A stretch of DNA of 64,000 nt from Paraburkholderia ginsengiterrae (GTDB lineage Bacteria > Pseudomonadota > Gammaproteobacteria > Burkholderiales > Burkholderiaceae), in the NCBI RefSeq assembly GCF_001645125.1, contig NZ_LXKA01000328.1:1-64000 (forward strand), read 5' to 3'. Shown here in pieces: positions 1 through 64,000 of the stretch. Below the pieces are notes generated by a model. The model ran no database searches, was not told the origin of the DNA, and worked only from the letters and a program-made list of their open reading frames with translations. Position 1 is the first letter of the stretch. The number at the start of each line of letters is the position of its first letter. The position numbers and the translations under genes were made by a program.

Positions 1-878
1 GGCGCGTGTTCATTTCCATGAAATAGAAATCGCCCGTGCCGGTCATGATGAACTCGACCGTGCCCGCGCCGACGTAATTCACCGCGCGCGCCGCGGCCAC
101 CGCGGCCTCGCCCATTTCGCGCTTGATGTCCTGCGACAGGCCAGGCGCGGGCGCCTCTTCCAGCACCTTCTGGTGACGCCGCTGCACCGAGCAGTCGCGA
201 TCGAACAGATAGACCGCGCCGCCGAGACGGTCCGCGAACACCTGCACTTCCACGTGACGCGGGCGCGTCAGATACTTTTCGATCAGCACGCGATCGTTGC
301 CGAAGCTGCTCGCCGCTTCCCGCTTGCAGGAGGCCAGCGCCGCGGCGAAATCCTCGCTGCGCTCGACCACGCGCATGCCCTTGCCGCCGCCGCCCGCGCT
401 CGCCTTGAGCAGTACCGGATAGCCGATTGAATCGGCTTCGCGATGCAGCAGTGAGGCGTCCTGGTCGTCGCCGTGATAGCCGGGCACGAGCGGCACGGCG
501 GCCGCGTGCATCAGCGCCTTCGCCGCTGCCTTCGAGCCCATTGCGGCGATCGCCTCGACCGGCGGTCCGATGAAGACAATGCCCGCCGCCTCGCAGGCAT
601 GCGCGAAATCTTCGTTCTCCGACAGAAAGCCGTAGCCCGGATGCACCGCCTGCGCGCCGGTCGCTTTCGCCGCCTCGATAATGCGCTCGACGCGCAGATA
701 GCTTTCCGCCGCGGTCGAACCGCCGATATGCACGGCTTCATCGCAAGCCGCCACGTGTTTCGCGTTGGCGTCGGCATCCGAATAGACGGCCACGCTCGCG
801 ATGCCGAGCCGCTTGCAGGTCGCCGCCACGCGGCACGCAATCTCGCCCCGGTTGGCAATCAGGATCTTGTTGAACATG
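1..878 (-). CDS. liuD: Methylcrotonyl-CoA carboxylase alpha subunit (biotin carboxylase), 3' end outside window
   Basis: This is the N-terminal 292 codons of a biotin-dependent acyl-CoA carboxylase alpha subunit; the rest, including the biotinyl domain, lies beyond the window edge. Reading from the ATG at 878, the protein opens with [17 protein letters not shown], the hallmark of biotin carboxylase N-terminal domains. It continues with [10 protein letters not shown] near residue 80 and the glycine-rich ATP-grasp loop [13 protein letters not shown] near residue 160. The enzyme carboxylates biotin with ATP and bicarbonate in the cytoplasm. Assignment to methylcrotonyl-CoA (leucine/isovalerate catabolism) rests on the adjacent co-directional carboxyltransferase gene upstream, which matches the LiuB family. 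The 143-bp spacing contains no enoyl-CoA hydratase (LiuC) gene. A propionyl- or geranyl-CoA carboxylase alpha subunit cannot be excluded from this fragment alone. Confidence 0.88.
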
Positions 879-1021
879 AGGTGTCTCGTGAAGTTGCCGT
901 TCTACGTGGCTGTTGTATGACGCAATGTCGTGACGTGCTGAATGTGGTGTGCGATGCAAGCGTAACAATCGGGACACAGGGATCGTCAGTTACCCTGATC
1001 GTTTCGTGGCGCATCGTCGCC

Positions 1022-2629
1022 TCACATTCTGAACACGCCAAAGCGCGTATCTTCGATCGGCGCATTCATCGTTGCCGACAGCCCTAGACCCAGCACGTCA
1101 CGTGTTTGCGCCGGATCGATCACGCCGTCGTCCCACAACCGTGCACTGGCGTAGTACGGGTGGCCCTGATGCTCGTATTGATCGCGGATCGGCTGCTTGA
1201 AGGCCTCTTCCTCTTCGGCACTCCATGCACCGCCCTTGCCTTCAATACCGTCGCGCTTGACCGTGGCCAGCACCGACGCCGCCTGCTCGCCGCCCATCAC
1301 CGAAATGCGCGCGTTCGGCCACATCCACAGGAAGCGCGGCGAGTACGCGCGGCCGCACATGCCGTAATTGCCCGCGCCGAACGAGCCGCCGATGATCACC
1401 GTGAACTTCGGCACCTTCGCCGTGGCCACCGCCGTCACCATCTTCGCGCCATTGCGCGCGATACCTTCGTTCTCGTACTTGCGGCCCACCATGAAGCCGG
1501 TGATGTTCTGCAGGAACACGAGCGGAATCTTGCGCTGGCTGCACAACTCGATGAAGTGCGCGCCCTTGAGCGCCGACTCGGAAAACAGAATGCCGTTGTT
1601 CGCGATGATGCCGACCGGGTGCCCCCAGATATGCGCGAAACCGCACACGAGTGTGGTGCCGTAACGCGCCTTGAATTCGTCGAAAGCGGAATCGTCGACG
1701 ATGCGTGCGATCACTTCGCGGATATCGAAGGGCTTGCGCGTATCCACAGGAATCACGCCGTACATGCTCTTCACGTCGTAGCGCGGCGGCTTGGGTTCCT
1801 GCAACGCAACCGGCACCTGCTTGCTGCGGTTCAGATTGCCGACGATGCTGCGCGCAATCCCCAACGCGTGCGCGTCGTTCTGCGCGAGATGATCGACCAC
1901 GCCCGACAGTCGCGTATGCACGTCACCACCGCCGAGGTCTTCGGCGCTCACTACTTCGCCGGTGGCCGCTTTCACGAGCGGCGGACCACCGAGAAAAATC
2001 GTCCCCTGATTCTTGACGATGATCGACTCGTCGCTCATGGCCGGCACATAGGCACCGCCCGCGGTGCACGAGCCCATCACGACGGCGATCTGCGGAATGC
2101 CCGCGGCCGAGAGGTTCGCCTGGTTGTAGAAGATGCGGCCGAAGTGATCGCGATCGGGGAACACGTCGTCCTGATTCGGCAGGTTCGCCCCGCCCGAGTC
2201 GACCAGATAGACGCACGGCAAGTGATTTTCCGCAGCGATTTCCTGCGCGCGCACGTGCTTCTTCACCGTGATCGGATAGTAGGTGCCGCCCTTGACCGTG
2301 GCGTCGTTGCAGACTATTACGCACTCCTGCCCGGCGATCCGGCCAATGCCGGTGATCACGCCCGCGCCTGGCGCGTCGTTGTGATACATGCCGTAGGCCG
2401 CGAGTTGCGAGAACTCGAGGAACGGCGTGCCCGGATCGAGCAGATGCGCAATGCGGTCGCGCGGTAATAGCTTGCCACGGCCGGTGTGTTTGTCGCGCGC
2501 CGCCTGCCCGCCGCCTAGCGCGAGCTTCTCGACTTTCGCGCGCAGATCGGCAACCAGTTCTTCGAGTGCCGCGGCGTTGGCGCGGAAGTCGTCCGAGCGC
2601 GGGTTGAGCTTTGATTCAATAATCGCCAT
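1022..2629 (-). CDS. liuB: Methylcrotonyl-CoA carboxylase beta subunit (carboxyltransferase)
   Basis: This 535-residue protein is the carboxyltransferase subunit that moves CO2 from biotin to 3-methylcrotonyl-CoA, giving 3-methylglutaconyl-CoA in leucine degradation. The family length is about 535. Visible features are the acyl-CoA-binding crotonase-type halves, with [16 protein letters not shown] near residue 200 and [16 protein letters not shown] near residue 415. These are the paired oxyanion-hole loops of this family. The tract [15 protein letters not shown] is typical of methylcrotonyl-CoA rather than propionyl-CoA carboxyltransferases. It is the first gene of a leftward operon with liuD. 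Its promoter region holds a TetR-type operator-like repeat (2755-2771) shared with a distant catabolic block. No isovaleryl-CoA dehydrogenase gene lies upstream; a LysR gene does. Confidence 0.93.
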
Positions 2630-2748
2630 GACTCCGTCTCGCCGGAAGTTATTCAGTTCGTTTCAAGAATCGGTGCGGATCGCGACGTTGCCGCAAAGCG
2701 GCAACCGCTAACGGCAACTCGAGTTCTTGAACCTTGAATCAGCGTAAC

Positions 2749-2771
2749 ATTAATCTTTCCACTCGTACAGT
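2749..2771 (-). promoter_or_regulatory. liuB promoter with TetR-type operator in the spacer
   Basis: On the minus strand the 17-bp stretch ACTGTACGAGTGGAAAG (2771 to 2755) is followed by a weak -10 (ATTAAT, 2754-2749). The plus strand reads TCTTTCC-ACTC-GTACAGT, an imperfect 7-4-7 inverted repeat. It closely matches the element at 37793-37809 (ACTCGTACA, then TTT and AATGCGG in both) and those at 40981 and 42163. It lies about 120 bp upstream of the liuB ATG. The similarity is seen directly; the operator role is inferred. Confidence 0.5.
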
Positions 2772-2850
2772 TTTATAATGCGGGGATTATCCCTATAGGG
2801 CCTACCTCTTCACCGGCCTGCGGAGGTTTGCCGGTCCGGCCTGGCACCAT

Positions 2851-3780
2851 TCATCCGATGCTGCCTGCAAACCGCTCCGCCAGCCGCTGCCGCTCGAACG
2901 CCTCGACGACAAAATCGACAAACGCCCGCGTTTTCGCCGGCAGCAGCGTGCGCGTCGAGTAGTAGATCGAAATAGCTCCGGCGTCCGCGTACCAGTGCGG
3001 CAGCAATCGCACGAGCTCGCCCCGCTCGATCCACGGCAGCACGTCCGACACCACCAGCAGCGCGACGCCCAGTCCGAGAACGGCGGCCTCGCGCATCGCC
3101 GCCGGGTCGTTGACCGTAATCGTCTCGCCAACGCGCGCCAGCATCTCGACGCCCGCCGCGTCGCGCATGGTCCGGTGGCGCACGCGGCCGCTGCGGCTCG
3201 ATCGCATCACGATGCCGTCGAGTTGCGCGAGATCGCCGGGAGTAGCCGGGGGCACGCGCCCTGACATGTAAGCCGCGGACGCCACCGCGACGAGGTGCGC
3301 AGGCGCCAATGCGCGCGACACGACGCCCGGCGCGAGATCGAATCCGCCGCCCATGGCCGCGTCGTAGCCCTCGGCAATCAGGTCGACTTGCCGGCTTTCG
3401 AAGTGCCAGTCGGGACGAATCATCGGATAGCGCGCGAGGAACGCGGGCAGCAGCGGCATTACGTACGTCATGCCGAACGTTGGCGCCATGCTGACTTTCA
3501 GCACGCCGGCGGGCTCGCCACGACCGGTCGAGACGGTCGCGATCGCCGCCTGCAGCGCATCCAGATTGCCGCCGATTTCCGCGAGGAATCGCTCGCCGGC
3601 CTCGGTCAAGGTGAGCTTGCGCGTGGATCGCTGGAATAGCCGGACGCCCAGATTGCGTTCGAGCAGCGCGACGTTGCGGCTCACCGCGGCGGGCGTCAGC
3701 GCAAGGCGCCGCGCGGCTGCGGAGAAGCTGCCGGTTTCGGCGCTGCGTACGAACGATTCAAGATTAGCGAGCGTTTCCAT
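2851..3780 (-). CDS. LysR-family transcriptional regulator
   Basis: A 309-residue LysR-type regulator. The N-terminal winged helix-turn-helix is clear: FVRSAETGSFSAAARRL followed by TPAAVSRNVALLERNLG at about residues 10-50, then GVRLFQRSTRKLTLTEAG. The remaining roughly 220 residues match the periplasmic-binding-protein-like effector domain. It is divergent from the NADP-binding oxidoreductase at 3896, with 115 bp between starts. That gap holds a perfect 7-bp inverted repeat (3800-3818) of T-N11-A type, the usual LysR binding arrangement. By convention for the family it probably controls this neighbour and itself. The effector cannot be read from sequence. Confidence 0.9.
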   Translation of the reverse strand: METLANLESFVRSAETGSFSAAARRLALTPAAVSRNVALLERNLGVRLFQRSTRKLTLTEAGERFLAEIGGNLDALQAAIATVSTGRGEPAGVLKVSMAPTFGMTYVMPLLPAFLARYPMIRPDWHFESRQVDLIAEGYDAAMGGGFDLAPGVVSRALAPAHLVAVASAAYMSGRVPPATPGDLAQLDGIVMRSSRSGRVRHRTMRDAAGVEMLARVGETITVNDPAAMREAAVLGLGVALLVVSDVLPWIERGELVRLLPHWYADAGAISIYYSTRTLLPAKTRAFVDFVVEAFERQRLAERFAGSIG

Positions 3781-3799
3781 GTAGGGACATTAAAGCATC

Positions 3800-3818
3800 G
3801 CTTGAAAATAATTCAAGC
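3800..3818. promoter_or_regulatory. LysR-box-type inverted repeat
   Basis: GCTTGAA, spacer AATAA, TTCAAGC: a perfect 7-bp inverted repeat of T-N11-A type. It lies between the divergent LysR gene (start 3780) and the oxidoreductase gene (start 3896), the expected position for the operator of that LysR protein. Confidence 0.6.
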
Positions 3819-3895
3819 AATTACCCACTAATCAACCAGTAATTTCGGCCGCAATATTCGTTCACCTTTCACCACGATTTACAAGGGATTTCATC

Positions 3896-4498
3896 ATGAG
3901 CACCATCGGTATCATCGGAGCCGGCGCGATCGGCTCGGCACTCGCGAAAGCGCTGGCCAGCAAGGGCATCGAAGCCATCATTGCGAACAGCCGCGGCCCG
4001 GCCTCGCTCGCCGGGTTCGTAGAGGAGCTCGGCCCCTCGATCAAGGCGGGGACACGCGAACAGGCGGCCGCGCAGGAGATCGTTTTCGTCGCCGTCAACT
4101 GGTCGCGGCTGCCGGAGGCGCTCGCCGAGTTGCCGGACTTCGGCGGCCGCATCGTGATCGATACGAATAACCCTATCGAGGCGCCGCTGTTCAAACCGGC
4201 CGAGCTGCACGGCCGCCTGTCGAGCGAAGTCGTCGCGGATCTCGTGCCGGGCGCGCGCGTCGTAAAGGCGTTCAACCACCTTCCAGCGCATTTCCTCTCC
4301 GACGATCCGCAAGCCGAAGGCGGCCGTCGCGTGCTGTTCTTCTCCGGGGACGATACACAGGCGAAAGCGGCCGTAAGCGGCCTGATCGATCAGCTTGGCT
4401 TCTTTGGCGCGGACCTGGGCTCGCTCGCAGCCGGGGGCCGGCTGGCTCAGATCCCCGGCGGCCCCGTGGCGATCCATAATTTCGTCAAGTTTGGATAA
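3896..4498 (+). CDS. NADP-binding oxidoreductase, F420/NADPH reductase-like fold
   Basis: A 200-residue protein starting MSTIGIIGAGAIGSALAKAL, a Rossmann GxGxxG nucleotide-binding motif at residues 7-12. NSR follows near residue 30, the position that selects NADP(H) in the NADPH:F420 oxidoreductase-like family. Later segments IDTNNPIEAP, ARVVKAFNHLPA and FSGDDTQAK are typical of this short, Rossmann-only family. Beta-proteobacterial members are generally described as NADPH-dependent reductases of unknown substrate. The start has a good upstream site (AAGGGATTTCATC). It is divergently paired with the LysR gene at 2851-3780, which probably regulates it. No downstream operon partner is seen. Confidence 0.8.
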   Translation: MSTIGIIGAGAIGSALAKALASKGIEAIIANSRGPASLAGFVEELGPSIKAGTREQAAAQEIVFVAVNWSRLPEALAELPDFGGRIVIDTNNPIEAPLFKPAELHGRLSSEVVADLVPGARVVKAFNHLPAHFLSDDPQAEGGRRVLFFSGDDTQAKAAVSGLIDQLGFFGADLGSLAAGGRLAQIPGGPVAIHNFVKFG

Positions 4499-4778
4499 CT
4501 AACCACATGAAGGGCACGCCATGCGATGCCTTTCACGGTTATTCCATCCGTTTGGACAGTCCAACTTCTCCGGCAAAGGGAGAGCGAGTGGGGTGGTCAG
4601 CGGATTGAGCAAATGAAACGGGCCGCAGCCTGGACGGCATGCGGCCCGGCTACGACCCGTTTGTCGCGAAGATGCTCAGACTTCTGGATGTCTGCAGAGG
4701 TCTTGAGATCAGTGCCCCCGCCAGAATCGCGACGCCGATCGTACTGTCGACGCGTCGCGATAAAGAAGCGGCAGTGAC

Positions 4779-5063
4779 TTACTGACCCGCTACACGCCCC
4801 GAAACGGACGTGCCAATGGCTTCGCCGCCATAGCCCGACACGCCGGCTTGCGCCGTAGCGTTCTGCGCGGCGACTTTGGCTTCAGCAGCCTGGAGATTTT
4901 CCGGGTAGTGCAGCCAGTCACCGGGTTGGTAGCCGGCCTTTTCGACTGCCACCATGTCCGCGCGTACCTGCGCACGGGTCACGGGCTGGCTGGACTGCGC
5001 GAATGAGACGAGCGGCGTGCCGACCAACGAAGCGATAACAACTGCCTGCATGAAGCGTTTCAT
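4779..5063 (-). CDS. DUF4148 domain-containing periplasmic protein
   Basis: A 94-residue small exported protein. Residues 1-22 form a signal peptide (MKRFMQAVVIASLVG, then PLVSFA and a cleavage site before QSS). The mature part carries TRAQVRADMVAVEKAGYQPG and HYPENLQAAEAKVAA. These are the conserved tracts of the DUF4148 family, which is abundant in Burkholderia and relatives and has no established function. An AGAGG ribosome-binding site precedes the ATG. It stands alone between the oxidoreductase at 3896 and the TetR gene at 5270. The 280-bp stretch 4499-4778 on its 3' side shows no convincing gene. Confidence 0.88.
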   Translation of the reverse strand: MKRFMQAVVIASLVGTPLVSFAQSSQPVTRAQVRADMVAVEKAGYQPGDWLHYPENLQAAEAKVAAQNATAQAGVSGYGGEAIGTSVSGRVAGQ

Positions 5064-5269
5064 GATTTTTTAACCTCTGAAATTGTTGTTGGTGGCGCAT
5101 CAAACATGCGTCTTGCCACGCGTGAGCGAAGTTTAAGAGGTAATTTTCCGAGGGAAAACCCCAGCGCCTTAAACTCACTGTTTCGCTTCAAGCAACAATC
5201 GAGGATCGAGCGGCGCCGATCATTTCCTCAGATGAAATGCGTCGGCCGCCGCAACCTACAGCCAGCGAG

Positions 5270-6031
5270 TCACCGCTTTCCGTGCGTATCCCTCATGGCA
5301 AGAATCGACCTGACGAGCGCGAGATATTCCGACACCATCAGCGGATTACTGCTCTTCATTCCCGCGGTGTACTCCATCTCGGCGCCAAACATGGACGGAA
5401 CGGACATTAGCGCCAAGAACACGTAGTGGATCAGGATGGGGTTCCCCGGCGGCAGACACCCTTCCGTCTGCGCCGTGCGAATCTCGGGCAGCAGGCGTTC
5501 GAGCAGCGGCGCCAGCACATTCTCGGCGAGCCACGGCAAACGCGGATTTCCGGGCCACTTTTCACGCGCCAGAAATTGATGAAAAAGCGGGTGCTCAAGC
5601 GTAAATCTCAGGAAGCTGACGTACTCGCCCATCAGTCGGTCGAATACCTGTTCAGGCTTTGACGCTTCACTGTCAGCTTCCCACAGCCCCCGGATGGTGG
5701 AAAAGAGATCTTCTGCGACAGCTTGCCAAAGTTCGTCCTTGGTCCGGTAGTGATGCGTGACCGTGGTGTGTGGCAAATTCACTCGCGCAGCGATCTCTCT
5801 GATGCTTGCCGCAGTGAAGCCCTTTTCCGCGAACTCGGCAAGCGCGGCATCCAGGATGGCCCGGCGCGTATCGATCGATCGCTGCTGCTCCTTGCGCCGC
5901 CGCCCCTTCCCCGGCGACTTCTCACCGGACTCTTCCGCCACGGATGAATCGGGCGCGGCAAGGCCTGCCTCGGGGTTCTTCGGCCGGGCCGCGCGTTTCT
6001 TTTTTGGAACCGGGTGAGTCATGTCGTTCAT
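5270..6031 (-). CDS. TetR-family transcriptional regulator of the adjacent alcohol/aldehyde oxidation operon
   Basis: A 253-residue TetR-type repressor. A basic, proline-rich N-terminal extension of about 45 residues precedes the DNA-binding domain: TRRAILDAALAEFAEKGF, then IREIAARVNL and the recognition helix PHTTVTHHYRTKDELW near residues 85-100. The C-terminal ligand domain resembles those of the two TetR proteins at 28315 and 42341 (FxxFxxEHPLFHQFLAREKW here, against FPEFHRFxLQE there), so the three look paralogous. The recognition helix differs, fitting its different palindromes. It is divergent from the alcohol dehydrogenase gene at 6303. Two palindromes (6087-6101 and 6176-6189) lie in the 270-bp intergenic gap. 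A start at 6022 is possible. Confidence 0.88.
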   Translation of the reverse strand: MNDMTHPVPKKKRAARPKNPEAGLAAPDSSVAEESGEKSPGKGRRRKEQQRSIDTRRAILDAALAEFAEKGFTAASIREIAARVNLPHTTVTHHYRTKDELWQAVAEDLFSTIRGLWEADSEASKPEQVFDRLMGEYVSFLRFTLEHPLFHQFLAREKWPGNPRLPWLAENVLAPLLERLLPEIRTAQTEGCLPPGNPILIHYVFLALMSVPSMFGAEMEYTAGMKSSNPLMVSEYLALVRSILAMRDTHGKR

Positions 6032-6086
6032 TCAGCTTCCCTGATGCAATTTGAGCCTTCGCGCGTCGCGATCGGCTCACCCAATA

Positions 6087-6101
6087 AACAGTACGACTGT
6101 T
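6087..6101. promoter_or_regulatory. Palindrome upstream of the TetR gene, candidate autoregulatory operator
   Basis: AACAGT, spacer ACG, ACTGTT: a perfect 6-bp inverted repeat lying 56 bp upstream of the TetR start at 6031. It could be the autoregulatory operator. Its layout differs from the sites used near the paralogous TetR genes. Confidence 0.4.
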
Positions 6102-6173
6102 CTTTATATATTTGTCAATTAGGAATTACGGTGACAATTTGCCGAAATTCTTCGCCTTCCTCGCGTTTATTAA

Positions 6174-6196
6174 ACCGTACATGTGTACGTTATAAC
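6174..6196 (+). promoter_or_regulatory. Promoter of the alcohol dehydrogenase operon with palindromic operator
   Basis: CGTACA-TG-TGTACG (6176-6189) is a perfect 6-bp inverted repeat. It sits inside the 17-bp stretch that ends at a near-consensus -10, TATAAC (6191-6196). The -35 is poor. This is the same operator-in-spacer arrangement seen upstream of the genes controlled by the paralogous TetR proteins. An alternative promoter with a perfect -35 (TTGACA, 6197-6202) and weak -10 at 6220 also exists. The gene start is 107 bp downstream of the -10. Confidence 0.5.
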
Positions 6197-6302
6197 TTGA
6201 CAAAGGTGTGACTCAGACCTACGCTTGCGCACAGTGTATCGCCTCATCGAAAGCGCTTTGCACCTGGATTGCCTCTCCGCCTCAACCCGACAGGATATCG
6301 AC

Positions 6303-7409
6303 ATGACTACCTTGACGTCCGCAGCTGTCCTCCGAGAACCGCACGGCTCATTCACCCTCGAGCAATTGGTCCTCGACGATCCACGCCCCGACGAAGTGCT
6401 TGTGAAAATAGTGGCTTGCGGAATCTGCCAGACCGATGCGCATTTCCGCGACCAGCTCATGCCCATCGAACTCCCCGCCGTCCTCGGCCATGAGGGCGCC
6501 GGTGTGGTCGAACGGGTCGGGAGCGCGGTGACGTCCGTGCAGCCTGGCGACCATGTCGTGCTCTCGTTCAATTCCTGTGGTCACTGCGCTGCCTGCGAAA
6601 ACGATCACCCCGCGTATTGCGATCATCTGTTGTCGATGAACTTTTCGGGCGTTCGGGCCGACGGCACGCCCGGTCTGGCGGATACCCATGGGACACCGGT
6701 TCGCGGCCGCTTTTTTGGTCAATCTTCGTTCGCAACCTTTAGTCTTGCTAACGAAAACAATGTCGTAAAGGTTCCAAAGGATTTGCCACTCGCGATGCTG
6801 GCCCCCTTGGGTTGCGGTTTGCAGACAGGTGCAGCCGCAGTGCTTCACGCGCTCGACGTCCCGCCGGACGCCTCCATTGCGATCTTCGGTGTCGGCGCCG
6901 TCGGCCTTGCGGCGATCATGGCAAGCAGGATCGCGCGCGCCGCAACGATCGTCGCGATCGATGTCAACGCCGAACGCCTGCAACTCGCGCAGGAACTGGG
7001 CGCCACTCACACGATCAACGCCGGCGCATCCGATGTGGCGGCCACGCTCCGTGAGATTTCGCCGCGCGGCGTCGATTTTGTCCTCGACACCAGCGGCCGG
7101 AAGGAGAGCCTTGAAGCCGGCCTCTCCGCACTGGCGATCCTCGGGAAATTCGGCTTTGTGGCTTTCCATCCGGCTGCGGGTGCCGTGCTCGACGCATCCC
7201 GTCTGAGTGCCGGGCAGAGCCTTCAAGGGATCATTCAGGGAGACGCGACACCTCAGGAGTTCATCCCACGTATGCTCGATTTCTATCGCCAGGGGATGTT
7301 CCCCTTCGAAAAGCTGGTCCGCTTTTATGAGCCGAACGAGATCGGCGCGGCATTCGCCGACGCCGCGCGCGGGGCGACCATCAAGCCCGTCATCCGCTTC
7401 GAACACTAA
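6303..7409 (+). CDS. Zinc-dependent aryl-alcohol dehydrogenase (XylB-like)
   Basis: A 368-residue medium-chain zinc alcohol dehydrogenase. Catalytic zinc ligands are visible as Cys42 (ACGICQTD), His63 (LGHEGAG) and Cys171 (PLGCGLQTG). The structural zinc lobe has Cys92, Cys95, Cys98 and Cys106. The NAD-binding motif GVGAVG is at 196-201. Length and the GCGLQTGAAA tract match aryl/benzyl-alcohol dehydrogenases, which oxidise an aromatic alcohol to the aldehyde with NAD+. The ATG at 6303 is preferred over an in-frame ATG 26 codons upstream, because the protein then begins like the family and an AGGA precedes it. It leads a module with an aldehyde dehydrogenase and a flavin hydroxylase, suggesting alcohol to acid to decarboxylated phenol. 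The exact aromatic substrate is unknown. Confidence 0.88.
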   Translation: MTTLTSAAVLREPHGSFTLEQLVLDDPRPDEVLVKIVACGICQTDAHFRDQLMPIELPAVLGHEGAGVVERVGSAVTSVQPGDHVVLSFNSCGHCAACENDHPAYCDHLLSMNFSGVRADGTPGLADTHGTPVRGRFFGQSSFATFSLANENNVVKVPKDLPLAMLAPLGCGLQTGAAAVLHALDVPPDASIAIFGVGAVGLAAIMASRIARAATIVAIDVNAERLQLAQELGATHTINAGASDVAATLREISPRGVDFVLDTSGRKESLEAGLSALAILGKFGFVAFHPAAGAVLDASRLSAGQSLQGIIQGDATPQEFIPRMLDFYRQGMFPFEKLVRFYEPNEIGAAFADAARGATIKPVIRFEH

Positions 7410-7528
7410 CGGGTCTTGCACGCTCACGCATGTCTGTTTTTGTTTATTTATATTAGTACTACGAATATGTTTCGAAACGCGTTAGCCACGAGTAACACGA
7501 CTAATACGACACTCATCAGGAGCTGAAA

Positions 7529-9058
7529 TTGTTCACCCCACCCTCTCTCGAGCAAAACAAAGCCATTGCGGCACAGATTGACCACACCCGTACCTACGGC
7601 CATCTCATCGGCAACGAATGGGTACAGGGCGACAGCGGCAAACTGATCGAGCTGCGCAATCCTGCTACACGGTCGATCGTCGGAAAAATTCAGGCTGGCA
7701 ACGCTGCTGATGTCGACCGGGCGGTTCGCGCCGCGCGAGATGCCTTTCCCGCCTGGTCGCGCACCGAGCCCCTCGAACGGCAGCGAATACTGCTTGAAAT
7801 AGCGGCCAGACTCCGCAAGCGCCACGCCGAATTCGCGGTCATGGAATCGCTGAACAACGGCAAGACGATTATCGAGGGCTTTCTCGACGTCCAGAACGCG
7901 ATAGAACAATTCGAGTTCTATGCCGGCCATACCCATCTCAGAGGCGAGGTTCTCGACTTCCCCCATTCCCTCGCGCTGTCCCACCGCGAACCCATCGGGG
8001 TCGTCGCGCAGATCATTCCGTGGAACGTCGCGCTGCTGATGGCTGCACTCAAGCTGGCTCCGGCACTGGCAGCAGGCTGCACCGTCGTGCTGAAGCCCGC
8101 CGAGACCGTCTGCCTCCCGGTTATGGCGCTCGCTGAAGAACTGATGGACATCCTGCCGAAAGGCGTCGTCAACGTAGTCACCGGCTATGGGGGCGACGTG
8201 GGAGAGCGTCTCGTCACGCATCCGGACGTGCGCAAGGTTTCCTTTACCGGGTCCCGCGCCACCGCCCAGAAAATCATCGGGTATGCGAGCCACTCGATCA
8301 TTCCGCAGACCATGGAGCTCGGCGGCAAATCGCCCAACATCATCTGCGAAGACGCCGATCTGGACGCGGCCGCCGAGTCGGTGGTGATGTCGACGGTCAT
8401 CAACAAGGGTGAGGTTTGCCTCGCCGGCAGCCGTGTGTTCGTCCATCGCCGTGTGCGCGATGAGTTGCTGGACAAAGTCACGTCGCTGCTGGGCCGTATC
8501 CGTTTCGGCGACCCATTGGACCCCGCCACGCAGATTGGCGCGGTGTCGTCGGAAGTGCAGTTCGATCGCGTCATGAGCTACATCGCCGCAGGCAAACGCG
8601 AAGGCGCGCAGCTTGCCGTTGGCGGCGAACGCGCGAATGTGTCGGGTCTTGCCGATGGACTCTTTATTCAGCCGACCCTGTTCACGGGCGTGCAGCGAGA
8701 CATGACCATTTTCCGCGAAGAGATTTTCGGACCGGTCACCTCGGTAATCGATTGGGACGATGAGACCGACATGATCGAATCGGCCAACGACAGCATCTAC
8801 GGTCTCGCGGGAGGCGTATGGACACGCGATCTCACCCGGGCGCATCGGATCGCGCGCTCGCTTGAAACCGGCACCGTGTGGGTCAACCGCTACTACAACA
8901 CACGGCCCGGCATGCCGCTCGGCGGCAGTAAGCAGAGCGGGTTCGGCCGCGAAAACAGCCATGAAACGCTCGCGCACTACACGCAGTTGAAGAGCGTGGT
9001 CGTCAACCTCGAGGAAGGCCCGATTGGCCTGTTCGCGCCGCCACGCGTTTCCGCGTAA
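7529..9058 (+). CDS. Aldehyde dehydrogenase (NAD(P)+), TTG start
   Basis: A 509-residue aldehyde dehydrogenase superfamily enzyme. Key residues are Asn166 (IIPWNV), Glu263 (TMELGGKSPN), the NAD-contact motif FTGSRAT near 239, and catalytic Cys297 in GEVCLAGSR. It would oxidise the aldehyde made by the upstream alcohol dehydrogenase to the carboxylic acid. The start is a TTG at 7529 with a strong AGGAGC eight bases upstream; no ATG lies near. The 119-bp gap after the alcohol dehydrogenase has no terminator that I can see, so co-transcription is likely. The general family is certain. The substrate (benzaldehyde-type) is inferred from context. Confidence 0.92.
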   Translation: MFTPPSLEQNKAIAAQIDHTRTYGHLIGNEWVQGDSGKLIELRNPATRSIVGKIQAGNAADVDRAVRAARDAFPAWSRTEPLERQRILLEIAARLRKRHAEFAVMESLNNGKTIIEGFLDVQNAIEQFEFYAGHTHLRGEVLDFPHSLALSHREPIGVVAQIIPWNVALLMAALKLAPALAAGCTVVLKPAETVCLPVMALAEELMDILPKGVVNVVTGYGGDVGERLVTHPDVRKVSFTGSRATAQKIIGYASHSIIPQTMELGGKSPNIICEDADLDAAAESVVMSTVINKGEVCLAGSRVFVHRRVRDELLDKVTSLLGRIRFGDPLDPATQIGAVSSEVQFDRVMSYIAAGKREGAQLAVGGERANVSGLADGLFIQPTLFTGVQRDMTIFREEIFGPVTSVIDWDDETDMIESANDSIYGLAGGVWTRDLTRAHRIARSLETGTVWVNRYYNTRPGMPLGGSKQSGFGRENSHETLAHYTQLKSVVVNLEEGPIGLFAPPRVSA

Positions 9059-9160
9059 CTCAACGGCTGTGACCCAATGGTGGTGGCCCAACGGCAAGCA
9101 GCATGCCCAAACGCCTCGATCACACGAGGCGCGGGCAGCATTAACAGATGAGATATTGAA

Positions 9161-10354
9161 ATGGCAAACAAGCTACGAATTGCAATTGTCGGCGGTGGTA
9201 TCGGTGGCCTCGCCACCGCCGCGGCCTTGCGGGATGCCGGGCATGACCTGTTCATCTACGAACAGGCCGACCAGTTCCGTGAAATTGGCGCGGGCGTCAC
9301 GCTTCACCCTAACGCGACGCGCCTGCTCGACAAGCTGGGCTTCGGCGACGCGCTGCGAAAAATTGGCTCACCCACTGCGGGCGTCAGGTTAATGGGCGCA
9401 ACGGGCGAGCCGATCGAAACCGGTGCTCCGCGCGGCGGCGTTCCGCTTTCGGATGCGGGACAGGGGTATAACGTCCACCGTGCCGAATTCCTCGACATCC
9501 TCTCCAGTGCGCTCCCCTCGTCGCGCGTCCGACTCGGCCATCGCTGCGCGGATCTGATTCAGGACAGGAGAGGCATCACCCTCACCTTCGAGAACGGCGC
9601 ACACGCTACCTGCGACCTGGTCATCGGCGCCGACGGCATTCGGTCCGTGGTGCGTCAGCGGCTCGGCCTGGATGCGCCGGCTACCAGCGAGGGTGTCATG
9701 GCCTATCGAGGCATGGTGCCCGTCGGCAAGCTCCCATGGGCGAAGGATGCGCAAGGCCTGTACCTGTGGATGGGCGCGGGACGCAGTTTCCTGTGCTACC
9801 CGGTATCAGCCGGCGCCTACATCAATATGGTGGCCTTTGTGCCGACCGATCGCGACTCCGCGGAATCCTGGTCTGCGCTGGGCGACCTGTCCGCGCTCGC
9901 CGCCGAATATCGAGGCTGGGACGAGCGAGTTGGACAGACTATTGCCGCGCTCGATGAGACCTATGTGTGGGGCATTTACGATCGCCCGTCACTGCCGCGC
10001 TGGACGGTTGGAAACGCAACCTTGATCGGCGACGCCGCTCATCCGATGGTCCCCCATCTCGGTCAAGGCGCCGGCCAGTCTATTGAGGATGCCTATACGC
10101 TCGGCATTCTTCTCAAAGGCGCCTCCACCGACAACCTGGCCGACCGCCTGGCCCGCTATGAACGTCTCCGGCGCGACCGCACGGCGCTCGTTCAGAGTGT
10201 GGCGCGGCAAGCGGGCCAGTTCTATCGCACCGACTTCCACGATCCGGCGCAACGCGATGCAACGATGGCGGCGTGGACGAAAGAGGTCCGCTGGATACTG
10301 GAACATGACGCCGATGCAGCGGCTTTGTCCGAGGTAGAAGGCAGCCGCGCCTAG
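9161..10354 (+). CDS. FAD-dependent aromatic monooxygenase, salicylate-hydroxylase-like
   Basis: A 397-residue single-component flavoprotein hydroxylase. It shows the dinucleotide motif GGGIGG (11-16), the DG motif GADGIRSVVR near 156-165, and the FAD/ribityl motif GDAAHPMVPHLGQGAGQ at 290-306. This is the class A group that includes salicylate 1-hydroxylase, 3-hydroxybenzoate 6-hydroxylase and 6-hydroxynicotinate 3-monooxygenase. Several members replace a carboxylate by a hydroxyl group using NAD(P)H and O2. After the alcohol and aldehyde dehydrogenases, the natural role is decarboxylative or ring hydroxylation of the resulting benzoate. A dihydroxybenzoate substrate would give hydroxyquinol for the dioxygenase at 26160; this link is inference. 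A porin gene follows 69 bp downstream. Confidence 0.88.
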   Translation: MANKLRIAIVGGGIGGLATAAALRDAGHDLFIYEQADQFREIGAGVTLHPNATRLLDKLGFGDALRKIGSPTAGVRLMGATGEPIETGAPRGGVPLSDAGQGYNVHRAEFLDILSSALPSSRVRLGHRCADLIQDRRGITLTFENGAHATCDLVIGADGIRSVVRQRLGLDAPATSEGVMAYRGMVPVGKLPWAKDAQGLYLWMGAGRSFLCYPVSAGAYINMVAFVPTDRDSAESWSALGDLSALAAEYRGWDERVGQTIAALDETYVWGIYDRPSLPRWTVGNATLIGDAAHPMVPHLGQGAGQSIEDAYTLGILLKGASTDNLADRLARYERLRRDRTALVQSVARQAGQFYRTDFHDPAQRDATMAAWTKEVRWILEHDADAAALSEVEGSRA

Positions 10355-10423
10355 TTCATTACCGCAGTCGATACGAAGCTCGATCGATATCCACAATAAA
10401 TAAATATTTGGAGACTATTTAGG

Positions 10424-11506
10424 ATGATTAAGCATTATCGCAACTATCGTGGCATTCTCGCAAGCACGCTGCTCGGAAGCGTCGGATTGACCGCTCACGC
10501 ACAAAGCAACGTGACGCTTTACGGCATTGTCGACGCTGGCATTCTCTATACGAGCAAGTCGGTCAACCCCGCCACCGGACAGAACGCCGGCCATCAGCTC
10601 TCACTGGTGACCGGCGGCCTGACGCCGTCACTGTTCGGCTTGAAAGGCACCGAAGATCTCGGTGGCGGGATGAAAGCGATCTTCACGCTCGAAAGCGGCA
10701 TCGACACGACCAACGGCGGCTTGACCGATTCGAACGGCAATCTGTTCGGCCGGCAGGCGTGGGTTGGGATAGCGGGCAACTTCGGCACCGTCAAGGCGGG
10801 TGTTCAACTGTCCCCGTTCGTGCTCTCGCTGATCGCAACGGACCCGCGCAGCGCGTCGTACTTTGGCAGCGGCGTGCCGATCTACACCGGCAGTGTGTTC
10901 GTCACCGGCGCGTTCAACTCAAATTCGATTTCGTATGTGAGCCCGACGATCGCCGGCTTGCAGGGCAGCGCGCTGCTCGCGTTAGGCGGCGTCGCCGGGA
11001 ATTTTCAGGCCGGGCGCCAGTATTCGGCCAGCCTGAACTACACGTACGGACCGCTGCTGATCAGCGCTGCGATGTATAGCGGCAATGCAGGCGGCACGGC
11101 CTCGACAACGCCCATTCCAAGCACCGTTGCGTTCTCCGGCCGAACCATCGGAGGCAGCTATCAGTTCGATCGGATCATCGTCAAGGCCGTCTTCGTCAAT
11201 TACAAAATCGCCGGCTCGTTCGACAATCGCGTCTACGGTGGCGGATTGAGCTATCAGGTCACGCCCGACACCAATATCGATACCGGTGTCTGGTATACGA
11301 GCGACGGCAACGATACAAACAACCATTCGATCCTGGCCGCCACCGGCGTCATCTACAGTCTCTCGAAAGCCACCTTGCTCTACGGCCAGTTCGGGTACGT
11401 CGACAATCACGGGAAGATGAACACCGGCGTCTCGACGAACGGTGCGCTCTTCGGTGCCTCCGGATCGACCTTCGGCACCGCCGTCGGCATTCGCCACCTG
11501 TTCTGA
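10424..11506 (+). CDS. Gram-negative porin (Burkholderia-type trimeric porin)
   Basis: A 360-residue outer-membrane porin. A signal peptide (cleavage after TAHA) is followed by QSNVTLYGIVDAGILYTSKS, the classic first beta-strand of beta-proteobacterial porins. GTEDLGGGMKAIFTLESG and LFGRQAWVGI follow, with the terminal aromatic sequence GIRHLF needed for outer-membrane assembly. It is closely similar along its length to the porin at 17458 and less so to those at 39796 and 43294. It follows the aromatic hydroxylase at close spacing on the same strand, so it probably imports the substrate of the 6.3-10.4 kb module. Selectivity cannot be told from sequence. Confidence 0.93.
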   Translation: MIKHYRNYRGILASTLLGSVGLTAHAQSNVTLYGIVDAGILYTSKSVNPATGQNAGHQLSLVTGGLTPSLFGLKGTEDLGGGMKAIFTLESGIDTTNGGLTDSNGNLFGRQAWVGIAGNFGTVKAGVQLSPFVLSLIATDPRSASYFGSGVPIYTGSVFVTGAFNSNSISYVSPTIAGLQGSALLALGGVAGNFQAGRQYSASLNYTYGPLLISAAMYSGNAGGTASTTPIPSTVAFSGRTIGGSYQFDRIIVKAVFVNYKIAGSFDNRVYGGGLSYQVTPDTNIDTGVWYTSDGNDTNNHSILAATGVIYSLSKATLLYGQFGYVDNHGKMNTGVSTNGALFGASGSTFGTAVGIRHLF

Positions 11507-11582
11507 CGTCAGGTTCGAGTGCGAATCAACGGCGCCGGGGCTTCTCGCGAAGTCTCGGCGTCCAGCCCGCTTGCCGTGAATA

Positions 11583-12197
11583 TCAAACCGCGATAGTGGC
11601 GATCGCGAATCGCGCCTTGCTAATCGCGGCATCTCTCGTATCGGGACCGAACGCGAGTCCCTCCGCACGCACCACCGTCACGTCATGCAGACCGAGGAAC
11701 GAGAACACCGTTAGCAAATAGCTTTCATGATGCTCATGCGCGGCCGTCGGCGTTCCAGGCTGATAGACATTGCCGCGTGTAGAGGCAATGATGACTTTCT
11801 TGGCGGATGGAAGAAATGTCTGGAGTTCGCCGGACTCGCTATACTCAAACGTCTGCCCCTCCACCACAATGCGATCGATCCAGGCCTTCAACTGCGACGG
11901 CACCGAGAAGTTATACATCGGCGCGCCAATAACGATAATATCGGCCACGAACAGTTCGGCGAGGTACTCCTCGCCGGTCTCGAGATCGCAACTGAGCGCC
12001 GCCCCTTCGACCGTCCCACCGGTCCACGCATCAACGTGCGCATGGGACAGATGCAACGCGGGGTCGGCCGCAAGATCTCGATAGACGACCTCGATTCCAG
12101 GGTGCAGCGCTTTCTGACACTTGACGATTTCCGCGGTTAGCGTGCGGCTGACCGACTGGGCACCGGAAATACTGGAATCGATGTGCAACAGCTTCAT
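11583..12197 (-). CDS. azoR: FMN-dependent NADH:quinone oxidoreductase / azoreductase
   Basis: A 204-residue flavodoxin-like protein of the AzoR family. It begins MKLLHIDSSISGAQSVSRTL, the phosphate-binding SSxxGxxSxSR motif for FMN. It carries PMYNFSVPSQLKAWIDRI near residues 95-112 and ASTRGNVY near 140, all diagnostic. Such enzymes reduce quinones and azo dyes by two electrons using NADH and often protect cells from quinones made in aromatic catabolism. The ATG has AGGT upstream. It is divergent from the LysR gene at 12364. The intergenic region holds a 37-bp element repeated at 17209-17245, so it probably shares a regulator with the GMC/aldehyde dehydrogenase operon. Confidence 0.9.
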   Translation of the reverse strand: MKLLHIDSSISGAQSVSRTLTAEIVKCQKALHPGIEVVYRDLAADPALHLSHAHVDAWTGGTVEGAALSCDLETGEEYLAELFVADIIVIGAPMYNFSVPSQLKAWIDRIVVEGQTFEYSESGELQTFLPSAKKVIIASTRGNVYQPGTPTAAHEHHESYLLTVFSFLGLHDVTVVRAEGLAFGPDTRDAAISKARFAIATIAV

Positions 12198-12275
12198 TTC
12201 GCGGACCTCGGGTAGCGAGTTGCCTCACGTCGACGCATGAGACATCTTGCCGGACGCCAATGCGGGGGGACACTT

Positions 12276-12312
12276 CGGCAATGTCGCATGGTTGCAATGC
12301 ACCTGAATACCC
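12276..12312. promoter_or_regulatory. 37-bp conserved element, candidate operator of the LysR protein at 12364
   Basis: This stretch matches 17209-17245 at 29 of 37 positions without gaps. Both begin CGGCAATGTCGCA and both contain GAATA near the end. Each copy lies between a leftward gene (azoR here, the NTF2-like gene there) and a rightward gene (LysR here, porin there). It includes GCAT-N7-ATGC, a LysR-like half-site arrangement. Confidence 0.5.
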
Positions 12313-12363
12313 ATTATTTTTCGATCATATCCATCGCTTCTGACGATAGATGAGGAGACCCCG

Positions 12364-13299
12364 ATGCTGGACGGCGTATCGTTGGATCAGTTAAGAACAT
12401 TTATCTCCGCAGCCGACGAAGGCAGCTTCTCAGGCGCGGCCAGGAAGCTCCGCCGGGCGCAGTCCATGGTCAGCGAACTGGTCGCCAACCTCGAAGGCCA
12501 AATCGGGGTAACCCTATTCGATCGAAGCGGCCGATATCCGATGCTGACGGCCGAGGGCAGGATTCTGCTGGCTGATGCGCGCAGCATCATTGCCGGCGTC
12601 GACTGGATGAAGGCCCGCGCGAAAGGCATGTCTTCGGGTCTGGAGCCCGAACTGGCGGTGGTGCTGGACGTGTTCTTCCCGATTAACGCAATCATCGAGG
12701 CGGCCAAGGAGTTCCGTGAACGCTTCCCTTCGGTGCCGTTGCGCCTCTACGCGGAGGCACTCGGTGGCGCCTTTCAGCCGGTAATCGACGGTCGTGCCGC
12801 GCTCGGCATTGTCGGCTCCTTGCCGTTCGTGCCACCCGGCTTCACCGCCGAGCGGCTAACGGAAGTCGCTTTCATGATGGTCGCCGCGAGCAATCACCCA
12901 TTGGCGAAAATCAAAGGCCCCGTTCCAAAGGACGAATTGGCGCGCCATACCCAACTCGTCCTGACCGACCGCTCCAATCTCTCGGCTGACCGCGAGTATG
13001 GCGTGATGTCCGGCCTAACATGGCGGCTGGCGGATCTGTTTGCCAAGCACGCCTTTCTGCTGCATGGCCTCGGATGGGGCGGCATGCCGGTGCACGCCAT
13101 CAAGGACGACATTGCCGCCGGCCGGCTCGTTGAACTCCAGATTGAAGACGTGCCGCCCGGTGGCCTGATTCTGCCGATGTCGGCCGTGTACCCCTTAGCC
13201 ACGCCTCCCGGCCCCGCAGGACGCTGGTTAATCGAGCGGCTGCGCACTTGCGCGGCGGAGGCGGCTGAATTGGGGACGACGGCCTCTCCGGGCGGCTAA
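12364..13299 (+). CDS. LysR-family transcriptional regulator
   Basis: A 311-residue LysR regulator. The DNA-binding domain is clear at the N-terminus: LDQLRTFISAADEGSFSGAARKL then RAQSMVSELVANLEGQIG and TLFDRSGRYPMLTAEG. The C-terminal effector domain includes HPLAKIKGPVPKDEL and GLGWGGMPVHAIKDD. This resembles regulators commonly found beside quinone reductases and oxidoreductases. It is divergent from azoR with 166 bp between starts. A 37-bp element in that gap recurs upstream of the NTF2/aldehyde dehydrogenase/GMC operon, suggesting that this protein controls both transcription units and perhaps the porin at 17458. The effector is unknown. Confidence 0.9.
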   Translation: MLDGVSLDQLRTFISAADEGSFSGAARKLRRAQSMVSELVANLEGQIGVTLFDRSGRYPMLTAEGRILLADARSIIAGVDWMKARAKGMSSGLEPELAVVLDVFFPINAIIEAAKEFRERFPSVPLRLYAEALGGAFQPVIDGRAALGIVGSLPFVPPGFTAERLTEVAFMMVAASNHPLAKIKGPVPKDELARHTQLVLTDRSNLSADREYGVMSGLTWRLADLFAKHAFLLHGLGWGGMPVHAIKDDIAAGRLVELQIEDVPPGGLILPMSAVYPLATPPGPAGRWLIERLRTCAAEAAELGTTASPGG

Positions 13300-13328
13300 G
13301 GCAACGCGTTACGGCGAGTGGCGCACCA

Positions 13329-15047
13329 TCAGGCGGTGCGGAGAATCATCTGCGCAGCCTTCGCGCCGATCATGTGGCTGGCCGCGCTGGTCGGCCCCGT
13401 GACGATACTCGGCATGATCGAGGAATCGCAGACGCGCAGTCCCCCCACGCCATGAACGCGCAACTGCGGATCGACCACCGCCATGTCGTCGACACCCATT
13501 TTGCAGGTGCCGACCGGGTGGCCGAAACTGATCGTGGCATTGCGGGCAAAGTCACGTAGCGCGGCTTTGTCGAGCGGGCGGCCGGGGATCGCCTCCGCTT
13601 CGCGCACCCCATCGAACCCTTGCTGCTGCCCAAGCTCCCTGCACAGTTCGATGCAACGCGCTGTTGCCTCCAGATCCTGCTCTGTCGCGAGGAAACCGGC
13701 GTCGAGCTTGCCCGCCTGCCGCCAATCGGCGCTGGTAAGCCGGTAGCGGCCACGGCTCGCCGGACGCACGAGTGCGGGTGAGATGACAAAGCCGTTCTTC
13801 GGCGGAGGGCCGTATGCCGCGCGTATTTCCGGCGTCACGACCGACACCTGTTGAAGCACCATCATCACATCGGGGCGGCTAACAGCGGAATCGCTGCGAA
13901 CGAGCGCGGCGGCCTCCACGGCGTTGCTGTTCATCGAACGTGGCGGAAACTCGCCTTTGCATTGCAAGGTGACGCCGAAAAGTAATGGATGATCCTGGAA
14001 GTTATGTCCGACGCCTTTCAGATCGACGACCGGGGCAATCCCCAGCCGGCGCGAATCGTTCGCGGCGCCGATTCCGGACTGAAGCAGCAGCTTGGCGCTC
14101 GCGATGCCGCCGGCGGTCACGATGACCTCGCGCCGCGCCGCAATGTGACGCAAGCCATTGGCGTCGTGCAGGGAGATGCCTGTACAGCGACTCCCCTTGA
14201 AGAGCAACCGGACTGCATCAGTGTTGAGCAGGAGCGTGATATTCGGCCGCCCCAGCGCGGGACGCAGAAACGCACGCGCTGCGCTTGCACGGCTTCCGTC
14301 GCGATTGATGCTCATGTTCGAGTAGCCCGCGCCTTCGCGCATCGGACCGTTCATATCGTCGAGAATGGGAACGTCCATCTGACGGGCAGCGTCGATAAAG
14401 GCCGACGCAGTCGGATGAGGCGCATGCGTCGTGCAGATATGCAACGGGCCACCCGCCCCGCGCCACTGATTGGCGCCGCCTTCCCAGTCCTCGAGTTCCT
14501 TGAAGACGGGCAGCACGTCGGAAAAGCTCCAGCCTTCACAGCCTTGCTGGGCCCAGTCGTCATAGTCTTGCGCGACGCCACGCACCCAGAGCATCGCATT
14601 GATGCTGGTGCCGCCGCCGAGCACGTGAACCATGGCTAACGGCACGGCGCGATTGTTCACGTGCGGCGACGGCGCCGCACGGAACTTCCAGTCGAGCGGA
14701 CCGCCGATGTTGGTGAACCACAGACCCGGCGTTCTCACCTGTGGAAGGTCGTCAGAACCGCCGGATTCAACCAGCAGCACTTCAGCACCCGCTTCGGCGA
14801 GGCGCGCGGCCACGATACAGCCCGCGGCGCCCGCCCCCACGACCACATAGTCGTAACTGTCCTTGACGGCCTGCCGGTTCGCAAGCTGAGTCTGCCCGGC
14901 AGCCAGCGCCTGCTCCACCGGTCCGGAGCCGAGCAGCGCTGCCATACCCGTTGCGGCGCTCAGCTTCAGAAAAGCACGGCGATCGAGCGTGCCGCGCGAC
15001 ATACGGTCCAGCAGTTGTTGTGCCGCTTCGGCACTTGCCTTAATCAC
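13329..15047 (-). CDS. Tat-exported GMC-family FAD oxidoreductase (choline dehydrogenase-like)
   Basis: A 572-residue glucose-methanol-choline oxidoreductase. Residues 20-50 are a twin-arginine signal: DRRAFLKLSAATGMAALLG, with Arg23-Arg24 and a hydrophobic core. The FAD motif GAGAAG is at 71-76, followed by LLVESGG; GGGTSINAMLWVRG and GHPVGTCKMG are later GMC signatures. Family members oxidise alcohols and pass electrons to FAD and then a quinone or cytochrome. The Tat signal places this one in the periplasm. The start is a GTG at 15047 with GGAG upstream. It is the last gene of a leftward operon (NTF2-like, aldehyde dehydrogenase, GMC), consistent with periplasmic alcohol oxidation followed by aldehyde oxidation. 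Substrate unknown. Confidence 0.9.
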   Translation of the reverse strand: MIKASAEAAQQLLDRMSRGTLDRRAFLKLSAATGMAALLGSGPVEQALAAGQTQLANRQAVKDSYDYVVVGAGAAGCIVAARLAEAGAEVLLVESGGSDDLPQVRTPGLWFTNIGGPLDWKFRAAPSPHVNNRAVPLAMVHVLGGGTSINAMLWVRGVAQDYDDWAQQGCEGWSFSDVLPVFKELEDWEGGANQWRGAGGPLHICTTHAPHPTASAFIDAARQMDVPILDDMNGPMREGAGYSNMSINRDGSRASAARAFLRPALGRPNITLLLNTDAVRLLFKGSRCTGISLHDANGLRHIAARREVIVTAGGIASAKLLLQSGIGAANDSRRLGIAPVVDLKGVGHNFQDHPLLFGVTLQCKGEFPPRSMNSNAVEAAALVRSDSAVSRPDVMMVLQQVSVVTPEIRAAYGPPPKNGFVISPALVRPASRGRYRLTSADWRQAGKLDAGFLATEQDLEATARCIELCRELGQQQGFDGVREAEAIPGRPLDKAALRDFARNATISFGHPVGTCKMGVDDMAVVDPQLRVHGVGGLRVCDSSIMPSIVTGPTSAASHMIGAKAAQMILRTA

Positions 15048-15119
15048 TCTCGCGTCTCCACCATTTCTCTTTCTTTGTGCTTTGGCTAGCGCTCAAAGCT
15101 GTCCGGCCGAAGCCTCGCG

Positions 15120-16580
15120 TTAGAACGGGTACTGAACCTGCGTGCTGCGCGAGTTGATCCAGATGACGTCGCTAAAATCGGCGAGACTGTCCGGGCCCGT
15201 TCGACCCCAGCCGCTGTCGCGAACACCACCCATCGGCGCGTGAATTTCGTCGTTCACGGTCGGCGCGTTGACGTTCACGATGCCTGTCTGGATTTTGGGC
15301 GCGAGCTCGAAGGCCTTGTACGTATCGCCCGCGAGAATCGACGCGCTCAGTCCATACGCCGTTCGATTCGCGGCGCGAACGGCCTCCTCCGGCGTGTCCA
15401 CCGGTTCGACCCACACCACCGGTCCAAACGTTTCTTCCTGGGCGATGGTGGCATCCAGAGGCACGCCGGTGAGGATGGTCGGTTGATAGATCTGGCCTTC
15501 GTAGGTGCCGCCGGTTCTGAGAACAGCGCCCTTGGCGACAGCCTCCTCAACGCGATCATGGACGAGTTTCACGGCAGCGGACGTGACGAGCGGGCCGATG
15601 ATCGTGCCCGGGTTTTCCGGATCGCCGGAAGGCAGCGTCTTCGTGCGAGCAATGAACTTCTCGAGGAACTGCTCGTAGACTTTTCGCTGCACGATGATGT
15701 GCCGCGTGTTCAGGCAGATCTGCCCCTGATGGAAGAACGAGCCGAAAGTCGCGCTGCGCACCGCGTAGTCGACGTCGACGTCGTCGAGGACGATCATCGG
15801 GTTGTAGCCACCCAGTTCGAGGACGGTGCGCTTCAACGCGCGCCCGGCACGTTCGGCCAAGAGGCGCGCCGTCTTGACGCCGCCAATCAGGTTGATCACG
15901 CGCACGTCGGGGCTTTCGAAGAATTCGTCGGCAATTTCGCTCGCGGCGCCGGGCGCATGTGTCACCACGTTGATCACACCTTTCGGGAAACCGGCTTCCT
16001 CGGCAATTTCGGCGAGCATCAGCCCAGCCGAAACCGGCGCAAGCTCCGACGGTTTGACCACAACGGTATTGCCCGCACCGATCGGCGAGATGACCGCGCG
16101 CCAGGAGAGGATGTTTGCGCCGTTCCACGGCGTGAAGCTGGCGACAACACCCAGCGGGCGCCGAACGCCGATCGAGTGCGAACCCGGCTGGTTGCTTTCC
16201 AGCACCTGCCCGCGCGGCAGATACATCCACCCTGCCGCCTGCTCCAGCGTCGCCGCGACCAGATCCTGCTGGAAGTTCGCGAAAGAGATCGTGCTGCCGG
16301 TTTCCCGCGCGAGCAGCTGGGCGATCTCGCCTCGACGGCGTTTGATCAACTCCGCCGCGCGCAGGAACAAGCGTGCGCGCTCCGCGGGCGTCGTTTCCGA
16401 CCAGGCCGGAAAGGCTTTCGCGGCCGCCTCGACAGCCTTGCGCGCCTCGTTGCGCCCCCCTGCCGGAACACGTGCGAAAACTTTGCCGCTGTACGGCTCC
16501 AACACATCGAAGGTGCGCGACCCGTCGGCGTCATGCCACGAGCCGTCTGCGAAGTACTTGTAGGTTTTGATTTCAGCCAT
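15120..16580 (-). CDS. Aldehyde dehydrogenase, vanillin/benzaldehyde-type
   Basis: A 486-residue aldehyde dehydrogenase. Important residues are Asn153 (FTPWNGANILSW), Glu255 (VLELGGYNP) and catalytic Cys289 (GQICLNTRH). GGYNP in place of GGKSP and the FHQGQICLN tract are typical of the benzaldehyde/vanillin/salicylaldehyde dehydrogenase branch, so an aromatic aldehyde is likely. I use the ATG at 16580; an in-frame TTG three codons upstream (16589) is possible. Its neighbours are the GMC oxidoreductase downstream (72 bp) and the NTF2-like gene upstream, all leftward. Together they look like a side-chain alcohol to acid oxidation pair; the compound is not identifiable. Confidence 0.92.
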   Translation of the reverse strand: MAEIKTYKYFADGSWHDADGSRTFDVLEPYSGKVFARVPAGGRNEARKAVEAAAKAFPAWSETTPAERARLFLRAAELIKRRRGEIAQLLARETGSTISFANFQQDLVAATLEQAAGWMYLPRGQVLESNQPGSHSIGVRRPLGVVASFTPWNGANILSWRAVISPIGAGNTVVVKPSELAPVSAGLMLAEIAEEAGFPKGVINVVTHAPGAASEIADEFFESPDVRVINLIGGVKTARLLAERAGRALKRTVLELGGYNPMIVLDDVDVDYAVRSATFGSFFHQGQICLNTRHIIVQRKVYEQFLEKFIARTKTLPSGDPENPGTIIGPLVTSAAVKLVHDRVEEAVAKGAVLRTGGTYEGQIYQPTILTGVPLDATIAQEETFGPVVWVEPVDTPEEAVRAANRTAYGLSASILAGDTYKAFELAPKIQTGIVNVNAPTVNDEIHAPMGGVRDSGWGRTGPDSLADFSDVIWINSRSTQVQYPF

Positions 16581-16649
16581 TGTCGTCAATTCTGTGGAGT
16601 TCGAAAAAAGCGCAGCCGGAACCTGCCGCGCAGCTGCACGAATGGATGC

Positions 16650-17099
16650 CTAGTAACGGGTGTCGCGCCCGGCCTTCAGCCATGGGTAGCGGGCCGTATC
16701 GGCGCCGGCGTAGTCAGGATCCAGATACACGTGACACCGCTGAATCCGGAAATTGCGGATTTCGAACACATCGCACCACCGGCCCGCGAACGTCGTGCCC
16801 GCGCGCCACTCGCTGCCGTCTTTCAACTTTCCGCTCGACAGGCCCTCGACCACGACCATGTCGCCCTGCTGGATAAAGTTGGCGTGGGCGATGTCGTGCG
16901 AGACACCGGCGAGAATGCCCATCAGATCACCCAAAAGCTGCTCGATCTCATGCTTGCCGCGCGCAATGCCCCATTTGGGGAAGTACACCTCGGCGTTGTC
17001 GTCCAACAGATCGAAGATGCTTTCGCCTCTGTCCATGCGTTTGAAGTACTCGAGCGCGATTGCCTTGCGCTGCTCGTCCGTCATCGTTTTGATTTCCAT
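16650..17099 (-). CDS. NTF2-like (SnoaL-fold) protein
   Basis: A 149-residue protein of the nuclear-transport-factor-2-like superfamily. The segments YFKRMDRGESIFDLLDDNAEVYFPKWG and WRAGTTFAGRWCDVFEIRNFRIQRCHVYLDPDY fit the cone-shaped alpha+beta fold of SnoaL-like isomerases, hydratases and accessory proteins. The start at 17099 is chosen for its GGGAAGAG ribosome-binding site; an in-frame ATG at 17141 lacks one. It is first in the operon with the aldehyde dehydrogenase and the GMC oxidoreductase. Such small proteins often assist hydroxylation or isomerisation steps in catabolic clusters. Here no catalytic residue pattern lets me name a reaction. Confidence 0.8.
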   Translation of the reverse strand: MEIKTMTDEQRKAIALEYFKRMDRGESIFDLLDDNAEVYFPKWGIARGKHEIEQLLGDLMGILAGVSHDIAHANFIQQGDMVVVEGLSSGKLKDGSEWRAGTTFAGRWCDVFEIRNFRIQRCHVYLDPDYAGADTARYPWLKAGRDTRY

Positions 17100-17208
17100 C
17101 GTCTCTTCCCTAATGCAATCCTCTACCGCCTTGATATGCATTGCTAATCACATAAAAAACTCCTGACACGGAAAGCTCATGCAGAAGCACCCGCGCCTGG
17201 AAACATGA

Positions 17209-17245
17209 CGGCAATGTCGCACAGTTCCATCGCATCCGAATAGCC
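17209..17245. promoter_or_regulatory. Second copy of the 37-bp conserved element
   Basis: It matches 12276-12312 at 29 of 37 positions and lies in the 358-bp gap between the NTF2-like gene (start 17099, leftward) and the porin (start 17458, rightward). Apart from this element, the gap contains an AT-richer stretch at about 17335-17400, probably the porin promoter, and no gene that I can support. Confidence 0.5.
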
Positions 17246-17457
17246 AGAACTTTGCGATGGGACTTATCGACCCCGCAGATAGATGGTGCAAAGCGTTCTG
17301 CCAAGCACGACTGGCTCAATTCAGATTTTCACTTTGCACTACCTGGGGAAAATGCCAAGTCATAAAACCTTAACGATCGGAAAGTTTAGAATTATTCTTG
17401 CCTCACTATTCGACACGGTGCGATGACCTCGCATCCCAGAAACGGAGGAGCCGAGAG

Positions 17458-18525
17458 ATGAAGCGATCGATATTCGCAGTGGCATTGCTTGGAAGTGTGC
17501 CTGCCATCAGCTACGCGCAAAGCAGCGTGACGCTGTACGGCATCGTGGATGCAAGCATTCTGTACACGAGCAAGACACCCAACTCATCCGGCCAGAATGC
17601 CGGCAAAACGATCGCTCTCGCCGATGCGGGTCTGTCGCCTTCGTTGTTCGGCATCTCTGGAACAGAAGACCTCGGCGGCGGCCTGAAGACTCTGTTCAAG
17701 ATCGAAAGCGGATTCAATGTCGCCAATGGCGGCATTAACGATTCGAATGGGAATTTCTTTGGCCGTCAGGCATGGGTCGCGCTGGACGGAAATTTCGGGG
17801 AGGTCAAGGCGGGTTTGCAATTCTCGCCATTCGTCAACTCGATATGGGAGTCCGACGCACGTGAATTTGCGAATTTCGGCGACATACAGAGCATCTATGG
17901 CGGCAGTGTCTTTCTGACAGGCGTTCATAACTCGAATGCCATTTCCTATACCAGCCCCAAGATCGCGCAGCTTCAGGGCAGCGTCATGCTCGCGCTGGGC
18001 GGTGAAGCCGGCAACTTCCAGGCGGGTCGTCAGTATGCGGCGAGCCTCAAATACGACAATGGCTCATTAATGGTCAACGCGGCCTTTTACGACGGCAATA
18101 GCGGCGGCACCGTCAACACGCCGATTCCCAGCACCCAGGCATTCATTGGCCGCACGCTGGGCGCGTTATACCGATTCGGCACGCTGGCCGTCAAAGCCGT
18201 GTTCGTCAACTTCCACGTGGCTGGAGCGGCCAACAACTATGTCTATGGCGGTGGCATCGACTACTTCGTATTGCCGCAACTGAACGTCAATGGCGCGGCC
18301 TGGTTCACCAGCGATCACAACCACACCGCCAATCACTCTCTGCTGACGGCGCTAGGCGTCGAGTACTTCCTGTCGAAGCGAACGACGCTTTACACGCAGG
18401 TCGGCGCAGTGAGCAACCATGGCGCTGCGAATACCGGTTTGTCCGTGTCCTATACCGGCATATTCTTCGGCGTGCCGGGAACGACGACGGTTGGCGCGGA
18501 CGTCGGGATAAGGCACGCGTTCTAG
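17458..18525 (+). CDS. Gram-negative porin (Burkholderia-type)
   Basis: A 355-residue porin. The signal peptide MKRSIFAVALLGSVPAISYA precedes QSSVTLYGIVDASILYTSKT. GTEDLGGGLKTLFKIESG, FFGRQAWVAL and the terminal GIRHAF mark a complete trimeric porin. It is the nearest relative in the window of the porin at 10424, sharing NSNAISYTSPKIAQLQGS-type loops and AGNFQAGRQY. The ATG at 17458 follows a strong GGAGGAG. It is divergent from the NTF2/aldehyde dehydrogenase/GMC operon and shares its intergenic control region, so it likely admits that operon's substrate. The 3' side abuts the pirin gene with no clear terminator. Confidence 0.93.
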   Translation: MKRSIFAVALLGSVPAISYAQSSVTLYGIVDASILYTSKTPNSSGQNAGKTIALADAGLSPSLFGISGTEDLGGGLKTLFKIESGFNVANGGINDSNGNFFGRQAWVALDGNFGEVKAGLQFSPFVNSIWESDAREFANFGDIQSIYGGSVFLTGVHNSNAISYTSPKIAQLQGSVMLALGGEAGNFQAGRQYAASLKYDNGSLMVNAAFYDGNSGGTVNTPIPSTQAFIGRTLGALYRFGTLAVKAVFVNFHVAGAANNYVYGGGIDYFVLPQLNVNGAAWFTSDHNHTANHSLLTALGVEYFLSKRTTLYTQVGAVSNHGAANTGLSVSYTGIFFGVPGTTTVGADVGIRHAF

Positions 18526-18660
18526 GCCTCGCATGGCCGTCGGGCGCCGGAATGTATCGCGCTCGACGATTGGTTGCATCGAAAAATACAGGCTTCCCTG
18601 CGCACCTGCCAACTCTTACCCTTGTCCAATATAGGCAAACTTCAGGAATGCGCAGACGCC

Positions 18661-19581
18661 ATGACACTCGAAACTATTCAATCATCCGCTTCGACGTTAC
18701 GTTCGGAGTATCCGGTGGAACCTACCACAGCGACGGGAACGGAAGCCCGGTCGCCTTCACGCCGTGCCGCCAGAACGATCGTCTCCCGGACGGCGGGCAG
18801 GCCGCACGGCCCCGTCAACCGTCTGTTCAGTCCCGGGGATCTCGGCGGACTGCTTAAGCCCTTTGTGTTCCTCGACCATTTCGATATCGCGGCACAATCC
18901 ACATCGCGATTCCCGATGCATCCGCATTCAGGCATCGCGACGACGACCATTCTGCTGGAGGGCGAAGTCCGGTATGAAGATACCACCGGTGCATCCGGCG
19001 TCCTTTCGGCGGGGAGTGTCGAGTGGATGAACGCCGGCGGTGGTGTCTGGCACGACGGCTATCCCGAAGGACGCACGCGCGTGCGGGGCTACCAGTTGTG
19101 GACGGCATTGCCGCGTGAACTGGAACTGGCTGAGCCGGTCAGCCAGTATCTGTCCGTGGACAAGATTCCGCAGACGGGCCCGGTCCGGGTGATACTAGGT
19201 CGTTACGAAGGTGCACAGAGCCCGGTATTGGCGCCTCGAGGCCTCAACTACCTGCACGTGCGGCTTTCGGCCGGCGAGCGCTGGCAATACACACCGCCGG
19301 CCGGTCATGCGGTGGCGTGGGTCAGTGTCCAGCGTGGCGCGCTATACACAGGCAGCGATCGGATTCGTGCCGAGGTTGCGGTCTTCAACCAATCCGAAGA
19401 TGTCCTCGAGTTCACGGTGAACGAAGACACGGAATTTGTTCTCGGCTCCGCGGTTCCGCATCCACACGATCTGGTGATGGGCTACTACTCCGTGCACACG
19501 TCGAGGGAGGCACTGCAGACAGGCGAAGCTGGGATCGTCAAGATCGGCGAGCAACTCCGCCGTTCCGGCCGCATCCGCTAA
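18661..19581 (+). CDS. Pirin-family protein
   Basis: A 306-residue bicupin of the pirin family. The diagnostic N-cupin motif is FPMHPHSGIATTTILLEGEVRYEDTTG at about residues 80-105, which supplies the metal-binding histidines. GGGVWHDGYPEG and a degenerate C-terminal cupin follow. Bacterial pirins include quercetinase-like dioxygenases and regulatory partners of metabolic enzymes; which applies here is not visible. The start at 18661 is preferred over an ATG 29 codons upstream because the leading residues look non-conserved. Its stop codon overlaps the start of the aldo/keto reductase gene by one base (TAATG), so the two are translationally coupled. Confidence 0.88.
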   Translation: MTLETIQSSASTLRSEYPVEPTTATGTEARSPSRRAARTIVSRTAGRPHGPVNRLFSPGDLGGLLKPFVFLDHFDIAAQSTSRFPMHPHSGIATTTILLEGEVRYEDTTGASGVLSAGSVEWMNAGGGVWHDGYPEGRTRVRGYQLWTALPRELELAEPVSQYLSVDKIPQTGPVRVILGRYEGAQSPVLAPRGLNYLHVRLSAGERWQYTPPAGHAVAWVSVQRGALYTGSDRIRAEVAVFNQSEDVLEFTVNEDTEFVLGSAVPHPHDLVMGYYSVHTSREALQTGEAGIVKIGEQLRRSGRIR

Positions 19582-20465
19582 TGTCTTCTCCACTAATGTC
19601 GGCAATCTCTCAAGCGAAGCACAGTATGCAAAACGTTGTCCAGGCACATGGTGCCGCTATTCCCACCATAGGTTACGGCACCTATGGAATGAACTCGCAG
19701 GAAGTGCACCGGGTTCTCCCGGCTGCGCTTCGTGCCGGGTTCCGTCATATCGACACCGCGCAGGTCTACGGCAACGAGGCCGAAGTCGGCGACTGTGTCG
19801 CCGCGTCCGGCATCCCCCGGGCGGAAGTGTTCATCACGACCAAGGTGTGGGTGAGCAACTATCATCCCCGCCACTTCGGCGCTTCCGTCGACGAGAGCCT
19901 CCACAAACTCAAGACCGACTATATCGATCTCCTGCTGCTTCACTGGCCCGGTTCCGATATTCCGCTACCCGAACAAATCGGCGCATTGAACGCGTCGGTC
20001 AAAGCCGGCAAGGTGCGACACATTGGCGTCAGCAATTACAACCGGGAGCTCATGGACGATGCCATCCGGCTGTCGGATATTCCTATCGTGACCAACCAGT
20101 TCGAGTACCACCCGTATCTGAACCAGTCGCTGCTGATCGAAAGCACACGCGAGGCGGGACTCGCGGTCACCGGCTATTGCGGCATGGCGGTCGGCAACGT
20201 TCTTTCGGACCCGGTTCTGAAAGAGATGGCGGCCCGCTACGGGAAAACCATCGCGCAGATCGTTCTACGCTGGCTCGTCCAACAGGATGGTGTGGTGGCG
20301 CTGTCCAGAACCTCGAAGATCGAGCGCTTGCCTGAGAACCTCGCCGTGTTCGACTTCGAACTGCAGGACGAGGACATGGCGGCAATTCATGCGCGCGCCA
20401 GACCCAACAGCAGAATCGTCAATCCGCCAGGACTTTCTCCACAGTGGGACAGCACGGAACCCTGA
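19581..20465 (+). CDS. Aldo/keto reductase (2,5-diketo-D-gluconate reductase B-like)
   Basis: A 294-residue NADPH-dependent aldo/keto reductase. The catalytic tetrad is readable in FRHIDTAQVYGNEAEVG (Asp and Tyr), TTKVWVSN (Lys) and LLLHWPG (His). GVSNYNREL and TNQFEYHPYLNQ follow the usual barrel order, as does a C-terminal nucleotide-binding segment (ALSRTSKIERLPENLAVFDF). The length and first residues match DkgB-like enzymes, which reduce reactive carbonyls such as methylglyoxal and 2,5-diketogluconate. The start overlaps the pirin stop by one base. A role in clearing aldehydes or quinone-derived carbonyls fits the neighbouring genes; the physiological substrate is unproven. Confidence 0.9.
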   Translation: MSSPLMSAISQAKHSMQNVVQAHGAAIPTIGYGTYGMNSQEVHRVLPAALRAGFRHIDTAQVYGNEAEVGDCVAASGIPRAEVFITTKVWVSNYHPRHFGASVDESLHKLKTDYIDLLLLHWPGSDIPLPEQIGALNASVKAGKVRHIGVSNYNRELMDDAIRLSDIPIVTNQFEYHPYLNQSLLIESTREAGLAVTGYCGMAVGNVLSDPVLKEMAARYGKTIAQIVLRWLVQQDGVVALSRTSKIERLPENLAVFDFELQDEDMAAIHARARPNSRIVNPPGLSPQWDSTEP

Positions 20466-20482
20466 TTGCCGCATTCGTGAAT

Positions 20483-20527
20483 CCGCCGGTGCGAGCCGGC
20501 GGTTCACCGCCAGTCGCACCGACTGGC
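20483..20527. terminator. Two adjacent hairpins between convergent genes
   Basis: CCGCCGG-TGCGAG-CCGGCGG (20483-20502) and GCCAGTCG-CAC-CGACTGGC (20509-20527) are perfect stems. They lie between the convergent aldo/keto reductase and MDR reductase genes and probably end transcription in both directions. Neither has a long T-run. Confidence 0.45.
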
Positions 20528-20540
20528 AGCCGCCCACCGG

Positions 20541-21557
20541 TTAAAAACCTTCCAGCACCGTCTTGCCGATCGCCCTGCCCGTCTCGACCCGTTCGTGAGC
20601 CTTGCGGAGATTTTCCGCGTTGATGGGACCGCTCACGTGCGTGAGCGTCGTTTTCAGCACGCCGGCATCAACTAGCGTCGACACCTCGCTTAGCAGTCGA
20701 TGTTGCGCATCCATATCCGCTGTCTGAAACAAGGACCGCGTGAACATCATTTCCCACGAGATTGTGATGCTCTTTTCCTTGAATGGCGCGATGCTCTCAT
20801 CGAAATTGTCGATCAGCACAATATGGCCTTGTGGATTCATCGCACGGGCGATGTCAGGCACGCTCCCGCGCGTTGAAGTGATGGCCGCGACGTAGTCGAC
20901 GCCATCGAAGCCGGCGGCCTTGATGGCTTCGCTAATGGGCTTGCTGTGATCGGCAACGTGCGGAGCGCCGAGCTGGCGAGCCCACGCCGCCGTTTCGGGA
21001 CGGGACGCCGTGGCGATGACGGTCAGCCCGGTCAGGCGCGTTGCCAGTTGAATCGTCATGGATCCAACGCCACCGGCTCCGTTCAGCACGAGCAGCGTAC
21101 CGCCCTGCATTCGGGAGCCCGCCTGGGTGCCATAGCGCAGCTTCAGGCGGTCGAAGAGCATCTCCCACGCCGTAATGGACGTGAGCGGCAAGGCTGCGGC
21201 TTCGGCAAACGATAATGAACGAGGCTTGGGCCCGACGATCCGCTCATCGACGAGATGAAGCGCCGAGTTGGTCCCGGGCCGGTCCATCGCGCCCGCATAG
21301 AAGACCTCGTCACCCGGTTTGAAAAGGGTAACCTCGCTGCCGACCGCTTCGACAATGCCTGACGCGTCGTAGCCCAATACCTTGTAATCCTCGCCCTCGG
21401 CGGGACTTTCCCAGCGACGGCGCTTCACGTCGACAGGATTCACCGATACCGCCTTCACCGCCACGCGGAGATCGCGCGGACCCGGTTCCGGCGTGGGGAG
21501 TTCGATATCGGTCAACACCTCCAGACCGCCCTTTACTCGATATCCAACGGCTTTCAT
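20541..21557 (-). CDS. Zinc-binding-family MDR reductase without zinc ligands (quinone oxidoreductase-like)
   Basis: A 338-residue medium-chain reductase. The N-terminal GroES-like part (VKAVSVNPVDVKRRRW, then YKVLGYDASGIVEAVG) lacks the cysteine/histidine zinc ligands of alcohol dehydrogenases. The Rossmann part has LVLNGAGGVGSMTIQLA, typical of NADPH:quinone oxidoreductase and enoyl-reductase branches. It would reduce quinones or enones with NADPH. The ATG at 21557 has GGAGAAC upstream. It is the second leftward gene after an aldo/keto reductase, 52 bp apart, together forming a carbonyl/quinone detoxification pair. Annotated homologues usually carry the name zinc-type alcohol dehydrogenase-like, although no zinc site is visible here. 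Confidence 0.88.
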   Translation of the reverse strand: MKAVGYRVKGGLEVLTDIELPTPEPGPRDLRVAVKAVSVNPVDVKRRRWESPAEGEDYKVLGYDASGIVEAVGSEVTLFKPGDEVFYAGAMDRPGTNSALHLVDERIVGPKPRSLSFAEAAALPLTSITAWEMLFDRLKLRYGTQAGSRMQGGTLLVLNGAGGVGSMTIQLATRLTGLTVIATASRPETAAWARQLGAPHVADHSKPISEAIKAAGFDGVDYVAAITSTRGSVPDIARAMNPQGHIVLIDNFDESIAPFKEKSITISWEMMFTRSLFQTADMDAQHRLLSEVSTLVDAGVLKTTLTHVSGPINAENLRKAHERVETGRAIGKTVLEGF

Positions 21558-21608
21558 AACGTTCTCCGAACCCACTTTCCATCCATCAATATGCAATCCT
21601 GAGCACGC

Positions 21609-22472
21609 TCAGATCATTCCGTTCAGTCGATCAAGCGCTTCGGCAGGCAGGACGAGCTCTGCCGCCGCCAGGTTTTCTCGCAGATGTTTGACCGATGAAG
21701 TACCGGGGATCAGCAGAATGTTCGGGGAGCGATTCAGCAGCCACGCGAGCGCCACCTGCATCGGGGTGGCGTCCAGAGATTGCGCGACCTCCGACAGCGT
21801 CGAAGACTGCAAGGGGGAGAACCCACCCAGCGGGAAGAACGGCACATAGGGTATGCCGCGATCCGCAAGCGTATCGATTAGCTGATCATCGTCCCGTTGT
21901 ACGAGATTGAACATATTCTGCACGCAGACGACCGGCGCGATCGACAGCGCCTCCTCGATCTGCGCCGCGGTGACATTGCTGACACCCAGATGCCGGATCA
22001 GGCCCTGCCGCTGCAACTCGGCAAGCACCGTGAAGGGCTCGGCGATCGAACCCTCCACCGGATGCCGGTTGTCACCCATCGCGCGCAGATTGACGACATC
22101 GAGAACATCGACACCGAGGTTGCGCAAATTGTCGTGCACAGCTTGTGTGATGTCGGCCTGGCTCTGGGCCGGGTTCCACGATCCGTCGGGCCCGCGCACG
22201 GCGCCGACCTTCGTCACGATCGTGAGGTCGTCCCGATAGGGATGCAGTGCCTCGCGAATGATGAGATTCGTGACATGCGGGCCGTAGAAGTCGCTGGTGT
22301 CGATATGGTTCACACCGCTCGCCACTGCCTCGCGCAGCACGGCAATCGCGGCATTCCGATCCTTCGGAGGCCCAAACACGCCTGGCCCGGCGAGTTGCAT
22401 CGCCCCATAGCCCATGCGGTTGACAAAACGGTCGCCGAGCGCGACCGTACCTGGGGTATTTGCAGCGGTCAT
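21609..22472 (-). CDS. Aldo/keto reductase family oxidoreductase
   Basis: A 287-residue aldo/keto reductase of the YdbC/pyridoxal-reductase-like branch. GVNHIDTSDFYGPHVTN carries the catalytic Asp and Tyr, TIVTKVGAVRG the Lys, and DVVNLRAMG replaces the usual His region. QNMFNLVQRDDDQLIDTL and LIPGTSSVKHLRENLAA complete the barrel and the NADPH site. It differs clearly from the DkgB-like enzyme at 19581. The start at 22472 is preceded by AGTTCAGGA. It heads a two-gene leftward unit with the MDR reductase at 20541. An SDR gene remnant lies immediately upstream, suggesting that the cluster once had another reductase. Confidence 0.88.
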   Translation of the reverse strand: MTAANTPGTVALGDRFVNRMGYGAMQLAGPGVFGPPKDRNAAIAVLREAVASGVNHIDTSDFYGPHVTNLIIREALHPYRDDLTIVTKVGAVRGPDGSWNPAQSQADITQAVHDNLRNLGVDVLDVVNLRAMGDNRHPVEGSIAEPFTVLAELQRQGLIRHLGVSNVTAAQIEEALSIAPVVCVQNMFNLVQRDDDQLIDTLADRGIPYVPFFPLGGFSPLQSSTLSEVAQSLDATPMQVALAWLLNRSPNILLIPGTSSVKHLRENLAAAELVLPAEALDRLNGMI

Positions 22473-22521
22473 TCCTGAACTCCAATCTTGCACGGGTGCC
22501 GCAGCCGACCACGAGCGCACC

Positions 22522-22596
22522 TTACCGCGCAAACATCAGCGCGGCTTCGCGCCCCATGCGCCCGCCCGTTCCCGTGATGACGCACGCTTTTCCCGC
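22522..22596 (-). pseudogene. Remnant of a short-chain dehydrogenase/reductase N-terminus
   Basis: In the minus frame the segment AGKACVITGTGGRMGREA followed by ALMFAR and an immediate TAA matches the first beta-alpha unit of SDR proteins (TGxxGxMGRE nucleotide-binding motif). Nothing beyond this unit remains, and no family-like start precedes it. It lies just upstream of the aldo/keto reductase gene on the same strand. I read it as a decayed gene fragment of about 25 codons. Confidence 0.55.
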
Positions 22597-22732
22597 GGGC
22601 CTGTTCGACCCGGCGAATCCGCGCACGGTGAATCTCCGCTTCGGGACAGCGATGTTGAAGCAGTAAAACGATCCGGACGAGACGATTCCCCCACCCTTGC
22701 AGGCAAGCGCTCGCCTCGACGGATCCGTCTTC

Positions 22733-23152
22733 TTAGCTCGCCAAAGACGCGGTACGCGAGGCCGTCCGCCCAGCGCGCGCGTCGAGGCTGAACGCACCGG
22801 CACCAAAGTAGGCGATCTGCAGCAGGCCACCAGCCATCATCACGTTCTTCAGGAAGTGAATCATCTGGTTCTGATCGGCGAAATTGTGGTGGAAGAAAGC
22901 GGCGGTCACGAGACAGAACACCGCCATCGCCAACGCCACGTGGCGTGCGCGATAGCCCGACAGCAACAGCAAGCCACCACCCAGCTCAACGGCCACAGCG
23001 GCGAGGAACGCAAGCGGCGGTACCGGCAAACCCATCGCGGCGATATAGCCGACCGTGGCGGCGTAGGCGCCGAGCTTGCCCAGCCCGCTCATGACGAACG
23101 GTGCACCGATCATGACACGACCCAACAGCGGAAGAAACTTGTAACGATCCAT
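22733..23152 (-). CDS. DoxX-family membrane protein
   Basis: A 139-residue integral membrane protein with four predicted hydrophobic segments. LLPLLGRVMIGAPFVMSGLGKL opens the sequence; LAAVAVELGGGLLLLSGYRAR and FCLVTAAFFHHNFAD follow, with QMIHFLKNVMMAGGLLQ later. These are the conserved tracts of DoxX-like proteins. A very strong GGAGGTAATC ribosome-binding site precedes the ATG. Family members are small subunits or accessory factors of membrane redox systems; in several bacteria they are linked to thiol or quinone stress. It sits 42 bp downstream of the pirin gene at 23195, and the pair resembles common pirin-DoxX operons. Confidence 0.9.
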   Translation of the reverse strand: MDRYKFLPLLGRVMIGAPFVMSGLGKLGAYAATVGYIAAMGLPVPPLAFLAAVAVELGGGLLLLSGYRARHVALAMAVFCLVTAAFFHHNFADQNQMIHFLKNVMMAGGLLQIAYFGAGAFSLDARAGRTASRTASLAS

Positions 23153-23194
23153 GATTACCTCCAGAAATTTAACTACGAAGGTGGACGAAGAAAA

Positions 23195-23899
23195 TTACAC
23201 CGGGCCGGTGTCCACCATCACCAGCTCAGAATCTTCGAGCGCGGTTATCTCAGCCGCCGGCACTCGCGTGATTGCGGCTCCATCCAGCGGGCCCATCAGC
23301 TCGCCGTTCACTTCAATTCGTCCCGAGGACACCACGAGATAGGCACAGCGCGACGAACCCAGCGCTTGCCGGACGCTCTCGCCTGCCTTGAGCATGGCGC
23401 CCAGCACGCGTGCATCCGCGCGAATGGGCAGCGCGCCTTCATCCTCGGGGAAGCCGCTCGCCAATACGACGAAGCGTCCCGAGCGATCGCTCCTGGGAAA
23501 CGGCTTCGTGTCCCACCGGGGAGCACCGCCGGCCACGCGCGGCAGCAACCAGATCTGGTAAAGCTTGAGCGGCACGTCGCTGTTGTTGTACTCAGCGTGA
23601 CGGATGCCGGTTCCCGCGCTCATGACCTGAACATCACCCGCCTGAACATGTCCTTCGGATCCCAAAGTATCGCGGTGCCCGACGGCGCCCTGGCGCACGT
23701 AGGAGATGATCTCGACGTCGCGGTGCCCGTGCATCGGGAAACCACCGCCGACTGCGATCTCATCGTCGTTCCAGACGATCAGCGGACCCAGCGCGCCGTG
23801 CTCGGGGTTATCCTCCGCGCTCACAGCGAAATGGTGTTTCGCGCGCAGCCAGCCGAGATTGGCGCTGCCCAATGATTCCCAACGGCGGTGTACTAACAT
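23195..23899 (-). CDS. Pirin-family protein (YhaK-like)
   Basis: A 234-residue pirin of the short YhaK branch. GGGFPMHGHRDVEIISYVRQGAVGHRDTLG at about residues 50-80 carries the metal-binding His residues. SAGTGIRHAEYNNS and PRWDTKPFP are further signatures. The start at 23899 is chosen for its AAGGAAGCG ribosome-binding site and because the protein then begins LVHRRWESLG, as in relatives. YhaK is known to be sensitive to oxidants; related proteins degrade quercetin. It forms an operon with the DoxX gene and is divergent from the LysR gene at 24094, with an inverted repeat in between. It belongs to a different branch from the pirin at 18661. Confidence 0.88.
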   Translation of the reverse strand: MLVHRRWESLGSANLGWLRAKHHFAVSAEDNPEHGALGPLIVWNDDEIAVGGGFPMHGHRDVEIISYVRQGAVGHRDTLGSEGHVQAGDVQVMSAGTGIRHAEYNNSDVPLKLYQIWLLPRVAGGAPRWDTKPFPRSDRSGRFVVLASGFPEDEGALPIRADARVLGAMLKAGESVRQALGSSRCAYLVVSSGRIEVNGELMGPLDGAAITRVPAAEITALEDSELVMVDTGPV

Positions 23900-24005
23900 T
23901 TCGCTTCCTTTTCTCTGCGGCCCACACATGGGCCAGTCACCGGACCGGCGGCCATTGCTGCGATGCCTTGGATGCCAGTGATCATTCAGACCGTGACCGA
24001 ATGCT

Positions 24006-24030
24006 ATATGCGCAACGATCACGCGCATAT
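24006..24030. promoter_or_regulatory. Inverted repeat, candidate LysR operator of the pirin-DoxX operon
   Basis: ATATGCGC, 9-bp spacer, GCGCATAT: a perfect 8-bp inverted repeat between the divergent pirin (start 23899) and LysR (start 24094) genes. The position suits control of both promoters by the LysR protein. Confidence 0.55.
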
Positions 24031-24093
24031 CTCCCGAATTGCAACGCATCATTGCTCGTGGTAGAACGATAAAAACTCAACTCGAGCCCGCCA

Positions 24094-25023
24094 ATGGACC
24101 AGATCACTGACCTCAATGACTTGCGGATCTTCGCGGAGGTGGTCGAGCACGGCAGCTTCACGGCCGCCGCGCGCACGCTCGGCACGCAGACGTCCAAGCT
24201 CAGCCGGCGCGTGCGCGCCCTGGAGGAGGAGCTTCAGGTCCGGCTGCTAAACCGCACGAGCCGGAGCCTGTCACTGACGGAAACCGGGCGGCAGTTCTAT
24301 CAGCATTGCCTTGCCGTGGTGGCGGAATCGCAGGCGGCCAAAGACATCGTCGATCAGACGCGGACCAAGCCGCAGGGCACAGTGCGCATCAGTTGCCCGG
24401 TGGCATTGCTGAGCTCCGGCGTCTCCGGGATCATTTCCCGATACATCGACGAGAACCCGCAAGTCCAGGTGCTGGTCGACGCAACCAACCGCCGTGTGGA
24501 CGTTGTCGAGGAAGGTCTGGACTTCGCGGTCCGGGTCAGGCTTCCGCCGCTCGAAAACACCGATCTCACCGTCCGGCATCTGGGTTTGTCGATCCACATC
24601 CTGGTGGCGAGTCCGGAATTGGCGGCGCGCCATCCGGCGCCCAGCTCCGTTGAATCGTTGAAAGACTGGTCCACGCTCGCGATGGCGAGCAACAGCGGGC
24701 GGTTTGCGTGGAATCTGGTCGATACCAGCGAGAAGGCGATTTCGTGGGCCCATCAGCCACGCCTCGCGACGGACGATCTGGCCACCCTGAGGCTTGCGGC
24801 CATGCAAGGCGTCGGCGTGGCGTTGCTGCCGCGGGAGTTTATTGGGGACGACGTTCAGGCTGGCAGACTGCTCCACCTGCTGCCCGATCTGGCGACGCCG
24901 CCGGGCCTCGTGCATGCGGTCTTCGCGACGCGCCGCGGCATGGTGCCGGCGGTCCGATACCTACTCGACGCACTCGTTGCGGGATTCGAGGCGTTCAACG
25001 AAAAGTGGTACAGCGGGCGTTGA
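24094..25023 (+). CDS. LysR-family transcriptional regulator
   Basis: A 309-residue LysR regulator. The helix-turn-helix is LNDLRIFAEVVEHGSFTAAARTL, then TQTSKLSRRVRALEEELQV and LLNRTSRSLSLTETG. The central effector domain includes GTVRISCPVALLS and VDVVEEGLDFAVRV, typical of the AaeR/DmlR-like group. It is divergent from the pirin-DoxX operon, with a perfect 8-bp inverted repeat between the starts. Related regulators next to pirin and DoxX genes are common in Burkholderia and probably respond to redox-active compounds. The 3' end faces the convergent LysR gene at 25078. Confidence 0.9.
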   Translation: MDQITDLNDLRIFAEVVEHGSFTAAARTLGTQTSKLSRRVRALEEELQVRLLNRTSRSLSLTETGRQFYQHCLAVVAESQAAKDIVDQTRTKPQGTVRISCPVALLSSGVSGIISRYIDENPQVQVLVDATNRRVDVVEEGLDFAVRVRLPPLENTDLTVRHLGLSIHILVASPELAARHPAPSSVESLKDWSTLAMASNSGRFAWNLVDTSEKAISWAHQPRLATDDLATLRLAAMQGVGVALLPREFIGDDVQAGRLLHLLPDLATPPGLVHAVFATRRGMVPAVRYLLDALVAGFEAFNEKWYSGR

Positions 25024-25077
25024 TGCGCCGGTCCACTGCCGCGGCATGGCGCGGCGCGACCAAGGCGGCCGCGCCGG

Positions 25078-26028
25078 TCAGTTCTTCTTTTGCGCGCGTG
25101 AAGGGCTGCTTGGCAAGGTGGTCCAGCGAGCCTCCAGGTCCAGTTTCCGGACATACTCGGTGAGCGCGTCCGCAAATACGCGAATCTTCGCGGGCTGGTT
25201 CCGGCGGCTCTGGTACGCAATGTTGATCGTGAGAGGCGCCAGTTCCCAGTCGCCCAGCAACGGAATCAGGCGGCCCGCCACGATGTCGTCATGCACGATG
25301 TACAACGGTTGAATGACGATTCCCAGGCCGGCGCGGCCGGCTGCGCAAATGACCTGCCCTTCGTTCGACTCCAGCATCGCATTGATCGGAATGTTGCGCC
25401 GCTCCCTGCCCCGCTTCAGTTGCAACTGATACGGGTTCACCGCGTAGCTATAGACGAGCATGTTGTGCTGCGCGAGCTCCTCAGGGGTGCGCGGTTCGCC
25501 GTGCTGGGCCAGATAACCGGGCGAAGCGGCCAGCACGCGCCGCGTATGCGCGAGCCGCCGCACGGTGATGCCCGAATCGCCTTCATGCTCGCGCGTGCGG
25601 ATCGCGACGTCGATGCCTGCCTCGATGAAATTCGGGTAACGGTTCGCCGCCGTTATCTGCACGACGAGCTCGGGATAGCGTTGATTGAATTCGGGCAACC
25701 ACGGTGCGATGTGCAACCCCGCGAACGATACCGAACTGGTAACACGCAACACGCCTCTCGGCTGCTGCGCCATATCGCTGACCGCGGTGTCCGCTTCGGC
25801 CAGCTCTGAGAGGATCGACCCGCAGCGGCGCCGATATTCGCGCCCCGCATCCGTTAGCCACAGCCGCCGGGTGGTTCGTTCGACGAGGCGCGCGCCCAGC
25901 CGGTCTTCCAGTGCGCTCAGCATGCGGCTCGCCGCCGCATTCGATATGCCGAGCCGTTCGGCCGCCTGGGACAGACTCCCGAGGTCTGCCGTCAGCACGA
26001 AGAACTCCATTTGTGTGAGGCGATCCAT
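25078..26028 (-). CDS. LysR-family regulator of the hydroxyquinol genes
   Basis: A 316-residue LysR regulator. The DNA-binding domain reads LTQMEFFVLTADLGSLSQAAERL, then SNAAASRMLSALEDRLGARLV and TTRRLWLTDAG. The effector domain includes QITAANRYPNFIEAGIDVAIRTRE, and the protein ends with a basic tail. It is divergent from the hydroxyquinol 1,2-dioxygenase gene at 26160, with 131 bp between starts. That gap holds a perfect 8-bp inverted repeat at 26051-26080. By position it is the likely regulator of the dioxygenase and maleylacetate reductase genes. The inducer would be a resorcinol- or hydroxyquinol-type ring, by inference only. Confidence 0.88.
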   Translation of the reverse strand: MDRLTQMEFFVLTADLGSLSQAAERLGISNAAASRMLSALEDRLGARLVERTTRRLWLTDAGREYRRRCGSILSELAEADTAVSDMAQQPRGVLRVTSSVSFAGLHIAPWLPEFNQRYPELVVQITAANRYPNFIEAGIDVAIRTREHEGDSGITVRRLAHTRRVLAASPGYLAQHGEPRTPEELAQHNMLVYSYAVNPYQLQLKRGRERRNIPINAMLESNEGQVICAAGRAGLGIVIQPLYIVHDDIVAGRLIPLLGDWELAPLTINIAYQSRRNQPAKIRVFADALTEYVRKLDLEARWTTLPSSPSRAQKKN

Positions 26029-26050
26029 ATCGCGATTCTTCCGCTAGCTG

Positions 26051-26080
26051 GAAATATGTTTTCACTATAGCGCATATTTC
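26051..26080. promoter_or_regulatory. Inverted repeat between LysR and hydroxyquinol dioxygenase genes
   Basis: GAAATATG, 14-bp spacer, CATATTTC: a perfect 8-bp inverted repeat 23 bp from the LysR start and 80 bp before the dioxygenase start. It is a good candidate for the LysR operator controlling both directions. Confidence 0.55.
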
Positions 26081-26159
26081 TCCGCGCAGAACGCCGCTAC
26101 AGTGCGTACATTGGAGATCCAGCCGATGCGGTCGGCAACACAAAACCCAAGGAGACATC

Positions 26160-27044
26160 ATGCGCAACATCACCGAAGACACCATCACCCAGGCGGTGCT
26201 CGCCGCGATGTCCGGGTGTTCCGACGACCGGCTGCGCACCGTGATGACCAGCCTTGTGCAGCATCTGCATTCGTTCGCCAGAGAGGTCAAGCTGACCGAG
26301 AGCGAATGGGCACACGCCATCAACTTCCTCACAGACGTCGGCCATATCACCGACGACAAGCGTCAGGAGTTCGTACTCCTGTCCGACACGCTGGGTCTTT
26401 CGATGCTGGTGACGACACAGAACAACCGCAAGCCGGCCGAATGCACGGAAGCCACGGTTCTGGGCCCCTTCTTTGTTTCGGGTGCCCCTGAATACAAGAA
26501 CGGTGACGATATTTCCAACGGTGCGTCTGGCCGCCCCTGTTTTGTTTCCGGGCGGATCGAGGGTCTTTCGGGCGAGCCCGTCGCCGGTGCCGAGATCGAA
26601 GTCTGGCAATCGGACGAGGAGGGGAATTACGACGTCCAGTATGTCAACCCCGACGACCCCAAGGTCGATTTCCAGGCACGCGGCCGCTTGCAGACGCTGC
26701 CTGACGGACGCTTTCACTTCCGCTCGATTCTCGCCGAGGCCTATCCGATTCCGCACGACGGGCCAGTAGGCCGCATGCTCGATGCGCTCGGACGCCATCC
26801 GTGGCGCCCGGCCCACCTCCACTTCTGGGTCAAGGCTCCGGGCTATGAGCCGCTGATCACGCACGTGTTCCGCAACGGCGACCAATACCTCGACTCTGAT
26901 GCGGTATTCGGCGTGCGTTCAACTTTGATCGTCGACTGGGTGGAACACCCAGCGGGCGTTGCACCGGACGGCACCGTGATGGACACCCCGTTCTATACGC
27001 TCGACTATGACTTCGTTCTCAATCCTTTAGAGCATGTGTCGTGA
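26160..27044 (+). CDS. Hydroxyquinol 1,2-dioxygenase (intradiol, Fe3+)
   Basis: A 294-residue intradiol ring-cleaving dioxygenase. It opens hydroxyquinol (1,2,4-trihydroxybenzene) between the adjacent hydroxyls to give maleylacetate. The N-terminal helical dimerisation domain is followed by the catalytic beta-sandwich. Probable iron ligands are a Tyr in GNYDVQY (157-161), Tyr195 in AEAYPIPHDGPVG, and His219 and His221 in RPAHLHFWV. AYPIPHDGPVGRML replaces the CatA sequence and is typical of the hydroxyquinol branch rather than catechol. An AAGGAGACATC site precedes the ATG. Maleylacetate reductase follows 45 bp downstream, which strongly supports the hydroxyquinol assignment. A catechol or chlorocatechol side activity is possible. 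Confidence 0.9.
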   Translation: MRNITEDTITQAVLAAMSGCSDDRLRTVMTSLVQHLHSFAREVKLTESEWAHAINFLTDVGHITDDKRQEFVLLSDTLGLSMLVTTQNNRKPAECTEATVLGPFFVSGAPEYKNGDDISNGASGRPCFVSGRIEGLSGEPVAGAEIEVWQSDEEGNYDVQYVNPDDPKVDFQARGRLQTLPDGRFHFRSILAEAYPIPHDGPVGRMLDALGRHPWRPAHLHFWVKAPGYEPLITHVFRNGDQYLDSDAVFGVRSTLIVDWVEHPAGVAPDGTVMDTPFYTLDYDFVLNPLEHVS

Positions 27045-27089
27045 TGCGGCTTGCCGATACGCTCACCCATACTCTCGCCGGGACCCGAT

Positions 27090-28163
27090 ATGTCTACCTC
27101 TGAATTCGTCTATAACGGGCGTGCCACGCGTGTTGTCTTTGGCAGCGGTTCACGCGCCCATGTCGAACGCGAAGTGCAAGCGCTGCAGGCACAGCGCGCG
27201 CTGGTTCTCTGCAGTCCCGAGCAACGCGCATTAGGTTCGTCGGTTGCCGAGCAATTGGGCGCGCGCGCAGCCGGCGTATTCGATCGCGCTGTCATGCACG
27301 TGCCGGTTGAACTGGTCGCCGAGGCACGTACGGTCGTTGCATCATTGAACGTGGACTGCGTCATCGCCGTGGGTGGTGGCTCGGCCATCGGACTCGCCAA
27401 GGCCATCGCCCTCGAGACGAGCTTGCCGATTCTCGCCGTCCCGACCACGTACGCGGGCAGTGAAATGACGCCCATTTTCGGGCTGACCGATGCGGGTCTG
27501 AAACGCACCGGCACTGACTTGCGCGTCTTGCCCAAAACGGTGGTCTACGATCCGGACCTGACCCTCACGCTGCCGGTTGGCATGTCGGTCACGAGCGGCA
27601 TCAACGCCATCGCCCACGCAGCGGAAGGACTGTATTCACGCGATGCCAATCCGCTGACCAGCCTCATGGCCGAAGAAGGCATCGCGGCGCTCGCGCGCAG
27701 CTTGCCCGCGATCGTTGCGCAGCCGAACGACCCATCCGCACGCGCCGATGCGCTGTATGGCGCCTGGCTATGCGGCACGGTGCTCGGCAGTGTCGGCATG
27801 GCGCTGCACCACAAGCTGTGCCACACGCTGGGCGGCAGCTACAACCTGCCGCACGCCCCCACCCATACCATCGTGCTGCCCCACGCGCTGGCTTACAACG
27901 CGCACGCCGTACCCGATGCGATGAAACGCATCGCGCGTGCGATCGGACACGACAATGCCGCGCAAGGTCTCTACGAACTCGCGCGCGCGAACGGCGCACC
28001 CGTCGCGTTGAAGGAAATCGGCATGCGCGAGGAGCAACTCGACGAGGCCGCTGACATCGCATGTAACAACGCTTACTGGAATCCCCGCCCGCTGGAGCGC
28101 GAAGCGATTCGCGCGCTGCTGCAGCGGGCATTCGACGGCAGCGCGCCAAAGGATGGCTTGTAA
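27090..28163 (+). CDS. Maleylacetate reductase
   Basis: A 357-residue iron-containing-alcohol-dehydrogenase-fold enzyme that reduces maleylacetate to 3-oxoadipate with NAD(P)H. IAVGGGSAIGLAKAIAL (95-98 GGGS) is the dinucleotide site and LAVPTTYAGSEMTPIFG the family signature. A histidine-rich tract ALHHKLCHTLGGSYNLPHAPTHTIVLPH near residues 238-265 marks maleylacetate reductases. The start at 27090 gives the usual family length; a longer version from 27051 is unlikely. The ribosome-binding site is weak. It follows hydroxyquinol 1,2-dioxygenase and completes the route to the beta-ketoadipate pathway. No reductase-hydroxylase pair specific for resorcinol is linked directly. Confidence 0.92.
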   Translation: MSTSEFVYNGRATRVVFGSGSRAHVEREVQALQAQRALVLCSPEQRALGSSVAEQLGARAAGVFDRAVMHVPVELVAEARTVVASLNVDCVIAVGGGSAIGLAKAIALETSLPILAVPTTYAGSEMTPIFGLTDAGLKRTGTDLRVLPKTVVYDPDLTLTLPVGMSVTSGINAIAHAAEGLYSRDANPLTSLMAEEGIAALARSLPAIVAQPNDPSARADALYGAWLCGTVLGSVGMALHHKLCHTLGGSYNLPHAPTHTIVLPHALAYNAHAVPDAMKRIARAIGHDNAAQGLYELARANGAPVALKEIGMREEQLDEAADIACNNAYWNPRPLEREAIRALLQRAFDGSAPKDGL

Positions 28164-28258
28164 GACGCGTTTCCTCTGTTGCCACTGTTGCCGATATTGC
28201 CAAAGCGACGAGTTATCCCGCAGCAGACCCTATATTAAAAGCGGGCGCGGGAAATAAA

Positions 28259-28281
28259 ACTATGCTACTGTACAGTATAGA
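28259..28281 (+). promoter_or_regulatory. TetR1 promoter with operator in the spacer
   Basis: ACTATGC-TACT-GTACAGT (28259-28276) has the 7-4-7 half-site layout of the sites at 36522, 40980 and 42162. It also contains the perfect 12-bp palindrome TACTGTACAGTA (28266-28277). A -10-like TATAGA begins at 28276, 34 bases before the TetR ATG. This suggests autoregulation. Confidence 0.55.
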
Positions 28282-28314
28282 GTTTGCCGCTAACCTGTCG
28301 CAGCGTATCCGCAC

Positions 28315-28998
28315 ATGGCATCACGAACACTGTCAGTTGAAAGACCTGTCGGAGCGCATCGTCCGGTAGAACTGAAGCGTGCTGAACAGCAGCGAGCGCA
28401 AGACACTCGCTGCGCCATCCTGAACGCCGCCCTCACTGAATTCTCCACCAAAGGTTTCAAGGCCGCGAGTATTCGCAGCATTGCCGAGCGCATTGGGGTC
28501 CAGCATCCGCTGATTACCTATCATTTCCGGTCCAAAGAAATTCTTTGGCAGGCGGTCGCCGAACATGTATTCCAGCGCGTCCGGCAGGAACGCGACGCAA
28601 GTCTGTCCAGTTTCGGTCCGGCCAGTGCAATCGAGCGGCTCAAGCTGGCTTACCGGGCACTCTTTCAGTTCACGGTAGACTTCCCCGAATTTCACCGCTT
28701 CATCCTTCAGGAGTCGCTGGGTCACAGCGCGCGGCTGCAATGGCTCGCCGATTCAAGCTTGAAACCACTGATCGAATGGCTGCTGCCGCAAATCCGTGCT
28801 GCGCAGGAAGAAAACGCGCTACCCAAAGTCGAACCGATCGTTTTTCACTACATGTTGATCAGTTTGACGTCGACCTTGTCGGGATTCGGTCCGGAATTTT
28901 CGGCGACCAGTAATCGGTCGCCGTCCGATCCCGCGCTGGCAGAGGAGTATTGGCGCGCGGTTGAACAGCTCGTGTTTGGAGCCTGGGCGCCGACGTAG
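28315..28998 (+). CDS. TetR-family regulator (copy 1 of the paralogous pair)
   Basis: A 227-residue TetR repressor. The DNA-binding domain is RAEQQRAQDTRCAILNAA, LTEFSTKGFKAASIRSIAERIG, then the recognition helix VQHPLITYHFRSKEILW. It is nearly identical in this region to the TetR at 42341 (LQHPLITYHFRTKDILW). The similarity continues into the ligand domain: FQFTVDFPEFHRFILQESLG against FRFTVDFPEFHRFMLQEFLG. The two genes bracket the 29-42 kb catabolic block, where at least four promoters carry the same operator type. It lies downstream of the maleylacetate reductase on the same strand but has its own operator-bearing promoter. The ligand may be a CoA thioester or phenolic, by analogy with relatives only. 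Confidence 0.9.
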   Translation: MASRTLSVERPVGAHRPVELKRAEQQRAQDTRCAILNAALTEFSTKGFKAASIRSIAERIGVQHPLITYHFRSKEILWQAVAEHVFQRVRQERDASLSSFGPASAIERLKLAYRALFQFTVDFPEFHRFILQESLGHSARLQWLADSSLKPLIEWLLPQIRAAQEENALPKVEPIVFHYMLISLTSTLSGFGPEFSATSNRSPSDPALAEEYWRAVEQLVFGAWAPT

Positions 28999-29012
28999 GT
29001 CACCGATAGGAT

Positions 29013-29034
29013 CCAGGCTCGGTGCCGAGCCTGG
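29013..29034. terminator. GC-rich hairpin between convergent TetR and HMG-CoA lyase genes
   Basis: CCAGGCTCGG-TG-CCGAGCCTGG: a perfect 10-bp stem with a 2-base loop, placed 15 bp after the TetR stop and 46 bp beyond the end of the leftward HMG-CoA lyase gene. There is no T-run, so its strength is uncertain. Confidence 0.4.
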
Positions 29035-29038
29035 CGCA

Positions 29039-29074
29039 GGTGATCACTCGGGTGATCACTCAGGTCATCATTCA
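29039..29074. repeat. Three 12-bp tandem units
   Basis: GGTGATCACTCG, GGTGATCACTCA and GGTCATCATTCA follow one another without gaps. The first two differ at one base; the third has diverged. They end just inside the convergent intergenic gap before the HMG-CoA lyase stop. TGATCA is palindromic within the units. No function is evident. Confidence 0.7.
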
Positions 29075-29079
29075 GCTAG

Positions 29080-29997
29080 TCAATTGCTTGCCCGCTTCGC
29101 CATCAGCGCCTTACCTGCGCGCGCGCCGTTGTCGCGGCCCATCTGCTGACTCACCCAATCGCCAATCGACACAACCGCGTCGAGATCGATGCCTGTTTCA
29201 ATCCCAAGACCGTCCAGTAGATAAAGCAGATCTTCAGTGGCGACGTTGCCGGTGGCACCCTTGGCATAGGGGCAGCCGCCCAGTCCGCCAACCGACGAAT
29301 GGAACACCGACATACCGACCTGCAGCGCGCCAACGATATTGGCCAACGCTTGCCCATAGGTATCGTGGAAGTGGCCGGCGAGGCGGTCCAACGGAAATTC
29401 TCTCGCGGCAGCCTCAACGACCTGCTGGACGTGATGTACCGTGCCCACCCCGATCGTATCGGCGATGTCGATTTCGTCGCAGCCCAGATCACGAAAACGC
29501 CTGACCATATCGACGACGGCATCCACACTCACCGGCCCCTGATAAGGACACCCGAACGAGCACGAAATGCTGGCGCGCAATTGCAACCCTTCTGCTTTCG
29601 CCATACGTGCCACAGGAGCAAAGCGTTCGAGGGATTCGGCCACGGAGCAATTGATGTTGCGCTGAGAAAATGCCTCGCTCGCGGCCCCGAAGATAACGAC
29701 CTCATCCGCCTTGCTCGCTATCGCACCCTCGAGCCCCTTCATATTGGGCGTTAGCGCGGCATACGTTACGCCGGCCCGGCGATCTATCCCCGCCATGACG
29801 GCCGCGCCGTCCGCCATTTGCGGAATCCATTTCGGCGACACGAAAGACGCCGCTTCGATCCGGCGTACGCCGGCACCGACCAGTCGATCGACGAGCTCGA
29901 TCTTGGTCTCGGTGGAAACGAACTTGCTTTCCGCCTGCAGCCCATCTCTAGGCCCGACTTCGACAACCTGTACGCGTTTGGGAAGATCGCGCCCCAT
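29080..29997 (-). CDS. Hydroxymethylglutaryl-CoA lyase
   Basis: A 305-residue DRE-TIM metallolyase that splits 3-hydroxy-3-methylglutaryl-CoA into acetyl-CoA and acetoacetate. VEVGPRDGLQAE at about residues 12-23 has the catalytic Arg and metal-binding Asp. HFHDTYGQALAN holds metal-ligand histidines, and GLGGCPYAKGATGNVATED carries the catalytic Cys loop. The ATG at 29997 is chosen because the family begins here; upstream residues in frame are not conserved. It lies 98 bp beyond the phenol hydroxylase stop and is the last gene of a leftward run. Leucine catabolism also ends in this reaction. Its presence here suggests that the block's substrate yields a branched acyl-CoA, or that the gene serves the liu pathway from a distance. 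Confidence 0.92.
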   Translation of the reverse strand: MGRDLPKRVQVVEVGPRDGLQAESKFVSTETKIELVDRLVGAGVRRIEAASFVSPKWIPQMADGAAVMAGIDRRAGVTYAALTPNMKGLEGAIASKADEVVIFGAASEAFSQRNINCSVAESLERFAPVARMAKAEGLQLRASISCSFGCPYQGPVSVDAVVDMVRRFRDLGCDEIDIADTIGVGTVHHVQQVVEAAAREFPLDRLAGHFHDTYGQALANIVGALQVGMSVFHSSVGGLGGCPYAKGATGNVATEDLLYLLDGLGIETGIDLDAVVSIGDWVSQQMGRDNGARAGKALMAKRASN

Positions 29998-30095
29998 GCC
30001 AGCACCCCATTGTTCCTGGTGATCCAATATGCCAATACGTTTCGCCGGCGATGCGAAACCGCACGCACCGCCGGCGAAACGTTCGCCCTCAGCTT

Positions 30096-31850
30096 TTACT
30101 TCGAAAGAACGTGCTGCAAGACCCGGCGAAGTTCGGCTTGCGGATTGTCCGACAGCTTGACGCTGCGCCATGCCACGTGATGGTCAGGACGCACCAGCAC
30201 GCAGCCGCTGTCGCTGACTTCGCGCACACGCGACCAGTCGCCCGTGTAGTCCGCATGCGGTTGGCGAGGGCCAACGACGTGCACGTCGATCTTCAAGCCG
30301 AACTCCTCGCCGACTTTCGCGGCGGCATCGACCCATGCTTCACCGCCGAGCCCCGTGAACAGCGCGAAGCGGCCATGTCCCGCGAGGTCGAGCGTCGAGT
30401 GCTGGCGTCCGCGGGAATCGAAAACCCACGCGTGCGGCAGGCGCGCGCCGGGCCAGGTCGTCGACTGGTAGAACAGCTCACGGTCACGCTTGAATTCCGG
30501 TTCGGCCTCACCGTCCGTCACCGCGGCGCTCGATCGGTAGCGTTGATTCATCTCCACGCCGTGCGCGTCCAGTTCGTAGCGCTTGAACGCCAACGCGTCG
30601 CGAATTTCCATGCGCTGCTTTTCCGCTGCCTCGGTAGACTGGCTGCGGGCATGCATATTCGCTTGCATGACCGCGCCGTCGTTCGACTCGTCGATGCCGA
30701 GCGCGCTATAAAGCGGCGCGAATTCGGCAATCGACTGATTCGCGCGCGTGACGATCTGCTTCGCGATCGGCGCACGCTCGACCGTGTAGGTATCAAGCAG
30801 CGCTTCGCCGGCTTGTCCATTGATGACGGCCGCGAGTTTCCATGAAAGATTGAACGCGTCCTGAATCGACGTGTTGGAGCCCAAGCCGCCCGACGGCGGG
30901 TGACGATGAGCGGCATCGCCCATGCAGAACACCTTGCCGTTCTGCATGCGGGTGGCGTACATGTTATTCACCGTCCACGTGCTCGTGCCCAACAGTTCGA
31001 TTTCGAGGTCCGGTTTGCCGACCAGTTGACGTGCAATCGTGGTGGCCCGCTCGTGGTCCACAACCGGGGTAGGCTCGTTGATGTCGTATCCCCACACGAT
31101 CAGCCACTCGTTCCACGGGCGCACCATCCGGATCAGTCCCATGCCGATGCCGCCCACTTCCGCGCCCGGCTGCATGATCGGGTACAGCACCGCCGGGCGA
31201 TGCGCAACGAACTCGGACAGGTCGGCGCGGAACCAGATGTTCATCGATCCGCGAACGCCCATCTGCCCTTCGAAAGGCAGGCCCGCGTCTTTTGCGACCT
31301 TGGAATTGCCGCCGTCCGCCCCGACGAGGTACTTCGACTTGACCGTAAACTCTTCACCCGACAACTTGTCGCGGCAGAGCGTCACCACACCATCGTCGGT
31401 TTGCGTATGGCTCAGATATTCGGTGCTCATCCGCGCCTCGGTACCGCGCGCGCAAGCCGTTTTGAACAGCAGCGGTTCCATGAACGTCTGCGGCAGATCG
31501 TTCATTTTTGCCGGGCTCGACAGCTGGCGCTCCGCACGCGAAAGCGGATGCAGGCCCCAGCTCGGCACGCGGCCGATTTCTTCGCCGGTCAGACTTTCGC
31601 AGAATACCGTGCCGCCCATCAGATCTTCATTGGTCGCATGCAGGTAGGCTTCCTGCTCCACCTGCTGACCGAGGTCCCGCAGCACTTCCATCGTGCGCAG
31701 GTTCGTGATGTGCGCACGCGGCGTATTGGCCAGCCAACGGTATTGGTTGACGAGCAGATTCTTGACGCCGTACGTCGAAAGCAGCGCGGCGCAAGCGGAG
31801 CCGGCTGGGCCCGACCCGACGATCAGTACATCCGTGGTTATTTCATACAT
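30096..31850 (-). CDS. FAD-dependent phenol hydroxylase (TfdB/2,4-dichlorophenol 6-monooxygenase-like)
   Basis: A 584-residue class A flavoprotein monooxygenase with the three-domain size of the phenol 2-monooxygenase/TfdB group. VLIVGSGPAGSACAALL (9-25) binds FAD, LVGADGGNSKVAKDAG is the DG motif near 185, and CMGDAAHRHPPSGGLGSN near 312 is the GD motif. A thioredoxin-like C-terminal domain follows (HSTLDLAGHGRFALFTG onward). TfdB relatives ortho-hydroxylate phenols; resorcinol 4-hydroxylases of actinobacteria also fall near this group. The ATG at 31850 has a GAGGT site. It could make hydroxyquinol from resorcinol for the 26160 dioxygenase, or hydroxylate another phenol released by the CocE hydrolase. 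The choice is inference. A palindrome lies 38 bp upstream. Confidence 0.88.
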   Translation of the reverse strand: MYEITTDVLIVGSGPAGSACAALLSTYGVKNLLVNQYRWLANTPRAHITNLRTMEVLRDLGQQVEQEAYLHATNEDLMGGTVFCESLTGEEIGRVPSWGLHPLSRAERQLSSPAKMNDLPQTFMEPLLFKTACARGTEARMSTEYLSHTQTDDGVVTLCRDKLSGEEFTVKSKYLVGADGGNSKVAKDAGLPFEGQMGVRGSMNIWFRADLSEFVAHRPAVLYPIMQPGAEVGGIGMGLIRMVRPWNEWLIVWGYDINEPTPVVDHERATTIARQLVGKPDLEIELLGTSTWTVNNMYATRMQNGKVFCMGDAAHRHPPSGGLGSNTSIQDAFNLSWKLAAVINGQAGEALLDTYTVERAPIAKQIVTRANQSIAEFAPLYSALGIDESNDGAVMQANMHARSQSTEAAEKQRMEIRDALAFKRYELDAHGVEMNQRYRSSAAVTDGEAEPEFKRDRELFYQSTTWPGARLPHAWVFDSRGRQHSTLDLAGHGRFALFTGLGGEAWVDAAAKVGEEFGLKIDVHVVGPRQPHADYTGDWSRVREVSDSGCVLVRPDHHVAWRSVKLSDNPQAELRRVLQHVLSK

Positions 31851-31887
31851 TCGACACCTCCAATGGTTCAATGCCTTTGTCTCTTCG

Positions 31888-31905
31888 ATCCATATTGATA
31901 TGGAT
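31888..31905. promoter_or_regulatory. 18-bp palindrome upstream of the phenol hydroxylase
   Basis: ATCCATAT-TG-ATATGGAT is a perfect 8-bp inverted repeat in the 118-bp gap between the acyl-CoA synthetase and hydroxylase genes. It differs from the TetR and MarR sites of the window and may be an internal operator. Confidence 0.4.
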
Positions 31906-31922
31906 ATCTAATCTTCCTGTTG

Positions 31923-31948
31923 TCACGCGTACAGCTTTTCGCGTGACT
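31923..31948 (-). other. Stem-loop downstream of the acyl-CoA synthetase gene
   Basis: GTCACGCG, 10-base loop, CGCGTGAC: a perfect 8-bp stem 20 bp past the synthetase stop. It has no T-run. It may slow or partly end transcription before the hydroxylase gene. Confidence 0.35.
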
Positions 31949-31968
31949 AACCGGCTTGCACAACCCAA

Positions 31969-33705
31969 TCAGGCGGTTTTGCGCTCGGTCAGATTCAGGT
32001 AGCGGATCATCTCCTCGCGCATCGCGAATTTCTGCACTTTCCCGGTAACGGTCATCGGCAGCTCATTCACGAAGCGAATGTATTTCGGCACCTTGTAGTG
32101 AGCGATCTGTCCTCGGCAAAATTCCCTGATTTCTTCCTCGGTAGAACCCTCGCCTTGTCGAAGCACGATCCACGCACACAGCTCCTCACCGGTCCTCTCG
32201 TCCGGCACGCCGAATACCTGCACGTTCTGGATTTTCGGATGCCGGAAGAGGAATTCCTCGACTTCACGCGGGTAGATGTTCTCCCCGCCCCGGATCACCA
32301 TATCCTTCAGCCTGCCGACAATATTGCAGTAGCCGTCCGCGTCGATCGTTGCCAGATCACCTGTATGCATCCAGCCGTCGACAATGCTCTCGCGTGTTTT
32401 CTCTTCGTCCTGCCAGTACTCCAGCATCACCGAATAACCTTTCGTGCAGAGCTCGCCGGTTTCACCGACCCCGACGGTACGGCCATCGAAGTCCACGATC
32501 TTGACTTCGAGATGAGGCTGGATCCGCCCAACGGTCGTGGTGCGCTTGTCCAGCGGATCGGTCGTCGCACTCTGGAATGAAACGGGACTGGTCTCGGTCA
32601 TGCCATACGCGATCGTGACTTCGCGCATATTCATTTTGGCCACGACCTGGTTCATGGTCTCGATCGGGCACGGCGAGCCGGCCATGATGCCGGTCCTGAG
32701 GCTGCTCAGGTCGAACGAGGCAAATTCCGCATGCCCCAACTCGGCGATAAACATGGTCGGCACACCATGCAGCGCCGTGCAACGCTCTTCCGCAATGGCC
32801 GCGAGCGTCGCGCCGGCGTCGAAGGCTTCGCCCGGGAACACCATCTGCGCACCTGTCGACGTACACGCCAGCACGCCCATCACCATGCCGAAGCAGTGGT
32901 AGAGAGGAACCGGAATACACAGCGAGTCGGCTTCGGTGAACTTCATCGCCATCGCGACAAAGCGCCCGTTGTTGACGATGTTCCGATGGGTCAGCGTCGC
33001 CCCTTTCGGACTGCCGGTGGTGCCGCTCGTGAACTGCACGTTGATCGGGTCTTGCGCGGAAAGCGTTGGCTCAATTGCATCGATGACATCGCGCCCTTGC
33101 TCCTGAAGCACGCCCTGACCGCGCTGCATGACCGCGTGGAATGGCATCACACCCGATACGCTCCAATCGCCCACGGAAATCACCGTGCGAAGATCCGGCA
33201 AACGCGCGGCATTCAGACTATCCGGTTGCTGCGATGCCAGCTCCGGCGCGATGTCGAGCAACATCGAAATGTAGTTCGACGTCTTGAAACTCTCGGCCGT
33301 GACGAGTGCCTTGCATCCGACCTTGCGCAGCGCATACTCGAGTTCCGAAACGCGATAAGCGGGGTTGATGTTGACCAGCACCGCGCCAATGCGCGCCGTC
33401 GCGAACTGCGTAAGCACCCATTCGAACCGGTTGGGCGACCAGATACCGACGCGATCTCCCTTGCCGAGTCCCAGCGACAGGAAACCCGCGGCGAGCTGAT
33501 CGACGCGCTCGTCCAGTTCCTTCCATGTCCAACGCACCTGTTGTTCGCGGAAAACGACAGCGGGTCGATCGGGGAACCGGAGCGCGGTATCCCGCAAGAA
33601 CTGGCCGATCGTCGACTCGCTCAACGGAACTTCCGTCGAACCCCTTACGTAGGCAACTCCATCGGCAGGCGTGGTCAATCCGATGGAACCTTGTAAAGTT
33701 TGCAT
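31969..33705 (-). CDS. AMP-forming acyl-CoA synthetase
   Basis: A 578-residue ANL-superfamily ligase. The P-loop-like A3 motif [10 protein letters not shown] is at 226-235. [52 protein letters not shown] and the C-terminal lysine motif TVTGKVQKF complete the family pattern. It activates a carboxylic acid to its CoA thioester with ATP. The length and close match to fatty-acyl-CoA synthetases of the FadD3/medium-chain type suggest an aliphatic or side-chain acid rather than benzoate. The ATG at 33705 is chosen for GGAGG eight bases upstream. It follows the enoyl-CoA hydratase gene by 79 bp, in the order hydrolase, hydratase, ligase, hydroxylase, lyase. Confidence 0.92.
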
Positions 33706-33784
33706 GAACCCATCCTCCATCATTGCTGTGCGTGTCGGGCCGGAGAGAGTCAGTCGCCTCCGTCAGCCCTCAAGCCGCGTCAGG

Positions 33785-34573
33785 CTATTTCCCGTAAAAG
33801 ACCAGATCGCCTGGCTCTTCATCGACATCGAACGCCTTGGCCGTGTTGGCAAAACCTCGCGTGGCGTCCTCTGTGTTGTACAGGTCCATGGTGATATCCA
33901 GCATGACCGCGTCCGCGGCGGTGATGCCGCCGCTCGACCACGCCTTGAGCAAGGTGCGCGTTGCCGCGTACGAGAGCGTGGGGCCGTCGGCGAGGCGCGC
34001 GATCAGTTCGCCGGCGACACGTTCGAGCGCATCGGGTTCGGCAACGTGTGTCGCGATACCGAGATCGACGGCCACGTCGCCGGGGATGCCTTCACCCAGC
34101 ATCGCGAACCGCGAGGCGCGGCTGCGGCCGACACGTTCGGCAAGGCGCTGAAGCGCTCCGGCGATGGGCAGCATCGCGGTGGTGACCTCGACGCAGCGGA
34201 ACACGGCGTCGGACGCCGTCACAATGAAGTCGCAGGCCAACGCGAGTTCGAAACCGCCGCCGAACGCCAGGCCTTGCACGACTGCCACGGTGGGAACTCG
34301 CAGTGCCTCGATGGCGCGATACGACGTGTTGACTTCCGCGACGAACGTGCGGAACCAGTTCAGATCTTTACCCGGCCATTCGCGCACTTCCCCGCCGAGG
34401 CTGAAGTTGGGACCCTCTGCGCGAATCACGAGCACCCGGATGTTGCTTTGGCTAGCCTCGTGAACCGCGTCACGCAGACACTCTGCAAAGCGCACATCCA
34501 GTCTGTTGAACGGCGGATTCGCCAGGACGATATTCCCAACGTTGCCATCGCGCTCAAAACGTATGCTTTTCAT
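33785..34573 (-). CDS. Enoyl-CoA hydratase/isomerase family protein (first copy)
   Basis: A 262-residue crotonase-superfamily protein. RAEGPNFSLGGEVREW and GLAFGGGFELALACDFIVTASDA form the two oxyanion-hole segments of the CoA-thioester site. EVTTAMLPIAGALQRLAERVG follows, where catalytic acids usually sit. The second hydratase glutamate (usually in the xxGxxP loop) is not obvious, so it may be an isomerase, a hydrolase or a retro-aldol lyase rather than a plain hydratase. The ATG at 34573 has GAGGGTAACG upstream. It is the second gene of the leftward operon that begins with the CocE hydrolase. It would act on the CoA ester made by the neighbouring synthetase. Confidence 0.88.
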   Translation of the reverse strand: MKSIRFERDGNVGNIVLANPPFNRLDVRFAECLRDAVHEASQSNIRVLVIRAEGPNFSLGGEVREWPGKDLNWFRTFVAEVNTSYRAIEALRVPTVAVVQGLAFGGGFELALACDFIVTASDAVFRCVEVTTAMLPIAGALQRLAERVGRSRASRFAMLGEGIPGDVAVDLGIATHVAEPDALERVAGELIARLADGPTLSYAATRTLLKAWSSGGITAADAVMLDITMDLYNTEDATRGFANTAKAFDVDEEPGDLVFYGK

Positions 34574-34636
34574 CGTTACCCTCAAATTCTGGTTAAAGTC
34601 GCCGCGCGTCCGTGACGGCGCGGCGTGATTAATCAA

Positions 34637-36376
34637 TCAGGAGCCCTGTTTCTTCACCGGCACGATCGGAAGCAGCAAGTGCGACGGGCGCTCCGCGTCA
34701 CGGTAAATCTTGTGGGTAACCGTGTCGCTGCTGCACACGTGATAAGGGATGTACTCGACGTCAGTCATTGCGCCCGTGCCGGTCGGCACGTCGAGACTGC
34801 AGATCTCGATACAGATTCGATGACCGGCCTTGAACTGGTTTGCCGTTGCGAGAATCTGGATTTCGTACTTGACGATCTCGCCTGGCGTGACCGGTTCGAT
34901 CGAGTCTTTCGTCATCTTGTGGAACGGCTCGCCCGGCGTGGAGCGATCGGGATCCGTTGCGCGATAAGACGCTTTCAGCCAGCCGCGCGTGAGTTCACGT
35001 TCGGGCAGCGTGTCCGGAACCGATCGTTCGCCAACGCGCGCCGTGACAACCGATACATCGGGCCCGACGTCCTTTAGCACGACGATCCAGTTCGTATCCG
35101 GCTGGTCGATCTCCGCGTAGAGGGTCAGCGAAATGGGACCGGCAACCAGCACATCCTCGGCGAGCGGCTCGGTCATGTAGCGCAGGCGCTCGACCTTGGA
35201 GGTCTTCTTGAGCGGCATCTGCGTGAAGACATCAGGCTCGCGATGCGAATTGCCGACTTCCGACGCGGGCCGCGGAGCGTTGGTGGAAAGCCCCTCCCAA
35301 CCGCCGAGGTAATACTTTTCCCACTTCGTTTCCGGCAAAGGCCAGTCGGTCCCCGTTCGCCATTCGTTGGCGCCCATGACCCAGTAACGGACCGGGGGTT
35401 CATCCATGATGCCGGTGTCGATGCCCTTCAACCAGTAGTCGTACCAGCGGATCACTTCGTCGTGGTACTGATGGAATGGACGCTCCAGATGCGCGGGCCC
35501 GGTGAAGATCAGCTTGCGCGGCTGCTTGACGTTTTTGAAGTAGTGCTGGGCGCCGAGCCAGTGCAGTTTGTAGGTGTACGCGTAGGCGCCGGAACCGGTG
35601 TAGTACGGCACCTTGATCGACTTGAACGCTTCTTCGGCACGCTCGACGGTCCCGTCCGCCTCCCACGGGTTCGTCATCATGTGATACATCACCCACGTAC
35701 GCTGGCCCTTCTGCGTCAGGATGTTGTAGAGGTTGATGTACATCTTGTAGTCGGTATTGCGCATCGCTTCGCGCCACAGCTGCTCCTGCTCGTCGGGCAA
35801 CGGACCCGGCACGCCGCGCGGCTCATGCACCGTGCTGAAAACGTCGAGCAGGTACGGGAACGTGTGGAGCACGCCGCCGGGATTGAAGTCCCGGAACCCG
35901 AACATGCCGCCATATGCGCTGCACGCGTCATACGGGAAGATTGCCTTGAGTGCGGGGTGTCCTTGGCCGGCCGCACGCCACTGTTCGCCCGCGAAGCCCG
36001 AAATCCCCACCATCCCGACCTTGCCGTTTGACCACGGCTGCTGCGTGATCCATTCGATCATGTCGTAGTGGTCGGTGTTCTCCTCGCCATAGTGGCCTTC
36101 CGACTTGGCTGAACCCCGAGGTTGCGCAATGACGTGCACATAGCCATTGGCGACGAAGCGGCGGGTGTCGCCTGCCTCGACCGGCCCGAACCAGAGCGGA
36201 GCATGCGCGGGCTGCGGAGGCAGCACATCGGCAATGTCCGGCCCCTGGAGATCCTTGTTGTGCAGAGCCGAAGCGTACAGAACCGGATACCTGGCGTCGC
36301 CATCCGGCCGATAGACGTCTACCGCAAGGCGGGTACCGTCCCGCATCGTGACGACGACGTCGCGTTCCTCAATCAT
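34637..36376 (-). CDS. CocE/NonD-family serine hydrolase
   Basis: A 579-residue protein of the X-Pro dipeptidyl-peptidase/CocE family. VTMRDGTRLAVDVYRPDG opens the alpha/beta hydrolase domain, and QPRGSAKSEGHYG and IEWITQQPWSNGKVGMVGISGFAG give the family fingerprint, with nucleophile Ser126. A C-terminal jelly-roll domain follows (residues about 380-579, ending LLPIVPVKK). Known members cleave acyl esters such as cocaine, or acylated intermediates; the cap and jelly-roll make substrate prediction unsafe. The ATG at 36376 is preceded by AGGAGGAG. It heads the leftward operon hydrolase-ECH-ligase(-hydroxylase-HMG-CoA lyase), so it probably performs the entry hydrolysis, or a C-C/ester cleavage, of the block's substrate. 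Confidence 0.88.
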   Translation of the reverse strand: MIEERDVVVTMRDGTRLAVDVYRPDGDARYPVLYASALHNKDLQGPDIADVLPPQPAHAPLWFGPVEAGDTRRFVANGYVHVIAQPRGSAKSEGHYGEENTDHYDMIEWITQQPWSNGKVGMVGISGFAGEQWRAAGQGHPALKAIFPYDACSAYGGMFGFRDFNPGGVLHTFPYLLDVFSTVHEPRGVPGPLPDEQEQLWREAMRNTDYKMYINLYNILTQKGQRTWVMYHMMTNPWEADGTVERAEEAFKSIKVPYYTGSGAYAYTYKLHWLGAQHYFKNVKQPRKLIFTGPAHLERPFHQYHDEVIRWYDYWLKGIDTGIMDEPPVRYWVMGANEWRTGTDWPLPETKWEKYYLGGWEGLSTNAPRPASEVGNSHREPDVFTQMPLKKTSKVERLRYMTEPLAEDVLVAGPISLTLYAEIDQPDTNWIVVLKDVGPDVSVVTARVGERSVPDTLPERELTRGWLKASYRATDPDRSTPGEPFHKMTKDSIEPVTPGEIVKYEIQILATANQFKAGHRICIEICSLDVPTGTGAMTDVEYIPYHVCSSDTVTHKIYRDAERPSHLLLPIVPVKKQGS

Positions 36377-36516
36377 GTCTCCTCCTGTTTCGTAGGCGCG
36401 CATGGCCTCAACAGACAGTCATGTCTGGTCTAAAAAAGTCACCCGTTATCTGCCGACCCGCGTATCCCGTTCGCTTCCTGGCGAAGACCACACGATCAAG
36501 CAGCTTTCGTGAATTC

Positions 36517-36545
36517 ACTATACTTTACACGCGTAAAGTATGCAA
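36517..36545 (-). promoter_or_regulatory. Promoter of the CocE operon with a perfect TetR-type operator
   Basis: On the minus strand, -35 TTGCAT (36545-36540) and -10 TATAGT (36522-36517) are exactly 17 bp apart, and the whole spacer is operator. The full repeat is ATACTTTAC, spacer ACGC, GTAAAGTAT (36520-36541), a perfect 9-bp inverted repeat. A repressor bound here would block RNA polymerase. It is the most symmetric of the six related sites. Confidence 0.7.
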
Positions 36546-36786
36546 GGCGAACTATGTGATGGATAGCAAAAGTTTGAGGTCCTGCTAATTGGTACGATCC
36601 AGTGGCAATGGAATCGGGACGCCACCGTGAGCGGTTTGGACAAACGAGACGTTCGAGTGACGATGAGATCGCGTGGCTCGGCATGCGAGCGGTGCGGCGC
36701 TGCAAACCGCCACATCAAGTAGCGTGAGGGGCGAAAATTGCTTCGCCCCCGTCAGCAAAGTGGGGAGTGGCTAGCTGCCTATGCCA
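36546..36786. other. Intergenic region without a supported gene
   Basis: With the operator, the gap from 36377 to 36786 is 410 bp. This portion beyond the promoter contains no open frame with family-like sequence, no RNA gene and no repeat that I can support. Confidence 0.6.
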
Positions 36787-37710
36787 CTAGCGCCCAAGCA
36801 AGCGGGCGGCGTTTTCCCCATACACCTTTGTCATGTCGATGCCAGGGATCTGGATGTCATCCAGCACTTTCCCGAACTGTCGAATTGCGCTGACCGGCGC
36901 GAATGGGAAGTCTGAACCGAAGAGAATGTGGTCCGGATCCGCGACTTGCGCCAGCGCGCTCAGGGGTGCATAGCCGCCCGCAAGGGCCGTGTCGAAGTAG
37001 AAAGCCCTCACCGCTTCATACGTATCGCCCGCTCGCTCAGTTCCACCAGGCATCATGGAAACGGAGAGCGCGATGCGCGGTACGAGAAACGGCAGCGTTC
37101 CTCCGGCATGCGACAGGATGAAGCGAATATTCCTGAAGCGCTTCATTGCACCGGAGATGATCAGGCTGGTGGCCGTGCGGGTGGTCTCGAACGGGTACTC
37201 GATCACAGATGCGGGAGCAACCTTCGGAATGTCGTGAGGCGGCTGGTTGGGGTGAATGAAGACCACCGCCCCGCGCCTGTCCAGTTCTTCCCACAACGGC
37301 GTGAAATGCGGATCGCCCAGATACATGCCGTTGTAGTTCGTAAACACAATGAAGCCATCGACGTTCAACTGGTCGATGCTGTAGCTGACTTCCTTCAGCG
37401 CGGCGTCGACATCCGGCAGCGGCAAGCTCGCAAAGGAGCCGAACCGTCCGGGATTCTGTGCCCTGAGTTCCGCGGCATGGTCATTGCATTTTCTCAGCAG
37501 CGTGGGCGCGTCCGGAAGCGTTGGGCCGGACGAGATGGACAGGATCCCCTCGTCGATGCCGTTCTCATCCATCATCGCGAGGGCCGCTTCGACGGACCAG
37601 CTTGGGGCAATACCGTTCGGCATCGCCGCATTCAGCAAATCCAGACCTACTGCGTCCACATAGAGTTTCGGCAAAAAGTGCTGGTGCGTATCAATCTTTC
37701 GCTTCGACAT
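36787..37710 (-). CDS. Amidohydrolase-2 family decarboxylase/hydrolase (ACMSD-like)
   Basis: A 307-residue TIM-barrel amidohydrolase. Metal-binding residues are visible as His9 and His11 (KIDTHQHFLP), His153 (VVFIHPN), His201 (LSHAGGTLPF) and Asp267 (LFGSDFPFAP). This pattern belongs to the group with 2-amino-3-carboxymuconate 6-semialdehyde decarboxylase, 5-carboxyvanillate decarboxylase and related lactone hydrolases. Most members remove CO2 non-oxidatively from an aromatic or muconic acid. AGGAGA precedes the ATG at 37710. It is transcribed alone from a promoter bearing the TetR-type operator (37793-37809), between the CocE operon and the transporter/porin genes. It is distinct from the gamma-resorcylate-decarboxylase-like protein at 49387. 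Confidence 0.87.
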   Translation of the reverse strand: MSKRKIDTHQHFLPKLYVDAVGLDLLNAAMPNGIAPSWSVEAALAMMDENGIDEGILSISSGPTLPDAPTLLRKCNDHAAELRAQNPGRFGSFASLPLPDVDAALKEVSYSIDQLNVDGFIVFTNYNGMYLGDPHFTPLWEELDRRGAVVFIHPNQPPHDIPKVAPASVIEYPFETTRTATSLIISGAMKRFRNIRFILSHAGGTLPFLVPRIALSVSMMPGGTERAGDTYEAVRAFYFDTALAGGYAPLSALAQVADPDHILFGSDFPFAPVSAIRQFGKVLDDIQIPGIDMTKVYGENAARLLGR

Positions 37711-37786
37711 GACCGTTGTCTCCTGAACTAGTCTCTGGCGTATCGGGAGCGACAACCCATGCCGCTCGTACGGAGTTCATCTTAAC

Positions 37787-37809
37787 TCTATTTTTGACAC
37801 TCGTACAAT
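37787..37809 (-). promoter_or_regulatory. Amidohydrolase promoter with TetR-type operator
   Basis: The minus strand reads ATTGTACGAGTGTCAAA (37809-37793), followed by a weak -10. The half-sites are TTTTGAC-ACTC-GTACAAT. It shares ACTCGTACA with the liuB site at 2755 and GTACAAT with the porin site at 40981. It lies about 80 bp upstream of the ATG at 37710. Confidence 0.5.
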
Positions 37810-37898
37810 TTAATGCGGCGTCTAATTGCGAGCATGTTTCTTGCGGGATTGGTGCTACCTCATGCCGGTTGCACCCGGCATTCCCGGGCGCAACCGGT

Positions 37899-38171
37899 TC
37901 ACGAGACGCGCATCGTTGGACCGCTGCTCGCCTGCGGGAACACGTGCCATGTGCCGTCTACATGCCGAAAAAACGAGAGCACGATCGGCCGCTCCTGGCG
38001 CGAAATCTCGAGGCACACAAAGCGCGTCCGTGCCGCCGCCAACCGGGAGAAGCGAATCACCCGCGCCGGCGACGCCTGAGTCGGCCAAAGCCATTTCTCC
38101 ACCAGCGACCGCAGAGACCCTTCGCCCAAGTTCGTCCGCTCGCGTGCGGAACTCGCTGTCTGTGGATACAT
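37899..38171 (-). CDS. Small conserved-looking hypothetical protein
   Basis: A 90-residue protein starting MYPQTASSARERTNLGEG with GGAGGCAAACC upstream of the ATG at 38171. The middle part is SLRSLVEKWLWPTQ, then VIRFSRLAAARTRFVCLEISRQ. The end is FFRHVDGTWHVFPQASSGP, a compact alpha/beta-looking sequence without signal peptide or membrane segment. I believe similar short proteins (with FFRHDDGxWxVFPP-like ends) occur in Burkholderia-group genomes, but I cannot check this here, and no function is known to me. It follows the MFS gene on the same strand at 135 bp and may be the last gene of the porin-MFS unit. Confidence 0.55.
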   Translation of the reverse strand: MYPQTASSARERTNLGEGSLRSLVEKWLWPTQASPARVIRFSRLAAARTRFVCLEISRQERPIVLSFFRHVDGTWHVFPQASSGPTMRVS

Positions 38172-38306
38172 TTGGTTTGCCTCCGTACGTCTACGAAACA
38201 CATTGCCGCAATCAGCGCACGCATCGACATGGACGAGAGTCCGGCGGCGGCACTTGTCCTGCAAACTCACTCAACTGAAACGCACTTCCTTGCTGACGCG
38301 CTCAAT

Positions 38307-39710
38307 TCACTTCGCAGTGCCAGTCGTCAAGGTCGGATCACCTGCCGCCACCGCTGCGTTGTTCATTGCCTGATTGCTCTGTGAGCGCCGTTGTTCGAGC
38401 AGCACGCGCCTCATGACCGTCATGCATGCGCAGGCCACGAGGAGCGGTATCGACAACAATGCACAAGTAAGCAGAAAGGGAAAACCGGATAGAACGATCA
38501 GGCCGATCAGCGACGAACCAACAATTGAACCGAGCCGTCCAATCGCCACATTCCAGCCGCCGCCCGACGCGCGCAGCGCTGTCGGATAGAAAATGCCGGG
38601 AATGGTGTTGACACAGATCAGCGGGCCACCGACAGCCAACCCCGACAGGAATACGACGCCCACATGCCACGGCGCCGTTTCGGACATGCCGAGCACAATG
38701 ACAAGCAACGCGCCAATGCCGAACGCTCCTGCAATAACCGTTGCGACGCTATAACGGCGGACAAGGAACGCGAAAAGCACCGCGCCGCCAAGCGCGCCGA
38801 ATTGGAACATCGACGATATCTGCGAGGCGTCGTGCATCGACAGACCTGCCTGCTTCAGGTGCGTCGGCAGCCAGCTTCCAATCAGAAAGAACACCAGATA
38901 ACCCGCGAACTCGGTCACCCACGTCAGCACGGTGCCGAGCCGGTATGCGTCACTCAAAAGCGCCCGGCTTCCGCGGATCGATTCGCGCGTTTCGGCAATG
39001 ATTAAATGCACTCCCGAGAAGTCCAATGACGGAAACACTTTGCCGAGAATGCGTTGAGCCACCTCGTTGGGCTTTCGACTGGCCACGAGATAGAGTGGCG
39101 ACTCCGGCACCTGCCACGCGAGCAAGGCAACGACGATGAGTGGCATGAGACCGCTCAGCAGCAGCATGCCGCGCCAGCCCAGCGTGCCGATTGCCATGGA
39201 AGTCACAAAACCGGCCGCCGCCGCCCCAAAGAGGAATCCACAGTAGGTCGATGCCAGCATCGCTGAACGGGACCGGTCGGGGCTGTATTCCGCGACGATT
39301 GCCGACGTCGCGGGCATGGCGGCTCCGATACCGATGCCGGTGATAAACCGCAAGGCGACCAGTTGCACGATCGATTGTGCTTCGCTCGACACGACCCCTG
39401 CTATTCCAAACCAGGCAATCGCCACGATGCTGACCGTTCTGCGGCCGACACGATCAGCCAGGGTTCCGCCGGCAATGGAGCCGATCAGCAAGCCGGTAAG
39501 CCCGAAGGCCACCAGAGGCGAAAGCGCGGCACTGGAGAGTTGCCATTGATGACTGATCGCGGGCGCGATAAAGCTGATCACGATCGTATCGAAACCCTCG
39601 ATCGCCGTCGCCGCAAAGCAGATAAGGAACACAGTCCACTGCTTTCGCCCGATGGGCATATCGTTGAAGATCTTGCGTATGTCCCGGTGGACATAGCCGG
39701 TGCTTTCCAT
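38307..39710 (-). CDS. MFS transporter, aromatic acid:H+ symporter (AAHS) type
   Basis: A 467-residue, 12-segment major facilitator. The loop 2-3 motif GSIAGGTLADRVGRRTV and FIAPAISHQWQLSS near the first segment are typical. LRFITGIGIGAAMPATSAIVAEYSP lies at segments 4-5. GFDTIVISFIAPA near residue 40 is the conserved aspartate-containing signature of aromatic-acid importers such as PcaK and BenK. It would carry an aromatic acid into the cytoplasm with protons. It lies 86 bp downstream of the porin at 39796, giving an outer- and inner-membrane uptake pair for the TetR-controlled block. A second AAHS protein is at 47988. Confidence 0.9.
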   Translation of the reverse strand: MESTGYVHRDIRKIFNDMPIGRKQWTVFLICFAATAIEGFDTIVISFIAPAISHQWQLSSAALSPLVAFGLTGLLIGSIAGGTLADRVGRRTVSIVAIAWFGIAGVVSSEAQSIVQLVALRFITGIGIGAAMPATSAIVAEYSPDRSRSAMLASTYCGFLFGAAAAGFVTSMAIGTLGWRGMLLLSGLMPLIVVALLAWQVPESPLYLVASRKPNEVAQRILGKVFPSLDFSGVHLIIAETRESIRGSRALLSDAYRLGTVLTWVTEFAGYLVFFLIGSWLPTHLKQAGLSMHDASQISSMFQFGALGGAVLFAFLVRRYSVATVIAGAFGIGALLVIVLGMSETAPWHVGVVFLSGLAVGGPLICVNTIPGIFYPTALRASGGGWNVAIGRLGSIVGSSLIGLIVLSGFPFLLTCALLSIPLLVACACMTVMRRVLLEQRRSQSNQAMNNAAVAAGDPTLTTGTAK

Positions 39711-39795
39711 GGCGACTTCCTTAATGAACGACTATCCGAACCCTGTGCCGCTTTGATTTCGCCCGCCTCGTTCCGGCGCGGGCGTCTCATCTTCG

Positions 39796-40896
39796 TTAAA
39801 ACCGATGCCGGATACCGATGCGAACCAGACTCTGCGTCTGTCCGCTAGACGGCGACGGAATCAGCGTGATCTGCGCAACGCTCGCCGAACCTGCTGCCTT
39901 GAACCACTCAGCCGCGAGGTACACGTCTGTTCGCTTCGACAAGTAGTAGTTGGTGTAGAGATCGACCGCGCGATAGTTGGGCGACGCGCCGGTCGCGTCG
40001 ATCTTGCCGTGCGTGTAGATGTACGCCACGCCGGCAAACCAGAAGGGCGTAATGAAGTAGCCGGCGTTCGCTTCGTAGTCGTCGAAGCGCACGTCACTGC
40101 CGAGGAAGCCTTTCTTGAACTGAGTCGAGGTGTACTCGAGAGAGAGATTGGCGCCACCGATCTTGTACGAAGCACCCACGCCATAGATCGTCTCGCTCTG
40201 CGCGTTCGGCACGTATGGCGCGTAAATGATGTTTCGTGCCGCGGTGCTATCGAATGCGGCCGCGTACGGGTTCTTGATGATCGTGTAGGCGGCGGCGACA
40301 TACAGCGGCAAACTGATGCCCGAGTAGCTCAGCCCGACCGACGTCACGCTGTTCGTTGAGAACTGGCCCGGCTGCCCGCCAAAGCTATACAACGCACCGA
40401 AGGTGAAGCCGCCGATTTTCGGGCTGGCGTACTTGACCGAGTTGTTGATGCGGATGCTTCCGCCTGTGTTGTCGACGTCACCGGCGTGGGCGAGATAGAC
40501 CGCCCAGTTCAGACCGGCCGCCACGGGCGAGAGCATTTCGGCCACTTCCTCGTACTGGCGGCCAAGTGTGAGCGTACCGTAGTTGCTTGAAATGCCGACG
40601 TACGCCTGCCGTCCGAACAAACGTCCATTGTTCGAGAGGTTGCCGGTGGACGTATCAAAACCGTTCTCCAAGGTGAAGACCGCTTTAAAGCCGCCACCCA
40701 GGTCTTCGGCGCCCTTTAGCCCCCATCTGGACAGTGATCCACCGCCGCTCTGAAGCAGCCAGGCCGAATGGCCGCTTTCGTTGCTGACGAAGGTCAACCC
40801 TTCATCCAGAAGGCCGTAGAGCGTCACCGAACTTTGCGCGTAGACGACCGCAGGCGTGAAGCACAGCGCAGCAGCGGCCCATGACCATTTCCTCAT
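39796..40896 (-). CDS. Gram-negative porin (Burkholderia-type)
   Basis: A 366-residue porin. The signal peptide MRKWSWAAAALCFTPAVVYA precedes QSSVTLYGLLDEGLTFVSNESG. GLKGAEDLGGGFKAVFTLENG, LFGRQAYVGIS and the terminal GIRHRF mark a full trimeric porin. It differs from the porins at 10424 and 17458 and is closer to general OpcP-type porins. The start at 40896 has GGAGA upstream; an earlier in-frame ATG would spoil the signal peptide. A TetR-type operator lies 80 bp upstream. It leads the leftward unit porin, MFS and probably the 90-residue protein. Confidence 0.92.
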   Translation of the reverse strand: MRKWSWAAAALCFTPAVVYAQSSVTLYGLLDEGLTFVSNESGHSAWLLQSGGGSLSRWGLKGAEDLGGGFKAVFTLENGFDTSTGNLSNNGRLFGRQAYVGISSNYGTLTLGRQYEEVAEMLSPVAAGLNWAVYLAHAGDVDNTGGSIRINNSVKYASPKIGGFTFGALYSFGGQPGQFSTNSVTSVGLSYSGISLPLYVAAAYTIIKNPYAAAFDSTAARNIIYAPYVPNAQSETIYGVGASYKIGGANLSLEYTSTQFKKGFLGSDVRFDDYEANAGYFITPFWFAGVAYIYTHGKIDATGASPNYRAVDLYTNYYLSKRTDVYLAAEWFKAAGSASVAQITLIPSPSSGQTQSLVRIGIRHRF

Positions 40897-40974
40897 CTCC
40901 AGTCTCCTATTTACTTGTGTTTGCATTGACAACTGGCACAACTGGCACGTCCAAACCGTTGAGAGAAGGATATG

Positions 40975-40997
40975 ACTAAACTTTCCGTTCGTACAAT
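40975..40997 (-). promoter_or_regulatory. Porin/MFS promoter with TetR-type operator
   Basis: The minus strand reads ATTGTACGAACGGAAAG (40997-40981) followed by -10-like TTTAGT (40980-40975). The half-sites are ACTTTCC-GTTC-GTACAAT. It matches the sites at 2755, 36523, 37793 and 42163 in layout and faces the porin gene. Confidence 0.55.
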
Positions 40998-41300
40998 ATT
41001 ATTTGGGTGGGACAATCCCCAGGTACTTTCGACTTATGAATGAAACACGCGTGTCCGCCGCGCAAGGGCACGCAGAGGCGTCAGGAGGCACGACGGCGCG
41101 TGAGTGGTGGAAGGACTTGCAGGGACTAATCGGGAGGAGGCGTTCGCCTACAGCTCGACGGCGAACGCACGACTGAACACTCGCGTGCGAGCGTTGAATG
41201 AAGGCCCGATCGTGGCGCGAATCGGGCCTGCCACGCTTGATCCGGTGGCTATTGAATCAGAACAATCGGAATAGTTTGATTAGCTATCCGATGTTCTTCG
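40998..41300. other. Intergenic region without a supported gene
   Basis: This is the rest of a 404-bp gap (40897-41300) between the second enoyl-CoA hydratase gene and the porin. A few short inverted matches (for example near 41220, CGAATCGGGC) are visible but no terminator with a T-run, RNA gene or credible coding frame. Confidence 0.6.
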
Positions 41301-42071
41301 TTATGAACCGGAACGCGCGACGAACCGCGCGACCCGTTGGGCAAACGCTTCGGTAGAAGCACATCGCAGGAACGCCTGCTTTTCCTGCTCGAGGTGGCGT
41401 TCGAGCGCATCTTCCGCGGCCATTCCCACCAGCGACTTCGTCTCCCGCACCGCCGCCGCGGGCAGGTCGATCAGCTTGCGCGCGACCGCCAGGCTGGTCT
41501 CTTCCAGGAAAGCTGGATAGGCGACGCTTTGGACGAGTCCCAGGTGCCGCGCCTCGTCCGCGCTCAACGAATCCTGCGTCAACATGATGTCAAGCGCCCG
41601 CGCGGGGCCCAATCGACGCGCCAGGTGGAACGACAGGCCGCCGTCGCTCGAGGTGCCGCGCTTCGCGTAGCCGGCGACGAAGCGGGCCGCGCGCGACGCC
41701 ACGACCATGTCGCACGCCATGGCCAGCGAAAAGCCCGCGCCCGCTGCCGCCCCTTGAACGCTGGCGATCACCGGAACAGGCAAGCGGCGTATCGCCATGA
41801 TCGTGGCATGGAGTTCGCTAATCAGCGATTCGAGGAAGGAATCGGCACGGTGCAGACCCTCGAGAATTTGTGCGAGATCGCCACCGGCCGAGAATATCTT
41901 GCCCTTGGCCCGGAGTATCACCACGCGAAACGTCGGCGATTTCTCGATTTCCTGCAGCGCACCCAGCATTTCGTGGCAGAACACCCTGTCGATCGTGTTT
42001 GCGCCCGCCTGGTTCTCCAAGGTAACCAGAGCGATATCTCCAGTGGATGTCAGCGTAACTTTGCGTTCCAT
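41301..42071 (-). CDS. Enoyl-CoA hydratase/isomerase family protein (second copy)
   Basis: A 256-residue crotonase-superfamily enzyme. RAKGKIFSAGGDLAQI and VQGAAAGAGFSLAMACDMVVAS form the CoA-ester oxyanion hole. KRGTSSDGGLSFHLARRLG is the segment seen in PaaG-like isomerases (Asp in the SSDGG context). This resembles 1,2-epoxyphenylacetyl-CoA isomerase relatives more than classical hydratases. The ATG at 42071 is chosen because the family starts there; its ribosome-binding site is weak. It is divergent from the TetR2 gene at 42341, with the shared operator 42162-42179 overlapping a consensus -10 (TATAAT). It probably acts in the same route as the CoA ligase and hydratase at 32-34 kb. Confidence 0.88.
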   Translation of the reverse strand: MERKVTLTSTGDIALVTLENQAGANTIDRVFCHEMLGALQEIEKSPTFRVVILRAKGKIFSAGGDLAQILEGLHRADSFLESLISELHATIMAIRRLPVPVIASVQGAAAGAGFSLAMACDMVVASRAARFVAGYAKRGTSSDGGLSFHLARRLGPARALDIMLTQDSLSADEARHLGLVQSVAYPAFLEETSLAVARKLIDLPAAAVRETKSLVGMAAEDALERHLEQEKQAFLRCASTEAFAQRVARFVARSGS

Positions 42072-42156
42072 TTTCGGTGACCGGATTGCATCGAATCTGT
42101 AACCTGATTCGATTCTGTTAGGGAACAGCGGCCATCGATCAGCCGGGTTACACACC

Positions 42157-42179
42157 ATTATACTTCACCGCTGTATAAT
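42157..42179 (-). promoter_or_regulatory. Promoter of the second hydratase gene with TetR-type operator
   Basis: On the minus strand the 17-bp stretch ATTATACAGCGGTGAAG (42179-42163) runs directly into a perfect -10, TATAAT (42162-42157). The half-sites are ACTTCAC-CGCT-GTATAAT, and longer arms ATTATAC/GTATAAT are also present. The TetR2 gene starts 161 bp away on the other side, so this site may also control it. Confidence 0.6.
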
Positions 42180-42340
42180 TTAAAGATGAAAAACAATCTG
42201 TTGGATGATTGAGGGGTTGGCGGAGCAAGCCCCGTGTTCCGGAAGCGGTGAGTTCGCCCACGGCTGCCGCCGCCTCGGGCTGAAACCCGCGTCAAAACGT
42301 GATACCGTGCCGACACATGGCCCGATCGAGAAAGCAGACA

Positions 42341-43102
42341 ATGGAAAGCACCGTTTCAAGGAAGAACGCAACCTCCAAAGGCAGGCCGACGGAGCTCCGG
42401 CGTGCGGAACAGCAGCGTGCGCAGGAGACCCGATCGGCCATCCTGACCGCGGCACTGGCCGAGTTCGCGTCGAAGGGTTTTGAGGCTGCGAGCATTCGAA
42501 GCATCGCGGATCGAATCGGGCTGCAACACCCGCTGATCACTTACCATTTCCGGACCAAGGACATTCTTTGGCAGGCCGTGGCGGAGCATGTGTTCGAACG
42601 CATCCAGCATTCGTGGGACGACTACCTGACCGAGACGCCTCCTGCCCTTGCGTCGGATCGGGTCAAGCTCGTGTATCAGGCGTTGTTCCGGTTCACGGTG
42701 GATTTCCCCGAGTTTCACCGTTTCATGCTGCAGGAGTTCCTTGGGTATAGCCCCCGGCTGCAATGGCTCGCCGACACGGTGCTAAAGCCGTTGATCAGCT
42801 GGCTGCTGCCGCAGATTCATGCCGCGCAGGATGAAGGCGCCTTACCCCAGGTCGACCCCATCCTCATTCACTATCTGCTGATCAGCCTGACATCGACTCT
42901 TTCAGGGTTCGGGCCGGAAATGCGGGTCACCAGCAATATTTCCCCGTCCGATCCGGCCGTGGTCGATGCCTACTGGAAGATGATTGAGGATCTCGTGTTT
43001 CGCAAACCGTCGGCGGCTCAAGGATCGAGGAAGGCCGAGTCATCGTCGGGCAAGGCTGGCCGGCGCTCGCGTGCGCCGGAAGAGTCGAAAGATCCGGAGT
43101 GA
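42341..43102 (+). CDS. TetR-family regulator (copy 2 of the paralogous pair)
   Basis: A TetR repressor of 253 residues from the ATG at 42341; in-frame starts at 42317 and 42299 are possible. The start is chosen because the N-terminus then matches the paralogue at 28315 in length. The DNA-binding part is RAEQQRAQETRSAILTAA, FASKGFEAASIRSIADRIG and recognition helix LQHPLITYHFRTKDILW. The ligand domain repeats the paralogue's FTVDFPEFHRFMLQE and LLISLTSTLSGFGPE. A basic tail (KAGRRSRAPEESKDPE) is extra. It is divergent from the enoyl-CoA hydratase at 41301. Near-identical recognition helices in the two TetR proteins imply overlapping operator choice. Confidence 0.9.
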   Translation: MESTVSRKNATSKGRPTELRRAEQQRAQETRSAILTAALAEFASKGFEAASIRSIADRIGLQHPLITYHFRTKDILWQAVAEHVFERIQHSWDDYLTETPPALASDRVKLVYQALFRFTVDFPEFHRFMLQEFLGYSPRLQWLADTVLKPLISWLLPQIHAAQDEGALPQVDPILIHYLLISLTSTLSGFGPEMRVTSNISPSDPAVVDAYWKMIEDLVFRKPSAAQGSRKAESSSGKAGRRSRAPEESKDPE

Positions 43103-43140
43103 GACGTGGCGTCCGGCTGACAGGGCCGGGCCGCGCTTGT

Positions 43141-43236
43141 CGCGTCGGCTACCTGTCTGATACGGCGTTCAGCATCGCGTTCAAGCGCACGACCGGGATC
43201 AGCCCCGGCCGCTATCGCATCGAGCATCGGCGCTAG
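43141..43236 (+). pseudogene. C-terminal remnant of an AraC-family regulator
   Basis: The frame RVGYLSDTAFSIAFKRTTGISP followed by GRYRIEHRR and TAG is the second helix-turn-helix of AraC proteins (GYxSDxxFSxAFKRxxGxSPxxYR). About 31 codons remain; the upstream frame (RSGVRRGVRLTGPGRAC) is not AraC-like and no start is near. It lies between the TetR2 stop and the convergent porin, so a gene was probably lost by deletion. Confidence 0.65.
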
Positions 43237-43293
43237 AACGTGCCGGGGTGGAAATTCCGCGGAGCCGGGCTTCATCGAGCGGCCCCGCGCCAT

Positions 43294-44445
43294 TCAGAAC
43301 ATGTGGCGAATCCCCACCAGCGCCCCGGTTTGATCCCGCCCTGGCAGCGGCGTCGAGGCGGGCGGCAACACGCCGCCGTCGATTGAGAATGCGGCGTTGC
43401 GCTGGTTGAACACACGCCCCGCGGTGACATACACCGAGGTCCGCTTGGACAGAAAATACATCGCGCGCGCTGCGATCACGGAACCTCCCGAGGCGCTGCT
43501 GCTGAAGGTGATATGGCCGAACTGAGCGTCGAGCGCGATATCCGGGCGGACCAGATAACTTCCACCGATCCACCAGTAATTGCTGGTCACGTCGACAGCC
43601 GTTGGCGACTGCACGCCGTGATTGATGCGATGGATGAACCCCGTGCCGAGTGTCGCGCTACCCAGCTTGACGTAGCCGTCGATGAGAGCACGCGTGTCGG
43701 TCTGCGAGCTGCTGGGCAGCGGCGAGCCGGTGCCGCCACCGCCGTAGTTGCGATCGACGGCGGCCCCGACGCCCCACCTCCCCGCGTCATACTTCACCAT
43801 GGCGGACATGGCCTTGCAGGCCCGCCAGTCGGTCGGCGACTGGCCGGCGCAACCTCCGGCCGGCGCACTATCCACGGCGTCGCGTCCAAACGAATACATC
43901 GCGCTCACGGTCAAACCCGATGACGTGAACGTGTAGACAATCGAGTTGTCGACACGCGGCTGAGTCAGGTAGGGATCCAGATCGGCAGCGGCGTAGATAT
44001 TCGGCGCCAGCGTGTCACCCACCAATGTCGCCCAGAAAATCTGCGAATATTGCCGGCCAAGGGTCAACGTCCCCCAGCGGCCCGACAATCCGACATAGGC
44101 TTGTCTGCCGAATAGACGTCCGCCCTGATTCAGCGAGCCCTGGCCCGGAGCGAAACCCGACTCCAGAACAAAAACGGTGCTTAAACCGCCACCCAGATCC
44201 TCCTTGCCGCGGATGCCCCACAGCGACGGCAGCGAGGCCGTCAGAGTCGGCACGTGGACACCACTGGATCCCTTTGCACCGATGTTGGTGACATATTCAA
44301 CACCGGTATCGATGATGCCGTACAACGTCACCGCGCTCTGCGCATGCGACGCGCCCGGCGCGCATGCCAGCAGCGACGCGACGCCGCACCCTATCATGCG
44401 ACTCCATGAGAGCCCACCTTTGGCCTGATTCGTTTGCGTTTTCAA
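43294..44445 (-). CDS. Gram-negative porin (Burkholderia-type), TTG start
   Basis: A 383-residue porin. The signal region SRMIGCGVASLLACAPGASHA leads into QSAVTLYGIIDTGVEYVTNIG. GKEDLGGGLSTVFVLESGF, LFGRQAYVGLSGRWG and the terminal GIRHMF are porin signatures. The start is a TTG at 44445 with GGAG seven bases upstream; the first ATG is at 44397, inside the signal peptide. It is divergent from the MarR gene at 44707. The paired TTGATTNNTCAA module at 44621-44688 lies upstream, and a nearly identical module precedes the 50358 operon. It is thus probably the outer-membrane entry for the molybdenum hydroxylase/decarboxylase substrate. Confidence 0.92.
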   Translation of the reverse strand: MKTQTNQAKGGLSWSRMIGCGVASLLACAPGASHAQSAVTLYGIIDTGVEYVTNIGAKGSSGVHVPTLTASLPSLWGIRGKEDLGGGLSTVFVLESGFAPGQGSLNQGGRLFGRQAYVGLSGRWGTLTLGRQYSQIFWATLVGDTLAPNIYAAADLDPYLTQPRVDNSIVYTFTSSGLTVSAMYSFGRDAVDSAPAGGCAGQSPTDWRACKAMSAMVKYDAGRWGVGAAVDRNYGGGGTGSPLPSSSQTDTRALIDGYVKLGSATLGTGFIHRINHGVQSPTAVDVTSNYWWIGGSYLVRPDIALDAQFGHITFSSSASGGSVIAARAMYFLSKRTSVYVTAGRVFNQRNAAFSIDGGVLPPASTPLPGRDQTGALVGIRHMF

Positions 44446-44620
44446 GTCCGATCTCCGTTTGCTTGCCCCACCATGTTTTTATATGCACTACGAACTACCA
44501 TGCTGACAGACATTGCGCGCTTTTGTCGTACCGGTCACCACCGCCTGCAACCGATCCGACTTCTTCCCTAACCTGGGTGGAGGACAGCAAATATCAGGTG
44601 CGATGTCCTCGGTACTTTAT

Positions 44621-44688
44621 TTGATTTTTCAACAATACATGGAATGGAGTATAGTTGATTTATCAAGTACAAATAGCCACGTAAACCC
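44621..44688. promoter_or_regulatory. MarR operator module, copy 1 (porin / marR intergenic)
   Basis: The palindromes TTGATTTTTCAA (44621-44632) and TTGATTTATCAA (44655-44666) have centres 34 bp apart. The block aligns without gaps to 50441-50508 at 53 of 68 positions, including GGAGTATAGTTGATT and the flank CACGTAAACCC. Read leftward, a near-consensus -10 (TATACT) abuts the second palindrome, giving a promoter for the porin gene; the MarR gene starts 41 bp to the right. Confidence 0.65.
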
Positions 44689-44706
44689 TCTGCGCTTCCG
44701 ACAACC

Positions 44707-45165
44707 ATGAAGACACCCAAGCGGCCGCAAGAACTCGAACTCGCCATTCCCTACCTGCTGACTCGCGCGGGAAGCAGAATGGGCAACGCCTTCGCGAAGG
44801 CACTGAAACCGTTTGGTCTGAGCCTGAGCGAGTGGCGCGTCTGCGCCTCGCTGCTGTACGTGCCTCGGCAAACCCTGTCTGAACTGTCCCTGCACGCGAC
44901 GCCGGATATTTCCGCCCTATCCAGGATCATTGACCGTCTTGAGAATGAGGAGCTGGTGAAGCGCGAGCGGAGCGCCACGGATGGGCGGTCAATCAGGATT
45001 GCCCTGACTCAAAAGGGCGAGGAACTGGCTCTGCGCATCGCCCCCGTCGGCAAGCAACATGAAGCGGTGCTCCTCTCGGGATTCGCGGCAGACGACATTC
45101 AGGCGCTCCGCACCATGCTGCTCAAGTTGTACGAAAACGCCGGTGCGCTTGACGACCTCGCGTAA
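44707..45165 (+). CDS. MarR-family transcriptional regulator
   Basis: A 152-residue MarR repressor. The winged helix-turn-helix spans about residues 30-100: LSLSEWRVCASLLYVPRQTLSELSLH, then TPDISALSRIIDRLENEELVKRERSATDGRSIRIALTQKG, which contains the conserved DxR wing. Dimerisation helices flank it. It lies between a divergent porin gene and a convergent molybdenum hydroxylase gene. The paired palindromes immediately upstream are of the type MarR proteins bind, and an aligned copy precedes the 50358 operon. A role in controlling uptake and catabolism of one aromatic acid is therefore well supported by position; the ligand is unknown. Confidence 0.9.
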   Translation: MKTPKRPQELELAIPYLLTRAGSRMGNAFAKALKPFGLSLSEWRVCASLLYVPRQTLSELSLHATPDISALSRIIDRLENEELVKRERSATDGRSIRIALTQKGEELALRIAPVGKQHEAVLLSGFAADDIQALRTMLLKLYENAGALDDLA

Positions 45166-45190
45166 CCTGTAACCCGTAACCCCTAACCCG
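45163..45190. repeat. Four 7-bp tandem units
   Basis: TAACCTG, TAACCCG, TAACCCC, TAACCCG: four consecutive 7-bp repeats beginning with the MarR stop codon, between the convergent marR and molybdenum hydroxylase genes. No function is evident; length variation between strains would not be surprising. Confidence 0.7.
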
Positions 45191-45233
45191 GTCGTCATCC
45201 GGCTGACGATACGGGTTGCGGGACAAGTACAGA

Positions 45234-47465
45234 TCAGGCGTGTTGCGTCTCCAGGACTTTCGATGGCACCAAAGGCAGATCTCGCAAGCGAATACCACTC
45301 GCATTCGCGACAGCATTCGCCAGTGCCGCCCCCGTCGGACCGAGTGAACATTCGCCCGCGCCAATCGACGCCTGATCGGGACGTTCAAGCAGCACGACGT
45401 CGATCGGAGGCACCTCTTCGAAGGACAGGATGGGGTAGTCTTGCCAACGGCGCGTGGTAATCCGTTCTCGATCGAACAGGACACGCTCCTTGAGTACCCA
45501 GCTCAGCGCCTGAACAATGCCACCCTCGATCTGGTTCCTTACGCCATCCGGATTGATGACCTGGCCCACGTCGATTGCGGCAGTCACGTTTGTCACGCTG
45601 ATTACACCTGTGGTGCGGTCAACGTGCACATCAACGACAATTGCCGCATACGCTCCGATGTTCTTGTAGCGTGCGTAGGCCACGCCACGTCCGCGCTGCC
45701 CGTCGCCTGTCTGCCCGGGCTGCCATCCGGACCGGCTTGCCACCGCCCGCACCACCGCAATCGCACGCGGATCGCTCAAGTGTGCAAGGCGGAATTCGAC
45801 CGGGTCCGCGTGTGCCGCCAGAGCCAGCTCATCCATGAACGATTCGATCGCAAACACATTTCCGAAAGCGCCCAGCGTACGCAGTGAGCTTGTGCGAATA
45901 GGCGAGTCCAGAAGCAGATGATTGGTCACGCGTTTGCGTGGCAGATCGTAGAGCGGCACAGCATTGCGATCGCCATTGCCGTAGGGCTGCGGAATCTCCG
46001 GCGGTGGCGACGGCTGGAACGGTTTGGCCAGGTGCCAGGCGGCCAGAAGATTGATGCCGCCGGGTTGGCCTGGCCGCATCGCGTGTGAATTGCTCCACAC
46101 CTCGTAGTTCCAGTCGGCGATTCGGCCATCCTTGGTCACGGCGGCTTTCACGTGCATGACCATCGCAGGGCTGATGGGTGCCCAGGCGAACTCGTCATCG
46201 CGCATCCATTGAACTTTCACCGGACGCCCGGCGACTTCGCGGGCCAGCAGCGCCGCGTCGAGCGCCACGTCATCGGCGCCGTTATGCCCGTAACAGCCCG
46301 AGCCGGGAACGTGCACGACATCGACCGCGCTAGCGGGCATGTCGAGAACCGTTGCCAGATTGCCGCGCAGCGGAAACGCACCCTGCGTGTGGGACCAGAC
46401 CGTCATGTGGCCGTTCTTGAGTTGCGCAACGGAACAGGACGGACCGATCGACGCGTGCGACAGGTATGGACGAGAGTAGGTCGCCTCCAGTTGAATCGCG
46501 GAATCTGCTGCCGGCTTATCCTGTCCCGCCTCGCTGATGACCTTATCCTTGCTCCGCCATTGAGGCAGCGCCGCCTGGAGATGATCGACGTCCGGCAGCG
46601 CGACAAAATCCGCGCTCCATTGCGAGTGTTCGATCAACGCATGCCGCGCCGCGATGGCCTGCTCTTCCCGTTCGGCAATCACACCCACGAAGTCGTCATT
46701 GCGAACAACGGCAACGACGCCCGGTAGTTTCATAACCGATGCTTCGTTAACCGAAACAAGTTTTGCGCCATACCTCGGCGGCCGCACGATACGGCCAAAG
46801 AGCATGCCGGGCAAGCGCATATCCTGAACGAACGCAGCCCCACCTGTGAATTTCGCGGGAAGATCAATGCGTGGCACCGACTTGCCGACCAGCTTGTAGT
46901 CCGCTGCGCGCTTTGGCGTGACCTCGGCCGTTACGTCGCGCGTGAGAAGATCTTGCTCGTTTTTCACAACATCGGCGTACGTCATGTGGCGGCCGTCAGC
47001 GACCCGAATCACACCGTTTTCGACGCGAACGTCCGCCGCCGACACGCCAAGTTTCCGGCAAGCCGCGCCGAGCAGCACCGCCCGCGCCTGCGCGGCCGCA
47101 GTGCGTAACGCCGCCCCACCTTGTTCGACGGACTGGCTGCCGAACGTATAAGTCTCGTTCGGGCTGCGGCTAGTGTCCGCGGAAATCATGCGCACACGCG
47201 CCAGATCCAGGTCGAGTTCGTCGGCAGCGATCTGCGAGAGCGCGGTCAGAATCCCCTGGCCCAACTCGGCTTTCCCCGTGAAAATCGTGACCGTGTTGTC
47301 CTCGTCGACTCGAATCCAACCGTCGAGCCTGCGATTGGTGCGGAGATCGACCGGGAGCTCGGCCTCGGCCCTGGCGAACTCCGCGAACGGTGCAAGCGTG
47401 AACGTCGCGACCACCGCGCCGGCCAGCTTGCCGAAGGCGCGTCGAGAGAGTCTGACAGTGCTCAT
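45234..47465 (-). CDS. Molybdopterin-binding subunit of a two-component Mo hydroxylase (IorB-like)
   Basis: A 743-residue large subunit of the xanthine-dehydrogenase superfamily, isoquinoline 1-oxidoreductase beta-type. It begins with a twin-arginine signal (VRLSRRAFGKLAGAVVATF). The two molybdopterin-binding domains follow: VTIFTGKAELGQGILTALSQIAADEL and TFGSQSVEQGG near the start, VKWMRDDEFAW and GAFGNVFAIESFMDELA in the middle, and GAGECSLGPTGAALANA at the end with the catalytic Glu of the GxGE motif. Such enzymes hydroxylate N-heterocycles or oxidise aldehydes using water. The Tat signal suggests a periplasmic enzyme folded with its small subunit. The start overlaps the 2Fe-2S gene stop by four bases (ATGA), so translation is coupled. 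Substrate not predictable. Confidence 0.9.
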   Translation of the reverse strand: MSTVRLSRRAFGKLAGAVVATFTLAPFAEFARAEAELPVDLRTNRRLDGWIRVDEDNTVTIFTGKAELGQGILTALSQIAADELDLDLARVRMISADTSRSPNETYTFGSQSVEQGGAALRTAAAQARAVLLGAACRKLGVSAADVRVENGVIRVADGRHMTYADVVKNEQDLLTRDVTAEVTPKRAADYKLVGKSVPRIDLPAKFTGGAAFVQDMRLPGMLFGRIVRPPRYGAKLVSVNEASVMKLPGVVAVVRNDDFVGVIAEREEQAIAARHALIEHSQWSADFVALPDVDHLQAALPQWRSKDKVISEAGQDKPAADSAIQLEATYSRPYLSHASIGPSCSVAQLKNGHMTVWSHTQGAFPLRGNLATVLDMPASAVDVVHVPGSGCYGHNGADDVALDAALLAREVAGRPVKVQWMRDDEFAWAPISPAMVMHVKAAVTKDGRIADWNYEVWSNSHAMRPGQPGGINLLAAWHLAKPFQPSPPPEIPQPYGNGDRNAVPLYDLPRKRVTNHLLLDSPIRTSSLRTLGAFGNVFAIESFMDELALAAHADPVEFRLAHLSDPRAIAVVRAVASRSGWQPGQTGDGQRGRGVAYARYKNIGAYAAIVVDVHVDRTTGVISVTNVTAAIDVGQVINPDGVRNQIEGGIVQALSWVLKERVLFDRERITTRRWQDYPILSFEEVPPIDVVLLERPDQASIGAGECSLGPTGAALANAVANASGIRLRDLPLVPSKVLETQHA

Positions 47466-47929
47466 GCGCGCAACTCCACCGCTGCACGCTGAATCGCGCG
47501 AACGATCCGGTTGTGCACACCGCATCGGCACTTCTGCCCGGCCAGTTCGCGGCGGATGGTCGCCGGATCGGGATCGGGAATCCGATCCAGCAGCGCTTTC
47601 GCAGCCATCAGCATGCCGCTGGAACAATACCCGCACTGTGCGGCCTGCTCGGCGAGAAAAGCCTTCTGCAATGCGTGAAGGCGTTGCTCGCCGTGACCCA
47701 GGCCTTCGACGGTGGTCACCTGTTTCGCGCCCACCGCGCCGACCGGAAATACACATGAACGCGTCGCATCGTTGCCGACCATGACAGTGCACGCGCCGCA
47801 CTGCGCCTCGCCGCAGCCGAACTTTGCACCATTCAACTGGAGATCGTTGCGCAGCACGTAGAGCAGCGGCGTATCCGCTGCCGCGGTCACATGGTGCTGC
47901 TTGCCATTTACCTTAATCGATATGCTCAT
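47462..47929 (-). CDS. 2Fe-2S subunit of the Mo hydroxylase (IorA-like)
   Basis: A 155-residue ferredoxin-like small subunit. The plant-type cluster ligands are Cys39, Cys44, Cys47 and Cys59 (KFGCGEAQCGACTVMV). The second, helical cluster uses Cys99, Cys102, Cys134 and Cys136 (QCGYCSSGMLM and QKCRCGVHNRIVRAI). It passes electrons from the molybdenum subunit to an external acceptor; no FAD subunit gene is present, as in the isoquinoline oxidoreductase type. GAGGACGGC precedes the ATG. It overlaps the large-subunit gene by four bases and follows the MFS gene by 58 bp, so transporter and enzyme are probably one transcript. Confidence 0.92.
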   Translation of the reverse strand: MSISIKVNGKQHHVTAAADTPLLYVLRNDLQLNGAKFGCGEAQCGACTVMVGNDATRSCVFPVGAVGAKQVTTVEGLGHGEQRLHALQKAFLAEQAAQCGYCSSGMLMAAKALLDRIPDPDPATIRRELAGQKCRCGVHNRIVRAIQRAAVELRA

Positions 47930-47987
47930 GCCGTCCTCATTAACTTCGCAATCCTGATGCTTTTATATGTGTATCTGCCGCAACGCG

Positions 47988-49361
47988 CTAACATTCGACG
48001 CAATCGATACGTTTTTTCTCTGAAGTACGGCTGAGCAAAACAAGCATCAGACACGATGCCAACGCGGGTACGGCGGCGGCGACAAACAGTGCGCTGTTCG
48101 ACCACTGCAGTCTGATCAGTTGCCCGGCTACGACGGGTCCGATAATCGAACCGGCCCGGCCGATTCCCAGACTCCAACCCACTCCGGTTGCTCTCAGCGA
48201 GGTTGGGTAAAGGGTCGCGGTCAACGCGTTGACCGCCGGCTGTCCACCCACAATGCAGACTCCACTTATCAGCACGACGGCGTAGCGCAGCCCCGTCGAC
48301 AGATCGGGCAAACCGACGGACGCCACCGCGACTGTCGCCAACAGGAAGCTGACTGTCAGCACGCGATAGAAGCCAAAGCGATCCATCAAGGGGCCCATCA
48401 GCAGAGCACCCACGGTTCCGCCGACCTGCAACGAGGTGCCGATGAGAACAGCCGTGGACACGCCATGGCCGACCCGCAGCGAAAGCATCGGAAGCCAGTT
48501 CGACAGAAAAAAGAGGTCAAGCAGATTCGCGAAGTTGATGCCCCAGAGGAGCAGCGTCGTCGTGCTTCGACCATGCCGGAAAAGCTCGCCGACGGACGCC
48601 TTCGCATGGCTCTGCTCGTGACCGGCAAAGCGGGTTGCCGGTCCGACCCGCACATCTGGCGCGATGTGCTTAAGCCACTGAGCAATCCGTTCCCGGCTGC
48701 GCTCTTTGAGAACCAGCAGTTGAAGCGATTCGGGCAAATACCTGAGCATCGCCACGGCAATGATCAGCGGCAAGATGCCGCCGATCAGGAACACCGAGCG
48801 CCAACCCATCGACGGAAGCAGCGCCGCGCAGAGAAGACCTCCTGCGATCGCCCCACCCGTGAAGCCGCACGAGACCCATGTCATCAGCGACGCGCGATGT
48901 TTCTGCGGACTGTATTCGCTAACCAGCGCGATGGCATTGCCCATCACGCCGCCAATGCCCAATCCGGTCAGGAAACGGATGACAAGGAACTCCGGAACGT
49001 TCTGAGCAAGGGAAGCAGCGAGCATGCATAGCCCATAGAACACGGTCGCTCCGACCAGAACGGGCCGCCGCCCCACACTGTCGGCCATCGCACCGAGAAC
49101 GATAGAGCCCACGAGCATGCCCAGAAGACCTGCGCCGAAAACCGGGCCGAGTTCGGCGGGGCTGATATGCCACGCCTGCACGATCGCAGGTGCGACAAAA
49201 CCCATGGTCTGCACGTCGAATCCATCCATCACGACCGAACAGCCGATCATGACCATAATCCATTTCTGGAATGTGCTAAGTGGACGGCTGTCGATCAGCG
49301 CGCTGATATCGACGATTGAAGCATGCGCCGGCTCCACTCGCTCCGCGGTATCGGGGGTCAC
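47988..49361 (-). CDS. MFS transporter, AAHS type, GTG start
   Basis: A 457-residue, 12-segment transporter. MDGFDVQTMGFVAPAIVQAW near residue 45 is the aspartate-containing first-helix signature of aromatic-acid importers. GSIVLGAMADSVGRRPV is the MFS loop motif and RFLTGLGIGGVMGNAIALVSEYSP marks helices 4-5. The start is a GTG at 49361 with GAGGTGAAGA upstream. It lies between the decarboxylase gene (26 bp upstream) and the 2Fe-2S gene and is co-transcribed with both. It resembles the transporter at 38307 but belongs to the MarR-controlled unit. Likely substrates are hydroxybenzoates or pyridine carboxylates, judged by neighbours only. Confidence 0.9.
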   Translation of the reverse strand: MTPDTAERVEPAHASIVDISALIDSRPLSTFQKWIMVMIGCSVVMDGFDVQTMGFVAPAIVQAWHISPAELGPVFGAGLLGMLVGSIVLGAMADSVGRRPVLVGATVFYGLCMLAASLAQNVPEFLVIRFLTGLGIGGVMGNAIALVSEYSPQKHRASLMTWVSCGFTGGAIAGGLLCAALLPSMGWRSVFLIGGILPLIIAVAMLRYLPESLQLLVLKERSRERIAQWLKHIAPDVRVGPATRFAGHEQSHAKASVGELFRHGRSTTTLLLWGINFANLLDLFFLSNWLPMLSLRVGHGVSTAVLIGTSLQVGGTVGALLMGPLMDRFGFYRVLTVSFLLATVAVASVGLPDLSTGLRYAVVLISGVCIVGGQPAVNALTATLYPTSLRATGVGWSLGIGRAGSIIGPVVAGQLIRLQWSNSALFVAAAVPALASCLMLVLLSRTSEKKRIDCVEC

Positions 49362-49386
49362 TCTTCACCTCGCTCTGTATGTCGCA

Positions 49387-50358
49387 TCACTCAAGGCCGA
49401 ACAAACGACGCGCGTTGTCCCGCCCGATCTTCACGCGGTCGGTTTCGCTGATCGAACACGTGTCGAACCATTGGGATGCCTCGTCGTGCGTTTCGAACGG
49501 ATAGTCGACCGAGTACATGATGCGATCACTGCCCATTTCCAGCATGGTGGACAGAAGCGTCTGCGTTCTGAAGTTGCCGCTCGTCGTCACGTAGACGTTC
49601 TCCCTAAGATACTCGCCCACGCTGCGCTGGCACGGCAGTCCTCGTGGCGCCTTCTGGAGAATGTGGTCCACGCGCCAGACGTTGAACGGAATTCCCTCGC
49701 CGAGATGGCCAAGAATCATCTGCAACTGGGGATTGCGGTCGAAGAGACCCGAGGTCATCAGTCGCAGCGCGTGAATACTCGTCTCAACCGCGAACGCCCA
49801 GGTTGCCGCGGTGAGCCATGGAAAACCGTCGTAGATTGGTTCGCGGGATGGCAACGGGTCCCGAGGATGCATGTAGAACGGCTTGCCGAGTGCCGCGGCG
49901 CTCGTCCAGAAATCGGCGTACTGCGGCGCGTCGTAATACACGACATTTTCCGCGTCGCCCACTTGGGAGAAACCGTTCACCATGAAGCCGTGGAACCCCA
50001 GTTCTTTCACGGTGCGCTCGAGTTCACGCGCCGCGGCATCAGGGTCCTGCATCGGCAACGCAGCGAAGCCACCAAGGCGATGCGGATGGCGCGCGACATG
50101 CTCGGCGAGGACGTCGTTGGCGCGTCGCGCCACATCGATCGCTTCCTTGATGTCGGGAATGCCCTGAATGCCAGGCGAGTTGAGCGACAGGATCGAATAC
50201 TCGGTGCCACCCTGCTCCATCCGCTCGAGCCGCTGCTGCTCGATGTCCATCAGATTCGACTTCAACATCTCCCAGACGGGTGGGGGCGCATAACCTCTCG
50301 ACTGTTCGATAGTCAGGTCGATCGCAAAGTGCTCTTCGAGGGCAATCTTGTTTCGCAT
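49387..50358 (-). CDS. Gamma-resorcylate-decarboxylase-like amidohydrolase
   Basis: A 323-residue non-oxidative aromatic acid decarboxylase of the amidohydrolase-2 family. Metal and catalytic residues at the positions known for gamma-resorcylate decarboxylase are Glu8 and His10 (ALEEHF), His164 (FYMHPRDP), His218 (LGHLGEG) and Asp285 (MYSVDYPFE). The body (LPMQDPDAAARELER, NGFSQVGD, YDGFPWL) follows that family closely. Gamma-resorcylate (2,6-dihydroxybenzoate) would yield resorcinol. A 3,6-dihydroxypicolinate or 2,3-dihydroxybenzoate substrate is an alternative, especially beside a molybdenum hydroxylase. GGAGCTGACTG precedes the ATG. It heads the leftward operon with MFS and Mo hydroxylase under a MarR-type operator module. 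Confidence 0.85.
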   Translation of the reverse strand: MRNKIALEEHFAIDLTIEQSRGYAPPPVWEMLKSNLMDIEQQRLERMEQGGTEYSILSLNSPGIQGIPDIKEAIDVARRANDVLAEHVARHPHRLGGFAALPMQDPDAAARELERTVKELGFHGFMVNGFSQVGDAENVVYYDAPQYADFWTSAAALGKPFYMHPRDPLPSREPIYDGFPWLTAATWAFAVETSIHALRLMTSGLFDRNPQLQMILGHLGEGIPFNVWRVDHILQKAPRGLPCQRSVGEYLRENVYVTTSGNFRTQTLLSTMLEMGSDRIMYSVDYPFETHDEASQWFDTCSISETDRVKIGRDNARRLFGLE

Positions 50359-50440
50359 CAGTCAGCTCCGGTTCGGCGTGTCGGGCATCGTTCACGTTGC
50401 TACGTTGACGGATGCCCTGGGTCACGCGGTCTCTATTTGT

Positions 50441-50508
50441 TTGATTAATCAAACATCTATGGGTCGGAGTATAGTTGATTTTTCAAATACACGTATTCAC
50501 GTAAACCC
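50441..50508. promoter_or_regulatory. MarR operator module, copy 2 (upstream of the decarboxylase operon)
   Basis: TTGATTAATCAA (50441-50452) extends to a perfect 16-bp palindrome GTTTGATTAATCAAAC. TTGATTTTTCAA is at 50475-50486, with the same 34-bp spacing as copy 1. Read leftward, TATACT again abuts the second palindrome. The decarboxylase gene starts 83 bp to the left. Confidence 0.65.
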
Positions 50509-51048
50509 CCGTGGGCGGGGGCGGATATCGTCTGATCTGTTCCGGTGCGCGAAGGCTGACGTCTGCACGGCGGCCAAGATGAGTGTCCGTGCCGAGGGGC
50601 CGTGTTCTGTCCAGGCCGCCGGACATACGCTCGTGGTTGACGACTCTGCCCGCACGGAGTGGTGTTGACAGCGCTTGAATGCGTCAGAGAGTTCTACGCT
50701 CCAAGGAGTGGCCATCAGAAAATTGATCGCTATTAGCCTGCGCGGCCAGCGTCTTTTATTTAGCAAAACTACACAATTGAATTATTGTTGAACCGTATGA
50801 TCCGCTGCGATCTCATCTGATCGCGCGGATGCCTCGACTACGATCCATGCCCGATCCTCACCGTTCGAATCGCAAGCGTCGAGTAGGTGGGAATCGTCCT
50901 GTCGGGAACCATGGCCTGCATATCGGCCTCCATTCCTTCCCTTGGGGCAGCAACGAGCAGTCTGGTACCGGCACTTGGGGAACACCCCTCACCCCGAAAT
51001 CCCGATTCCTGTACTATCTTGCAATTTCGCGTAAGACAAAAAGACAAA
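50509..51048. other. Long intergenic region without a supported gene
   Basis: With copy 2 of the MarR module, the gap from 50359 to 51048 is 690 bp. The part from 50509 has somewhat lower GC and no open frame with family-like sequence on either strand. It separates the catabolic modules from the acyltransferase gene and may mark a boundary. Confidence 0.55.
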
Positions 51049-52059
51049 ATGGGCCAAAATAAAAGATTGGAGGGGCTGCAAAGCCTCCGGGGGCTGGCTG
51101 CGCTGGCAGTGGTTTTTCAGCATGTGACGTTCTATTCGACGAACGCGAAAGGTCTCGACTACTTGCCGTATCTGAGGATCGACTTCGGCAGGTTAGGTGT
51201 TGGCTTATTTTTTGTCATCTCGGGATTCGTGATGGCAGGCTGTCTGTCTCAAGGCAGTCGCTTCCTTCTGAATCGCGTTGTCCGCATTTACCCGGGATTC
51301 TGGCTGGCCGTGCTCGTTTCCGGCGCGCTTTTGACAGGCCCAACTTTCGGATGGACCTTTGATCCGAAGTCGCTCTTGCTCATTCCGTCGCCGCTCAACA
51401 ATAGCTACCGGGTGCCCTACTGGACGCTAGTCTATGAGATGTCGTTCTACGTTGCCACTTATGCATTCATCGTGCTTAGAGCAAGTCGCTACACTATCGC
51501 AAAGTGCTGTATCGGGTGGCTTGTCGTTGTCATTGCAGTGACGAAATACAAGACGATTGCCCCTTTCGAACCGGGTTCATGGATCTTGCTAAGCCGGTGG
51601 AACGTCTACTTCATCCTCGGAATGCTGTTGGGGTTGTACTTCAAGGATGTTTCACGGATGCGATCGCCTGTGATTGCTGTCGGCGCCGCAGTTTTGTGGT
51701 GCATCGGTGATACCTTCGCCGGTGCCGCACCGCTTCCATCAGACCTGATGCTAGCCCTCGCGTTCTGCGGGGTCGTGCTGGTCGGCGTGCGGCACATAAG
51801 GATTACCGCGCTGGAGACGATAGGAAACGCCTCCTTCGGTATTTACCTCATTCATGTTCCGGTTGCTGTGTTAGCCATTCACCTGGTGACCAACGCCTTC
51901 CCTGGAATATCCTTGCACTCCCTATGGCTCGTTACGATGGTCGCCGCATTAACTGCATCTTTCGCGTTCGGCTTGATGGAGGCAAAGATTCATTCACAGG
52001 TGAAGAAAATCTTCGTCGCAAGGAGCCCATCGTCATTCGATCTGAAACTGCCGCGGTGA
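51049..52059 (+). CDS. Acyltransferase-3 family membrane protein (OafA/YrhL-like)
   Basis: A 336-residue integral membrane acyltransferase with about ten hydrophobic segments. The family signature is at the N-terminus: RLEGLQSLRGLAALAVVFQHV with its conserved His, then GVGLFFVISGFVMAG and RFLLNRVVRIYPGFWLAVLV. The C-terminal GNASFGIYLIHVPVAVLAIH is also typical. Such proteins O-acetylate or acylate polysaccharides or other surface glycans at the inner membrane. The start at 51049 is chosen because the conserved region begins there; the ribosome-binding site is weak. Its GC content looks lower than that of its neighbours and it stands alone, which may reflect horizontal transfer. Confidence 0.85.
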   Translation: MGQNKRLEGLQSLRGLAALAVVFQHVTFYSTNAKGLDYLPYLRIDFGRLGVGLFFVISGFVMAGCLSQGSRFLLNRVVRIYPGFWLAVLVSGALLTGPTFGWTFDPKSLLLIPSPLNNSYRVPYWTLVYEMSFYVATYAFIVLRASRYTIAKCCIGWLVVVIAVTKYKTIAPFEPGSWILLSRWNVYFILGMLLGLYFKDVSRMRSPVIAVGAAVLWCIGDTFAGAAPLPSDLMLALAFCGVVLVGVRHIRITALETIGNASFGIYLIHVPVAVLAIHLVTNAFPGISLHSLWLVTMVAALTASFAFGLMEAKIHSQVKKIFVARSPSSFDLKLPR

Positions 52060-52103
52060 CGCTCTAAGTTTTAGATGGACGTCTAATAGACTGCCTACAA
52101 AGC

Positions 52104-52121
52104 ACGGTACGAACGTACCGT
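52104..52121. repeat. Perfect inverted repeat after the acyltransferase gene
   Basis: ACGGTACG-AA-CGTACCGT, 8-bp arms with a 2-base loop, lying 45 bp past the acyltransferase stop. It could form part of a terminator or a protein-binding palindrome; there is no T-run. Confidence 0.45.
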
Positions 52122-52136
52122 CAGGCGGAAATTGAA

Positions 52137-52168
52137 AAAGCCGCAGCGCCTTTCGGCCCTGCGGCTTT
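52137..52168 (-). terminator. Rho-independent terminator of the tRNA-Pro transcript
   Basis: AAAGCCGCAG, 12-base loop, CTGCGGCTTT: a perfect 10-bp stem. On the minus strand it is followed by a short T-run and lies six bases past the tRNA CCA end. It may also serve the convergent acyltransferase gene. Confidence 0.75.
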
Positions 52169-52171
52169 AAT

Positions 52172-52250
<79 letters not shown>

Positions 52251-52335
52251 AACAGCATGAAATTATAACAGACGCTTTATTCGATGAGAACCGCCCGACG
52301 CCAAGAAAACTCACAAACGCGCCAGCGAGCCGGAA

Positions 52336-52749
52336 CTAGTGGCCCAGCAAGTCGATCACGCCGAGCAATTCCTTACGCAACTGCTCGACATCCACTGCAG
52401 CCGATGCAGTGGGCGAAGCCGGCGGCGGCGCGCCCTCGCGCTCCTCAACCATCTCATCCGGCGCATCGTGCGCGCCGCCGCCATGCGAATCGAGCCGGTT
52501 GCGCGCGCCGTTGATCGTGAAACCCTGCTCATACAGCAACTCGCGAATCCGCCGGATCAGCAGCACCTCATGGTGCTGGTAATACCGGCGATTGCCGCGC
52601 CGCTTGACCGGCCTTAACTGCGTGAACTCCTGCTCCCAGTACCGCAACACATGCGGCTTCACGCCGCATAGTTCGCTGACCTCACCAATCGTGAAGTAGC
52701 GCTTCGCCGGAATCGGAGGCAAGACGACTTTTTCGATCGTCGCTGTCAT
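52336..52749 (-). CDS. MerR-family transcriptional regulator
   Basis: A 137-residue MerR-type protein. The winged helix-turn-helix is KRYFTIGEVSELCGVKPHVLRYWEQEFTQLRPVKRRGNRRYYQHHEVLLIRRIRELLYEQGF at residues 16-78. A Pro/Ala/Glu-rich linker and a short helical tail follow. No effector-binding cysteines are seen. It is the conserved partner of ihfA upstream of tRNA-Pro in Burkholderia-type genomes. The 46-bp gap from ihfA suggests co-transcription. Its targets are unknown. Confidence 0.92.
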   Translation of the reverse strand: MTATIEKVVLPPIPAKRYFTIGEVSELCGVKPHVLRYWEQEFTQLRPVKRRGNRRYYQHHEVLLIRRIRELLYEQGFTINGARNRLDSHGGGAHDAPDEMVEEREGAPPPASPTASAAVDVEQLRKELLGVIDLLGH

Positions 52750-52795
52750 CGTCAGTTAACCGTCGTGGTGGGTTGCGCGGGAGCGCGCCAGTCGA

Positions 52796-53206
52796 TCAGC
52801 GCGCGAAGCTCGCTTCAGCGCCATTCTCGACCAGCGCTTTCAGCTTTTGACTTGCATGGAACGTCACAACGCGACGCGCGGCAATTGGAATCGCCTCGCC
52901 GGTTTTCGGGTTTCTGCCAGGACGCTGAGGCTTGTCGCGCAGCTGGAAATTGCCGAAGCCCGACAGCTTCACGCTGTCGCCGCTTTCCAGCGCGTCGCGG
53001 ATCACCTCGAAAAACGCTTCGACCATGTCTTTCGCTTCCCGCTTGTTGAGCCCGACATTGTCGAACAGCAACTCGGCAAGTTCCGCCTTGGTGAGCGTCG
53101 GCGTTTCAGTGGAAACGGCGGCGGGTGATGTCGGAATTTCGCGAATCATGGCGCTGCGTTGCGCCGTAAGAAGGGCTTCGAAATCACTCGAGTTCATTTC
53201 ATTCAT
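52796..53206 (-). CDS. ihfA: Integration host factor alpha subunit
   Basis: A 136-residue IHF alpha. The histone-like core begins at about residue 39 ([37 protein letters not shown]), followed by [18 protein letters not shown]. The DNA-intercalating arm [23 protein letters not shown] has the key Pro. The roughly 38-residue N-terminal extension ([16 protein letters not shown] onward) is usual in Burkholderia but absent in E. coli. The start at 53206 is chosen by family; 53227 is an in-frame alternative and neither has a strong site. It follows pheT by 69 bp, as in many proteobacteria, where translation and nucleoid genes share an operon. Confidence 0.95.
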
Positions 53207-53275
53207 ATCTATCAAATGGCGCGCCAAGCAAAAAACAAAGGATGCGGAAACAGCCGTGCAATTGTTAAATGCGGG

Positions 53276-55711
53276 TTATCCGCGCAACCGTGCGCCATAT
53301 ACTCGAGCCAGACGTTCCACAAGAGTTTGAATAGCCAGATCGACCGTTTCATCCTGAAGGGTTCCGCCAGTATCTTGCAAGGTCACACGGAACGCAAGGC
53401 TTTTCTCATGAGCGCCCAGGCCACCGGAAGTGTTTGATTTTGGACGAAATTCATCGAAAAGCGCAACCTTCTGAACCGTCTTGCAGGCAGGCTCGGACTG
53501 CGCCTTCTGGAACTCGTCCAGCAGCGCCTGAACCTCGATTTTCTGATCGACGACGAGCGCAATATCGCGGCGCACCGGCGGGAATTTGGACACATCCGAC
53601 GGCGTGGGCAATACACGCTGCATTAATGCTTCCGCCTCGATTTCAAACAGAATCGGCGCATGCGGTAAATCATATTTCTGCATCCAGCGCGGATGCAATT
53701 CGCCAATCCAGCCCACCGCCCGGCCATTCAACTCGATGCGAGCGCTGCGTCCCGGATGCAACGCCGGGTGCTCCGCCTTCACGAATTGCGCCACCGCCGG
53801 CGCCAGCACGGCTTCCAGATCCGCCTTCACATCGAAGTAATCAACCGGACGCGCCGCCGCGCCCCACTGCTCTTCGAGCGCGGGACCGTAGGCGAGGCCG
53901 CCGATCATCTTCGGCTGCGCGAAGCCTTCGACCGCGAGCTCGCCCGCCTTGATCGACGGATCATTCAGGAACACGCGGCCGGCTTCGAACACGCGCACGC
54001 GATCCGCCGCACGGCGGTTCAGATTCGTGCGCAACACGCTAATCAGACTGCCGAACAGCGTGGTACGCATGACCGACAACTGACTCGCGATCGGATTCAG
54101 CAGACGTACTGGGTTATCGTTGCCGGCGAAGTCCTGCTCCCACTCGGCGTCGACGAAACTGAAGTTCACCGTCTCCGCGTAGTCGCGCGCGGCGAGCGCG
54201 TGACGAATCACATGGATCGAACGATGCGTTTCGTTCGTCGCACGCATTTCGCTCGTGGCGACAGGCGGACGCGCCGGAATCTTCTCGAAGCCGTAAATGC
54301 GCGCGACTTCTTCGATCAGGTCTTCCTCGATTTCGATATCGAAGCGGTACGACGGCGGCATCACCGAGAACGTATCTTCGCTACGCTCGAACGTGAGGCC
54401 GAGGCGCGTGAAAATCTGCGCGATCTCGTCCGCGCCGATCTTGATGCCGATGATGCGATTCGCGCGCGACACACGCATCTTCACGGGCTCGCGCTTCGGC
54501 ACGTTGACGATCTGATCGTCAACGGGACCGGCCTCGCCGCCGCAGATGTCGAGGATCAGTTGCGTGATGCGCTCGATATGCTCGACCGTGGTCGCGTAGT
54601 CGACGCCGCGCTCGAAGCGATGCCCTGCATCCGTCGCGAAGTTGTACTTGCGCGAACGGCCGCGAATGCTATCCGGCCACCAGAACGCGGCTTCGAGATA
54701 GATGTTGGTGGTGTCGAGCGTGACAGCGGTGCTGTCGCCGCCCATGATGCCCGCGAGACTTTCAATGTGCTGCTCGTCGGCGATCACGCCGACGGTTTCA
54801 TCCAGTTCGACCGTGTTGCCGTTGAGCAGCTTGAGCGATTCGCCCTTGCGGCCCCAGCGCACGTCCATGCCGCCGTGGATCTTGTCCAGATCGAACACAT
54901 GCGACGGACGGCCGAGTTCGAGCATCACGTAGTTCGAGATGTCGACGAGCGCGGAGATGCTGCGCTGGCCCGAACGCTCGAGACGCTGAACCATCCATTG
55001 CGGCGACTTGGCGCGCGCGTTCACGCCACGGATCACGCGGCCGGAGAATCGGCCGCACAGATCCGGCGCCGAGATTTTGACGGGCAACGTTTCGTTGAGC
55101 TTCACTTCGGCAGGCTTGATTTCGAGCGGGCGCAGCGGTGCGCCGGTGATCGCCGAGGTCTCGCGCGCCACGCCGAACACCGACAGGCAGTCCGCCTTGT
55201 TCGGCGTCAGCTTGATTTCGAAAACGGTGTCGTCGAGGTTGAGCGTTTCGCGGATGTCCTGGCCGATCGGCGTCGCCTCCGGCAGGATCATCAGGCCGCT
55301 GTGATCTTCCGAGAGCTTCAGTTCGCGGGCCGAGCACAGCATGCCTTGGCTTTCCACGCCGCGCAGCTTCGAGAGCTTGATCGCGAACGGCGCGCCGCCC
55401 TCTTCGGCCGGCGGCAGTTGCGCGCCCACCAGCGCGACCGGCACCTTGATGCCCGGCGCCACATTCGGCGCGCCGCACACGATGTTCAGCGTCGCGCCCG
55501 TGCCGGCGTCGACCTGACACACGTTGAGCTTGTCCGCGTCCGGGTGCTTGACGACTTCCAGCACCTGGCCGACGACGATCTTGGAGGTCGGCGGCGCGGC
55601 CGGCCGCAGGTCTTCGACTTCGAGACCCGCCATCGTCAACGCGTGCGACAGTTCGTCGGTCGTCAGTTGCGGATCGACAAAGGTTCTCAGCCAGGATTCC
55701 GGGAATTGCAT
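53276..55711 (-). CDS. pheT: Phenylalanine-tRNA ligase beta subunit
   Basis: An 811-residue PheRS beta subunit. Domains in order: tRNA-binding EMAP-like domain ([25 protein letters not shown] at about 45-70), the B3/B4 editing domain, two B5 domains, the catalytic-like core, and the C-terminal anticodon-binding FDX-ACB domain ([14 protein letters not shown] to the end). It forms the alpha2-beta2 enzyme with PheS, charges tRNA-Phe and edits mischarged Tyr. It begins [14 protein letters not shown], matching family starts. It follows pheS by 154 bp in the leftward translation operon. It is full length with no unusual residues. Confidence 0.97.
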
Positions 55712-55865
55712 GGTTCTGTGTACGTTCTGATCAGGTTAGGTCCACGTCCGGCAGATGCTTGATGTGACTCGATAATCGTGAGAATCAGCAGGCTCTGCCG
55801 GGGACGCTGCGGGCGGCACGCTGGGCATGCCGCGCTCTAGGCTTGTCGCGTTCGTACGCGCCGGC

Positions 55866-56879
55866 TCAGGCGAATTGACGCAGGAAACGCAGGTCGTTTT
55901 CGAAGAACAGACGCAGGTCCTGCACGCCGTAACGCAACATGGTGAGCCGTTCGAGGCCGCTGCCGAAAGCAAAGCCGATATAGCGCTCCGGGTCGAGGCC
56001 CATGTTGCGGATCACCGTGGGGTGAACCTGGCCAGAGCCCGAAATCTCGAGCCACTTGCCGGCGTTCTTGCCCGTTTCGAACTGCATGTCGATCTCTGCC
56101 GACGGTTCGGTGAACGGAAAATACGACGGACGGAAGCGCACGAGAATGTCGTCGCGCTCGAAGAATTTCTTCAGGAAGTCGGTATAGACGCCCTTCAGGT
56201 CTGCGAAGCTGATGTTCTCGTCGATCCACAGGCCTTCGACCTGGTTGAACATCGGCGAATGCGTTGCGTCGCTGTCCACACGGTACGTGCGGCCCGGCAC
56301 GATCACCTTGATAGGCGGCGTGTTGGTGCGCGCGTAGCGCACCTGCATCGGGCTGGTATGCGTGCGCAGCAGCAACTGGCGGCCGTCGGCGTCTTTGCCG
56401 TCGACGTAGAAGGTGTCCTGCATGGAACGCGCCGGATGATTTTCCGGGCTGTTCAGCGAGGTGAAGTTGTACCAGTCGGTTTCGATTTCGGGGCCGTCGG
56501 CCACGTCGAATCCGATCGTACGGAAAATCTGTTCGACGCGCTCCCAAGTGCGCATCACCGGGTGCAGACTGCCGGCACCGGTGCCGCGGCCGGGCAGCGT
56601 GACGTCGATGGCTTCAGCGGCGAGGCGCTGGTTCAGCAACGCGTCGGCCAGCGCCTGACGGCGGGCCGTCAATGCGGCTTCCACTTGCTGCTTGACGAGG
56701 TTGATCCGCGCGCCTTCGGTTTTGCGCGTCTCGGGATCGAGCTTGCCAAGGCCCTTCAATAGCTCGGTCAGCGCACCCGATTTACCAAGAAAGCGGGCTT
56801 TCTCGTTCTCGAGGGTGGTGACGTCGGAGGCTTCTGCGAAGGCTTTTTGCGCGTCGGCGACAATCTGGTCCAGATCCAT
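55866..56879 (-). CDS. pheS: Phenylalanine-tRNA ligase alpha subunit
   Basis: A 337-residue PheRS alpha subunit. The N-terminal coiled-coil arm ([17 protein letters not shown] and [18 protein letters not shown]) precedes the class II core. Motif 2 is visible in [17 protein letters not shown] and motif 3 in [18 protein letters not shown] near the C-terminus. It activates phenylalanine. The ATG at 56879 is chosen from the family start. A strong hairpin with T-run lies between rplT and this gene (56935-56966), a position where enteric bacteria use attenuation. A leader peptide rich in Phe codons is not evident here. Confidence 0.96.
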
Positions 56880-56934
56880 TGATCCCATCATTTCAACGTC
56901 AGTGTTCAAGCGATACAAAACTGGTTCTACCAAC

Positions 56935-56966
56935 AAAAACGGGGCTCGGTGAGGAGCCCCGTTTTT
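56935..56966. terminator. Intrinsic terminator or attenuator between rplT and pheS
   Basis: AAAAACGGGGCTC, 6-base loop, GAGCCCCGTTTTT: a perfect 13-bp stem with T-run on either strand. It separates rplT from pheS, so pheST expression needs read-through, anti-termination or a promoter beyond it. Confidence 0.8.
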
Positions 56967-57037
56967 GCTGCAGCGTCACCGAGACTACCGGATGTTCGCT
57001 GCAACGAACCACGCAGTTTTAATTGCCAAAAGCGCAA

Positions 57038-57397
57038 TCAGGCTGCAACGGCGGCTTTCACCTGCTGAACGATCGCAGCAAAAGCAGCCTTGTCGAACAC
57101 AGCCATGTCGGCCAGCACCTTGCGGTCCAGTTCGATCGAAGCCTTCTTCAGGCCGTTGATGAACACGCTGTACGTCATGTCGTGCTGACGCACCGCCGCG
57201 TTGATACGCGTGATCCACAATGCGCGGAACACACGCTTCTTGTTGCGGCGATCGCGGTAGGCGTACTGGCCTGCGCGCATGACCGCCTGCTTGGCGATGC
57301 GATAGACGTTATTGCGACGGCCGCGGTAACCCTTGGCCAGCTTGATGATCTTCTTGTGACGGGCCCGTGCGGTAACCCCACGTTTTACTCGAGGCAT
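57038..57397 (-). CDS. rplT: 50S ribosomal protein L20
   Basis: A 119-residue L20. [55 protein letters not shown] is the conserved basic N-terminal half that binds 23S rRNA; the C-terminal part [15 protein letters not shown] completes it. L20 is needed early in large-subunit assembly and in enterics represses the rpmI-rplT message. It follows rpmI by 29 bp in the order infC-rpmI-rplT found in most bacteria. Full length. Confidence 0.98.
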
Positions 57398-57426
57398 GTC
57401 TTGCTCCTATGAGTGTCGGTTAAGGG

Positions 57427-57624
57427 TTAAGCGAACGGCAGCATTGCGCGTACGGAGTTCATATCTGCATCATGAACTGCCGTCGAACCGCGCAAATGGC
57501 GTTTGTTCTTGGTGGTCTTCTTGGTAAGAATGTGGCGCTTGAAGGCTTGACCGCGCTTGACGGTACCGCCCGGACGCACCACGAAGCGCTTTGCAGCACT
57601 CTTCTTGGTCTTCATCTTCGGCAT
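57427..57624 (-). CDS. rpmI: 50S ribosomal protein L35
   Basis: A 65-residue L35: [20 protein letters not shown], then [25 protein letters not shown], ending VRAMLPFA. This is the complete family sequence with its internal basic tracts. It lies between infC and rplT. The 248-bp stretch 57625-57872 to infC carries no gene that I can support. A longer in-frame start upstream is rejected because the family begins at MPKMKTKK. Confidence 0.98.
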
Positions 57625-57872
57625 GACAACTCCATTATTAGATGGATATGGGTGTGCGGTCGGCCAGATAGCCACAACCCGCCCTTCGAAACCCATTCCA
57701 CTTGGTATGCAGACCGCCGATACCGCCGGCGGCCGCTTTTCAGGAAACGGCGTGCATTGTTATCGCCGCCGCTCCGAAACCTGCCGATACCGCACCGGAC
57801 ACCCGGTGCCGCATCGTTCCAACTTTTCACAACCGGGGCACGCACCACATGGCGCGCGGCCACTCCAGCCGC

Positions 57873-58397
57873 TTACTTCTTTTTCTTCGGCGCGAGCACC
57901 ATGATCATCTGGCGCCCTTCCATTTTCGGCATCTGCTCGACCTGACCGACTTCGTCGAGGTCCGTGCGCAGGCGCTCGAGCATGCGCATACCGATTTCCT
58001 GGTGGGCCATTTCGCGGCCACGGAAACGCAACGTGATTTTCGTCTTGTCGCCGTCGTCGAGGAAGCGGATGAGGTTACGCAGCTTGACGTTGTAATCACC
58101 GTCGTCGGTACCCGGGCGGAATTTGACTTCCTTGACCTGGACGACCTTCTGCTTGAGCTTGGCCTCGTGCTGCTTCTTCGCTTCCGAGTACTTGAACTTG
58201 CCGTAGTCCATCAAACGGCAAACCGGCGGGACCGCCTGCGGAGCGATTTCAACGAGATCCACGTCCTGCTGTTCCGACATGCGGAACGCATCAGCGAGTT
58301 TCACGATGCCGAGCGGTTCGTTCTCGACCCCGACCAGACGCACCTCGGGTGCCGTAATTTCACCGTTGATGCGGTGCGCAGACTTATCAGTAGCGAT
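57873..58397 (-). CDS. infC: Translation initiation factor IF-3, rare ATC start codon
   Basis: A 174-residue IF-3. From the ATC at 58397 the protein reads [22 protein letters not shown], the usual family N-terminus, preceded by GAGGAAACG. No ATG, GTG or TTG gives a full-length product; the first GTG (58343) would remove 18 conserved residues. A non-AUG/GUG/UUG start is a known feature of infC, letting IF-3 limit its own synthesis because it rejects such codons. The N-domain ([17 protein letters not shown]), linker ([11 protein letters not shown]) and C-domain ([26 protein letters not shown]) are all present. It follows thrS by 49 bp. Confidence 0.96.
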
Positions 58398-58446
58398 GTT
58401 ACGTTTCCTCTAAAAATTAAAAAAACGAGCCGGGCTGCCAGGTGGC

Positions 58447-60354
58447 TCAGTTGAACGACTGCACGTCCTGACGCAGACGCTCAATGAAGGTATCGACAGG
58501 CATCACGCCAAGGTCGACACCGCCACGGGCACGCACGGCTACCGTTTGGGCTTCACGCTCTTTATCGCCGACCACAAGCAGATACGGCACCTTTTCAAGC
58601 GTGTGCTCGCGTATTTTATAGCTAATCTTCTCGTTGCGCAAATCGGCCTCTACTCTAACCCCTTGTTTTTGCAACGATTGGGCCAGAGACTGGGCATATT
58701 CGGCCTGACTTTCCGCGATATTCATCACGACAACCTGCATCGGCGCGAGCCAGGACGGCATTGCACCAGCATGGTGCTCGATCAGAATGCCGAGGAAACG
58801 CTCCATTGATCCGACGATTGCCCGGTGCAGCATGATCGGACGGCGGCGGCTGTTGTCTTCGGCGACGTATTCGGCGCCAAGGCGCTCCGGCAGCACCATA
58901 TCGAGCTGCAACGTGCCGCATTGCCACGAGCGGCCGAGCGCGTCCTTGATGTGATATTCGACCTTCGGGCCGTAAAACGCGCCCTCGCCCGGCAGTTCTT
59001 CCCAACTCACGCCGCAGGCCGTCAGCGCCTCGCGCAGCCCCTGCTCCGCCCGGTCCCACGTCTCATCCGTGCCGGCGCGCGCGTCCGGGCGCAGCGACAG
59101 CTTGATTTCGACATTATCGAAGCCGAAATCCTTGTAGACGCTCATCGCCAGCGTGTTGAACGCGATCGATTCGCTGATGAACTGGTCTTCGGTACAGAAA
59201 ATATGCGCGTCGTCCTGCACGAAACCGCGTACGCGCATCAGGCCATGCAGCGCGCCCGACGATTCATTGCGGTGGCACGAGCCAAATTCAGCGTAACGCA
59301 GCGGCAGATCACGATACGAGCGCAAACCGTGATTGAACACCTGCACGTGACCCGGGCAGTTCATCGGCTTGATCGCGTAGTCGCGCTTTTCCGATTCCGT
59401 CGTGAACATGTTTTCACGATAGTTCTGCCAGTGGCCCGACGCTTCCCACAGCGAGCGGTCCATGATCATCGGCGTCTTGATTTCGAGGTAGCCGGCGTCG
59501 TTCACACGGCGGCGCATGTATTGTTCGACCTGCTGCCACAGCGTCCAGCCACGCGGATGCCAGAACACCATGCCCGGCGACTCGTCCTGCATGTGGAACA
59601 GGTCGAGTTGCTTGCCGAGCTTGCGGTGGTCGCGCTTCTCCGCCTCTTCGAGCATGTGCAGATACGCTTCCTGGTCTTCCTTTTTCGTCCAGGCGGTACC
59701 GTAGATGCGCTGCAACTGTTCGTTCTTCGAATCGCCGCGCCAATAAGCGCCCGCGACCTTCATCAGCTTGAAGACTTTCAGCTTGCCGGTGGACGGCACG
59801 TGCGGGCCGCGGCACAGATCCGTGAAGCCGCCGTGCGAATACAGCTTGATTTCGTCGCTAGCGGGAATCGATTCAATGATTTCGGCCTTGTACTTTTCGC
59901 CGATGCTCTTGAAGTAGTCCACCGCTTCGTCGCGCGACACCACGCGGCGCGAAACCGGCTCGTCTTTTTTCACGAGCTCCTGCATACGCTTTTCGATCTT
60001 CTCGAGATCTTCCGGCGTGAAGGGACGGTTGTACGCGAAGTCGTAGTAAAAGCCGCTGTCGATCACCGGGCCGATCGTGACTTGCGCTTCCGGATACAGA
60101 TCCTTCACCGCGTAAGCCAGCAAGTGCGCCGTGGAGTGACGGATGATATCGAGACCGTCTGCGTCTTTCTCCGTGACGATAGCCAGCGCGACGTCGCGAT
60201 CGATCAACGCGGACGTGTCGACCAACTCGCCGTCGATCTTGCCGCCGAGCGCGGCCTTCGCAAGGCCCGGGCCGATCGAGGCGGCCACTTCGGCGACGGT
60301 CACCGGATGCTCGTACTGTCGAACAGAACCGTCAGGCAGACGTATCGAAACCAT
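58447..60354 (-). CDS. thrS: Threonine-tRNA ligase
   Basis: A 635-residue ThrRS. Domains in order: TGS ([20 protein letters not shown]), editing domain with its HxxxH ([17 protein letters not shown]), then the class II core with zinc ligands. The Cys ligand lies in [14 protein letters not shown] and His ligands lie further on. Motif 2 is [12 protein letters not shown], motif 3 is [15 protein letters not shown], and an anticodon-binding domain ends the protein. It charges tRNA-Thr and clears Ser-tRNA-Thr. The ATG at 60354 is chosen for GGAGAAC and the family start. It heads the leftward translation operon with infC. A strong terminator lies between tRNA-Val and thrS. Confidence 0.97.
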
Positions 60355-60407
60355 TGTGTTCTCCGTGGTGCCGACCGGCGGCGGCACATGCAACAAGGTC
60401 ATAAAAC

Positions 60408-60445
60408 CAAAAAAAAATGCGGCCCCGCTTTCGAGGGGCCGCATT
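60408..60445 (-). terminator. Intrinsic terminator between tRNA-Val and thrS
   Basis: On the minus strand AATGCGGCCCC, 8-base loop, GGGGCCGCATT is followed by about ten T residues (60417-60408). It ends the tRNA-Val transcript, or forms part of the thrS leader; the thrS start is 54 bp downstream. Confidence 0.85.
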
Positions 60446-60606
60446 CACATTTCCTGCAAACTACATTGGCGAAAGTGGTCCTCGACTAGCGTCGCTCCGA
60501 AGTAGTTTCGGTCAACGTTCGCGGTGTCATAACCGTATTCGCCTTTTGCGCCAAAGGCGCTTACTGCAGCTTGCGAAACCCCGGCAAGCCGGAATTTCAT
60601 TTTCGT

Positions 60607-60683
60607 TGGTAGGCTCGATTGGACTCGAACCAACGACCCCCACCATGTCAAGGTGGTGCTCTAACCAGCTGAGCTACGAGCCT
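60607..60683 (-). tRNA. tRNA-Val(GAC)
   Basis: The minus strand gives acceptor AGGCTCG/CGAGCCT, anticodon stem-loop CCACC-TTGACAT-GGTGG with anticodon GAC, T arm GGTTCGAGTCC, discriminator A and an encoded CCA (60609-60607). The fold is complete. It lies between relA and thrS, followed by the terminator at 60408-60445. Confidence 0.96.
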
Positions 60684-60825
60684 GAAGAAACGAGATTATA
60701 TGGAGCCCTACACCGCTTGGCAAGTACTTTTATGCACCGACTTTAAATTTCGTCCCACACGCTCGCGCACGCATGATGACTACACTCCGAACAAGCGAAC
60801 TGCTGCGCACCGCGTAGCGAGCAGA

Positions 60826-63069
60826 TCAAGCCTTGCGTGTAGCGCGCATCACGCCCGTTACTTCGCCGAGCAGCGTGCACGCGCGCTGAATCTGCGCGGC
60901 GCTCGCAACCTCGACCGTAAATTGCATGAATGCGGCGTTACGGCGAGTCTGCGTCTTCACGCCGATCACGTTCATCTTCTCGCGCGCGAACACTTCGGAA
61001 ATATCGCGCAGCAAACCCTGCCGATCCGTTGCCTCGATGGAAAGATCGACGGGATAGACGGACTGGCCACGACCGCTCATCACATCCGCCGACCACGCCG
61101 TTTGCAACACGCGCTCCGGCGCCCGTTCGGCCATGCGCAGGAAAGTCGGACAATCGCTGCGATGAATCGACATACCTTTGCCGCGCGTGACAAACCCGCA
61201 AATTTCGTCGGGTGGCGCCGGACGGCAGCAGCGCGCGAGTTGCGTGAGCAAGGCATCGACGCCGACCACCAGCACACCGGTGGACGCCCCTCGCGCCACA
61301 CTCGCGCCGCTGCTGCGCTTTTCGAATTGCTCCGGCGCCTCGACCACGGGCTCCGGCGGCGGCGCATCGTGCAGCGCCTGCTCGACGAGGCGCAGGCTGA
61401 ACTCTTCCTTGCCCACCACCGAGAACAGATCGTCGGTCGTCTTGAAGCCCAGCTTGGCGGCCAGCTGATCGAGATTGACCGACGTCTTGCCCTCGCGCTG
61501 CAAGGTCTTTTCGACCATCGCGCGGCCGCTTGCAATATGCTCCTGCACCTCGACCGCGTTGAACCATGCACGCACCTTCTGCCGCGCGCGCGGACTCTGC
61601 AGATAGCCTAGCAGCGGGTTGAGCCAGTCGCGCGATGGACCGCCCTCCTTCACCGCGACAATCTCGACAGTCTGCCCGTTCTGCAACGGCGTATTGAGCG
61701 GCACCATCGCGCCGTCCACGCGCGCGCCACGGCAGCGGTGTCCCAGTTCGCTATGCAGGTGATACGCGAAGTCGATCGGCGTCGCGCCGTGCGGCAATGG
61801 AATCACCCGCGCTTGCGGCGTCAGCACGTAGATGTGATCGTCGTCGAGCGTGGCCTGACGCAGTTGCTCCCATGGTTGCGCGGCGCGCTTCTCGCCGTGC
61901 TCGCCCTCGGAGACGTCGTCCTTCCACGCGAGCAATTGACGCAGCCACGCGATCTTCTCGTCGTACTTCTCGCTGGCGCTGAATTGCCCGCCATAGCCAC
62001 GCGTGCCCGCTTCCTTGTAGCGCCAGTGCGCGGCCACGCCGTATTCGGCGAACTGATGCATTTCCTGCGTGCGGATCTGCACTTCGAACGCACGGCCATC
62101 GTCGCCGATCACCACTGTGTGCAGAGACTTGTAGCCATTCGGCTTGGGCCGCGAGATGTAGTCGTCGAACTCTTTCGGCACCGGCTGCCACAGGTTGTGC
62201 ACGATACCGAGCACGGTGTAGCAATCCTTGATGTCCGGCACGATCACGCGGAACGCGCGCACGTCGTACAGTTCGGCGAAGTCGAGTTCCTTGCCGTGCA
62301 TCTTGCGCCAGATGCTGTAGATGTGTTTCGGCCGGCCGCTGACCTCCGCGCGAATATGCGCCGCGGCCAACTCCTGTTGCAGGCGCTCGATAGCCTGCGC
62401 GACATAGCTCTCGCGCTCGACACGTTTTTCGTCGAGCAGCTTGGCGATGCGCTTATATGTGACCGGCTCTTCGAAGCGGAACGCGAGATCCTCGAGTTCC
62501 CACTTCAGTTGCCAGATGCCCAAACGGTTGGCGAGCGGCGCATAAATATCGAGCGTCTCGCGCGCCACGTCCGGCGAGGGTGTGATTTTCGCCGCCGCGT
62601 AATAGCGCAACGACTGAACGCGCGACGCGAGCCGGATCAGCACCACCCGAATGTCCTGCGCGAACGCGAGCAGCATCTTGCGCAGCGCCTCGACCTGCGC
62701 CCGGCGTGCCGCCTGGGCGTCGCGCCCGGCTTCGGGCATGGCATTCTGCGCGGCCCGCAAACTCACGGTGCCAAGACGCAGTAACTTGCGCACGTCGCCC
62801 ACCAGCTGCGCGACTTCTTCGCCGAAATTGTCGGCGATCACGCGTTCCGGGTCTTGCAAGTGCGGCGTCAGCGCAAACAGGGCCGCCGCCAGCACCGCGG
62901 GCGGATCGACGTTGAGCGTGCGCATGATCGACGCCGTACCCGCCGCGTGATCCGCCAGTTTTTCGCCCGATGACAGCAGCACCTCGCCCGCGTGCTCGCG
63001 CACGAACACCATCGCTTCGTCGAAAGAAGGAATGGGGTGCGGTGTGCTCGTAACGATTTCGGTAGTCAT
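60826..63069 (-). CDS. relA: (p)ppGpp synthetase RelA
   Basis: A 747-residue Rel-family protein. The N-terminal HD region is degenerate: LFALTPHL stands where hydrolases have HDxxED, so the hydrolase is inactive. The synthetase domain has GRPKHIYSIWRKMHGKELDFAELYDVRAFRVIV and RPKPNGYKSLHTVV. A TGS domain (IYVLTPQARVIPLPHGATPIDFAYHLH), a zinc-finger-like region with a CCRP motif and a C-terminal ACT domain (DLSIEATDRQGLLRDISEVFAREKMNVIG) follow. It makes pppGpp on ribosomes stalled by uncharged tRNA. The ATG at 63069 is preferred; a GTG at 63084 is possible. A SpoT for hydrolysis must be elsewhere. Confidence 0.94.
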   Translation of the reverse strand: MTTEIVTSTPHPIPSFDEAMVFVREHAGEVLLSSGEKLADHAAGTASIMRTLNVDPPAVLAAALFALTPHLQDPERVIADNFGEEVAQLVGDVRKLLRLGTVSLRAAQNAMPEAGRDAQAARRAQVEALRKMLLAFAQDIRVVLIRLASRVQSLRYYAAAKITPSPDVARETLDIYAPLANRLGIWQLKWELEDLAFRFEEPVTYKRIAKLLDEKRVERESYVAQAIERLQQELAAAHIRAEVSGRPKHIYSIWRKMHGKELDFAELYDVRAFRVIVPDIKDCYTVLGIVHNLWQPVPKEFDDYISRPKPNGYKSLHTVVIGDDGRAFEVQIRTQEMHQFAEYGVAAHWRYKEAGTRGYGGQFSASEKYDEKIAWLRQLLAWKDDVSEGEHGEKRAAQPWEQLRQATLDDDHIYVLTPQARVIPLPHGATPIDFAYHLHSELGHRCRGARVDGAMVPLNTPLQNGQTVEIVAVKEGGPSRDWLNPLLGYLQSPRARQKVRAWFNAVEVQEHIASGRAMVEKTLQREGKTSVNLDQLAAKLGFKTTDDLFSVVGKEEFSLRLVEQALHDAPPPEPVVEAPEQFEKRSSGASVARGASTGVLVVGVDALLTQLARCCRPAPPDEICGFVTRGKGMSIHRSDCPTFLRMAERAPERVLQTAWSADVMSGRGQSVYPVDLSIEATDRQGLLRDISEVFAREKMNVIGVKTQTRRNAAFMQFTVEVASAAQIQRACTLLGEVTGVMRATRKA

Positions 63070-63127
63070 GGTGCGACGGCCCACCGGGCCAGACGAATCA
63101 ACGGAATTTCAACAACATGTGCGCAGC

Positions 63128-63481
63128 TTAGGCGCGCTGCGCTGCGACCACGACGATTTCGACGAGGCACTTCGGATTGGCGAGCTTGGCTTCAACGGTA
63201 GCGCGCGGCGGCGTGTCGCCCTGTGCGACCCACTCGTCCCACACGGCGTTCATGCCGGCGAAATGCACCATGTCCGAGATGTAGATCTGCACCGACAGCA
63301 AATGCGACTTGTCGCTGTTCACTTCGCCGAGGAGCCGGTCGATATGGCCGAGCACTTCGCGCGTCTGACCCGTGATGTCCTGATCCGCGTCTTCGGCGAT
63401 CTGTCCCGCGAGGTACACGGTGCCGTTGTGCACGGCGATTTCCGAGAGGCGCTTGCCGACGTGATGACGAATGACTGGCAT
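63128..63481 (-). CDS. RidA-family protein
   Basis: A 117-residue protein of the RidA/YjgF/UK114 superfamily. MPVIRHHVGKRLSEIAVHNGTVYLAGQIAEDADQDI opens the chorismate-mutase-like fold; VQIYISDMVHFAGMNAVWDEWV and PPRATVEAKLANPKCLVEIVVVAA follow. The PRATVEA Arg is the residue RidA proteins use to hydrolyse reactive enamine/imine intermediates. The sequence (GHIDRLLGEVNSDKSHLLS) matches the Rid subfamilies rather than classical RidA, so activity on imines is likely but not certain. It is co-directional with relA and the hydrolase at 63575. Confidence 0.9.
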   Translation of the reverse strand: MPVIRHHVGKRLSEIAVHNGTVYLAGQIAEDADQDITGQTREVLGHIDRLLGEVNSDKSHLLSVQIYISDMVHFAGMNAVWDEWVAQGDTPPRATVEAKLANPKCLVEIVVVAAQRA

Positions 63482-63574
63482 GGAGAATCCTGAAGTTGGT
63501 TGAAAATTGAGGAGATGCGTGACGCATGGCATCCCGCCTGGCGTCCCATCAGGGGCGCCATATGTAACCGCATA

Positions 63575-64000
63575 TTATGACGCGTCAGCAGCCGGCCCGT
63601 TGAAGAACCGTCTTGCGATGTCGATCTGATCCGCCGACAGGAACGCCGGTGCATGCCCAACGCCGGTAATTTCCACGCTCGAAACAGCACGCCCGCTTTC
63701 GACCATCTTCGCGACGGTTTCACGCGACAGCAGGTCGGACTGCTCGCCGCGCACCACCAGCACCGGCCCCTGGAACGAGGCCAGCGAATGCCACAGCGCG
63801 GCCTCGCCAAGTTTGGTCGCTTCCTCGGTCGTGGCGGCGAACGGCTGCGCGATACGCGGGTCGTAACGCAACAGCCACGCACCGTCCTGTTCATGCAGAA
63901 GCGGTGTGTTGATCTCGCGCCATTCTTCCGGCGTGAGCGGGCCGAAGGTTTGCGCGAGCATGGCCGCGTAGTCGATACCTTGCTGCAGCGTTTCGAAACG
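63575..64000 (-). CDS. Alpha/beta hydrolase, C-terminal part (5' end outside window)
   Basis: The last 141 codons of an alpha/beta hydrolase, entering the window at 64000 and ending at 63575. In-frame sequence includes TFGPLTPEEWREINTPLLHEQDGAWLLRYDPRI, then FQGPVLVVRGEQSDLLSRETVAKMVE, which has the family's acid residue (Asp in GEQSDLL). EITGVGHAPAF contains the catalytic His. The nucleophile Ser and N-terminus are off the edge. Homologues of this layout are often broad esterases or C-C hydrolases; no substrate can be given. It lies 94 bp from the RidA gene on the same strand. Confidence 0.85.
   Translation of the reverse strand, partial: RFETLQQGIDYAAMLAQTFGPLTPEEWREINTPLLHEQDGAWLLRYDPRIAQPFAATTEEATKLGEAALWHSLASFQGPVLVVRGEQSDLLSRETVAKMVESGRAVSSVEITGVGHAPAFLSADQIDIARRFFNGPAADAS

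Follow-up and report, generated by a model that had tools for sequence, protein, structure and literature searches.

A TetR-type operator recurs at catabolic promoters of Paraburkholderia ginsengiterrae and very probably seats two sister repressors

Repression by a TetR-type protein seated within a promoter is textbook knowledge. RutR, the TetR-family regulator of pyrimidine utilisation, has an operator that differs from the ACTTTAC-type repeats described here; of the two regulators considered below, TetR1 has it as its top NCBIfam match and TetR2 has it among its top matches of solved structure, but TetR1 scored only 56.6 bits against the RutR equivalog cut-off of 368. In Corynebacterium glutamicum, RolR, likewise a TetR-family regulator of aromatic catabolism, is a TetR-type repressor of resorcinol catabolism with resorcinol as its effector (PMC3086911), a compound of the kind that the gene block studied here may degrade. 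The helix-turn-helix signature of the RolR subfamily, given in that paper as IxxxAxxGxGxFYxxF, differs on comparison by eye from the corresponding segments of TetR1, which reads IAERIGVQHPLITYHF, and TetR2. The ifc isoflavone catabolism cluster of Variovorax, with reported relatives in Paraburkholderia and Bradyrhizobium (PMC11069340), likewise comes from soil and combines genes for an FAD monooxygenase and a hydrolase with regulators, a likeness at the level of description; word searches of the main text returned neither CocE nor an operator. Our literature search, mostly of journals outside subscription, returned no description of the ACTTTAC operator or its regulon, and the control circuit is real, of an ordinary kind and apparently undescribed.

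The window, that is, the whole 64,000-nucleotide stretch of DNA that was analysed, comes from a soil bacterium and holds a block of genes for aromatic catabolism flanked by the two regulator genes. TetR1 is encoded at 28315-28998 (plus strand) and TetR2 at 42317-43102 (plus strand). Between them lie, all on the minus strand, co-linear genes for a CocE/NonD hydrolase, an enoyl-CoA hydratase, an acyl-CoA ligase, an FAD monooxygenase and an HMG-CoA-lyase-like protein (29080-36403), an amidohydrolase gene (36787-37755, Pfam Amidohydro_2), a porin gene (39796-40941) followed by an MFS transporter gene (38307-39710), and a second enoyl-CoA hydratase gene, ECHb (41301-42071). The mechanically called ECHb reading frame starts at 42158 and runs up to the operator discussed below; alignments with related proteins begin only near residue 29 of this longer frame, so translation probably starts at the ATG at 42071. 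Left of the block, intradiol dioxygenase and iron-type dehydrogenase genes (26160-28163), probably encoding a hydroxyquinol dioxygenase and a maleylacetate reductase, diverge from a LysR gene (the LysR-dioxygenase region spans window positions 25078-28163), and the intergenic stretch is conserved in locus L032.

The earlier note had listed six 18-mers with a 7-4-7 half-site layout, and all six are present letter for letter where it had placed them. The clearest, ACTTTAC-ACGC-GTAAAGT at 36522-36539 (minus strand), faces the co-linear genes of the CocE operon and fills the spacer of a predicted promoter at 36517-36545 (minus strand; TTGCAT at 36540-36545, 17 bp, TATAGT at 36517-36522). The others lie before ECHb (42162-42179, minus strand, -10 TATAAT at 42157-42162), where the site is also upstream of the divergent TetR2 gene; before the porin gene (40980-40997, minus strand); before the amidohydrolase gene (37792-37809, minus strand); before TetR1 (28259-28276, plus strand); and before a carboxyltransferase gene (2754-2771, minus strand). 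Arm symmetry was complete (7/7) at 36522, 5/7 at 28259 and 4/7 at the remaining four. Since 4,434 window positions also show exactly 4/7 symmetry, symmetry alone is weak support; it is the shared letters that carry the claim of a common site class.

Scanning the window with ACTTTAC-N4-GTAAAGT at up to three mismatches returned six matches, compared to a mean of 0.37 in 100 shuffles, none of which reached six. Five were sites of the earlier note; the sixth, absent from its list, lies at 17368-17385 (plus strand) before the porin gene 17398 and has a counterpart before a related porin gene in one relative (G018, L162:7344). The degenerate site at 37792 fell below the pattern threshold and was recovered only through comparison with relatives, 11 of which carry better copies in the same place. 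A matrix built from the CocE and ECHb operators of other genomes ranked 36522, 42162, 40980, 17368, 28259 and 2754 as its top six in the window, with 37792 tenth. As a set, the six reported sites exceed chance.

Comparison across the genus, based on footprint lists of orthologous regions with sites of at least 12 bits, separated these positions further. The CocE operator was found in 19/19 genomes (20 sites, G019 having two copies), the ECHb operator in 18/19 (not G150), that of the orthologous porin, Porin1, in 18/19 (not G082) and the amidohydrolase operator in 12 genomes, the weak site at 37792 included. Further sites lie before an unlike TetR gene (seven), a second amidohydrolase (two) and the dioxygenase (two, in G104 and G018). 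A shared motif together with a regulator gene was thus present at orthologous CocE, ECHb, porin and amidohydrolase promoters, but not at that of 28259: an upstream scan of 14 other TetR1 genes revealed no counterpart, and a similar 18-mer at the TetR1 gene of L133 falls inside the coding start. Nor did the one accX ortholog compared, in L033, have a counterpart of 2754.

We consider it a serious possibility, somewhat short of even, that only part of the set is functional, the CocE, ECHb, porin, amidohydrolase and 17368 sites being regulon operators and 28259, 2754 or both being chance matches or sites of another regulator. Besides their missing counterparts, these two sites both score 11.4 bits, near the level reached by permuted matrices; against this, both lie in promoter regions and belong to the six pattern matches, and 2754 also has the GGGATNNTCCC box of porin promoters. 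The idea of a single TetR regulon controlling the 28-43 kb block, as the earlier note had put it, is partly supported. Most sites behave as one class of operator that recurs at orthologous promoters and accompanies two TetR genes of the same recognition helix, but 28259 and 2754 lack ortholog support. The putative regulon reaches beyond the block (17368, perhaps 2754), and no site of at least 11 bits precedes the dioxygenase and dehydrogenase genes on its left in this genome. In G104 and G018, the operator lies 243 bp before the dioxygenase.

The porin promoters carry an additional element. A TACCTGGGGATTGTCCC box upstream of the porin operator (41009-41025, minus strand) is probably another regulator's site, and GGGGATnnTCCC-like boxes occur there, at 17340-17356 (plus strand) and at 2783-2793 (minus strand), in each case 26 bp before TACGA at the sites 40980, 17368 (this one with mismatches) and 2754; the box is conserved in the Porin1 promoters of relatives. 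In the porin promoters, a TACCTGGGGATnnTCC-like box starting 26 bp before TACGA probably represents a second regulator's site. A conserved central GA and the GGGGAT box had suggested that porin-type sites form a separate element, an idea we rejected. The 40980 site scored 18.5 and 17.7 bits with matrices trained without porin sites, and in G027 a pair of ACTTTCC-N4-GGAAAGT repeats, separated by 32 bp (L042:10596-10645), lies upstream of a distant TetR gene, on the side of a reading frame for an FAD-type oxidoreductase; on these grounds GGAAAGT was accepted as a half-site variant.

Both flanking proteins contain the Pfam TetR_N domain (48.2 bits for TetR1 and 43.9 for TetR2, cut-off 24), as does a third paralogue, TetR3 (48.5 bits; 5270-6031, minus strand). 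TetR2 is 68% identical to TetR1 and 83% identical to its counterpart in Paraburkholderia susongensis, the nearest named relative found, whereas TetR3 is only 43-46% identical to the two. TetR1 and TetR2 are alike at 48 of 59 residues of a DNA-binding segment and have the recognition helix QHPLITYHF in common. The remaining TetR1, TetR2, Cupriavidus and Bradyrhizobium sequences of the alignment show this helix with few changes; the more distant L142 and L168 read EYTLITYHF. TetR1 forms a clade of 15 sequences with support of 100/98; the TetR2 clade has 89/87 and leaves four TetR2 sequences outside.

For the co-occurrence of regulator and operator we used a model, R2, built from 13 sites of G017, G018, G019 and G027 without the window's genome. 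An earlier model, R1, was set aside: trained partly on window sites, it returned nine matches, all in the window, a circular result. With strict filters and E up to 1, R2 matched 23/145 genomes of the genus; in the genome that contains the window, it picked out no more than three distinct sites (36522, 40980 and 17368). TetR2 orthologs (E below 1e-100) were present in 19/145 genomes, and operator matches in all 19 of these versus 4/126 without one (Fisher P 3e-20); leaving out three training genomes gave 16/16. This association is partly built in, because the sites lie close to the cluster itself; when the count was restricted to sites on other contigs, some of which may be neighbours in these draft assemblies, it was 7/19 versus 4/126 (P 5e-5). 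TetR1 and TetR2 are both kept beside the cluster in 15/19 genomes. Another TetR1 copy lies on other contigs in G019 and G150 (67% and 59% identity), and none above 45% was found in G018 and G104.

That another regulator, neither TetR1 nor TetR2, reads the repeats is unlikely. Three of the four R2-positive genomes without a TetR2 ortholog (G002, G013 and G168) do have sites with no TetR2 relative detected, the fourth (G027) having a distant TetR beside its sites; two further genomes, G025 and G030, have distant TetR relatives, yet no operator match. However, the 19/19 versus 4/126 co-occurrence, and the fact that a single recognition helix goes with a single operator in genera as far apart as Paraburkholderia and Bradyrhizobium, point to the flanking regulators. 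TetR3 adds a natural contrast: its four sequences carry the helix PHTTVTHHY, and upstream of 4/4 TetR3 genes lies a different operator, outside the ACTTTAC set, which keeps the 7-4-7 layout with other letters (A(A/G)CGTAC-N4-GTACGGT, each copy symmetric at 6/7 arm positions; 6174-6191, minus strand, in the window). The same helix accompanying the same operator, and a different helix a different operator, favours a regulon of TetR1 and TetR2.

The ACTTTAC code extends to Cupriavidus, Bradyrhizobium and a metagenome contig labelled Acidobacteriota. Among 17 TetR loci outside Paraburkholderia, 11 had a site of at least 13 bits within 3 kb and six had none; two plasmid-borne clusters, one from Cupriavidus basilensis and one from Bradyrhizobium sp. 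CB82, have an operator before CocE, scoring 23.1 and 25.3 bits respectively. Over these 19 distant loci together, the matrix returned 16 matches versus 1.2 for permuted matrices (largest 14; 0/1000 reached 16).

The statistics of the window itself carry far less weight than this comparison. At 11.3 bits the window had six matches, compared to a mean of 1.18 for column-permuted matrices (3/1000 reached six). At 11.5 bits, a weak test, it had four, equalled by 37/1000 permuted matrices, and arm spacing did not discriminate there, spacing 4 giving four matches, spacing 9 seven, and spacings 3 and 10 four each. The genome of 8,533,041 bases holds 56 pattern sites at up to three mismatches, six of them in the window's 64 kb (0.75% of the genome); with the seed left out, 5/55 fell within the window (binomial P 6e-5). 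Genome-wide, the pattern showed no excess, a reversed control pattern occurring at 170 places versus 56. Mere chance similarity of AT-rich promoter DNA, to which the weak arms at four of six sites, the 11.5-bit result with its surplus at spacing 9 and the flat genome-wide count would be congenial, is very improbable given conservation across 19 genomes and in other genera and a distant-loci count matched by no permutation, and for the sites at CocE, ECHb, the porin and the amidohydrolase the evidence already speaks against it.

The placement of the operator within the promoter is less uniform than the 17-bp-spacer design described earlier. After the 17-bp stretch, the six reported sites read ATTAAT, TATAGA, TATAGT, AATAGA, TTTAGT and TATAAT. 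Across genomes, a -10 hexamer with at least four of six letters follows directly after 17 bp at 20/20 CocE and 18/18 ECHb sites but at 2/18 Porin1 sites, so that the design is conserved at the first two promoters and not at the porin; 10/12 amidohydrolase sites have such a hexamer in this register, with a second candidate 7 bp on. Because the footprint lists were chosen by operator score, operator letters were selected for and the -35 and -10 letters were not; the TTG and TATAGT kept in 20/20 CocE sites thus favour the regulon of TetR1 and TetR2. At the unlike TetR gene, the operator lies between TTGACA and TATAGT but is shifted by 5 bp from the 17-bp register; this arrangement of operator and promoter is found at L029:8243-8260 (gene at L029:8411-9094) and in six relatives. 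Throughout, the operator overlaps or adjoins the predicted core promoter, without one fixed arrangement.

A 7-9-7 repeat was considered as the true operator and not preferred. Such repeats at 36517, 40975 and 42157 use the -10 hexamer as their outer arm, and since the -10 resembles a half-site, spacing-9 matches at the 19 distant loci (13, versus 16 at spacing 4) fall largely at the same promoters. L181 has no spacing-9 match, and L182 and L191 score 13.5 and 14.0 at spacing 9 versus 25.1 at spacing 4; L189 reaches 21.5 at spacing 9. The 7-4-7 layout is preferred, and overlapping dimers may occur.

Taken together, we are fairly confident that these sites serve a local TetR-family regulon as its operators and are bound by TetR1, TetR2 or both, a reading drawn from sequence comparison. 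Dimers of TetR1 and/or TetR2 would sit on repeats of the ACTTTAC-N4-GTAAAGT type where these overlap the core promoters of the CocE operon and the enoyl-CoA hydratase, porin and amidohydrolase genes. They would keep RNA polymerase off by occlusion, acting presumably as repressors and not activators; both proteins would read the same sites, and a compound that enters or arises in the aromatic pathway, as its substrate or an intermediate, would release them. Occlusion by TetR1 and/or TetR2 with release by a pathway compound is the simplest account, and the shared mark of the catabolic promoters is very probably the seat of two sister repressors that keep these genes off.

For a catabolic regulon of Paraburkholderia, Cupriavidus and Bradyrhizobium that is apparently undescribed, the finding names a specific operator with its list of targets, and it offers a candidate repressor-operator pair ready for testing. 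Its most interesting part is the pairing of repressors and the split of helix and operator, since in TetR1, TetR2 and TetR3, all encoded in the same 64 kb, a change of recognition helix goes with a change of operator letters. We give even credence to the idea that two same-helix paralogous repressors read one operator set, so that an aromatic pathway is controlled by two signals or by mixed dimers, alongside a third paralogue with a changed helix and half-site (ACTTTAC to ACCGTAC). If true, the three regulators would document, in a natural case, the divergence of TetR specificity that follows duplication.
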